DNA of 35,887 bases from Frankiales bacterium (lineage in GTDB: Bacteria > Actinomycetota > Actinomycetes > Mycobacteriales > Jatrophihabitantaceae): positions 1-35,887 of the forward strand of contig JAOPUZ010000055.1 in the NCBI GenBank assembly GCA_025966315.1. The letters are read 5' to 3'. Positions within the stretch are counted from its first letter, which is position 1. Each line of letters starts with the position of its first letter. Under the pieces are notes generated by a model. That model ran no database searches. It was not told where the DNA came from and saw only the letters and a program-made list of their open reading frames with translations. Position numbers and translations under genes: made by a program. Positions 1 to 35,887 of the stretch are shown here, one piece after another.

Positions 1-2586
1 CCCATATGTTGCACGATTCTCTGAGATCCCTGAGGCGGCGAGGGGCAGCGTCAGCCGGACGGTGAGGCCGCCACCGTCGCTGTCGTGCAATTCGATCGTG
101 CCGTGCATGGCCTGGATGAAACCTCGGGCAATCGCCAGGCCGAGGCCGACGCCGGGACCGGTGCTGATGGCGTGATCGTCGCGGCGCTGGAACGCCTCGA
201 ACACCGCATCCCGGCTGTCAACCGGTATTCCCGGGCCGTGATCGGCAATATCCAATTCGATCATTTGGCCGCTGCTCGCGGCCGTCACCCGCACGGCTTG
301 TCCGTCCGGGCTGTAGCGAAGCGCGTTCTCGACGACGTTGGCGATGACCCGTTCGAGCAGCCCGGCGTCGGCGAGCACCTCAGGTAGGTGTGGCGAGACG
401 TCGCTCAGGACGCGGTCGTTGTCGGCAATGCTGGTCAGTGCCCGGCTGACGACGTCATCGATGCCGACCGGCCGGCACGCGAGAACCAGGGCGTCGGCCT
501 GCAGCCGGGACAGGTCGAGCAGGTTGGTGACCAGTGCGGTCAGCCGATCGAGGGCACCGTTGGCCGACTGCAAGAGTTCGCGTTCATTCTCCGGGCTCCA
601 GGAAATCTCCTCACTGAGCAACGTCGATACGGCCGCCTTCGCGGTGGCAATGGGCGTGCGCAGATCGTGACTGACCGCGTTGAGCAACGTGGTGCGAGTG
701 CGGTCCGATTCGGCCAGCTTCGAGGCGGAGTCCGCCGCTTCGGTCAGCCGCCGTTGTTGATAGGCCACCGCGACTTCGGTGGCGAACGCGGCCAGCACCC
801 GTTGGTCTTCCGCGGCGAGTTTGCGTCCGCGAAGGACGAGTACCAGATTGTCGCCCACCGAGATCTCGGTATCGCTGTCGGTTGGATTGAGGCATGGATC
901 GACGCCCACGCTGGCGATCGGTGACCAGCTGCCCCGCAGGTCGGCCGCAGTTGCCTCGCCTCGTTGCGGCGCACTGGTCGGTGCCGAGGTGTCTCGTCGC
1001 AGCAGGGCGACGCTGTCGACCGCGAACGTCTCCTTGACCCTATCCATCAGGGCCGGCAGCGCCTGTTCGCCGCGGAGCAGGCTGCCGGCCAAGGTGGACA
1101 GCGTTTCGGCTTCGGCGTTGGAGCGGGCGGCTTCGGCCGTCCGGCGCGCCGCAAGGTCCACAACCCGTGACACGAGTGCGGCAATCACGATAAAGACGAT
1201 TAGCGCGAGGACGTTCTCGGACGAGGTGATCGTGAACCGGTGGATAGGTCGGATGAAGTAGTAGTTGATCAGCAGGCTGGCCACGATCGCAGCGGTGAGC
1301 GCGGGGTAGAAGCCCCCCACCAAGCTAGCGATGACGACCACGAGCAGGAACAGCAACATGTCGCTGGCCAGGCTGAGATCGGATCGGTAAAGGGCGCAGA
1401 TCGGCACCAGCATCGCCATCAGCAGCGCCGCGACCACTAAACCGGTGAGCCGGCGCCGGACGGTGAGACCGCCCGTGAGTTTGGGAAGTACTCGGCCCTT
1501 GCCGATGTAGTCGTGGCTGACCACGTGGACGTCGATCGTTTCGGACCGTCGCGTGATGGTCATGCCGGTGCCGGGCCCGGTCAGGGCCGCGAGAACGGGG
1601 TTGCGCCGGCTCGCGCCGATGACGATCTGAGTCGCGTTCTTGGCGCGAGCGAACTCGAGCACGGCCCGCGGAATGTTGTCACCGATGATCGAGTGGTAGC
1701 TGCCGCCGAGAGATTCGACCAGCAGCCGCTGCTGATCGAGCGCGGCCACGGAGGATCCGGCCAGCCCATCGGAGCGGGCGATGTGGACGGCGAGCAGTTC
1801 GCCGCCCACGGTGCGGTCCACGATTCGGGCCGCGCGGCGGATCAAGGCCTCGCCTTCCGGGCCGCCGGTGACGGCGACGACGACACGTTCCTTGGTTTCC
1901 CAGGTGGCGGCGATTCCGTGCTGTTCGCGGTAGCGCTGCATGCCTTCTTCGACGCTGTCGGCAAGCCACAGCAACGCCAGTTCCCGCAGGGCGGTGAGGT
2001 TGCCCGGACGGAAGTAATTCGCCAGAGCCGCTTCGGTCTTGTCCGACTTGTAGATGTTGCCGTGTGCCATTCGGCGCCGCAGGGCCTCGGGTGTCATGTC
2101 GACGAGTTCGATCTGTTCGGCCGCTCGGACCACGGAGTCCGGCACGGTTTCGCGTTGCGGCACACCGGTGATCGACTGCACGACGTCGTTGAGCGATTCC
2201 AGGTGCTGGACGTTGACGGTGCTGATCACGTCGATGCCGCCTTCGAGGAGCACTTCGACGGCCTGCCAGCGCTTGTCGTAGCCGGTGCCCGGGATGTTGG
2301 TGTGGGCCAGCTCGTCGACCAGCGCGACCTCTGGGCGCCGCGCCAGTACCGCCTCCAGATCCATCTCTTCGAACTCGGTGTCGCGGTAGCGGAATACCGC
2401 CCGCGGCAGGACCGGCAGGTCGCCGATCCGGTCCGCGGTGTGCTCGCGTCCGTGGGTCTCGACGAACGCGACCACGACGTCGGTGCCGCGCGCTCGGCGC
2501 CGGTTGCCTTCATCGAGCATCTTGAAGGTCTTGCCGACACCGGGCGCCGCGCCGAGATACACCCGAAGCTGGCCGCGTCGTCCCAT
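1..2586 (-). CDS. kdpD: KdpD, K+/osmosensing histidine kinase (3' end beyond window)
   Basis: The frame is open from ATG at 2586 to base 1 (862 codons) with no stop, so the C-terminus continues past the left edge. The N-terminal KdpD domain has a Walker A-like GAAPGVGKT at residues 12-20 and VDELAHTN near residue 90. A Usp-like domain follows at about 245-360, then a membrane region (about 383-480, four helices expected), a GAF-like linker, a HisKA box with SHDLRTP (phospho-acceptor His640) and an ATPase domain ending in GVGLGLAIARG. The family senses K+ limitation or turgor and phosphorylates KdpE, which activates kdpFABC. The start follows AGGGTG by 8 nt and lies 23 nt after kdpC. kdpE is expected just outside the window. 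The missing C-terminal residues must be few, since the final ATPase strands are already present. Confidence 0.95.
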   Translation of the reverse strand, partial: MGRRGQLRVYLGAAPGVGKTFKMLDEGNRRRARGTDVVVAFVETHGREHTADRIGDLPVLPRAVFRYRDTEFEEMDLEAVLARRPEVALVDELAHTNIPGTGYDKRWQAVEVLLEGGIDVISTVNVQHLESLNDVVQSITGVPQRETVPDSVVRAAEQIELVDMTPEALRRRMAHGNIYKSDKTEAALANYFRPGNLTALRELALLWLADSVEEGMQRYREQHGIAATWETKERVVVAVTGGPEGEALIRRAARIVDRTVGGELLAVHIARSDGLAGSSVAALDQQRLLVESLGGSYHSIIGDNIPRAVLEFARAKNATQIVIGASRRNPVLAALTGPGTGMTITRRSETIDVHVVSHDYIGKGRVLPKLTGGLTVRRRLTGLVVAALLMAMLVPICALYRSDLSLASDMLLFLLVVVIASLVGGFYPALTAAIVASLLINYYFIRPIHRFTITSSENVLALIVFIVIAALVSRVVDLAARRTAEAARSNAEAETLSTLAGSLLRGEQALPALMDRVKETFAVDSVALLRRDTSAPTSAPQRGEATAADLRGSWSPIASVGVDPCLNPTDSDTEISVGDNLVLVLRGRKLAAEDQRVLAAFATEVAVAYQQRRLTEAADSASKLAESDRTRTTLLNAVSHDLRTPIATAKAAVSTLLSEEISWSPENERELLQSANGALDRLTALVTNLLDLSRLQADALVLACRPVGIDDVVSRALTSIADNDRVLSDVSPHLPEVLADAGLLERVIANVVENALRYSPDGQAVRVTAASSGQMIELDIADHGPGIPVDSRDAVFEAFQRRDDHAISTGPGVGLGLAIARGFIQAMHGTIELHDSDGGGLTVRLTLPLAASGISENRATYG

Positions 2587-2609
2587 CAGTACATCACCCT
2601 GGTCTGCGC

Positions 2610-3500
2610 TTACTTAGTCGGGTATTGGGCGTCGAGGGCGGCGTTGAGTTGCAGGACATTCACCCGCGGCTCACCGAGAAAGCCCAGGTCGCGGCCTTTG
2701 CTGAATTTGGCCACGACAGCTTGTACCTGGGCGACACTGATGCCTCGGGCGCTGGCCACCCGGGCCAACTGAATGCTGGCGTACGCGGGGCTGATCTCTG
2801 GGTCCAAGCCGGATCCCGAGGCCGTGACCGCGTCCGCCGGAACGGCAGGATGGGCCGGGGCAGTGCCGCGGATCGGCACGACCTGAGCCTTGGCGTAATT
2901 CTCGCCGAACTTCGCGAGCTCGACTTTGACGCCACGATAGGTGGCCAGGAATGGCGTGGCCGTCCCGCTCTGGTCGAGGCTGACCACCCGGGTGACCGTG
3001 CCGTGGTAACCGGGCCCGGACCAGAAGACCCCCAGCACCGCGCCGACCCCGTCGGGGGTACAGAACGGCCGGGCACCGCTGACACCGTCGAGTTCGCCCA
3101 CCGCGAGGCTGCGGCTGCAGACCTGGGTTAACAGGCTCTGGGTACCGGTGTCGTCCTTCACCGACGGATCGGGCAAGGTGTCGACGATGGATTCGGGGCC
3201 GAGGTTGCTGGCGCTGGTGGCGGTCGGGTCGTAACCGTCACCGGCGGCCGAGGGTCGGGACTGGAAGTACTGCGGAAGCGGAGCACCCTTGTCGTCCAGG
3301 AAGTTCTGTCCCAGCAACTTCGAGCCGACGACCTTGCCCTGACTGGTCAGCAGGGACCCATCGGCTCGGCTCTTGAGGCCGGGAATCTGGGCGACGGCGG
3401 TGATCGCGAGGGGGTAGGCGATGCCGAGTATGACCGTGAAAAGGAGCAGCATCCGCAGAGACGCAAGCAGTGTGCGCAGCGAGATGATCATTGATCGCAT
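2610..3500 (-). CDS. kdpC: KdpC, K+-transporting ATPase subunit C (long form)
   Basis: Single-span subunit of the KdpFABC K+ pump. One hydrophobic helix lies at about residues 14-35 (MLLLFTVILGIAYPLAITAV), followed by the extracytoplasmic body with QNFLDDKGAPLPQYFQSRPS and the conserved C-terminal block AVTASGSGLDPEISPAYA. At 296 aa it is roughly 100 residues longer than the familiar KdpC of about 190. The excess lies between SASNLGPES and PADAVTASGSG, holds two cysteines (VCSRS and PFCTP), and separates two otherwise normal halves. The start lies 5 nt after the kdpB stop; ATG at 3491 (Met4) is an equally possible start. Neither has a strong Shine-Dalgarno, so coupling to kdpB is likely. Confidence 0.93.
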   Translation of the reverse strand: MRSMIISLRTLLASLRMLLLFTVILGIAYPLAITAVAQIPGLKSRADGSLLTSQGKVVGSKLLGQNFLDDKGAPLPQYFQSRPSAAGDGYDPTATSASNLGPESIVDTLPDPSVKDDTGTQSLLTQVCSRSLAVGELDGVSGARPFCTPDGVGAVLGVFWSGPGYHGTVTRVVSLDQSGTATPFLATYRGVKVELAKFGENYAKAQVVPIRGTAPAHPAVPADAVTASGSGLDPEISPAYASIQLARVASARGISVAQVQAVVAKFSKGRDLGFLGEPRVNVLQLNAALDAQYPTK

Positions 3501-3505
3501 GATTG

Positions 3506-5677
3506 TTACCGGATTCCGGGGATGAACTGGATGAGGAGGTCGATCACTTTGATACCGATGAAGGGCACGATGATCCCGCCAAGTCCATAGATGTACAGGT
3601 TGCGCCGCAGCATCTGGCTGGCTGAGCTCGGCTTGTAGCGGACGCCTCGCAGGGCCAGCGGTATCAGCGCGATGATGACGAGGGCGTTGAAGATGACCGC
3701 CGACAGGATCGCCGACTGCGGTGAATAGAGCCGCATGATGTTGAGCTTGTCCAGCCCGGGATACAGCGCCGCGAACATGGCCGGAATGATCGCGAAATAC
3801 TTGGCCACATCATTGGCGATCGAGAACGTGGTGAGCGATCCGCGGGTGATCAACAATTGCTTTCCGATTTCGACAATCTCGATCAATTTGGTCGGATCTG
3901 AGTCGAGGTCGACCATATTCCCGGCTTCTTTCGCCGCCGACGTACCGGTGTTCATGGCCACGCCGACATCAGCCTGGGCCAGTGCCGGTGCGTCGTTGGT
4001 ACCGTCGCCGGTCATCGCGACGAGTTTGCCGCCTTCCTGCTCGCGCTTGATCAACGCCATCTTGTCCTCTGGCGTCGCCTCGGCCAGGAAGTCGTCGACG
4101 CCGGCTTCGGCGGCGATGGCCCGGGCCGTCATCGGGTTGTCACCGGTGATCATCACGGTCCGGATGCCCATCCGGCGGAGTTCGTCGAAGCGTTCGGCCA
4201 TGCCCTGCTTGACGACATCCTTCAGGTGGATGACGCCGAGGGCTCGGGCCGCTGATCCCGCCGCCTGCTCGGCCACCACGAGGGGCGTGCCGCCGGCCGC
4301 GCTGATGCCGTCGACGATCTGGCCCAGCTCCGGCGGTGTCTGACCACCGTGTTCGCGGACCCAGTCCGCCACCGAACCCGCCGCTCCCTTGCGCACGGTG
4401 CGCGCCGGGTGCCCGTCGAGTGCCGTCAATTCCACGCCGCTCATTCGGGTCTGGGCAGTGAACGGGATGAAGGTTGCGTGGGTCAGCTCGCCGGCCGCAC
4501 GTTCTCGTAGCCCGTACTCGGTTTTGGCCAGCACGACGACCGAGCGCCCTTCTGGCGTTTCATCGGCCAGGGACGACAATTGTGCGGCATCGGCGAGGTC
4601 GCTGACCGCGACGCTGCCGACCGGGACGAATTCGCTGGCCTGCCGGTTGCCCAGCGTGATGGTGCCGGTCTTGTCCAGCAGCAGCGTATTGACGTCCCCG
4701 GCTGCTTCCACCGCGCGCCCACTCATGGCGAGCACGTTGCGTTGCACCAGCCGGTCCATGCCGGCGATTCCGATCGCGGACAGCAGGGCGCCGATGGTTG
4801 TCGGGATCAGGCAGACCAGCAGCGAGACCAGCACGATGCCGGTCAGGCCGTTGTGGTCGAGCGCGGCGGTGTCGGGGATGCCGGGCTGGATTCCCTTGGA
4901 GAAGATGGCCAGCGGCTGCAGGGTCACGGTGGCCAGCATGAAGATGATGGTCAGCGAGGCGAGCAGAATGTTGAGCGCAATCTCATTCGGCGTCTTCTGG
5001 CGAGTGGCGCCTTCGACCAGGGCAATCATCCGATCGATGAAACTCTCACCGGGTTTCTGGGTGATCTGCACGACGATCCGGTCGCTGAGCACTTTGGTGC
5101 CGCCGGTGACCGAGCTTCGATCGCCGCCGCTCTCGCGAATGACCGGGGCACTCTCGCCGGTGATGGCACTCTCGTCGACGCTGGCTACGCCGTCGATCAC
5201 GTCGCCGTCGCCGGGGATGGTGTCACCTGCTTCACACACCACGCGGTCGCCTTGTTGCAACAGCGGGGCGGGGACTGCTTCCTCCGCGCCGCCGGTGGCG
5301 GTCTTGTCGATCAGCCGGCGGGCGACGGTGTCGGTCTTTGCTCGCCGCAGGGCCTCGGCCTGAGCCTTGCCACGGCCTTCGGCGACTGCTTCGGCGAGGT
5401 TGGCGAAAACGACCGTCAGCCACAGCCAGATCACGATCAACCAGGCGAATACCGAACTGTTGGCGATGGCCTCGACGGTGGTGAACACCGCGCCGATCTC
5501 GACCAGGAACATCACCGGGTTCTTGTAGAGCGTCGCCGGGTTTAGCTTTCCCACTGCGGCGGGCAGCGATGTCCACAGCATCGCGGGGTCCAGCAACCCG
5601 CCCTGGATCCGGCGCGGACCGCTGTCGGGCTCCGGAGTCGTCGAACGACGGCTGGGCGGCGAATCAATGACTGACAT
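3506..5677 (-). CDS. kdpB: KdpB, K+-transporting P-type ATPase catalytic subunit
   Basis: The 723-aa ATPase subunit energises K+ uptake by KdpA. Visible P-type motifs are the actuator ITGESAPV, the phosphorylation loop [13 protein letters not shown] with Asp335 as acceptor, and the hinge [21 protein letters not shown]-terminal helices (about 30-90), the pair at about 250-310 and the C-terminal bundle (about 610-720) give the normal topology. The start overlaps the kdpA stop by one base (TGATG) and is preceded by GAAGGA eight bases upstream. Length and motif order are standard, with no sign of decay. Confidence 0.97.
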
Positions 5678-7338
5678 CAGTGGAGTCCTTCTGCGAGCGG
5701 ACCCAGCGCCAGCGCTGGGAAGTAGGTGAGCGCGACCACGATCAACGTGACGCTCGTGAGTAGTCCGACGAAGAGCAACCGGTGGGTAGGCAGGGTGCCC
5801 TCAGAGGCCGGGACTGGTTTCTGGCGAGCCAACGAGCCGGCCAGGCCCAACACGAACACCATGGGCAGGAACCGCCCGATCAACATCGCCAGGCCCAGCG
5901 CGGTGTTGTACCAAACGGTGTTCACCGAGATACCGGCGAACGCGCTGCCATTGTTGTTGGCCGCGGAGGTGAATGCGTAGAGCACCTCGGACAATCCGTG
6001 GGCACCGCTGTTGAGCATGCTGGCCCGTTCGCCCGGCAAGGCCATTGCGGCCGCCGTACCGACGAGTGCAACCAGCGGCGTGGTCAGGATGTACAGGGAG
6101 GCAAACTTCATCTCCCTCGCGGCGAGTTTTTTCCCGAGATATTCCGGTGTTCGACCGACCATGAGACCGGCGATGAATACGGACAGGACGGCCAGCACGA
6201 GCATTCCGTACAAACCCGAGCCGGTTCCGCCGGGAGCGATCTCGCCCAGCATCATGTTCAGCAGCAATGTGGCGCCGCCCAAGCTGGTGTAGCTGTCATG
6301 GAAGCTGTCCACCGCTCCCGTCGAGGTCAACGTGGTGCCGGTCGCGAAGACGGCGGAATCAGGGACCCCAAACCTGGTATCGGTCCCTTCGGCCGACGAT
6401 CCGACCGCGGTTGGCACCGTCCCGTGATGCACCGTCTGGGCCGCGACGTTCAAGCCCAGGCTCAGGACGAACAGCAGTGCCATGACCGAGACGATGGCGT
6501 AGCCCTGCCGCTTGTCGCCGACGATCTTGCCGAAGGTGCGCGGTAGCGAAAAGGAGATTGCCAGCAACAGGAAGATCTGCAGCCAGTTGGTCCAGGTGGT
6601 CGGGTTCTCGAACGGGTGGGCCGAGTTGACGTTGTAGAACCCACCGCCGTTGGTTCCCAGTTCCTTGATGACCTCCTGGCTGGCGACTGGGCCGCCGGTC
6701 AAGGTCTGGGTGCCGCCGGTCAGGGTTTGCAGGTCGGCGTAGTGGTGAAGGTTCTGCACCATTCCCGCGCCGACGAAGACGATCGCGAACAAGATCGAGA
6801 TCGGCAGCAATACGCGCAGCGAAATTCTGGTGAGGTCGACCCAGAAGTTTCCCAATCGATTGGTGTTCGAGCGGGCGAAGCCGCGTACCAACGCAATGGC
6901 CACCGCAATACCGACGGCCGCCGACAGGAAGTTCTGGACGGCGAGGCCGGCCATTTGAACGACATAGCCGAGCGCATTCTCACCCGAATAGCTTTGCCAG
7001 TTCGTGTTGGTGACAAAGCTTGTTGCGGTGTTCCAGGCTTGGTCGGCACTCATTCCCGGCACGTCGTACGGCGGCCAGAAGTGGTGTTGGACGCGCATGA
7101 AGATGTACAAGAACACGAGTGAGACGCCGCTGAAGGCGAGGACGGCCCGAAGGTAACGGCCCCAGCTTTGTTCGGCGTCTGGATCCACGCCGCCGGTGCG
7201 GTACAGAACTCGCTCGACCCTGGCGTGGCGGGTGCTCTCCAGGGTGTGTGCCATGTAATCGCCCAGCGGCTTGTGCACGAGGGCCAATGCCGCGATCAGG
7301 GTGGCGATGAAGACTATGACCGCCCAGCTTGAACTCAT
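5677..7338 (-). CDS. kdpA: KdpA, K+-translocating channel-like subunit
   Basis: The 553-aa integral membrane subunit forms the K+-selective path of KdpFABC. About ten hydrophobic segments are visible. Filter-like loops include [20 protein letters not shown] near residue 230, the loop holding [19 protein letters not shown] near residue 360, and [13 protein letters not shown] near residue 460. Length equals the usual KdpA. The ATG at 7338 overlaps the kdpF stop by one base and has GGAG eight bases upstream, so the operon is tightly coupled. Confidence 0.96.
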
Positions 7339-7427
7339 CAGAATTTCTCCGGAAAGATCAGTGCAACGACGAGGTAGCCGGTCAGGATGATGGCCAGCAC
7401 CAAGCCGATGACGTTGGCGGTGCTCAC
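7338..7427 (-). CDS. kdpF: KdpF, small stabilising subunit of the Kdp pump
   Basis: A 29-aa protein starting at GTG 7427 and stopping in the TGATG overlap with kdpA. It is one hydrophobic helix ([20 protein letters not shown]) followed by the PEKF tail; a short helix ending in FPE(K/R)F is typical of KdpF. In the family it stabilises the KdpABC complex in the membrane. GGGAG lies ten bases upstream of the start. It overlaps the preceding 27-aa ORF by four bases (GTGA). Identified by reading the gap upstream of kdpA. Confidence 0.92.
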
Positions 7428-7507
7428 AGCCGCTCAGCTCCCTTAGAGATCAAGCCGAGCAGGCCGAAGAGCGCGAGGGTGATCACGACGAAGATGACGT
7501 CTGCCAC
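7424..7507 (-). CDS. 27-aa single-helix microprotein, first gene of the kdp operon
   Basis: GTG at 7507 opens a 27-aa frame ending in TGA at 7424-7426, four bases into kdpF. The protein is one membrane helix ([17 protein letters not shown]) followed by a basic/acidic tail SKGAERL. A clear GGAG sits five bases before the start. The four-base overlap with kdpF and the good ribosome site argue that it is translated and belongs to the operon. I recall a similar short helix with a final ERL/EKL upstream of kdpF in other actinobacteria, but I cannot give it a proven function. A second small Kdp-associated subunit is the simplest idea. Confidence 0.75.
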
Positions 7508-7534
7508 GGTGACTCCACTGACAGGGGATTGCTT

Positions 7535-7570
7535 CGGAACCCCAAACCGGTTCCGGTGGAAAGCCACCGG
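7535..7570 (-). promoter_or_regulatory. overlapping hairpins in the kdp 5' leader
   Basis: Two perfect 7-bp stems sit 28-63 bases upstream of the first kdp start codon: CCGGTGG/CCACCGG at 7553-7570 (4-nt loop) and CGGAACC/GGTTCCG at 7535-7555 (7-nt loop). They share three bases (7553-7555), so full pairing of both is exclusive. This could be an attenuator or a stability element for the kdp mRNA; no known riboswitch consensus was recognised. The rest of the gap 7508-7860 between kdp and the divergent stress-protein gene shows no ORF I can support. Confidence 0.4.
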
Positions 7571-7860
7571 ACAGCAAGAGTGAACACCCAGCTGTGAGTA
7601 CCAACCGCACGAAACAAATGATCCTCACGGGACCATCACGCTTTCCTCTCGCCATCCATACGAGTCCGCGGTTTTGGTGCGTCCGGGCTCACATTCAGCT
7701 CCCAGCTGGCGGCTGGTGGAGGCCGCCGACCAGGCCGACCACACCGCTTGAGCCGCGATCTCGATTCCGTGAGGATCCGTGATGATGGCGTGAGAGTTCG
7801 CCCGCGTTGGAGACACCGGGTGCGGGGCGCCGTTTACTGGTTCGCAGAGAGGAGCTAGCG

Positions 7861-8424
7861 ATGCTGAGCCCCGGACAAGAGCGGGTCGTCGTGGGAGTCA
7901 ACGGGTCGATCGCAAATCTGGCCGCGCTTCGCGTCGCCGTTGCGCACGCCCGGGTGAGCGACGCCTTGCTGGTTCCGGTATTGGCGTGGGTTCCGGTGGA
8001 CGGCCAGGTCGGGGGTGGGCGGAATGTGCCTGGCCCCTCTCGCGCGGTGCTCAGGGTGTGTGAAGAAGCTGCCCACGATCGGCTCAACAATGCGTTCGAA
8101 GAAGCTTTCGGTGGTCATCCAGCCTTCGTACGTGTCGATCCGGTGGTGAGCTGCGCGGCACCGGAAGACGCGCTGCTTCGGGTGGCCAATCGAGAGTCCG
8201 ACCTGCTGGTGCTGGGATCTGCAACTCGCGGCCGCATCAGCCTGCTGCTCCAACCCTCGGTCACCCGCTACTGCGTGGCCCAGGCGAGGTGTCCCGCTCT
8301 CGTCGTCCCGCCACCAGAGATGTTGGGCGTCCTTCGGGCGCGACCTCGTTGGCTCCGCCGTGGGCACGAACTCGAACGGATAGATCAGTCGGCTGCGCGT
8401 CGCTCGCCGAACGAAGCCACCTGA
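7861..8424 (+). CDS. universal stress protein (UspA family)
   Basis: A 187-aa Usp-fold protein. ATG 7861 is chosen because GAGGAG lies eight bases upstream and the fold begins directly (VVVGVNGS). An upstream in-frame start at 7807 would add 18 residues outside the fold. The nucleotide-binding end reads LGSATRGRISLLLQPSVT, followed by ARCPALVVPP, which matches the ATP-binding Usp C-terminus although the glycine spacing is degenerate. The family helps cells survive energy and redox stress. It is transcribed divergently from kdp, whose sensor KdpD also carries a Usp-like domain. The partner or signal cannot be read from the sequence. Confidence 0.85.
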   Translation: MLSPGQERVVVGVNGSIANLAALRVAVAHARVSDALLVPVLAWVPVDGQVGGGRNVPGPSRAVLRVCEEAAHDRLNNAFEEAFGGHPAFVRVDPVVSCAAPEDALLRVANRESDLLVLGSATRGRISLLLQPSVTRYCVAQARCPALVVPPPEMLGVLRARPRWLRRGHELERIDQSAARRSPNEAT

Positions 8425-8526
8425 CCGAGACGCTGTCGCGGGCAGTTTGGCCTGTCCGGATATGGGGAAACCGTCGCGCGGTACGACCCGACAATCGCCC
8501 CCACGTGAAGCTTGCGACGCCGCTAT

Positions 8527-8561
8527 TCAGTGATACTACCTACCGGTAGTCATATCACTGA
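8527..8561 (+). promoter_or_regulatory. nested palindromic operator upstream of padR
   Basis: A 9-bp inverted repeat TCAGTGATA (8527-8535) / TATCACTGA (8553-8561) encloses the perfect 10-bp palindrome CTACCGGTAG (8540-8549). The two centres nearly coincide (8544 and 8544.5). It lies 20 bases upstream of the padR start, where a PadR autoregulatory operator is expected. Binding by the adjacent PadR is inferred. Confidence 0.7.
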
Positions 8562-8581
8562 GTAGCCGGAGGGGCCGTTTC

Positions 8582-8932
8582 ATGGTCAAGCAAGTGACGG
8601 AGATGCTCAAGGGAACGCTGGAGGGCATCGTGCTCGCGATCCTGTCCGTCCGGCCCGCGTACGGCTATGAGATCACGGCGTGGCTGCGAGACCAGGGCTT
8701 CACCGACATCGCCGAGGGCACCATCTACGCGCTGCTCGTCAGGATCGAGCAGCGCGGCCTCGTCGACGTGCAGAAGATCCCGTCCGAGAAAGGGCCGCCG
8801 CGCAAGGTGTACTCCCTCAACGCCCAGGGACAGCTTTATCTCGATGATTTCTGGAGGACCTGGAGCTTCCTCACCGAACGACTAGAACAGCTCCGCGACC
8901 GCATCGAACGCCCACAGGAAGAAGGAGAGTAG
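8582..8932 (+). CDS. PadR-family transcriptional repressor
   Basis: 116 aa. The N-terminal winged helix reads MLKGTLEGIVLAILSVRPAYGYEI..L and EGTIYALLVRIEQRGLV, then the wing PPRKVYSLNAQGQ and a C-terminal dimerisation helix (TWSFLTERLEQLRDRIE). GGAGGGG precedes the ATG at 8582. This PadR subtype normally represses a neighbouring ABC-2 drug or metabolite exporter and its own promoter. The exporter is reduced to a fragment immediately downstream, so the regulator may now control only itself and distant targets. Confidence 0.9.
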   Translation: MVKQVTEMLKGTLEGIVLAILSVRPAYGYEITAWLRDQGFTDIAEGTIYALLVRIEQRGLVDVQKIPSEKGPPRKVYSLNAQGQLYLDDFWRTWSFLTERLEQLRDRIERPQEEGE

Positions 8933-8934
8933 TC

Positions 8935-9273
8935 ATGGCCGCAAAGTGGATCCTGTTCACCCTGGTGTTGACGTGGATCGCCGTGATCCCCGGGCTCTCC
9001 GCGTCGTCCGCGGACGGCGCGAGCGCGTTCTCGTACCCGCTCATCTTCCTGCCGTTCATCAGTTCGGCGTTCGTGCCCACCGACACCATGCCCGGCCCGG
9101 TACGCGCTTTCGCCGAGCACCAGCCGGTGACGTCTATCGTCAACGCCGTCCGCGACCTGTTTGCCCAACAGCCGGTCTGCACCGGCATCTGGACCGCCCT
9201 CGCCTGGTGTGTCGGCATCCTCATCGTCGCGTACAGCTTCGCCATGGTCAGCTACCGCCGCAGGATCTCCTAG
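8935..9273 (+). pseudogene. ABC-2 exporter permease remnant fused in frame to a foreign start
   Basis: The 112-aa ORF starts two bases after the padR stop. From residue 7 it matches the C-terminal part of DrrB-type ABC-2 permeases: TLVLTWIAV, FLPFISSAFVPTDTMP, FAEHQPVTSIVNAVRDL and a last helix ending SYRRRIS. The N-terminal helices and the ATPase gene normally present are absent. The first six residues, MAAKWI, resemble the start of the small DUF1048 protein that often follows such padR genes. An in-frame deletion from inside a DUF1048 gene to inside the permease gene would explain the structure; this junction is inferred from memory of the usual order padR-DUF1048-ATPase-permease. The frame is intact and could still be translated, but transport is unlikely. 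Confidence 0.7.
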
Positions 9274-9340
9274 GCTGTCCGTCCTGCACCAGGCGCAGTT
9301 GAGGTCGTGCGGCGACGATGCGTAAGCGCCGCCACCAAAG

Positions 9341-9373
9341 GCATGAACCCCCGAACCTGTCGGGGATTCATGC
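9341..9373. terminator. bidirectional hairpin terminator between convergent genes
   Basis: GCATGAA (9341-9347) pairs with TTCATGC (9367-9373) and CCCCGA with TCGGGG inside it, with one mismatch and a 5-nt loop. This makes a 13-bp stem between the convergent permease remnant and DUF3494 gene. There is no long T-run on either strand. Confidence 0.65.
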
Positions 9374-9404
9374 ACTCAGGATCACGTGACTTCGGGCTGG
9401 CGGG

Positions 9405-10145
9405 TTAGCGAGTGATCGTGTCGGTGTCCAACGTGACGGCTGCCGTTTGGGTCAGAACTCGGCCCTTCACGGTGACGCCCGTAGTGACGGTGATCGAGGC
9501 GAGAGCGAGGATGTTGCCGCGCATCGTGGAGTACGTACCGAGGGTTGCCGAGCTGCCGACCTTCCAGTACACGTTGGCGGCGCGGGCACCGTTGATCAGT
9601 ACAACTTTGCTGGCAGAGGCCGTAATGAGGGTGGACGCGGCCTTGAAGATGAAGACTGAGCTCGTGTCGCCCTGTCCGTCGAGAGTCAGCGTTCCGGTGA
9701 TCCCGAATGTTCCGGCTGGTGAGTCGTACACACCTGCGGTCTTCGTGGTCCCGCCAAGTTCTACGGGGACGGTGGCGGTCGTCGCGCGGCTCGCGGCGTC
9801 GTTGTAGGCGGCGGTGAGGTCGTTCTTGGCCTGCAACGCGACGGCGTCAGCCGCGTGGACAGTTCCAGTTACCTGCCCGGGTGGGAAGCCTGTTATCGCT
9901 GTACCTGGGCTCAGGCCGACATCGCCCGTGATCGTGGTTGGTCCGGTATTGGTGATGGTCGATCCGGCGAGTACCGCGAACTGCGCGGCGGTGCCCAAGG
10001 GGATTCTGGCGGTGGCTGCATCCGCGCTGGGCGGCCCGATCACGCCAATCAGGACGCTCAGTGCGCAGACGAGAGCCAACGCTGAGCCTAGCCGGGATCG
10101 TGCGGCCATCCCGTGGCGGGAATGGTTGAGGCGAGTCATGCTCAT
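9405..10145 (-). CDS. secreted DUF3494 (ice-binding-type) protein
   Basis: 246 aa. A basic N-terminus and hydrophobic stretch (LGSALALVCALSVLIGVIG) end at a signal-peptidase-like ADA-ATA site near residue 44. The mature part is a single DUF3494 domain: LGTAAQFAVLAGSTITNTG, TTITGDVGLSPGTAITGFPP, ELGGTTKTAGVYDSPAG, FIFKAASTLIT, NVYWKVGSSATLGTYSTMRG and NILALASITVTTGVTVKGR. In studied members this beta-solenoid binds ice or acts as an extracellular adhesin-like protein. ATG 10145 has AAAGG six bases upstream. It is monocistronic. Ice binding is a family inference, and many homologues in non-cold organisms are uncharacterised. Confidence 0.88.
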   Translation of the reverse strand: MSMTRLNHSRHGMAARSRLGSALALVCALSVLIGVIGPPSADAATARIPLGTAAQFAVLAGSTITNTGPTTITGDVGLSPGTAITGFPPGQVTGTVHAADAVALQAKNDLTAAYNDAASRATTATVPVELGGTTKTAGVYDSPAGTFGITGTLTLDGQGDTSSVFIFKAASTLITASASKVVLINGARAANVYWKVGSSATLGTYSTMRGNILALASITVTTGVTVKGRVLTQTAAVTLDTDTITR

Positions 10146-10312
10146 CAGATGCCTTTCGGTTAGGACAAACGGAGGCCCGAAGTGAAGCGACTGTTACGCA
10201 CAGTAGCCGAAAGAGCGCAGAATGTCACTATGCGTATATTTAAGGCCCATCGGACATCCGCCGTCCGTCGCCGTATGGGTGTCGATTAGGTCGCTACCGG
10301 CGGCAACTCCTG

Positions 10313-10347
10313 GCTACCGGTGATCGCTCGGCGATACCAGGTGTAGC
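10313..10347 (+). other. imperfect hairpin in the gap upstream of lysA
   Basis: GCTAC (10313-10317) pairs with GTAGC (10343-10347). Within it GGT-ATCGC (10319-10327, one bulged G) pairs with GCGATACC (10331-10338) around a 3-nt loop. A second inverted repeat, GGCTAG (10474-10479) / CTAGCC (10493-10498), lies just before the lysA ribosome site. No known riboswitch was recognised; the rest of 10146-10513 holds nothing I can support. Confidence 0.3.
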
Positions 10348-10513
10348 AGGGTTTGCCGTCGAAAGTGTTGGCCGTCACCGGTGCTGTGAGGATTTGATTC
10401 AATGCCGTGATAATCGCGAGAGAGGCTCGTGAAGATCGCCTTTTTCCAGAGCAATTGCGGCGGCGAGTGATCAGGCTAGAGACGTTCCATTCCTAGCCGA
10501 AGGTAGACAGGCC

Positions 10514-11863
10514 ATGACGCTTGAAAAGTTGCTTCCGTCGTTGCGAAGTTCACTGCCGCATCCCATTGAGCCGTGGCTTTGGCCGGCCTCGACCCATCAT
10601 CTTCCCGCCGGTGATTTGAGCGTGGGTGGGGTGAGCCTGATGCGGATCGTCGCTGAGCATGGTTCGGGTACGCAGGTCATCGACATCGGTGAGTTTCGCG
10701 CTCGCGCTGACGAATTTCGGCATGCCTTCTACGATGCGGACGTGTCGTACGCCAGCAAGGCGCTACTGACTCAGGCTGTGTGCCGGTGGGTCGAGGACGC
10801 CGGCCTCCGGCTGGATGTCTGCTCGGCCGGCGAGTTGTTCGTCGCTCGACGAGCGAACTTTCCGATGGATCGAATCAGCTTGCACGGCAACGCAAAGTCG
10901 ACCGATCTGCTGCGTACCGCGATGCCGGCCGGGATCGGCCGGATCATCGTGGACAGCGTCGATGAGCTAGATCAGCTCGCCGAGTTGGCCTTCGGCCAGG
11001 GACGTCAGAAGATCATGTTGCGGGTCATTCCGGGCGTGGACGCCGGCACCCATCCGGCGATCGCGACCGGCATCGAAGGACAGAAATTCGGATTGTCCCT
11101 GCTGGACGGTTCGGTTGATCGAGCGGTAACCAAGATACTGAACCATCCGCAGCTGGAGCTGAGTGGCCTGCATTGTCACCTGGGTTCCCAGATTTCAAAT
11201 GCTGAGCCCTTCGTGCGCGCCGCTGGCACCATGGTCGCCGAAATGGCACGGATTCAGAGCCGCTTCGGCGTGACATTGCCAGAATTAGATCTGGGCGGTG
11301 GATTCTCGATCGCCTATCGCGGTGGTGAGGTGCCATTGAGCATCTCTGAAACGGCCGCCGACATTCGGCACGCCGTCCGTAACGCCTGCGATCGCCATAT
11401 GATCCGGCCTCCGAGATTAGCGGTCGAGCCGGGCCGATCGATTGCCGGCCCGGCCGGAATCACCATCTACCAAGTCGTCACCGTCAAGCATAGCGGTGAC
11501 CGGCGGTGGGTGATGGTCAACGGCGGGATGGCCGACAACCCGCGTCCCTGCCTGTACGGCGCGGGCTACACGGCCAGATTGCTCGGACGACTGTCCGGGG
11601 CGAACGAGGAACACCTGACGATCGCTGGGCAACATTGCGAATCCGGCGACGTCCTGATCGCCGATGCGCTGCTTCCCGAAGACATTCACCCCGGCGATTT
11701 GCTGGTCGTGCCGGCGACCGGCGCCTATCACCACAGCATGGCGTCCAACTACAACATGACGCCCCGGCAACCGCTGATCGGCGTCGAGAACGGCACGGTT
11801 CGAACCCTGGTTCGACGCGAGACGATGAGTGAGCTGACTCGCCGAGAGGTTGGCGACCGATGA
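10514..11863 (+). CDS. lysA: diaminopimelate decarboxylase (LysA type)
   Basis: The 449-aa fold-type III PLP enzyme converts meso-diaminopimelate to L-lysine and CO2. The PLP lysine is in YASKALL (Lys82). HCHLGSQI and DLGGGFSI line the phosphate site, EPGRSIAG follows, and GGMADNPRPCLYGA plus CESGD (Cys375) are characteristic of DAP decarboxylase rather than ornithine decarboxylase. The C-terminal active-site segment is GAYHHSMASNYN. GAAGG lies about ten bases before ATG 10514. It is not beside argS, hom or thrC, the frequent actinobacterial lysA neighbours, so it may be a second copy or serve a specialised pathway. It overlaps the next gene by four bases. Confidence 0.88.
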   Translation: MTLEKLLPSLRSSLPHPIEPWLWPASTHHLPAGDLSVGGVSLMRIVAEHGSGTQVIDIGEFRARADEFRHAFYDADVSYASKALLTQAVCRWVEDAGLRLDVCSAGELFVARRANFPMDRISLHGNAKSTDLLRTAMPAGIGRIIVDSVDELDQLAELAFGQGRQKIMLRVIPGVDAGTHPAIATGIEGQKFGLSLLDGSVDRAVTKILNHPQLELSGLHCHLGSQISNAEPFVRAAGTMVAEMARIQSRFGVTLPELDLGGGFSIAYRGGEVPLSISETAADIRHAVRNACDRHMIRPPRLAVEPGRSIAGPAGITIYQVVTVKHSGDRRWVMVNGGMADNPRPCLYGAGYTARLLGRLSGANEEHLTIAGQHCESGDVLIADALLPEDIHPGDLLVVPATGAYHHSMASNYNMTPRQPLIGVENGTVRTLVRRETMSELTRREVGDR

Positions 11864-12312
11864 GTTCAGTGAGCGTGGTCTCGGCGGCAACGTTCGGACG
11901 GCAGCGAATGCACCGTATCGCGATCACCGATACGTCCCTGGTCGACGGCCACCTCTGCGTCCAGTACCTCATCACACCGGTGCCCGAACGGTTGCGAAGT
12001 CCCACGACAACTCTGCACCGCGGCACCGGCCGCGCGGTCGACGACGCCAACGAGCTCTATGACTGCACCATCGCCTATCGACGGGCGACACGCGGCGATC
12101 GCATTGTCGGAGCACTTCGGGTCGGCCCCGACGTCAGCCGGACCGGCAAGCGGATACGGGTGCTGTTCAATCCGTTGCCGCATACCGAAGGAAGCGACGA
12201 CGTGCTTTGTGAACTGCACCTGGCAATCCAACGAGGCGCCGTGCGCACCGAAGCGATTCGGTGCCTCCGCAAACCGGTTTCGAAAAGGGTTCCCCATCCA
12301 GCTGAGTACTAG
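11860..12312 (+). CDS. unknown 150-aa protein coupled to lysA
   Basis: The ATG lies in the ATGA overlap with the lysA stop (11860-11863), so translation is probably coupled. The protein is soluble and predicted alpha/beta. It contains SLVDGHLCVQYLITPVPERL, GALRVGPDVSRTGKRIRVLF and a basic C-terminus (RCLRKPVSKRVPHPAEY). No membrane segment, signal peptide or family motif was recognised. A role linked to the decarboxylase product or to an amino-acid-derived pathway is suggested only by the coupling. The frame ends seven bases before a strong terminator hairpin, which supports it over overlapping frames. Confidence 0.6.
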   Translation: MSSVSVVSAATFGRQRMHRIAITDTSLVDGHLCVQYLITPVPERLRSPTTTLHRGTGRAVDDANELYDCTIAYRRATRGDRIVGALRVGPDVSRTGKRIRVLFNPLPHTEGSDDVLCELHLAIQRGAVRTEAIRCLRKPVSKRVPHPAEY

Positions 12313-12318
12313 CCGGAC

Positions 12319-12346
12319 CGGCCACGTGGCGCACGGCACGTGGCCG
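12319..12346. terminator. convergent-gene terminator hairpin
   Basis: Perfect 10-bp inverted repeat CGGCCACGTG (12319-12328) / CACGTGGCCG (12337-12346) with an 8-nt loop. It lies between the end of the lysA unit and the end of the oppositely oriented desulfurase-like gene. No T-run; it probably acts in both directions. Confidence 0.65.
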
Positions 12347-12357
12347 CGTTGGTCGTC

Positions 12358-13719
12358 TCAATCCGTCCGGCACGGCGAGGCCGGTGCCGTCGACGAGCTG
12401 GCCGCCAGCCAATCCGGCCAGTCGCGGGGATCGGGCGAGGGCACCAACCCGTGCTCGCTCGCCGAATACGTCCACTCCGGTCCTTCGACCCGTAGCCGTC
12501 CGACGGCGTCGACCAGCCGATCGATGTCAGCGCCGCAACTGCCGAGTCCGATGCTGGCGCGAACCGCACCATCATTGGCGTCGAAGCGGGCAAGCAGCGG
12601 ATGAGCGCAGAATCGGCCGTCTCGAACACCGATGCCATGCTCGGCCGACAGGTACTGCGCGACCGCTTCAGCCGAGTAGCCGGGCACCGTGAAGCTCACC
12701 ACCCCGATGCGCTCGGTCTCATCGGGCCAGAGCCGCAAGATGTCCGCGCCAGCCCGACGGAGTCCCGTCTCGAGCTGGCGGAGCAGGCACGATTCGTGGG
12801 TCGGGATTGCGTCATCCGGGAGGGCCTGGATGGCTCGACAGGCTGCGGCGATCGCGATTGCCCCGATGACATTGGGTGTTCCCGCCTCGTGCCGGGCCGG
12901 AGCGCTCGTCCAGGACGTCGCGGTGATCGTCACGTCGCGCACTGCGCCGCCGCCGGCCAGGTACGGCGGGGCGGCGTCCAACCAGTCACGTCGCCCGATC
13001 AGGACCCCGGCACCGAAGGGCGCGTAGAGCTTGTGGCCGGAGAACGCGAGATAGTCGATGCCCAGCGCGCCGATGTCGACGCGCCGATGGGGCACGAGTT
13101 GTGCTCCGTCCACTGCGATCCGCGCTCCATGGCGGTGCGCCAGCTCGGCCAATTCCGGCAGCGGCAGCAGCTCGCCGGTCACGTTCGACGCTCCGGTCAC
13201 CGCCAGCAGCTGCGCCGGTTCGCGAGCCAACTCACTTTCCAGCGCGGCAATCGTCCCGGCCAGAGTATCGCGGGCGACGACTACCCGGCCGTCTCGGGCC
13301 TGCCACGGAAGGAGATTCGCATGATGTTCGATGTCCAGGTAGACCACCGGGCCGGGCGCGGCCGTCGCCAGCAGGTTGAGCGCATCAGTGGTGTTCCGGG
13401 TGAAGATCACCACGTCGGACGACCGGGCGCCGACGAATGCGGCCACGGTTGACCGCGCGGCTTCGTATGCGGCGGTGCAGACCTGGGAGTTGTAACCGGC
13501 ACCGCGGTGCACGCTCGAATACAGCGGCAACAGCGCCGTCACCTCGTCGGCCACGGACTGCAGGGCGGGAGCGCTGGCAGCGTAGTCGAGGTTCGTGTAC
13601 CGGACGTCGCTGCCTTGGACGAGGGGAACGCACTGGCCGGCGCCGACCAAGGCGGCGATCGGCAGGCTGCCCGCGGCCCGACTTGCCGCGGTGGCTTCGT
13701 GACCGATAGTTGTTGTCAT
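12358..13719 (-). CDS. cysteine-desulfurase-like class V aminotransferase under a SAM-IV riboswitch
   Basis: 453-aa fold-type I PLP enzyme. Visible are NLDYAASAP, HRGAGYNSQV, the cofactor loop FTRNTTDALNLLA, DIEHHANLLPW, AVDGAQLVPHR, the PLP lysine in SGHKLYAPFGAGVL (Lys230), EAGTPNVIGAIA and the C-terminal RDGRFCAHPLL, whose Cys371 sits where SufS/CsdA enzymes carry the persulfide cysteine. It could release sulfur from cysteine or a related thiol amino acid. About 60 C-terminal residues (from RVEGPEWTYSASEHG) extend beyond the usual fold. No suf, isc or thiolation partner is adjacent. The riboswitch upstream puts it in the sulfur regulon rather than general Fe-S assembly. GGAG lies 11 bases before ATG 13719. 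Confidence 0.85.
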   Translation of the reverse strand: MTTTIGHEATAASRAAGSLPIAALVGAGQCVPLVQGSDVRYTNLDYAASAPALQSVADEVTALLPLYSSVHRGAGYNSQVCTAAYEAARSTVAAFVGARSSDVVIFTRNTTDALNLLATAAPGPVVYLDIEHHANLLPWQARDGRVVVARDTLAGTIAALESELAREPAQLLAVTGASNVTGELLPLPELAELAHRHGARIAVDGAQLVPHRRVDIGALGIDYLAFSGHKLYAPFGAGVLIGRRDWLDAAPPYLAGGGAVRDVTITATSWTSAPARHEAGTPNVIGAIAIAAACRAIQALPDDAIPTHESCLLRQLETGLRRAGADILRLWPDETERIGVVSFTVPGYSAEAVAQYLSAEHGIGVRDGRFCAHPLLARFDANDGAVRASIGLGSCGADIDRLVDAVGRLRVEGPEWTYSASEHGLVPSPDPRDWPDWLAASSSTAPASPCRTD

Positions 13720-13735
13720 TGCTTATGAAACTCCA

Positions 13736-13766
13736 GATCCCTGACGGGGATCCGCAATCGGATCCC
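13736..13766 (-). promoter_or_regulatory. mutually exclusive stems: expression platform of the first SAM-IV switch
   Basis: The segment 13747-13753 can pair upstream (in mRNA sense) as GGGATCCG/CGGATCCC, a perfect 8-bp stem with a 4-nt loop (13747-13766), or downstream as GATCCC/GGGATC (13736-13752). The second stem ends immediately before the GGAG ribosome site. A choice between the stems could control ribosome access. The first stem abuts the riboswitch 3' end. Confidence 0.6.
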
Positions 13767-13873
13767 GCGCTTGCCTGCTCCGGTTGGAGCGGGCCGTGTC
13801 GTCACCCGGGGCACCCCACCGCGGAGGAGGGTTGCCGGCCAGCAAGCCGGGGCTTTGCGCTGGCGCTCGTGAC
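13766..13873 (-). ncRNA. SAM-IV-type riboswitch, desulfurase leader
   Basis: Read on the minus strand, the element has GTCACGAGCGCCAGC, then AAGCCCCGGCTTGCTGG, CCGGCAACCCTCC, GCGGTGGGGTGCCCC and GGGTGACGAC. TGTC (13871-13874) and GACA (13797-13800) close P1. A hairpin CCCGCTCC/GGAGCAGG and the conserved AAGCGCGG follow, as in the other two copies in this window. This order is that of the actinobacterial SAM-IV class, which lowers expression when S-adenosylmethionine is abundant. It ends 47 bases upstream of the desulfurase start. Confidence 0.88.
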
Positions 13874-13882
13874 AGCGGAACG

Positions 13883-13921
13883 ATATTAACTCATGTACCC
13901 AGTTGATGTGAAACGCTCACA
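13883..13921 (-). promoter_or_regulatory. promoter with palindrome upstream of the first SAM-IV switch
   Basis: On the minus strand TTCACA (13907-13912) and TAATAT (13883-13888) are separated by 18 bases. The -10 box ends nine bases before the riboswitch P1, where transcription should begin. TGTGA-N5-TCACA (13907-13921) overlaps the -35 box and may be an operator. Confidence 0.55.
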
Positions 13922-13947
13922 ATCCACCGCGCATCACCTACTTATCG

Positions 13948-13965
13948 CGCTCTGGATTCAGAGCG
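13948..13965 (-). terminator. possible terminator of the ABC importer operon
   Basis: Perfect 7-bp stem CGCTCTG/CAGAGCG with a 4-nt loop, 137 bases past the stop of the solute-binding protein. No U-run follows. It also lies upstream of the promoter of the next minus-strand gene and could insulate it. Apart from this hairpin, 13922-14101 shows nothing I can support. Confidence 0.4.
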
Positions 13966-14101
13966 TCGGCAAGGCGACATGCTCTCGCAACGTGTTGCCT
14001 TAGCTCGTCGACACGTCCGACAACGACGACGGAATCACGTACGGGAGCAGGTTGAATCCGTCGACGGCTCACCGCTGAGAACTTGGCCGCTGCCGAGTTC
14101 G

Positions 14102-15100
14102 TTAGAAGCTTGGCGTCGGATTGACCTCGGACTTCGGGATACCCGAACTCGTCAGCACACCCCACTTGTTGAGGATCTTGGTGTAGTCGCCATTGGCGAT
14201 CAGTTCGTTCACGGCATCGCTGATCGCCTTGGCGATCGGTGATCCCTTGGTCGTGACGAAACCGACGACGGTCGAGCTGATCTGTCCGAGGAACTTGGTG
14301 TTCGGAACGTGGGTGGCGTCGTACTGCAGGCTCAGCGTCGGCCCGAAGTAGAGGTCGACCTTGCCGTTGGCCAGCCCCAAGAAGATCGGCGCGCTGTCGG
14401 CGAAGTACTGGACGCTGAAGTCCTTCTTACCGGCCGCGGCGCACTTGCCCGCGGCGCCGGTGAGGATCTGCTGGAAGGTCGAACCCGGGCTGGTGGCCAC
14501 GGTCAGCCCGCAGACGTCGCTGATGTCGCTGACCTTGTCGAGTTTGACGCTCGCCGCCCCCAGGAACGCCTGACCGTCGGTCAGGTAGGAAGCGAAGTCG
14601 ACCACCTCTTCACGTGCCTTGGTCACCCCGAAGTTGTCTTGCCCGACGGCGTACTTGCCGTTCTGCACGCCCGGGATGATGGTGGCGAAGGTACCGTTCT
14701 GCACGTCCCAGGTGACGCCGAGCACCTTGGCGATCGCGTTGCGCAGGTCGACGTCGAGGCCGATGTCCTTGCCGTCGACCTGGCCGCCGTGGGGCAATCC
14801 GGAGACTCCTGGAGTCAGCGTCGTCCCGAGGGTGATCGATCCGCTGCTCTGGACGGCGGCCGGTAGCTCGGCCTTCAGCTTCGGGTCGGCCTGGATCGCG
14901 CTCACGACGTCCAGCGTCGGTATCGCGGATGACGCGGTGCTGGGCGAGCCTGAACCACCGCCCGGCACGTTGGCGCCAGTGGTGGGGGTCGCGGACGAAC
15001 TGCACGCGGCGAGCAGGACGACTGCTGCGATCGCGGCGACGAATCCGGTGGTGCGTCTCATGCGGCGGGCGGGATGGCCAGCGTGGCCGTCGGTGGTCAC
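14102..15100 (-). CDS. ABC solute-binding lipoprotein, amino-acid type (family 3)
   Basis: 332 aa. The signal peptide ends in lipobox LLAAC (Cys at about 33), then a Ser/Thr/Gly linker. The family 3 core shows GLDVDLRNAIAKVLGV, the loop TFATIIPGVQNGKYAVG, FGVTKAREEVVDFASYL, DVCGLTVATSPGSTFQQ with a matching GKCAAAGK, and a C-terminal DAVNELIANGDYTKILNKWGV. The start is GTG 15100 with AAAGGA six bases upstream. It is last in the permease-ATPase-lipoprotein unit. Its location under a SAM-IV leader suggests a sulfur-containing amino acid or organosulfur ligand; this is inference, as the pocket cannot be read by eye. Confidence 0.88.
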   Translation of the reverse strand: MTTDGHAGHPARRMRRTTGFVAAIAAVVLLAACSSSATPTTGANVPGGGSGSPSTASSAIPTLDVVSAIQADPKLKAELPAAVQSSGSITLGTTLTPGVSGLPHGGQVDGKDIGLDVDLRNAIAKVLGVTWDVQNGTFATIIPGVQNGKYAVGQDNFGVTKAREEVVDFASYLTDGQAFLGAASVKLDKVSDISDVCGLTVATSPGSTFQQILTGAAGKCAAAGKKDFSVQYFADSAPIFLGLANGKVDLYFGPTLSLQYDATHVPNTKFLGQISSTVVGFVTTKGSPIAKAISDAVNELIANGDYTKILNKWGVLTSSGIPKSEVNPTPSF

Positions 15101-15178
15101 AACTGATCCTTTCGAGGGTCAGCGGGTCAGCCCAGGGTGGGCCAATCGGTGGGTGGGTGAGGGCCGATCAAAGAGCGA

Positions 15179-16006
15179 TCAAAGAACGGCGGAGAGGAAC
15201 GCGCGGGCACGTTCATGGCGTGGATTGGTCAGTACTTCAGCCGGCGCGCCGGATTCGACGATTCGGCCGCCGTCGAGGAACACCACGGTGTCCGCGACCT
15301 CGCGGGCGAAGCCGATTTCGTGGGTGACCACGATCATCGTCATGCCGTCCAAGGCCAGGTCGCGCATGACCGCCAGCACCTCGCCGACCAGCTCAGGGTC
15401 GAGGGCGCTGGTGGGTTCGTCGAACAGCAGGAGCTGCGGTTCCATCGCCAGGGCGCGGGCGATGGCCACCCGCTGCTGCTGGCCGCCGGACAGCTGCCGG
15501 GGATAGGACCGCTCGCGCCCGCCCAGGCCAACCCGCTCGAGCAAGGCCAGCGCGCGGGCGGTGGCGTCCTTCTTGGATTCCCGGCGAACCGCCACTGGAG
15601 CTTCGATGATGTTTTCCAGGACGGTCAGATGCGGGAACAGATTGAATTGCTGGAACACCATGCCGACTTTGGTGCGCTGCTTGGTAATAGCCTTTGCGTG
15701 CAGCTCATGCAGCTTGTTGTGATCGTGCCGGTAGCCGACGATCTCGCCGGCCAGCTCGACGAAGCCGCCGTCCGGTCGTTCCAGATGATTGATGCAGCGC
15801 AGCAGCGTGGACTTTCCTGAGCCGGACGGGCCGAGCAGGACCGTCACCTCACCGTGGCCGATGTCCAGATCGACGCCGTCGAGTACGACGTTAGTGCCGA
15901 AGCTCTTGCGCAGCCCACGGATCCGCACCAACGGAGCCGCGACCTGGCCCGCCGGAACCGGCTCACTCACCGGAATCGGCTCACTCACCGGAATCGGCTC
16001 GCTCAT
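15179..16006 (-). CDS. ABC transporter ATPase, polar amino-acid type
   Basis: 275 aa. Walker [10 protein letters not shown] at 59-67, Q-loop [17 protein letters not shown], signature LSGGQQQR, Walker [15 protein letters not shown] and H-loop [14 protein letters not shown] are all intact, and the sequence is closest to GlnQ/HisP-type ATPases. The first 18 residues are a Pro-rich triplicate of [12 protein letters not shown] coded by an 18-bp tandem repeat, outside the nucleotide-binding fold. The start codon overlaps the permease stop (ATGA) and lies in the loop of a perfect hairpin at 15996-16013. Confidence 0.95.
15952..16005 (-). repeat. 18-bp tandem repeat x3 inside the ATPase gene 5' end
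   Basis: Copies at 15952-15969, 15970-15987 and 15988-16005 differ by one or two bases and encode the repeated hexapeptide. The unit keeps frame, so copy-number change would alter only the length of the N-terminal tail. Confidence 0.9.
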
Positions 16007-16013
16007 GCGAGCC
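15996..16013 (-). promoter_or_regulatory. hairpin enclosing the permease stop / ATPase start
   Basis: Perfect 7-bp stem GGCTCGC/GCGAGCC whose 4-nt loop (16003-16006) is exactly the ATGA stop-start overlap. It could make ATPase translation depend on ribosomes arriving from the permease gene. Confidence 0.45.
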
Positions 16014-17034
16014 CGGCCAGGTCGTGTCGGGTCCGTCCGAATAACGGCAGATTCCCTCGGGTGAGTTCCCAGAAGCCCGGCGAGCTATGGCGATTGCTGC
16101 CACGCGCGTAGTGCCGTTCCACGTAATACTGGCCGATCGACAGCAGCGTGGTGAGAATGATGTACCAGATCGTCGCGACCAGCAGCAGCGGCATGATCAG
16201 GTAGTTCTGGTTGTAGATCAGTTGCACCGAATACAGCAGATCGGTCACGGCGATCACGCTGACAATGGAGGTCGCCTTGAGCATCCCGATGAGCAGGTTG
16301 CCCGAGGCGGGAATGATCGCCGGCATCGCCTGCGGTAGCACGATCCGGCGAAAGATCCGTCCGCGGCTGAGGCCGAGCGCTTGAGCGGCCTCGGTCTGGC
16401 CGTGCTCGACGGCGAGGATGCCGCCGCGCACGATCTCGGCCGAGAACGCCGCCACATCGAGGGTCAGCCCGACGAAGGCCGCGAGCAGGCCGGTGAACAG
16501 GTGCGCGGTCTTCACGGTCACGAACTCGTGGCCGAACGGGATGCCCAGTGACAGGGTGGGGTACAGCGAAGCCAACTCGAACCAGAACAGCAGTTGCACC
16601 AACGGCGGTACCGATCGGATCAACCACACGTAGCCGAAACTCAGCGTGCGCAGGATCGGGTTGGTCGACAGGCGCATTGCCGCGAGCCCGATACCCAGCA
16701 GATATCCGCACACCATGACGGCCGCGGTCAGCCAGAGGGTGAGCAGTAACCCGTGCATGATCGAGCCGCGGGTGAAGTAATCGCCCACCACGTCCCACTG
16801 AAAGCGTTTGTTCGTCAGCAATGTGTGGATGAGCATCGCGATCAGGACCAAGACAGCGGCGGCACAGATCCACTGCCCGGGCCGGCGCAGCGGGACCAAC
16901 TTCGCCGCGAGCAGTTCGGCGTCCGAGGCACGCTGGTCCAGGGCCGCGGTGCTGATATTGCTGCCGGGCGGCTCGACCAATACCTGGGTGTCCGGTGGTT
17001 CGGTGGCTGGTTCGGCAGCCTGGGAGCGAGTCAT
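16003..17034 (-). CDS. ABC transporter permease, polar amino-acid type (HisM/GlnP family)
   Basis: 343 aa from ATG 17034, chosen because ACGAGGA lies just upstream; an in-frame ATG at 17085 would add 17 residues but has no ribosome site. About 50 cytoplasmic residues precede a first helix ([17 protein letters not shown]). A typical three-to-five-helix domain follows, with the ATPase-coupling EAA loop [20 protein letters not shown] and the final INxxYL-like stretch [20 protein letters not shown]. It is first in the importer unit; the next gene overlaps by four bases. The leader of about 550 bases upstream contains a leader peptide and a SAM-IV riboswitch. Confidence 0.92.
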
Positions 17035-17236
17035 GAATCCTCGTGTCCGTTCTCGAGAATCGTCATCGGGTGTGCGAGATGTCATTCAATGCGCAGCGCG
17101 TCAGCTCGCGGCCCGCCATGTCGGGCGGCTAGGTCGGTAGCGCGACCGCCTCAGATACCGGTGCAGCAGCGGCACAAGCTCGGTCGTGGCCTCGAAACCG
17201 CGGTTACCCCGAAATAGCCATTACGCGGAACGGTGG

Positions 17237-17392
17237 TTACGCGAACGGAGCGGGCGCGAAGTGGACGGCAGCTGACGGGCGAAGTTGGCTCGGACACAGC
17301 GCGCTGCTGACGCGCAACAAATCCACGTGACGCCGCAGGACCCGCAATGAGGTGCAGTGAGTGCGCGAACTATGGTCGTAGTGCGCTTTCAT
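17237..17392 (-). CDS. putative cysteine-sensing leader peptide of the ABC importer
   Basis: 51-aa ORF starting at ATG 17392 with GAGG nine bases upstream. Residues 20-34 read RRHVDLLRVSSALCP, twelve of fifteen identical to the leader peptide at 19053-19139. Short RRHxDL...LC peptides upstream of sulfur genes are, as I recall, annotated as putative leader peptides in many actinobacteria. Cys33 (TGT) is the likely ribosome-stalling codon; Cys13 is another. It is longer than the usual 25-30 residues and ends about 200 bases before the permease. It lies 48 bases downstream of the SAM-IV element. Confidence 0.65.
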   Translation of the reverse strand: MKAHYDHSSRTHCTSLRVLRRHVDLLRVSSALCPSQLRPSAAVHFAPAPFA

Positions 17393-17416
17393 GTCTGTCC
17401 GCCTCGGCAGTGTCTC

Positions 17417-17440
17417 GGCCCGCTGACTACCATGCGGGCC
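17417..17440 (-). promoter_or_regulatory. stem downstream of the second SAM-IV switch
   Basis: Perfect 7-bp stem GGCCCGC/GCGGGCC with a 10-nt loop, immediately after the riboswitch and before the leader peptide start. It may be part of the expression platform or a terminator lacking a U-run. Confidence 0.4.
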
Positions 17441-17547
17441 TCGCGCTTACACCGACGATTGCCGGTGTCTGGTCGTCACCTGGAGCACCCCACCGCGCGG
17501 AGGGTTGCCGGTCAGCAAGCCAGGGCTTGACGCTGACGCTCATAACC
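17440..17547 (-). ncRNA. SAM-IV-type riboswitch, ABC importer leader
   Basis: On the minus strand: GGTTATGAGCGTCAGC, AAGCCCTGGCTTGCTGA, CCGGCAACCCTCC, GCGGTGGGGTGCTCC and AGGTGACGACC, closed by GGTT/GACC, then hairpin ACACCG/CGGTGT and AAGCGCGAGG. It is nearly identical in its core to the element at 18896-19006. It lies about 400 bases upstream of the permease start and 40 bases after the ssuD stop, and should reduce importer expression when SAM is high. Confidence 0.9.
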
Positions 17548-17554
17548 GCCCTCC

Positions 17555-17588
17555 ACGTTATCCGCTCCCGAGCTCAGAGACAATGTCT
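17555..17588 (-). promoter_or_regulatory. promoter and palindrome for the second SAM-IV switch
   Basis: Minus-strand TTGTCT (17578-17583) and TAACGT (17555-17560) are 17 bases apart, with the expected start at the first base of the riboswitch. The perfect 11-bp palindrome AGACAATGTCT (17578-17588) covers the -35 box and overlaps the ssuD stop codon (17587-17589). Confidence 0.5.
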
Positions 17589-18771
17589 AGTGCTGTGATA
17601 GGGATTGCGTTTTCGTCGGCACCGTTTTCGTCGGCACCGTTTTCGTCGGCACAAGTGGTCGCACTTCCTCGGCGAAGCGGTACGCCTCTTCCAGATGTGG
17701 ATATCCGGACAGGATGAACTCGTCGATGCCGACCGCCCGATAATCAGCAATGCGTTCGGCAACCTGCTCGTGGCTACCGACCAGGGCCGTCCCGGCGCCG
17801 CCGCGAACCAGACCGATGCCGGCCCAGAGGTTGGGCGCGACCACTAGTCGCTCGCGTGATCCACCGTGCAGGTCGAGCATTCGGCTCTGCCCGACCGACT
17901 CCAGCGCCCGAAGCCGACGCTGGCCGGCGGCGATCTCGGCGTCGTCCAAGCCGGCAATCAGGGCGTCGGCGTCTCGCCAGGCCTGCTCGGCCGTGTCCCG
18001 GCTGATCACGTGGATGCGCAGCCCGAAACGCACCGAGCGGCCCTGCTGCAACGCTCGATCACGTACCTGGGACAGCTTCTCGGCGACCAGGCCGGGCGGC
18101 TCGCCCCAGGTCAAATAGGTGTCGGCGTGCCGCGCGGCCAGCTCGAAAGCGGGATCGGACGACCCGCCCAGGTACACCCGCGGTATCGGCTCGGGTGGGT
18201 GACGCAGCAGTGAGTCGTCCAGCGTGAAGTGTTCACCCCTATGGCTGAACGAAGCTCCCGTCCAGGATTGGCGGACGACATCGAGGAACTCCTCGGCGCG
18301 GGCGTAACGCGCATCGTGGGAGAGCGGGTCGCCGAAGGCGCGTTGCTCGGCGTCGCTGCTGCCGGCCACCACGTTGAGCAGCAACCGCCCGCCCGACAAC
18401 CGTTGGAAGGTCGCTGACATGTGCGCGGCGAGCGCCGGCTCGATGAGTCCGGGCCGGAATGCCACCAGGAACTTCAGTCGGGTCGTCTGGGCCATCAGGG
18501 CCGAGGTCACCACCCACGCGTCCTCGCAATGGGCACCGGTCGGCGTTAGCACCGCTTCGTAGCCGAGCTGGTCCGCCGCCCGCGCGAGCTGGCCGAGATA
18601 CTCCAGCGTCGCCGGACGCTCCGTCAGACCGGGGCGTGGTGTCGAGGTCTGGGCGGAGCTTGGTGTCGCGGTCGGCGTGGCGCCGGCACCGATACCAAGG
18701 CCATGGACGGCGCCACCCAACTGGCGGCCGTCACCGCCGGTGGGCAAGAACCAATGGAACACCGAATTCAC
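17587..18771 (-). CDS. ssuD: SsuD-type FMNH2-dependent alkanesulfonate monooxygenase
   Basis: 394 aa from GTG 18771. The N-terminus VFHWFLPTGGDGRQLGG is that of SsuD, followed by GYEAVLTPTGAHCEDAWVV, FLVAFRPGLIEPALAAHM, RLLLNVVAGSSDAEQRAFGD and GGSSDPAFELAARHADTYLTWGEPP. SsuD cleaves alkanesulfonates with O2 and FMNH2 to sulfite and an aldehyde. No ssuABC-type importer or ssuE is adjacent, but a flavin reductase is encoded at 24059 and an ABC importer begins 550 bases downstream. The C-terminus carries three copies of VPTKT. The gene is divergent from the other monooxygenases and has no riboswitch on its own strand. Confidence 0.9.
   Translation of the reverse strand: MNSVFHWFLPTGGDGRQLGGAVHGLGIGAGATPTATPSSAQTSTPRPGLTERPATLEYLGQLARAADQLGYEAVLTPTGAHCEDAWVVTSALMAQTTRLKFLVAFRPGLIEPALAAHMSATFQRLSGGRLLLNVVAGSSDAEQRAFGDPLSHDARYARAEEFLDVVRQSWTGASFSHRGEHFTLDDSLLRHPPEPIPRVYLGGSSDPAFELAARHADTYLTWGEPPGLVAEKLSQVRDRALQQGRSVRFGLRIHVISRDTAEQAWRDADALIAGLDDAEIAAGQRRLRALESVGQSRMLDLHGGSRERLVVAPNLWAGIGLVRGGAGTALVGSHEQVAERIADYRAVGIDEFILSGYPHLEEAYRFAEEVRPLVPTKTVPTKTVPTKTQSLSQH
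17610..17654 (-). repeat. 15-bp tandem repeat x3 at the ssuD 3' end
   Basis: TTTTCGTCGGCACCG on the plus strand is repeated at 17610-17624 and 17625-17639, with a third copy altered in its last bases (17640-17654). It encodes VPTKT three times in the protein tail. Confidence 0.85.
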
Positions 18772-18854
18772 CAGGCACCACTCTCGGTTGTCAGTTCTGG
18801 GTGTAGCGGAATGGTAGGCGAACGTATTCCGTTGCTATGTCCATCACATCTATA

Positions 18855-18888
18855 GGGATTGCATGCATCCCATGAGTCGCGTTAGGGT
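18855..18888 (+). promoter_or_regulatory. promoter and inverted repeat for the monooxygenase operon
   Basis: TTGCAT (18859-18864) and TAGGGT (18883-18888) are 18 bases apart and place the start at about the first riboswitch base. The 17-bp inverted repeat GGGATTGCATGCATCCC (18855-18871) covers the -35 box and lies between this operon and the divergent ssuD. It could be an operator for both. Confidence 0.5.
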
Positions 18889-18895
18889 CGGATCT

Positions 18896-19006
18896 GGTTA
18901 TGAGTGTCAGCGTCAAGCCCTGGCTTGCTGACCGGCAACCCTCCTCCATCGGCGGGGTGCTCCAGGTGACGACCAGGCGGATCGCTTCCCCGGTTCGCAA
19001 GCGTGG
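18896..19006 (+). ncRNA. SAM-IV-type riboswitch, monooxygenase operon leader
   Basis: GGTTATGAGTGTCAGC, AAGCCCTGGCTTGCTGA, CCGGCAACCCTCC, GGCGGGGTGCTCC and AGGTGACGACC (ending 18974) form the core, closed by GGTT/GACC. Then come the hairpin CGCTT/AAGCG (18983-19003) and GCAAGCGTGG. This matches the order of the actinobacterial SAM-IV class. A GGGC/GCCC stem follows at 19014-19027. The leader peptide starts 46 bases later and the first operon gene at 19212. Confidence 0.92.
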
Positions 19007-19052
19007 ACGTCGGCGGGCTGCGGCCCGACTGGCAGGAATGAGGTGGCGAGAA

Positions 19053-19139
19053 ATGACGCTCCGCTACGTGGCGTTCTCCCGCCGGCATATCGATTTGCAG
19101 CGCGTCTCCGGCGCGCTGTGTCCCGGCCGTCGCCGATAG
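19053..19139 (+). CDS. putative cysteine-sensing leader peptide of the monooxygenase operon
   Basis: 28-aa ORF, ATG 19053 with GAGG nine bases upstream, stop TAG 19137-19139. Residues 10-24 are RRHIDLQRVSGALCP, followed by the basic tail GRRR. The single Cys23 codon is TGT at 19119-19121. A GTCGC/GCGAC hairpin (19129-19143) begins eight bases after that codon and includes the stop codon, so a ribosome stalled at Cys23 would disturb it. An in-frame extension to 18900 would have to be read from the riboswitch itself and is rejected. The type matches small actinobacterial sulfur leader peptides. Confidence 0.75.
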   Translation: MTLRYVAFSRRHIDLQRVSGALCPGRRR

Positions 19140-19211
19140 CGACTCGCCGCCTGCGCCCGGCCATCGCGTCCGGACCCGCACTGTTCCCCCACTCAGAGAG
19201 TTGATCTCGAC

Positions 19212-20417
19212 ATGCCCGTACCCACTCCACCCCTTCATCTTGCCGTCGCGCTGGACGGCGCCGGCTGGCATCCCGCCGCCTGGCGCGAGCCGACCGCGCG
19301 GCCGACCGAGCTTCTGCACGCGCGCTACTGGGCCGACCTGGCCGCCGAGGCCGAACGCGGCTTGCTCGACTTCATCACGCTCGAGGACTCCCTCGGCTTG
19401 CAGGCCGCGCCGCTAACCGAATCCGACCAGCGCACCGACCAGGTCCGAGGTCGGCTCGACGCTGTCCTGGTCGCGGCCCGGATCGCGCCACTCACCCGGC
19501 ATCTCGGTCTGATTCCGACCGCCATCGTCACCCACACAGAGCCATTCCACCTATCCAAAGCCATCGCCACCCTGGACTACGTCAGCAGCGGGCGAGCCGG
19601 CCTGCAGGTCAAGGTCTCGGCCCGAGCGGACGAGGCCGCCCTGTTCGGGCGTCGCACCATTGCGCCGATCAAGCTCGCCGAACTACAGCAACCAGCGGTG
19701 CAGGTGCTGATCGAGGAACTGTTCTCCGAAGCCACCGACTACGTCGAGGTGCTCCGTCGACTCTGGGACAGCTGGGAGGACGACGCCGAGATCCGCGATT
19801 TCGCACCGGGTCGTTTCGTCGACCGCAACAAGCTGCATTACATCGACTTCGAAGGATCCCGGTTCAGCGTCAAAGGGCCGTCGATAACTCCACGTCCACC
19901 GCAGGGCCAGCCGATCGTGAGTGCGCTGGCCCATCAGAGCCGTCCGTTCGAACTGGTGGCCACCTCAGCCGACGTCGGGTACGTCACTCCGCGCGACGCC
20001 GCACACGCCGCCGAGATCGTGAACGAAATCCGGACGCGGCAGGACGCCGCCGGTCGCTCGGAAGAAGCCGTGCACGTTTTCGGTGACCTCGTCGTGTTTC
20101 TCGACGAAATCGAAGCTGCGGCCGTGGCGCGCAAAAAACGTCTGGACGAGACCGCGGGGACCGAGTACACCAGCGATGCGCTCATCTTCACCGGTTCGCC
20201 GTCGCAGCTGGCCGATCTGTTGCTGGACTGGCAGCGGGCCGGCCTGACCGGATTCCGGCTGCGCCCCGGCGCGCTGCCCGACGATCTGGAGTCGATCACG
20301 CGTCTGCTGGTACCGGAGTTACAGCGTCGCGGCGCGTTCCGTACGGAGTACGAAGCTGCCACCCTGCGCGGAAACCTCGGGCTGCCCCGACCCACCAACC
20401 GCTATGCCGCCGCCTGA
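19212..20417 (+). CDS. LLM-class flavin-dependent monooxygenase, NtaA/SnaA-like (1)
   Basis: 401-aa luciferase-like TIM-barrel protein. PLHLAVALDGAGWHPAAW, YWADLAAEAERGLLDFITLE, HLGLIPTAIVTHTEPFHLSK, IATLDYVSSGRAGLQVKVSA and a C-terminal LVPELQRRGAFRTEYEAATL place it in the long-chain NtaA/SnaA/DszA branch. A reduced-flavin oxygenation of an organosulfur or organonitrogen compound is expected; the substrate is unknown. It is first in the riboswitch-controlled operon. The ribosome site is weak, so initiation may depend on the leader structure. Confidence 0.85.
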   Translation: MPVPTPPLHLAVALDGAGWHPAAWREPTARPTELLHARYWADLAAEAERGLLDFITLEDSLGLQAAPLTESDQRTDQVRGRLDAVLVAARIAPLTRHLGLIPTAIVTHTEPFHLSKAIATLDYVSSGRAGLQVKVSARADEAALFGRRTIAPIKLAELQQPAVQVLIEELFSEATDYVEVLRRLWDSWEDDAEIRDFAPGRFVDRNKLHYIDFEGSRFSVKGPSITPRPPQGQPIVSALAHQSRPFELVATSADVGYVTPRDAAHAAEIVNEIRTRQDAAGRSEEAVHVFGDLVVFLDEIEAAAVARKKRLDETAGTEYTSDALIFTGSPSQLADLLLDWQRAGLTGFRLRPGALPDDLESITRLLVPELQRRGAFRTEYEAATLRGNLGLPRPTNRYAAA

Positions 20418-20438
20418 GCCAGCAAAGGATTCTCGACC

Positions 20439-21818
20439 ATGAGCAAGCCCATCAAGCAGATCCACCTCGCCGCGCATTTCCCGGGCGTCAACAACACCAC
20501 CGTGTGGAGCGATCCGGCCGCTGGCAGCCATATCGAATTCAGTTCTTTCGCGCACCTGGCTCAGACCGCAGAGCGGGCGAAGTTCGACTTCCTGTTTCTG
20601 GCCGAAGGCCTGAGATTGCGCGAACAGAGTGGAAAGATCTACGACCTCGACGTGGTCGGTCGCCCGGACACCTTCACGGTGCTGGCGGCGCTGGCCGCGG
20701 TAACCGATCGGCTCGGCCTGGCCGGCACGATCAATTCCACCTTCAACGAGCCGTACGAGGTGGCCCGACAGTTCGCCAGCCTGGATCACCTGTCCACCGG
20801 GCGAGCGGCGTGGAACGTCGTCACGTCGTGGGATGCGTACACCGGCGAGAACTTCCGTCGCGGCGGATACCTCGCTCAGGACGACCGCTATTCCCGCGCT
20901 GAACAGTTCATGCGTACGACCTGGGAGCTGTTCGACTCGTGGCACGAGGGTGACATCGTCGCCGACAAGCAGAGCGGTCAGTTCTTGAGCCATCCCGACG
21001 TCGGCGCGTTCTCGCACCACGATGCGCACTTCGACATCGCCGGGCAGTTCAGCGTGCCGCGCAGCCCGCAGGGTCGTCCGGTGATCTTCCAGGCCGGTGA
21101 CTCCGAACAGGGACGCGAGTTCGCGGCCGCCACCGCCGACGCGATCTTCAGCCGGCACTCGACGTTCGACGACGGACAGGCATTTTATGCCGACGTGAAA
21201 AGGCGATTGACCCGCTACGGTCGCCGGTCCGAGCAGCTGTTGATCTTGCCGGCCGCGACGTTCACGCTCGGTGACACCGACGCCGACGCCGCGGAACTGG
21301 CGCACGAGGTGCGTCTGCAGCAGGTCAGTGGACAGACCGCGATCAATTTCCTCGAGCAGCTGTGGAACCGGGACCTGTCGGCCTACGACCCGGACGGCCC
21401 CTTGCCGGACATCGATCCGGAACTGGGCGAGCCCAAGATCGCACGGGGCACGGCCCGGGCCCGGCAGTTCACCGACCGGCTGGCCACCGCGGCCGAGTGG
21501 CGCGCCATTGCCGAGTCCAAGAAACTGTCCATCCGCGAGCTGATGATCGAGCTGACCGGACGGCAGTCGTTCGTCGGCTCGGCCAGCACGATCGCCGAGC
21601 AGATCAATCGCTTCGTCCAAGCCGATGCCAGTGACGGCTTCATTCTCGTCCCGCATATCACCCCGGGCGGTCTGGACGGCTTCGCCGACCGCGTCGTCCC
21701 GCTCCTGCAGGAGCAGGGCGTTTTCCGGACCGAGTACGAAGGGTCGACCCTGCGTGATCATCTCGGGCTCAGCCGGCCGGAATCCGGGCGGGCCTCGGCC
21801 GAACGGGCGGCATCGTGA
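20439..21818 (+). CDS. LLM-class flavin-dependent monooxygenase, NtaA/DszA-like (2)
   Basis: 459 aa with the full features of the NtaA/SnaA/DszA group: IHLAAHFPGVNNTTVWSDP, KFDFLFLAEGLRLREQSG, TINSTFNEPYEVARQFASLD, TGRAAWNVVTSWDAYTGENF, RYSRAEQFMRTTWELFDSW, VPRSPQGRPVIFQAGDSEQG and HITPGGLDGFADRVVPLLQE. Members oxygenate sulfones, nitrilotriacetate and related compounds with FMNH2 from a separate reductase. AGCAAAGGA lies ten bases upstream of ATG 20439. The substrate is undetermined; operon context favours a sulfone, sulfonate or thioether. Confidence 0.9.
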   Translation: MSKPIKQIHLAAHFPGVNNTTVWSDPAAGSHIEFSSFAHLAQTAERAKFDFLFLAEGLRLREQSGKIYDLDVVGRPDTFTVLAALAAVTDRLGLAGTINSTFNEPYEVARQFASLDHLSTGRAAWNVVTSWDAYTGENFRRGGYLAQDDRYSRAEQFMRTTWELFDSWHEGDIVADKQSGQFLSHPDVGAFSHHDAHFDIAGQFSVPRSPQGRPVIFQAGDSEQGREFAAATADAIFSRHSTFDDGQAFYADVKRRLTRYGRRSEQLLILPAATFTLGDTDADAAELAHEVRLQQVSGQTAINFLEQLWNRDLSAYDPDGPLPDIDPELGEPKIARGTARARQFTDRLATAAEWRAIAESKKLSIRELMIELTGRQSFVGSASTIAEQINRFVQADASDGFILVPHITPGGLDGFADRVVPLLQEQGVFRTEYEGSTLRDHLGLSRPESGRASAERAAS

Positions 21819-22918
21819 AATTCCTGGCCATAACGCTGATCGTCCATGCGCCGGATCCGATTACCGGTATCCAGAAACCGACCTACGACCGGTTCCAGGA
21901 AGTGATCGACAATGCCATTTTGGCCGAGGACCTGGGCTTCGACGGCTTCGGTGTCGGGGAACGCCATGAGCGGCCGTTCATCTCCTCATCGCCGCCGGTG
22001 GTCTTGAGTCACATTGCCGCGCTCACCAAGACCATTCGGCTGTTCACGGCCGTCACGACGCTGAGCCTGCTCGACCCGGTCCGGGCCTATGAGGACTATG
22101 CGACGCTGGATCACGTGTCGGGCGGACGGCTGGAGTTGATCATCGGCAAGGGGAACGGCGCCGCGCAGCGGGAACTGTTCCACGTCACGCCCGAGGATCA
22201 GTGGGAACGCAACGCCGAAAGCTATGAACTGTTCCGCCAGATCTGGCGCAACGACAAGGTCAGTGCCACGCCGAAGTTCCGGCCGTCACTGCAGGACGCC
22301 GAGGTGTGGCCGCGCCCATTGCAGACGCCCATCCGGATCTGGCACGGCAGCGCCACCAGCCGCGAATCGGTCGACCTGGCCGCTCGTTACGGTGACCCGC
22401 TGTTCTCGGCCAACGTCACGAATCCCATCGAGCCGTACGCGGAATTGATCCGCTATTACCGCGAGCGCTGGGTCCATTACGGCAACGACCCGGCGTCGGC
22501 CGTGGTCGGCGCCGGTACCGCGGGGTATTACTCGACCCGCAACTCCCAGGACGCGATCGACACGTATCGACCCGTGTTCCAGGACCAGCTTGCCTTCCAG
22601 AAGCGGCTCGGACTGGAACCCGTTTTCCATACTCTCGAGGACTTCGTGGAACGCAGTTCTGCACTGATCGGCAGCCCACAACAGGTGATCGAGAAGGTGC
22701 ACCGCTACCACGAGCAGTTCGGCCACACGGTGTTGCACCTGCACGCCGATGCCGGTGGCCTGACCGACGATCAGCACCGCGAAGCGCTGGAGCTGTTCCA
22801 GTCCGACATCGCCCCGGAGCTGCGCCGCACGATCGCCGACCCACCATGGGGAGCCAGCCAGGGCAGCGGGACCGCGATTCGCGCGGCCGCAGGTGATTCC
22901 GTTCCCGCGACCGTCTGA
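21815..22918 (+). CDS. LLM-class flavin-dependent oxidoreductase (3)
   Basis: 367 aa from GTG 21815, overlapping the previous stop by four bases (GTGA). FLAITLIVHAPDP, DLGFDGFGVGERHERPFISS, KTIRLFTAVTTLSLLDPVRA, YATLDHVSGGRLELIIGKGN and IRIWHGSATSRESVDLAARY follow the alkanal monooxygenase-like fold. The C-terminal 40 residues are Ala/Pro-rich and beyond the barrel. It belongs to a different subfamily from its two upstream neighbours. Use of FMNH2 is more likely than F420, given the reductase in the operon. Confidence 0.85.
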   Translation: MKFLAITLIVHAPDPITGIQKPTYDRFQEVIDNAILAEDLGFDGFGVGERHERPFISSSPPVVLSHIAALTKTIRLFTAVTTLSLLDPVRAYEDYATLDHVSGGRLELIIGKGNGAAQRELFHVTPEDQWERNAESYELFRQIWRNDKVSATPKFRPSLQDAEVWPRPLQTPIRIWHGSATSRESVDLAARYGDPLFSANVTNPIEPYAELIRYYRERWVHYGNDPASAVVGAGTAGYYSTRNSQDAIDTYRPVFQDQLAFQKRLGLEPVFHTLEDFVERSSALIGSPQQVIEKVHRYHEQFGHTVLHLHADAGGLTDDQHREALELFQSDIAPELRRTIADPPWGASQGSGTAIRAAAGDSVPATV

Positions 22919-22931
22919 AGAGGACAAGCCG

Positions 22932-24062
22932 ATGACCAATACACCGTTGACCGTGCTGGACCTGGTGCCGATCTCGTCCGGATCCAACGCCACCGAAGCG
23001 TTGCGTAACAGCATCGATCTCGCTCAACAGGCCGAGCGTTTCGGCTACCGCCGATACTGGTTTGCCGAACACCATCTCAATCCAGGTGTTGCCGGTACCT
23101 CGCCGGCTGTGCTGCTGGCGCTGACCGCGGGCGCGACCTCGACCATCCGGCTCGGCGCGGGAGCTGTTCAGCTCGGGCACCGCACCGCCTTGTCCACCGT
23201 CGAGGAGTTCGGCTTGCTCGATGCGCTGCACCCGGGTCGCTTCGACCTGGGACTGGGCCGCTCCGGTGGGCGTCCGGCTGAGCCGGCCAAGGTTCCCGCG
23301 CTCGTGGGGGCACCAGCCGTTGCCGACGGTCGCACCGCGAACGGGCTGCGGATCCCAGCCAAGTTCAGCTTCCAGCACCTGCTCGGCTCCCCACGATTCG
23401 CCATGCAGAAAGCATTGCTCGCACAACCCAACGCCACGCCGCAGAATTACACCGAGCAGATCAACGACATCCTCGAGCTCATCGACGGGACGTACCGCTC
23501 AGCCGACGGGGTGGAGGCACACGTGATCCCAGGTGAGCACGCCGATCTGCAAGTGTGGATCCTGGGCAGCAGCGGCGGCGAAAGCGCGCAAGTTGCCGGT
23601 TCCAACGGCCTGCGGTTTGCCGCGAACTATCACGTCAGTCCCGCCACCGTGCTTGAAGCAGTCGAAGGCTACCGAGCGGCCTTCGTCCCGTCGCCCGGAC
23701 TCGCCAGACCACACGTCAGTGTGTCGGCCGACGTCGTTGTCGCCGAAGACGAAGCAGCGGCGCGTGAATTGGCTACCGGCTACGGCCTGTGGGTTCGTAG
23801 CATTCGCACCGCCGAAGGCGCCATCGAGTTCCCGACTCCGGCGCAGGCCCGAGCCCACGCCTGGACCGACGAGGACCGGGCGCTGGTCGAGGACCGCGTC
23901 GAGACGCAGTTCGTCGGTTCCGCGGCGCAGGTCGCGGACCACCTCGAACGGTTGCGGGACGCCACCGGAGCGGACGAGCTCATCGTCACCACCATCACCC
24001 ACGATCACGCCGACCGGATCCGTTCCTACGAACTCCTGGCCCAGGAGTGGGCCGCCCGATGA
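22932..24062 (+). CDS. LLM-class flavin-dependent oxidoreductase, MsnO8-like (4)
   Basis: 376 aa. ATG 22932 is used because AGAGGA lies seven bases upstream; a longer in-frame ORF from 22893 would overlap the previous gene. LTVLDLVPISSGSNATEALR, YRRYWFAEHHLNPGVAGTSP, STIRLGAGAVQLGHRTALS and LLDALHPGRFDLGLGRSGGR are typical of the MsnO8/YhbW luciferase-like branch. The end overlaps the flavin reductase start (ATGA), so the two products are made in step and may act as a pair. Confidence 0.87.
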   Translation: MTNTPLTVLDLVPISSGSNATEALRNSIDLAQQAERFGYRRYWFAEHHLNPGVAGTSPAVLLALTAGATSTIRLGAGAVQLGHRTALSTVEEFGLLDALHPGRFDLGLGRSGGRPAEPAKVPALVGAPAVADGRTANGLRIPAKFSFQHLLGSPRFAMQKALLAQPNATPQNYTEQINDILELIDGTYRSADGVEAHVIPGEHADLQVWILGSSGGESAQVAGSNGLRFAANYHVSPATVLEAVEGYRAAFVPSPGLARPHVSVSADVVVAEDEAAARELATGYGLWVRSIRTAEGAIEFPTPAQARAHAWTDEDRALVEDRVETQFVGSAAQVADHLERLRDATGADELIVTTITHDHADRIRSYELLAQEWAAR

Positions 24063-24559
24063 CGAACACCCTCGAGTCGGGCGAACTGCGGCGGGTACTC
24101 GGCGCGTTCCCCACCGGCGTCACGGCAATCGCCGCTCTCGGCGAGGACGGCCGGCCGGTTGGGTTGGCGGCCAGCTCGTTCACGTCCGTCTCGCTCGAGC
24201 CCCCTCTGGTGTCGGTGTGCGTCGCCCATACGTCCACCACTTGGCCGGCGTTGCGAGGCCGTGATCGCCTCGGGGTCAGCGTCCTGGGTGCCCATCAGGA
24301 ACGAGCTGGTCGCCAGTTGAGCGCCGCCGGTCAGGATCGATTCCTCGATCTGGCATGGCATACCGGCATCGACGGTGCGGTTCTGGTCACGGGCGCCAGC
24401 GCCTGGTTCGAATGCAGCATCGAACAACAGATCCGGGCCGGTGACCACGACATCATCTTGCTCCGTGTTCACGACGTGCAGGCCGACCACGACGTGGCGC
24501 CCTTGGTCTTTCATGCCAGCAAGTTCCGGCGGCTCGAACGAGAGGACTTCCCGGTCTGA
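24059..24559 (+). CDS. flavin reductase (HpaC/FMN reductase-like domain)
   Basis: 166 aa starting in the ATGA overlap at 24059. LRRVLGAFPTGVTAIAAL, GLAASSFTSVSLEPPLVSV, LGVSVLGAHQERAGRQLSA, a GHDII-like GDHDIILLRVHDVQA and PLVFHASKFRRLE are the standard split-barrel flavin reductase blocks. Such enzymes use NAD(P)H to supply free FMNH2 to two-component monooxygenases. As last gene of the operon it probably serves the four LLM enzymes and possibly SsuD. Confidence 0.93.
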   Translation: MTNTLESGELRRVLGAFPTGVTAIAALGEDGRPVGLAASSFTSVSLEPPLVSVCVAHTSTTWPALRGRDRLGVSVLGAHQERAGRQLSAAGQDRFLDLAWHTGIDGAVLVTGASAWFECSIEQQIRAGDHDIILLRVHDVQADHDVAPLVFHASKFRRLEREDFPV

Positions 24560-24682
24560 TCCGCTTTCTTTTTGATCCGTCAGTACTCCTTCGTTGACAG
24601 TCACGATCGCATCATGGGTAATGGCCGATCCTTTTAGCGCGATTACCCAGTCCAGCCGGACGGGCATAACCTGCGTGGCGAC

Positions 24683-24841
24683 GTGGAGCAACTTCAGGTT
24701 GCGGCTCGCGCGGTGGCCTTAGGCGGGACGAGCCAGCAGGTCGAGGCCGCACAAGAGGTGTTGGCTCAGGCTCGCCGTGCGCTGTATTTGATCCTGGCGC
24801 AGGATGGGCAAGAGACCGATTCGGGTGCGCCCACCTCATGA
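24683..24841 (+). CDS. doubtful 52-aa ORF or gene fragment
   Basis: From GTG 24683 to TGA 24839-24841. The frame is open from 24639 but has no ATG. The product is helical and Ala/Gln-rich (QLQVAARAVALGG, QVEAAQEVLAQARRALYLIL) with coding-like third positions. No family recognised and no clear ribosome site. An inverted repeat GGGTAAT (24616-24622) / ATTACCC (24642-24648) lies just upstream. It may be the tail of a lost gene. Confidence 0.3.
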   Translation: MEQLQVAARAVALGGTSQQVEAAQEVLAQARRALYLILAQDGQETDSGAPTS

Positions 24842-24853
24842 AAGCACCCGGAC

Positions 24854-24894
24854 TGTGGAAGGAATTGCCGCCCTGCGCGCCAATTCCTTCCACA
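24854..24894. terminator. 14-bp perfect inverted repeat, bidirectional terminator
   Basis: TGTGGAAGGAATTG (24854-24867) and CAATTCCTTCCACA (24881-24894) pair perfectly with a 13-nt GC-rich loop. It lies between the end of the monooxygenase region and the convergent PIN gene, whose stop is 13 bases away. Confidence 0.75.
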
Positions 24895-24906
24895 ATCGAT
24901 GGGAAA

Positions 24907-25305
24907 TCAGCTGGTAAGTGCGTCCAGCTCGGCTAGTGGCACGACGCCTTCGGCCTTCTTCGCCAAGGCGGAATCGACGGTGATCAGTGCGTCGGCTTGG
25001 AGCTGGGTGACCGCGAGATACTCCGCGTCATAGGTCGACTCCCAACCGTGCGCCCGTGCGATTTTCCAAGCCGTACGGCGCGAAACCCGGTCCCCGAGCA
25101 GCCGCATCTTCAGCTCGGTGACGCGCACGAGACGGTGCAACGCCACCTCTTCGGTGAGGTCGCCGCGTTGCGCGGCTTCGAAGAGCAGCGACAGCGCTTG
25201 GGAACGGATGATGTTCGGAGCCACGATCTGATGTCCCGGATTGATCCGGACATCGCGGGCGATCACGTGCAGCAGCGTCGGGGCGTCGATGACGTAACGG
25301 GCCAT
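24907..25305 (-). CDS. PIN-domain protein (VapC-like), no antitoxin adjacent
   Basis: 132 aa. MARYVIDAPTLLHVI starts the PIN fold with Asp7, and the C-terminal acidic pair lies in TYDAEYLAVTQLQADALITVD. The second acidic site usual in VapC is here NIIRSQALSLL, with Gln/Ser where Glu is common. PIN proteins are Mg2+-dependent RNases, often toxins. No antitoxin ORF lies upstream: the next sequence is the divergent SulP promoter. It is either an orphan toxin-like RNase or a member of a stand-alone family. Nuclease activity is uncertain. Confidence 0.75.
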   Translation of the reverse strand: MARYVIDAPTLLHVIARDVRINPGHQIVAPNIIRSQALSLLFEAAQRGDLTEEVALHRLVRVTELKMRLLGDRVSRRTAWKIARAHGWESTYDAEYLAVTQLQADALITVDSALAKKAEGVVPLAELDALTS

Positions 25306-25401
25306 GTCGGCACTCTAGGCGCGGTGCCCGGCCCGGCGACACGTTGCGTGGTCCCGTTCCCCGGCACCGGTCGCGAGGCTTATAGAAAGCGCATATGTCG
25401 G

Positions 25402-25407
25402 TAATAT
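25402..25407 (+). promoter_or_regulatory. candidate -10 box of the SulP-CA gene
   Basis: TAATAT in a locally AT-rich stretch (25379-25410), with a poor -35 region (CTTATA, 17 bases upstream). Transcription from it would begin just after the in-frame ATG at 25408, which favours the ATG at 25459 as start. Confidence 0.35.
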
Positions 25408-25458
25408 ATGACTATCGACGTTTACAGTCCATCTGCGCCGAACGACCGAAAGGCCAAC

Positions 25459-27726
25459 ATGAGCGTGACGATCACCGACCGCCGACCATCGAACGGATCA
25501 GTGCGCCGCTGGCTGCATCGCGACGCGCGAGCTGATCTGGTGGCTTCCCTGGTGGTCTTTCTGGTCGCGCTGCCCCTGTCGATCGGGATCGCGGCGGCGT
25601 CGAACGCCCCGACCACCGCTGGGTTGATCGCGGCGATCGTCGGCGGTATCGCGGCCGGAAGTCTCGGCGGATCACCGTTGACCGTCAGCGGGCCGGCCGC
25701 CGGGCTGACCGTGGTAGTGGCCGGCTTGATCGATCAGTTCGGTTTCGCGGTGACTTGCGCGATCACCGCGGGCGCCGGCGTACTGCAGGTCATACTCGGC
25801 CTCAGTCGGATCGCCCGAGTCGCGCTGGCGATCTCACCGGCCGTGCTGCACGCGATGCTGGCCGGCATTGGCATCACGATCGTGCTCAGCCAGCTTCACG
25901 TGCTGTTGGGCGGCGCGCCCGGCGCCGATGCGGTCAGCAACCTGCGTCGACTACCCCATCAGCTCGCCGAGGGCGAACTGGGCGCGGTCGCCGCGGGCAC
26001 GATCATGATTGCGATCCTGCTGGTCTGGCGACGGCTGCCGTCCCGGTTCGCCGTCGTGCCCGGGCCGTTGATTGCGATCGTCGGTGTCACGGCACTGTCC
26101 GTTTTCCTGGAGCTTGACGTCGCTCGCGTCGACGTGCCGGGATCGCTGTTGAGCTCAGTCGTGCTGCCGCAGCTTCCGCAGGGAAAGTGGGGCGCGATGG
26201 CCATCGGCGTCGTGACGTTGGCGATCATCGGCAGCGTAGAGAGCCTGCTGTCCTCACTCGCCAGCGATCGGCTTGCTGCCGACGGGCGCCGGTCGAGCCT
26301 TGACCGCGAACTCATCGGACAAGGCGTAGCGAATACCGCCTCGGGCCTGCTCGGCGGGCTCCCGATCACCGGGGTCATCGTGCGTAGTTCGACCAACATC
26401 GCTGCGGGCGCGCGCACCCGGATGTCGACGATCTTGCATGGCTTCTGGGTATTGCTCTCCGCGCTTGCCCTCGTGTCGGTGATCGAATTGGTGCCGATGG
26501 CCGCACTGGCCGGGCTGCTGATCGTGATGGGTGTCGGTCTTGTGAAGGGCGCTGACCTCCGGCAAGCCCAGCGCCACGGCGAGCTGGTGGTCTACCTGTC
26601 CGCCGCCGCCGGCGTGCTGGTGCTGAACCCGCTCGAAGGCGTGCTCATCGGCGTATCGCTGGCCGGGCTGCTCGTCGTCGGTCGAGCGCTGCGAGCGCAG
26701 ATCGTCGTCGAGTCGTCGCCGACCCGCGGACACGATCACTGGACGGTGACCCTGACCGGCATTCTCAGTTTCGCCTCCATTCCCAAGCTGGCGCGTTTAC
26801 TCGACAAGGTTCCGTCCGGTACGACAACGGTCGTCACGGTTGACCTCGCCCATCTCGACCACGCGGCCTTCGATCACCTCGACAACTGGCGAACCCAACA
26901 CGAGGCGGCGGGAGGCACCGTCACCATCGACGAGATCAGCCCGGCCGGATTCTCGGTAGGCGGGCCTGAGCGGCGCGGAGAACCTCATACGCCGCGGCAC
27001 ATCGCCCCGTGGAACAGCTGGCAGAGCGAAGACAACCACGGTAAGCACGTTGCCGATCAGTTGCTCCGGCGGCGACCTGAGTTTGCGCCGATCGCTCCGC
27101 TCCTCAATGGCCTGCACGAATACCAAAGCCGCACCGTGCCGCTCTTGCAACCCGTCATGACCAACCTCGCCGGCGTGCAGCGTCCCACCACGCTGTTCTT
27201 CACCTGCGCGGACTCGCGCATCGTGCCCAACGTGATCACGAGCAGCGGACCGGGCGATCTGTTCACCGTGCGCAACGTCGGAAACCTCGTCGCGCGGGAC
27301 GACTCCGTGCTCGCCGCGATCGAATACGCCATCGAAGTCCTGAACGTAGGAAGCATTGTGGTCTGCGGTCATTCAGATTGCGGCGGGATGCGCGCGCTGC
27401 TCCAGGGCCCGGCGCGCTCGGACGGCGCAGTGTCGAGGTGGCTGGGCGAAGGCGAGGACAGTCTGGTGGCCTGGCGCGCGGGACACCCGCTGGTTCGTGG
27501 CGGCGTGGCGGACTGTGACACCTTGGCCATGGTCAACGTCGCCACGCAACTCGACCGGATCGAAGCCTTTCCGGTCGTCCGCGACGCGATCACCGCTGAC
27601 CGGCTGCACCTGACCGGCCTGTTCTACAACGTCGGCGACTCGAGCATTTCCCTCTTGGACCGAATCGGAATGAGATTTCACGAGCCCAACGCGGACTGGC
27701 CCGCAGACCGGAAAGTCCTACCCTGA
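25459..27726 (+). CDS. SulP-family anion transporter fused to beta-carbonic anhydrase
   Basis: 755 aa. ATG 25459 has AAAGG five bases upstream; an in-frame ATG at 25408 would add 17 residues without a ribosome site. Residues 1 to about 410 form the SulP membrane domain (LVASLVVFLVALPLSIGIAA, SPLTVSGPAAGLTVVVAGL, VESLLSSLASDRL). A short STAS-like domain follows (TGILSFASIPKLARLL, VTVDLAHLDHAAFDHL). The C-terminal about 200 residues are a beta-carbonic anhydrase with FFTCADSR (Cys583, Asp585), VRNVGNLV and GHSDCGG (His638, Cys641) as zinc and catalytic residues. The fusion suggests bicarbonate import coupled to CO2/HCO3- interconversion, though SulP proteins also carry sulfate. Confidence 0.93.
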   Translation: MSVTITDRRPSNGSVRRWLHRDARADLVASLVVFLVALPLSIGIAAASNAPTTAGLIAAIVGGIAAGSLGGSPLTVSGPAAGLTVVVAGLIDQFGFAVTCAITAGAGVLQVILGLSRIARVALAISPAVLHAMLAGIGITIVLSQLHVLLGGAPGADAVSNLRRLPHQLAEGELGAVAAGTIMIAILLVWRRLPSRFAVVPGPLIAIVGVTALSVFLELDVARVDVPGSLLSSVVLPQLPQGKWGAMAIGVVTLAIIGSVESLLSSLASDRLAADGRRSSLDRELIGQGVANTASGLLGGLPITGVIVRSSTNIAAGARTRMSTILHGFWVLLSALALVSVIELVPMAALAGLLIVMGVGLVKGADLRQAQRHGELVVYLSAAAGVLVLNPLEGVLIGVSLAGLLVVGRALRAQIVVESSPTRGHDHWTVTLTGILSFASIPKLARLLDKVPSGTTTVVTVDLAHLDHAAFDHLDNWRTQHEAAGGTVTIDEISPAGFSVGGPERRGEPHTPRHIAPWNSWQSEDNHGKHVADQLLRRRPEFAPIAPLLNGLHEYQSRTVPLLQPVMTNLAGVQRPTTLFFTCADSRIVPNVITSSGPGDLFTVRNVGNLVARDDSVLAAIEYAIEVLNVGSIVVCGHSDCGGMRALLQGPARSDGAVSRWLGEGEDSLVAWRAGHPLVRGGVADCDTLAMVNVATQLDRIEAFPVVRDAITADRLHLTGLFYNVGDSSISLLDRIGMRFHEPNADWPADRKVLP

Positions 27727-27763
27727 CGTGGTCATGGCAACGCTTGCATAGGACTTTCTCCGG
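27708..27763 (+). promoter_or_regulatory. long inverted repeat between SulP-CA and the MFS gene
   Basis: GAAAGTCCTA (27711-27720) and TAGGACTTTC (27749-27758) are perfect inverted copies, extended by CCGG at both ends (27708-27711 and 27760-27763, two bases looped out). The 28-nt interval includes the SulP-CA stop codon. It may be a terminator for the upstream gene or an operator 19 bases before the MFS start. Confidence 0.55.
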
Positions 27764-27781
27764 TTATGAGAGAGTCAAGGC

Positions 27782-29170
27782 ATGCCCGTTGCGCTCGCGC
27801 TACTCGTAGCCGGCACCCTGTTCATGGAAATTCTCGACGGCACAATCCTGGCGACCGCGGCGCCTAGCATCGCTCGAACGTTCGGGGTCGAATCGACCCA
27901 GATCGGCGTCTGCGTCACGGCCTATGTGCTGACCCTGGCCGTGCTGATTCCGCTGAGCGGCTGGGCGACCGACCGATACGGCGCCCGCAAGATCTATGTC
28001 ACTGCGATCATCACGTTTACCGCGGCCTCGGTGTTCTGCGCCATCAGCGCGAATCTCACCACGCTGATCGCGGCCCGGGTCCTGCAGGGTGTGGGCGGCG
28101 CGATGATGGTTCCGGTCGGGCGCCTGGTTGTACTTCGCGCGGTGGACAGGCAGGACATGATTCGTGCGGTCGCCTACCTGACCTGGCCGGCGTTGCTGGC
28201 GCCGGTGGTAGCGCCCGTTGCCGGTGGCTTGCTCTCCACGTACACGAGCTGGCGCTGGATCTTCATCATCAACGTGCCGCTGGGCGTCATCGCGGCGATC
28301 TTGGCGCTGCGACTGATGCCCGCCGTGGACCTCGGTCCGGTTCGAAGACCGATGGACTGGGTGGGTTTCGTCGGATCGGCGCTGGCCCTGGGCGGTGCCG
28401 TGGTGGTGGCGGCGGCGCTCGGCGAACCGCGCTTGAACATCGCGGTGATCGTGACGGCAACGGCGATCGCAGGTCTTTCCGCGGCGGCAACCGTGCATCA
28501 CCTTCGCCGAGCAGCGGACCCATTATTACGCCTCGACCTGTTTCGCATCGGTACATTTCGCACTGCGCACGCCGGCGGCGGGGCGTTTCGCATTGCCGTG
28601 AACTCGATTCCATTTCTGCTGCCGCTGCTGTTTCAGGATCAGTTCGGCTGGAGCGCAGCAAAAGCGGGGACAATGGTGTTGTTCGTCTTCGTCGGCAATT
28701 TGGTCATCAAGCCTATTACCACGCCATCCTTGCATCGTTACGGCTTTCGCGCGGTCTTGATGGTGGCAACATTTTTCGCGGCCACGACCATCGCCCTGTG
28801 TGCGTTGTTCAGCGACGACACACCGCTGGCGGTGATCGCGCTCGTCATCATGCTCGGGGGGGCGTTTCGCTCGATCGGCTTCTCGGCTTACAACACCATC
28901 GCGTTCGCCGACGTGGAGCAACCAGAGATGAATGACGCCAGCACGTTGGCGGCGACGGCGCAGCAACTCGCGCAGGGACTTGGTGTCGCGTACGCGGTGG
29001 TTACGCTGCGGCTGGGCACTCAGTTGTGGTCGGGCGTGGGGCCGTATCGATTCTCCTTTCTCATGATTGCCGCCCTACTACTCATTGCCTTTGTCGCATC
29101 CGTTCGGCTGCCGCTGAAAGCTGGCGACACGTTGCGGCCGGTCAGGCAAAGTGATGCTGCGGACGGTTGA
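27782..29170 (+). CDS. MFS exporter, DHA2 (EmrB/QacA-like) family
   Basis: 462 aa, highly hydrophobic, with about 14 helices. LFMEILDGTILATAAPSIAR is the DHA2 first-helix motif, GWATDRYGARKIY is motif A, and ARVLQGVGGAMMVPVGRLVV and APVVAPVAGGLLSTYTSWRW are motifs B and C of drug/H+ antiporters. Proton-driven export of a small hydrophobic or cationic compound is expected; the substrate is unknown. No TetR or MarR regulator is adjacent, so control may come from the inverted repeat upstream. Confidence 0.92.
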   Translation: MPVALALLVAGTLFMEILDGTILATAAPSIARTFGVESTQIGVCVTAYVLTLAVLIPLSGWATDRYGARKIYVTAIITFTAASVFCAISANLTTLIAARVLQGVGGAMMVPVGRLVVLRAVDRQDMIRAVAYLTWPALLAPVVAPVAGGLLSTYTSWRWIFIINVPLGVIAAILALRLMPAVDLGPVRRPMDWVGFVGSALALGGAVVVAAALGEPRLNIAVIVTATAIAGLSAAATVHHLRRAADPLLRLDLFRIGTFRTAHAGGGAFRIAVNSIPFLLPLLFQDQFGWSAAKAGTMVLFVFVGNLVIKPITTPSLHRYGFRAVLMVATFFAATTIALCALFSDDTPLAVIALVIMLGGAFRSIGFSAYNTIAFADVEQPEMNDASTLAATAQQLAQGLGVAYAVVTLRLGTQLWSGVGPYRFSFLMIAALLLIAFVASVRLPLKAGDTLRPVRQSDAADG

Positions 29171-29273
29171 GGGCGAGCTGATTGCGGCCGCGGCGCAAGC
29201 TGGCCTCGGCGCGGCGGTGAACGGTGAAACATCCAAAATGGTCCGAGTCGCGCTGCCAACGCCGTACAAGTGA
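29154..29273 (+). CDS. doubtful 39-aa ORF overlapping the MFS stop
   Basis: ATG 29154 lies 17 bases inside the MFS 3' end, with AGG seven bases upstream; the stop is at 29271-29273. The product is an Ala-rich helix followed by MVRVALPTPYK. Codon third positions look coding, but there is no recognised family. It may be a coupled small protein or chance. Confidence 0.22.
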   Translation: MLRTVEGELIAAAAQAGLGAAVNGETSKMVRVALPTPYK

Positions 29274-29315
29274 GCGCCGTACCTGCACGGCCATGAGGCC
29301 TGATCGAGCGGTGCC

Positions 29316-29606
29316 CTAAGTCGACCAAGCCGGGTCGAGACCGGATTCGGATTCTACGAATTCATAGGTCCACACACAGGCCAGGCCGGTGTCGTAGCTA
29401 AGTGCGTAGACGTATTTCATGCCGCCCAGATGGACCACGTGGGTTGGCGGCGGCTTGCCATAGGCACCTTCTGGGCACTCCCACAGCGTGCCGCGCAGCG
29501 GGCCGTCGACGGCCCGGACGACTACGTGTCGTTCCGGACCGTCACTGCGAACGCCGTCGTGCTCCCGCAGTCCGGTCCGCCCGTCGACCCACCCGACCCG
29601 CCGGAG
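29316..29606 (-). pseudogene. orphan open frame without start, probable gene remnant
   Basis: A minus-strand frame is open between TGA 29607-29609 and TAG 29316-29318, 96 codons, with GC-rich third positions. It reads as a real protein end: PERHVVVRAVDGPLRG, TLWECPEGAYGKPPTHVVH, MKYVYALSYDTGLACVWTYE, then SESGLDPAWST. No ATG or GTG occurs in the first 56 codons. Internal GTG 29438 and ATG 29420 would leave only about 40 or 34 residues. It is either the 3' part of a gene whose beginning was lost or a gene using a rare start. The family was not recognised. Its strand is opposite to both neighbours. Confidence 0.5.
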
Positions 29607-29612
29607 TCAGAC

Positions 29613-29641
29613 TTACACTGACTTGACATCGCTAGCATAAT
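29613..29641 (+). promoter_or_regulatory. candidate promoter of the histidine kinase operon
   Basis: TTACAC (29613-29618) and CATAAT (29636-29641) with a 17-base spacer, about 165 bases upstream of the kinase start. The leader between them and 29810 has no ORF I trust. Confidence 0.4.
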
Positions 29642-29809
29642 GACTTCACGGGCGGGGACCATCACACGGGCAGATCCAGCAAAGTGCGGGTGTTCGGCGA
29701 GACATGACAGTTACAGCCACCTCTTTCGATGACGTCCAGAACGACGCGGGACCCGCGAGGCTGACAATCGCCGCGGGCAATTGTTGCTGAAAGTCCCTGG
29801 ACCGACCGA

Positions 29810-32518
29810 ATGAGTGCGACTCCGTTCAATTTCCCGCACGGCAGTGCGGGCGATGCCGCCCTATTGGCAGCTATCGTCGCGTCCTCTCACGACGCGATCA
29901 TTGGCAAGAGCTTGGCCGGCGAGATCCTGACCTGGAATGCCGCCGCCGAACGTCTCTACGGCTTCACCGCGGCCGAGGCGATCGGGCGTTACGTTGATCT
30001 GCTCGTTTCGGAAACTGCCCGGCCGCGTGAGGACGAATTGTTCGCGCTCGCGCTGGCCGGTCAGCGGGTCGAGGCGATCGAGTTGCCGCGCCGGCACAAG
30101 GACGGCTCGACGATCGACGTGTCGCTGTCCCTGTCACCGGTGTTCGACGAGCAGGGCCATATTGTCGGCGTTGCCGCATCGTCGCGCGACGCCGGTGAGC
30201 GCCGTCGAAGCGAGGACACGTTCCAACGGATTGTCGATGCCGCACCGGACGCAATGGTGTGCATGAACGAGGCCGGAATCATCAGCCTGGTCAACGCCCA
30301 AGTCGAGCGGATGTTCGGGTACCCGTCGGCTGAAATCGTAGGGTTACCAATCGAATCATTGTTGCCCGAAGGCGCTCGTGACGCCCCCGTCGATCCGCCG
30401 GCGAGCGACGCGCTGGAACCGAAGCCGCGCCCAGTGGGCGATGGGCGACAACTGTATGGGCGGCGCCGGGACGGTTCAACGTTCCCGGCCGACATCAGCT
30501 TGGCGGCGATTGAGGGGTCCGAGGGCCAGACCGTGATCGCCGCGATCCGTGACGTCACGGCCCGGCACGCCGTCCAGGCCGCGCTGCACGACAGCGAGGA
30601 GCAGTTTCGCCAAGTTGTGGCCAATGTCAAGGTAGGGATTTCGCTGCGGGGCTTGAATCCCGATGAATACATCTACCTCAATCAGACCTACCTCGATATC
30701 TTGGGCCTCGATCCCGCCGGTCCGATGCCGACGCCATCCGACGCACTGACTTTCGTGCATCCCGATGACCGAGCGATGGCCATCGCGGCGGCCGAGCGAA
30801 CCAGGTCAGGTCACAGTGATGACGATGAACTGGAATTGCGCATTGTGCGGGCGGACGGAACTGTGCGGTGGGTCAGAGCGTCGAGCCGACCAGTCCGGGA
30901 CGTGCAGGGCGAGATCTTCAGAATTGCGGGCACTATCGAAGACGTCACCGAACGCCGAGAGTCGGAATCAGCGCTGCGTAAGAGCGAGGAGCGGTTCCGT
31001 CAGATGGCCGACAGCAGCAGCGTCGGATTCACACTGCATCAGGTAGATCCGCCCGAGTTTCTCTATACAAGCCCCGCTTATCTCGCCATCATGGGCATCG
31101 CTCCCGGTGCTGGACGGCTGTCATTGAGCGACGCGCTGGCCATGGTCCACCCCGAGGATCTGTCTCGCCTGATACCCGATCAGTGGCAGGCGCCCGAAGC
31201 CGGCGCGACGACCGAGACGGAGCTGCGGATCGTCCGCCCGGACGGGGAGCATCGCTGGTTGCGCGTGATGATCAGCCCGGTGCAGGACGTCGACGGGTCG
31301 GTTCGTCGGGTCGCTACGACGGTTGAAGACATCACCGATAGGCGCGCGGCACAAACCGAGTTGTACGCAGCCAGAAGCGAGGCTGACCGAGCGAACCGGG
31401 CTAAGAGCGAGTTTCTCTCCCGGATGAGTCATGAGTTGCGGACCCCGTTGAACGCGGTGCTCGGCTTCGCGCAGCTGCTGGAGCTCGACGAGCTGACCCA
31501 AGGTCAGACGGATGCGGTGCGCCACATTCTGCGTGGTGGGCGGCACTTGCTCGAGCTGATCAACGACGTGTTGGACATCTCGCGCATCGAGACGGACCAG
31601 CTCGAATTGTCGATGGAGCCCGTTCAGTTGGCGGACGTGCTGACCGAGACAGTGGAGCTGATGCGTCAGATCGCCAGCGCGGAGGAAATCGAAATAGACC
31701 TCGATGTGCTCGACCCGCTGTTGGCCAGCTATGTGTGGGCCGACCGGCGCCGACTGCGTCAGGTCCTGCTCAACCTGCTGTCCAATGCGATCAAATACAA
31801 CAAGCGGTCCGGACAGGTGATCATTCGAGTCGAAAGGGATTCGCTCGGTTGGCCCCAAATCTTGATCACCGATACCGGTATCGGTATTCGACCGGAAGAT
31901 CTGCCTCGCCTCTTCACGCCGTTCGACCGGCTTGGCGACGCGGTCGAGATCGAAGGAACCGGAATAGGTCTGGCTTTGTCACAACGCCTGGTCACCTTGA
32001 TGCACGGTTCGCTGTCAGTGGAGTCGTCGCCCGGCACCGGCAGCACATTCATCGTGCGCATGCCGGCCTCCGATCCGCCGAGGGTGGATCTCGCGCCGCA
32101 AGGCAACGTCGAACGCGCCGGCCCAATCAGACTTTCTACCCTGCTGTACATCGAAGACAACACCTCCAACGTCCAATTGGTGGAACAAATTCTGAAGCGG
32201 CGACCGGGCTGGCAGCTGGTGCATGCCGGGCACGGGGCGCTCGGACGGGAATTGGCCGGCGTCACCCAACCCAACCTCATCCTGTTGGATTTGCATCTAC
32301 CAGATATGAACGGCCTCGATGTCCTGAAAGAGCTGCACTCCGATCCACGGACCAGATTGATTCCGTTGGTCATCGTCAGCGCGGACGCCAACCCGCGGCA
32401 GATAGCCCGGCTGCGTGATGCCGGTGCGGCTCACTACATGACCAAACCCCTGAACGTCTCGGACGTTCTCGCCCTGCTCGACACGCACGCCACGAACGAC
32501 GAGGATCTCGATGGCTGA
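29810..32518 (+). CDS. cytoplasmic hybrid histidine kinase: four PAS, HisKA, HATPase, receiver
   Basis: 902 aa with no membrane segment. PAS domains lie at about 18-132, 136-255, 262-383 and 391-512; the last two end in DVTERRESE- and DITDRRAAQ-type PAC linkers. The HisKA box is MSHELRTPLNAVLGF with His541. The ATPase domain shows LRQVLLNLLSNAIKYN, DTGIGIRPEDLPRLF and GTGIGLALSQRLV. A C-terminal receiver has YIEDNTSN and LILLDLHLPDMNGLD with Asp827 as acceptor and TKP as the conserved Lys. It probably senses a soluble or redox ligand and relays phosphate through its own receiver to partners. The start has only a weak ribosome site. The next gene overlaps it by eight bases. Confidence 0.92.
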   Translation: MSATPFNFPHGSAGDAALLAAIVASSHDAIIGKSLAGEILTWNAAAERLYGFTAAEAIGRYVDLLVSETARPREDELFALALAGQRVEAIELPRRHKDGSTIDVSLSLSPVFDEQGHIVGVAASSRDAGERRRSEDTFQRIVDAAPDAMVCMNEAGIISLVNAQVERMFGYPSAEIVGLPIESLLPEGARDAPVDPPASDALEPKPRPVGDGRQLYGRRRDGSTFPADISLAAIEGSEGQTVIAAIRDVTARHAVQAALHDSEEQFRQVVANVKVGISLRGLNPDEYIYLNQTYLDILGLDPAGPMPTPSDALTFVHPDDRAMAIAAAERTRSGHSDDDELELRIVRADGTVRWVRASSRPVRDVQGEIFRIAGTIEDVTERRESESALRKSEERFRQMADSSSVGFTLHQVDPPEFLYTSPAYLAIMGIAPGAGRLSLSDALAMVHPEDLSRLIPDQWQAPEAGATTETELRIVRPDGEHRWLRVMISPVQDVDGSVRRVATTVEDITDRRAAQTELYAARSEADRANRAKSEFLSRMSHELRTPLNAVLGFAQLLELDELTQGQTDAVRHILRGGRHLLELINDVLDISRIETDQLELSMEPVQLADVLTETVELMRQIASAEEIEIDLDVLDPLLASYVWADRRRLRQVLLNLLSNAIKYNKRSGQVIIRVERDSLGWPQILITDTGIGIRPEDLPRLFTPFDRLGDAVEIEGTGIGLALSQRLVTLMHGSLSVESSPGTGSTFIVRMPASDPPRVDLAPQGNVERAGPIRLSTLLYIEDNTSNVQLVEQILKRRPGWQLVHAGHGALGRELAGVTQPNLILLDLHLPDMNGLDVLKELHSDPRTRLIPLVIVSADANPRQIARLRDAGAAHYMTKPLNVSDVLALLDTHATNDEDLDG

Positions 32519-32936
32519 ACTATTGTTTCCCTTTGCCGACGTCAGCATTCTCGTCGTTGACGACAACGCCGACAACCTCTCGCTCATTGAGGCGGTGTTG
32601 GCTCGAGCCGGCGCCACCCAGGTGTCGGCGGAATCGGATCCCCGGCAGGTCCCGGCGCGGCTGGCGTCGATCGACCCCGATCTCGTAGTACTCGACTTGC
32701 GGATGCCCCACGTCGACGGTTACCAGCTGTTGAGCGAGATCGCGGCCTACGCCGACGGAGGTTACCTACCCGTACTCGTGCTCACCGCCGACGCAACCCG
32801 GGCCGCGGGCGAACGTGCCATGCGCGAAGGAGCGCATGATTTCGTCACCAAACCGTTCGACAACGCCGACCTGGTCGTGCGTATCCGCAATCTGCTGCAC
32901 ACCCGCGCCTTACGTGCGCGCGGGAGCGCGGGATAG
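32511..32936 (+). CDS. single-domain response regulator
   Basis: 141 aa, a CheY-like receiver with no output domain. ILVVDDNADNLSLIEAVL carries the acidic pair, VVLDLRMPHVDGYQLL has Asp62 as phospho-acceptor, LVLTADAT has the Thr switch, and DFVTKPFDNADLVVRI the Lys. It overlaps the kinase by eight bases and is surely cotranscribed. It may be the target of the kinase receiver through an unseen phosphotransfer protein, or act by protein-protein contact. Confidence 0.92.
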   Translation: MAELLFPFADVSILVVDDNADNLSLIEAVLARAGATQVSAESDPRQVPARLASIDPDLVVLDLRMPHVDGYQLLSEIAAYADGGYLPVLVLTADATRAAGERAMREGAHDFVTKPFDNADLVVRIRNLLHTRALRARGSAG

Positions 32937-32989
32937 TCAGCTACCCGCGTACCTCATCGGGGATACCAAACATCGGGTACAACTGACGC

Positions 32990-33751
32990 ATGACGAGACT
33001 CGACGGCACCTCAGCACTCATCACCGGAGCGAGCAGCGGAATCGGGGCCGCGACCGCATTGGCGCTGGCCGAACAGGGCGCCTCAGTCGCACTGGTCGCC
33101 CGCCGTCGCGACCGGCTGGAAGAGCTGGCGGCCAGGATCATCCGGGCTGGCGGGCGGGCGCTCGTCCTGGAGGCGGACGCATCCTCACGCGAAGAGATCG
33201 AGCAGGCCGTCACCGCAACGGTGGGGGAGTTCGGCCGGCTGGACACGGTCATCGCCAACGCCGGGGTGATGCTGCTCGGTCCCGTCGTCGAGGCCCCGGT
33301 GGACGAGTGGGAACGCATGATCAACATCAATGTGTCAGGGCTGCTGTACACGGCACACGCCAGCCTTCCGCATCTGATCTCTGCCGCCGAGCAACCACCG
33401 CGCAACGTCGCGGATCTGGTCTTGATCAGTAGCGTCGCGGGTCGGGTGCCGCGCAACGGATCCGGTGTCTACAACGCGACCAAGCATGCGGTCGGTGCTT
33501 TCGGGGAGGCGTTGCGGCAGGAGGTGACCAAGCGACATGTCCGGGTCAGCCTGGTTGAACCGGGTGCGGTCGACACCGAACTTCGCAGCCACAACCGGCC
33601 GGAAATTCAGGAGAGTATCCGCGGCCGGTTCGGAGACATCGAGCGACTCGAAGCCCAGGACATCGCCGAGCTGATCGCCTACATCGTGACCCGGAGCCGC
33701 CGCGTCGCGATCAACGAGGTGCTCATTCGTCCGACCGAGCAGGAGGGCTGA
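32990..33751 (+). CDS. short-chain dehydrogenase/reductase
   Basis: 253-aa classical SDR. The NAD(P) motif TGASSGIG lies at 13-20, followed by NAG in VIANAGVM, the catalytic Ser147/Ser148, and YNATK with Tyr161 and Lys165. ARRRDR after the second strand suggests NADP(H). The C-terminal half (VEPGAVDTELRSHN, DIAELIAYIVTRSRRVAINE) is like the YdfG/serine dehydrogenase-related SDRs. The substrate is unknown. It begins 53 bases after the response regulator and may be a separate unit. Confidence 0.9.
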   Translation: MTRLDGTSALITGASSGIGAATALALAEQGASVALVARRRDRLEELAARIIRAGGRALVLEADASSREEIEQAVTATVGEFGRLDTVIANAGVMLLGPVVEAPVDEWERMININVSGLLYTAHASLPHLISAAEQPPRNVADLVLISSVAGRVPRNGSGVYNATKHAVGAFGEALRQEVTKRHVRVSLVEPGAVDTELRSHNRPEIQESIRGRFGDIERLEAQDIAELIAYIVTRSRRVAINEVLIRPTEQEG

Positions 33752-33912
33752 CCGGCAGCTCGCCCGCGAGGTAACCCAGGCGTCCTTCATCAAGCTCGCG
33801 TTGCGTCCAAATGCCACGACGGATCTGCAGCCGCGGACCGTAGGCCGCAATCCGTCCCTATCGACGGTTGCCCGGCGAAGAGCGAGCTGTGAACTGTGCT
33901 GGAGTGGTACTC

Positions 33913-35628
33913 ATGACTGATGCAGCGACTAACAACGCGTTCCCTGAGGTCGTCACGGTGGGCCAGTACTTGGCCTACCGGCTGATCGAGCTGGGCGGCA
34001 AACACCTTTTCGGCCTGCCCGGGGACTTCAACCTGAGTCTGCTGGACGAGATGCTCACCAATCCCGAGCTGACTTGGGTCGGCAACACCAACGAGTTGAA
34101 TGCCGCCTACGCCGCGGACGGTTACGCGCGGGTCACTCGTGGCGTGGCCGCGCTGGTCACGACGTACGGTGTCGGCGAGCTGTCGGCGATGAACGGGATC
34201 GCCGGCAGCTTCGCCGAGGACGTCCCGGTCTTGCAGATCACTGGGATGCCCAGCACGACCGCGCGGGCGCAGGGAACCCTGTTGCACCACACGCTCGTCG
34301 ATGGTGATTACGACCATTTCTTCCGCGCGTATAAGGAGGTCACCGCGGCTGGTGCCATTCTCAGGGCCGCCGATGCGGCCCTGGAGATTGACCGCGTCCT
34401 GCGGGCCGCGCTCGATGAGTCCAAGCCGGTGTACCTCGGAGTTCCGATGGATGTAGCGGGCGCGCCGATCTCGTCGGCGCCGTTGACGCGCAAGTTGCGG
34501 GCCACACCGAGTGACGCCGTTGCGCTCGCGGACTTCCGGACAACCCTGGCCGAGGCTCTGCATGACCAGTCCGCGGTCACAATGCTGGCCGGTCCGCGAA
34601 TCCATCGGCGCAAAGCCGAACACCTGCTCGAAGAGATCGCCGGTCATCGGGGGGTGCAGGTCGCAACCCAGGCCAGCGCCAAGGCAATGCTGGCCGAATC
34701 TCACCGCGCCAGCCTGGGGATTTACATGGGCGAGATGACCCCGGCCGACGCCACCCGCAAGGTTGTCGATCAGGCTCCGCAGCTGATTCTGGCTGGCACC
34801 GTACTCAGTGATGTATTGACCGGCTTCTTCACGCAGGGCTTCGATCTCAGTAAGGCCATCGAATTGGGAATCTCAGACGCCCGGATCGGGCCGGTGACCT
34901 TTCATGACGTGCAGTTGGTGGACAGCCTGACGGTGCTCAATGAGATCGTCGCCACCCTCGACCTGGTCGAGATCGATCCGGTCCAACCGACCTGGCCCTA
35001 CCGAAAGGCGCTACGAGACCAGGGCGCTGCCGTCCTCAGTCAACAAGCGCTGTGGACGATCGTGCAGGAATGGCTGCCCAGCAACGCGATTGCCATCGCC
35101 GACGCGGGAACCGCACTGTATGGCGCGCTGGAACTTCAGATGCCGCCCGGCACCGAGCTGCTCGCCCAACCGATCTGGTCTTCGATCGGTTACACCCTGC
35201 CGGCGGCATTGGGAACGTCGTTGGCTGGACCAGATCGGCGCAGCATCCTGTTCATCGGCGACGGTGCTGCTCAGCTGACCGCCTCGGAGCTGGCCACCAT
35301 CCTGCACCGCGGTCTCACGCCGATCATCGTGCTCATCAACAACGCCGGGTACACCATCGAGCGTGTGATCCAGAGCCCGCGGGCGGTATACCAAGACGTC
35401 ACCGGCTGGGACTGGGCCGCGTTGCCCGCTGCGCTGGCACCGGGCATCCCCGTGCTCGCCGTGACGGCCACGACTCCGGACGAGTTGCGGTCCGCCTTGC
35501 AACAAGCCGCGAATGCCCAGGATCGACTGGTACTCATCGAGTTACATGCGCTGCCCGACGACGCGCCTCCGCTGCTGACCCGGCTCGGCAGCATGGTTGC
35601 CCACTCGAAGGCGAGTCCATCTAACTAG
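33913..35628 (+). CDS. ThDP-dependent 2-keto acid decarboxylase (pyruvate/indolepyruvate type)
   Basis: 571 aa from ATG 33913, with GGAG eight bases upstream; an in-frame start at 33868 is less likely. The PYR domain has HLFGLPGDFNLSLLDEM, catalytic Glu61 in TNELNAAYAADGYAR and the decarboxylase HH pair (His125, His126) in LLHHTLVDGDYDHF. The PP domain has FIGDGAAQLTASELATIL (Gly449-Asp450-Gly451) and NNAGYTIER for Mg-ThDP. The HH pair and GYTIER separate it from acetolactate synthase and point to non-oxidative decarboxylation of pyruvate, indolepyruvate or branched-chain keto acids to aldehydes. The preceding SDR could reduce such an aldehyde (inference). Confidence 0.92.
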   Translation: MTDAATNNAFPEVVTVGQYLAYRLIELGGKHLFGLPGDFNLSLLDEMLTNPELTWVGNTNELNAAYAADGYARVTRGVAALVTTYGVGELSAMNGIAGSFAEDVPVLQITGMPSTTARAQGTLLHHTLVDGDYDHFFRAYKEVTAAGAILRAADAALEIDRVLRAALDESKPVYLGVPMDVAGAPISSAPLTRKLRATPSDAVALADFRTTLAEALHDQSAVTMLAGPRIHRRKAEHLLEEIAGHRGVQVATQASAKAMLAESHRASLGIYMGEMTPADATRKVVDQAPQLILAGTVLSDVLTGFFTQGFDLSKAIELGISDARIGPVTFHDVQLVDSLTVLNEIVATLDLVEIDPVQPTWPYRKALRDQGAAVLSQQALWTIVQEWLPSNAIAIADAGTALYGALELQMPPGTELLAQPIWSSIGYTLPAALGTSLAGPDRRSILFIGDGAAQLTASELATILHRGLTPIIVLINNAGYTIERVIQSPRAVYQDVTGWDWAALPAALAPGIPVLAVTATTPDELRSALQQAANAQDRLVLIELHALPDDAPPLLTRLGSMVAHSKASPSN

Positions 35629-35645
35629 GCCGGGTCCCGATTGCG

Positions 35646-35887
35646 TTTGGGGTTACCGGCGCGAGTCGGGACCCCGTTTGGCGTTGCCGGCGCGAGTCGG
35701 GACTCCGTCTGGGGTTGCCGGCGCGAGTCGGGACTCCGTTTGGGGTTACCGCGAGTCCGGACTCCGTCTGGGGTTACCGCGAGTCCGGACTCCGTTTGGG
35801 ATTGCCGCGAGTCGGGACCCCGTTTGGCGTTGCCGGCGCGAGTCGGGACTCCGTCTGGGGTTGCCGGCGCGAGTCGGGACTCCGTTT
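35646..35887. repeat. 31/28-bp tandem repeat array with internal palindrome, open at right edge
   Basis: Eight direct repeats start at 35646, 35677, 35708, 35739, 35767, 35795, 35823 and 35854; a ninth begins at 35885. Lengths are 31, 31, 31, 28, 28, 28, 31 and 31 bases. The three short copies lack GGC in the CCGGCGCGAG segment. Most copies hold GAGTC-GG-GACTC or its GACCC variant; the fourth and fifth hold the perfect palindrome GAGTCCGGACTC. The array begins 17 bases after the decarboxylase stop. There are no spacers, so it is not a CRISPR array. Confidence 0.95.

Follow-up and report, generated by a model that had tools for sequence, protein, structure and literature searches.

What does a short open reading frame do between a SAM-IV riboswitch and the operon that follows it? 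The question is raised by a contig from a Frankiales bacterium that was analysed over its full 35,887 nucleotides and is called the window here. A first-pass annotation described, in tandem, a SAM-IV aptamer, a 28-codon reading frame with a ribosome site and a single Cys codon of its own, and a monooxygenase operon, and read the arrangement as a gate with two inputs, SAM and cysteine. The tandem itself stands, as both elements score above the thresholds of their families (96.2 bits for the aptamer and 34.8 bits for the frame), GAGGT precedes the start codon, the only Cys codon is TGT, and four LLM-class monooxygenase genes and a flavin reductase gene follow from 19212. The pair was also to be sought in other actinobacterial genomes, where it recurs. 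The two-input gate is kept as the best reading, on the strength of the leader family and the UGU codon, with a probability of a little over one half (about 0.53). Two elements that might have carried it found no support: the stem after the Cys codon as a switch, and, in a folding model, the opening of the downstream ribosome site by a ribosome stalled at that codon.

At gathering score, the only RNA family that Rfam returned over the whole window is SAM-IV, in three copies (Table 1). The gathering score of RF00634 is 38, which copies 1 and 2 exceed with 96.2 and 97.3 bits, and by these scores both are SAM-IV aptamers with predicted SAM binding. SAM-IV aptamers form a pseudoknot between the P3 loop and the 3' tail, and the two segments are complementary in all three copies, with differing letters, as read by eye only. 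Copy 2 heads a second SAM-IV and leader pair (17237-17547, minus strand), absent from the first-pass annotation, which lies before an amino-acid or cystine-type ABC transporter. Copy 3, likewise missing from that annotation, serves as a comparison; the start of a cysteine desulfurase-like gene lies 42 nt downstream of it, with no leader between. The family names of the genes point to organosulfur uptake and use as the role of the region. The whole source genome holds three SAM-IVs and five leader matches (four over the cut-off), two of which are paired. All three SAM-IVs sit on this one contig, which is the window, and SAM-IV is absent from five of five sampled genomes of the same genus; horizontal transfer and a stray contig are possible readings of this, and the G+C content of the window resembles that of three other stretches of the same genome.

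Table 1. Features of the window, with strand and basis of assignment; the last row gives positions within Streptomyces loci.
Feature	Position	Strand	Basis
SAM-IV aptamer copy 1	18896..19009	+	RF00634 96.2 bits, full length 1-116
Hairpin adjoining the aptamer, ahead of the ribosome site of the leader	19009..19033	+	local fold
Shine-Dalgarno-like GAGGT of leader 1	19040..19044	+	sequence
Leader ORF 1, 28 codons, MTLRYVAFSRRHIDLQRVSGALCPGRRR (stop)	19053..19139	+	NF042934 34.8 bits, cut-off 27
Hairpin in leader 1, ending immediately before the Cys codon	19098..19118	+	fold -14.4 kcal/mol
Cys codon TGT of leader 1	19119..19121	+	TGT in 51/52 relatives with Cys there
Stem GTCGC-CGATA-GCGAC of the first-pass annotation, probably not functional	19129..19143	+	chance level, without support from relatives
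C-rich, G-poor stretch after the stop of leader 1, possible Rho loading site	19140..19206	+	skew (C-G)/(C+G) 0.28
First gene, NtaA/DmoA-like LLM monooxygenase	19212..20417	+	TIGR03860 269.5 bits, just under cut-off 279.7
NtaA/DmoA family FMN monooxygenase	20439..21818	+	TIGR03860 412.6 bits, over cut-off
LLM-class monooxygenase	21815..22918	+	TIGR04036 246.6 bits, under cut-off
MsnO8 family LLM oxidoreductase	22893..24062 (listed ORF; the real start probably lies further in)	+	TIGR03558 305.3 bits, over cut-off
Flavin reductase	24047..24559	+	several flavin reductase models, all under their cut-offs
Putative SulP transporter fused to carbonic anhydrase, 772-aa ORF	25408-27726	+	recognised by eye
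Alkanesulfonate monooxygenase-like gene, divergent from copy 1	17587..18771	-	PRK00719 460.9 bits, under cut-off 510
SAM-IV aptamer copy 2	17438..17547	-	RF00634 97.3 bits
Leader ORF 2, 51 codons, ending ...LRRHVDLLRVSSALCPSQLRPSAAVHFAPAPFA (stop)	17237..17392	-	NF042934 28.5 bits in genome search, cut-off 27
Hairpin in leader 2, ahead of its motif Cys codon	17297..17317	-	fold -9.8 kcal/mol
Motif Cys codon TGT of leader 2	17294..17296	-	translation
ABC transporter permease, amino-acid type	16003..17085	-	BPD_transp_1 84.6 bits; best are ectoine/cystine permease models, under cut-off
ABC transporter ATPase	15179..16006	-	best model L-cystine TcyN, under cut-off
ABC transporter solute-binding protein, family 3	14102..15100	-	SBP_bac_3 68.3 bits
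SAM-IV copy 3, without leader (comparison)	13762..13874	-	RF00634 111 bits
Cysteine desulfurase-like gene under copy 3	12358..13719	-	Aminotran_5 286 bits; SufS model 290 bits, under cut-off
Putative kdpABC potassium-pump operon	2610-7338	-	recognised by eye
Cys-less leaders in Streptomyces	L158:1352, L159:998, L377:1422(-), L394:483(-), L396:445	as given	pattern search

NF042934 is the NCBIfam cis_reg_atten family named 'putative leader peptide', with a curated cut-off of 27 bits. By profile match both leaders of the window belong to this family, and their translation and regulation are putative. Leader 1 has no Pfam match and reaches 20.8 bits against the Ms4527A model NF042936, under its cut-off of 45; it has a single Cys and no Cys-rich end. 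Leader 2, whose translation contains ...RRHVDLLRVSSALC..., is an outlier that continues for 18 codons beyond the motif Cys.

In a sample of the phylum, SAM-IV was found in 26 of 296 genomes and leader matches in 19, with pairs in the genome of the window and in two others (G161 and G182). SAM-IV was present in at least 262 of the 394 genomes of a class sample, and the 150 genomes of an order sample gave SAM-IV in at least 93 and leader matches in at least 135. A set of 38 SAM-IV genomes was hand-picked for being rich in SAM-IV or for pairs already found, and is thus biased towards pairs; its 150 SAM-IVs and 133 leader matches formed 31 pairs (same strand, within 400 nt) in 22 genomes, where 0.02 were expected. 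A profile built from those 31 leaders (30 usable rows and one blank, threshold 8 bits) found a leader within the 450 nt after 59 of the 150 copies, 28 of them outside the training set, and found none in 150 reverse complements or in 150 shuffles. By family, a leader follows 37/78, 9/17, 8/29, 4/6, 1/18 and 0/2 of the SAM-IVs, and at least one such pair occurs in five of the six families and 28 of the 38 genomes. In 16 places, these 38 genomes carry a leader and a SAM-IV back to back on opposite strands within 600 nt. In a Nakamurella locus (L184, after SAM-IV G766:C26:104539-104649), two leader-like frames stand in series, a degenerate one first and then ...TRRHIDLLRTASACC (stop).

A less biased sample was provided by 91 evenly drawn Streptomyces genomes, 88 of which have SAM-IV. 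Nearly every one carries one high-scoring SAM-IV of more than 101 bits, and together they contain 36 lower-scoring copies; in one genome the top copy is among these. A leader follows 31 of these 36 (27 of 32 newly scanned, and all four from the 38-genome set). It follows none of five high-scoring Streptomyces copies, nor any of 95 copies in 94 top-scoring loci, drawn from other genera and the same genomes and partly overlapping the 150. Since it is found in the low-scoring but not the high-scoring copies, the leader marks a subset of SAM-IVs. The tandem of SAM-IV and leader is real, recurrent and conserved.

The start codon of the leader lies a median of 33 nt past the aptamer, with a range of 14-49, in 40 of 52 leaders (the other 12 have no SD-led start by the rule used and were left out of the count), and at 43 nt and 45 nt in leaders 1 and 2 of the window. 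In SAM-IVs without a leader, the first SD-led start comes at 39.5 nt (70 of 88 copies). The distances are similar, and the leader therefore begins where a regulated gene would otherwise start. The 32 nt after the aptamer, which hold a hairpin in the window, fold better than shuffled sequence both with a leader (62 copies) and without one (87), and none of 50 shuffle runs reached so low a value in either group. When the aptamer is locked in a folding model, the ribosome site of the leader becomes less accessible in 23 of 40 cases, which is no clear occlusion. For regulatory 5' UTRs of C. glutamicum found through Rfam, SAM-IV among those listed, the available text of PMC3890552 predicts partial sequestration of the ribosome site.

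The genes that follow were called by a codon-position G+C criterion together with Pfam, in place of longest-frame calls with misassigned frames. Among the 31 pairs, 19 first genes were compared with Pfam, as was one of those of the window (pair 18); three had no Pfam match (pairs 13, 20 and 30), pair 21 is without an assigned gene, and the remainder were read as ABC permease or LLM genes by their likeness to those of the window. In Streptomyces, the first genes of seven copies with a leader and one without were compared in the same way. The matches are to BPD_transp_1-type ABC permeases, LLM monooxygenases, two cysteine dioxygenases, NMT1-type and family-5 binding proteins, one class I/II aminotransferase and one DUF1684 protein, and GST-like proteins follow two leaders that lack Cys at the motif position. 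A class V aminotransferase follows the high-scoring Streptomyces copy L398 and copy 3 of the window. These targets of leaderless copies accord with the available portion of PMC8079986, in which SAM-IV stands before an S. lividans gene for a cysteine desulfurase.

What the leader might sense is suggested by its peptide and by one codon in it. An alignment of 54 leaders shows an invariant D and strong conservation of R, L, R, S, A, L and C (five of the 59, leader 2 of the window included, were dropped for having no motif or a short one). The chain reads RRHxDLxRVSSALC and ends beside the stop codon, with 0-5 codons between motif and stop in 48 of 52 leaders. The motif Cys, where present, is TGT in 51 leaders and TGC in one, against 6 TGT and 18 TGC in 27 of the following genes (Fisher p 1.8e-11), a count that supersedes an earlier one of 15 and 34, which included at least two wrong frames; the other Cys codons of the same frames are 14 TGT and 50 TGC. 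TGT is also used in 42 of 44 parsed leaders from the phylum and order loci (10 of 54 loci were unparsed) and in all 21 of 27 further Streptomyces leaders that have Cys there, six being without it. UGU is read by wobble decoding. Directly before this codon lies a hairpin, CAGCGCG-TCTCCGG-CGCGCTG in leader 1, where it is stronger than the stem named in the first-pass annotation and was overlooked there. The 21 nt before the Cys codon fold at -6.12 kcal/mol over 52 leaders (seven of the 59 were left out for having no Cys at the motif place), versus -4.13 kcal/mol after synonymous recoding and -5.34 kcal/mol after column-preserving codon shuffles, with 0 of 200 as low in either control; the recoding drew on a codon table with some wrong frames, of which the column-preserving control is independent. 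Selection seems to act both on the peptide and, in leaders that have it, on the exact Cys codon.

The elements that could read out a stalled ribosome were less forthcoming. The stem at 19129-19143, which the first-pass annotation placed after the Cys codon with the leader's stop codon in its loop and 3' arm, is present as described, but as an anti-terminator or switching element it was rejected, as it is at chance level and unsupported in relatives. Shuffling the 30 nt that follow the Cys codon yields a perfect stem of at least five pairs with a loop of 3-8 in 206 of 1000 cases, and shuffling 60 nt yields one in 544 of 1000. Over these 30 nt the 52 relatives fold scarcely better than shuffles, at a mean z of -0.32 with 1 of 30 shuffle runs as low; longer stretches improve a little on this, with -0.51 (60 nt) and -0.83 (90 nt) and 0 of 30 each. 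A trp-type attenuator with an intrinsic terminator was set aside in turn, since no terminator hairpin with a U-run lies between the leader and its gene; one terminator-like site was found on both strands of 17000-19300, where 0.9 were expected, at 17338-17323 inside leader 2. Relief of a sequestered gene ribosome site by stalling at Cys was also rejected, because in the folding model a ribosome at that codon lowered the opening energy of the site in 5 and raised it in 6 of 22 pairs (p 0.52). Termination-reinitiation is unlikely, as the SD-led start of the gene lies 51-363 nt beyond the stop codon of the leader in 22 pairs (values of 10, 13, 45 and 47 nt are not trusted, as they come from first-possible-start frames or a doubtful frame).

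What does follow the leader is a C-rich stretch. The 75 nt after the stop codon of 52 leaders have a C content of 0.455 and a G content of 0.281, and the first 15 nt are the most skewed (0.52 and 0.22). C exceeds 1.5 times G in 63% of cases; the share is 26% behind SAM-IVs that lack a leader and 8% in fragments of the genes that follow. No such stretch is present at leader 2 of the window (skew -0.02). All the statistics drawn from relatives, from the start distances to these base contents, count related sequences as independent and are too sharp for that reason. With no intrinsic terminators beyond chance and no gene ribosome site opened by stalling at Cys, Rho is the favoured readout, by analogy also with the riboswitch leaders of M. 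tuberculosis for which Rho is reported in the available text of PMC12810186.

The reading that we prefer, at about 0.53, is a composite sulfur sensor in which SAM gates the initiation of a cysteine-responsive attenuator, forming an AND gate with Rho as the probable readout. The SAM-IV aptamer would control initiation at the leader. At high SAM the leader would stay untranslated and the operon off, most likely through Rho acting on untranslated, C-rich RNA. At low SAM a ribosome would enter the leader and reach UGU with RRHxDLxRVSSAL in its exit tunnel. Given enough cysteinyl-tRNA it would pass the codon, terminate one to a few codons further on and leave, with the operon again off. When cysteine is short, the ribosome would stall at UGU, with the hairpin before the codon melted and the C-rich RNA at the stop covered, and transcription might then proceed into the transporter or monooxygenase genes. 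The operon would thus be on only when SAM and cysteine are both low. Seven features are observed: the conserved arrangement, the start-codon position, the UGU bias, the hairpin, the conserved peptide, the C-rich stretch and the gene context. The ligand response, the stalling, the part of Rho and the AND logic are what we infer. A near-invariant UGU in a known leader family fits the sensing of a cysteine codon, which makes the two-input gate the best reading. Against it stand the leaders without Cys at the motif position, leader 2 with its 18 further codons and no C-rich stretch, and a folding model that reveals neither clear occlusion by SAM nor opening by a stall at Cys.

The most serious competitor, which we nevertheless consider unlikely, is a nascent-chain arrest peptide, where the chain RRHxDLxRVSSA, perhaps aided by a small sulfur compound, would itself stall the ribosome close to the stop and the Cys codon would have no more than a modifying role. 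Conservation does extend far beyond that codon, with a pN/pS of 0.64 in the motif as opposed to 1.16 in the ten preceding codons and, for the two alternative frames, 1.22 and 1.51, although it is partly a matter of ascertainment, as leaders found by a protein profile are selected for a conserved peptide. The motif adjoins the stop, as such a peptide would have it. A Cys-less subtype, [ML]P..-LTRRLHIDLLRVSSAY (stop), follows SAM-IV in five Streptomyces loci; ten of its codons show synonymous changes only, and four show amino-acid changes, all within the first five codons, in a search whose pattern fixed most of the conserved residues. (Four of the five SAM-IVs at these loci have an unusually long match of 144-148 nt, and the next gene at L396 is GST-like.) In the folding model, with a ribosome placed at the leader stop, the ribosome site of the gene needs less opening energy in 9 of 22 pairs and more in no pair; a control placement gives 6 lower and 7 higher. 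The two pairs of the window show no change. This model result fits stalling at the stop better than at Cys, and under it the chain may arrest the ribosome at the stop, with translation of the gene as the readout. Against the arrest peptide, the near-invariance of UGU wherever Cys is present is something that pure arrest need not require.

Less probable again is that the frame is merely the first cistron of a riboswitch operon, whose translation keeps Rho off and whose peptide senses nothing. The leader start in the gene-start slot and the C-rich stretch after the leader would both be expected, and the Mbox uORF of M. tuberculosis, a peptide of unclear role in the available text of PMC12810186, offers a precedent. 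The distribution of the leader speaks against it. Homologues of the first gene of the window in named genomes, the best 80 of at least 552, were scanned for the leader over about 700 nt upstream: 20 LLM loci had the leader alone, one had SAM-IV alone (Ornithinimicrobium cavernae), 59 had neither, and none of these best 80 had both, so that no named example of the tandem came from this set. None of the 20 loci with a leader alone, 13 of them in Streptomyces, has SAM-IV within about 1.2 kb upstream, and the codon bias is similar in stand-alone leaders, with TGT as the motif Cys in 16 of 19 named LLM loci. As stand-alone leaders keep the codon bias, the leader has a role of its own.

That the elements occur singly could also mean that two devices in sequence act independently, in an additive or OR fashion, with SAM-IV on transcription or mRNA stability and the leader on the operon. 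Beyond the LLM loci and the 95 leaderless top-scoring SAM-IVs, 53 of 54 leader loci from the phylum and order searches (L038-L065 and L118-L143) lack SAM-IV within about 1.5 kb, and the folding model with a locked aptamer gives no coupling between the two. By this distribution, SAM-IV and the leader are independent modules that have been combined in some lineages. Independent action within the pair is nonetheless improbable, since the leader start sits where the regulated start lies in leaderless SAM-IVs and a switch could hardly fail to act on it. Short reading frames are common in GC-rich DNA and the stem at 19129-19143 is at chance level, but a chance frame in an accidental neighbourhood is refuted by the pair counts, by controls at zero, by recurrence across families and by an NF042934 score over the cut-off, and deserves next to no credence.

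How far would a composite sensor depart from what is known? Leader peptide systems include the Salmonella mgtA leader with its MgtL peptide, and TnaC. The former joins a leader peptide to a metal-sensing RNA and the latter has a stalled ribosome covering a Rho site, both of which resemble the proposal, although the signals and bacteria are others and the peptides are unrelated. For a TnaC-like arrest with a Rho readout, what is seen here is the conserved peptide and the C-rich stretch; stalling and a part for Rho would be predictions. As a SAM-IV (RF00634), the element is ordinary in its full-length match, its post-aptamer hairpin and a start codon about 40 nt on, and unlike others in that this start belongs to a leader peptide instead of a metabolic gene. 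Cysteine-responsive mycobacterial leader peptides (Canestrari 2020), as described in the available part of PMC9094748, and NF042934 share with these leaders the C-terminal RRHxDLxRVxSALC, a short frame before sulfur genes and a Cys near the stop. Here, in contrast, a riboswitch lies upstream, the leader is SD-led, and leader 1 has one Cys without a Cys run and matches the Ms4527A model only weakly (20.8 of 45 bits).

Closer in architecture are the riboswitches of M. tuberculosis. Its Mbox controls uORF2 (Rv1805A), a conserved uORF ahead of an operon, with Rho-dependent termination, and differs in that the switch is of the Mg2+ type and that, in the available text, the role of the peptide is unknown and no amino-acid sensing is proposed (PMC12810186). 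B12 riboswitches with the ppe2 and metE uORFs likewise put a riboswitch and a uORF on one leader in an actinobacterium (available text of PMC11260477), but at ppe2 a termination-reinitiation mechanism works over a stop/start overlap, unlike the 51 to 363 nt in the 22 pairs here. As in the Mbox and B12 cases, the uORF start lies within the expression platform, at 43 nt and 45 nt in the window and at a median of 33 in the population. Contiguous riboswitches also place two sensors on one mRNA, although both of them are riboswitches (PMC12452182, in part), and the available text of PMC9373788 describes a SAM-II riboswitch that works at a distance on a start codon. Because riboswitches that act on or through uORFs are published (PMC11260477 and PMC12810186, as far as their available text goes), the tandem is a variation on a known kind of control. 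The first-pass annotation knew of no described case, and for SAM-IV with a leader peptide we too found no report. The search covered open-licence literature only and is thus weak evidence of absence; the combination goes unmentioned with SAM-IV in the available portions of PMC8079986, PMC2965389, PMC3890552, PMC3774663, PMC3766115 and PMC12452182. The new element would be the two-input logic, which is proposed from sequence.

A wider form of the composite sensor is more tentative, and we would give it clearly less than even odds. The pairs may be widespread RNA-peptide logic devices of Actinomycetes, in which a riboswitch that reads SAM licenses translation of a conserved stalling peptide and a single UGU, at the end of an in-frame hairpin, reads cysteinyl-tRNA, as an AND gate for organosulfur scavenging, with a Cys-less branch (RRLHIDLLRVSSAY, stop) in which the second input has been switched to another signal. 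If the composite sensor is right, one mRNA leader would read both ends of sulfur metabolism, cysteine and SAM, without a protein regulator, and the aptamer and the ribosome would do the computing in series. It would be a natural and widely conserved riboswitch that acts by licensing an attenuator peptide. It would also suggest why the cis_reg_atten family keeps both its peptide and one exact codon, and what the peptide senses would become testable in Streptomyces.
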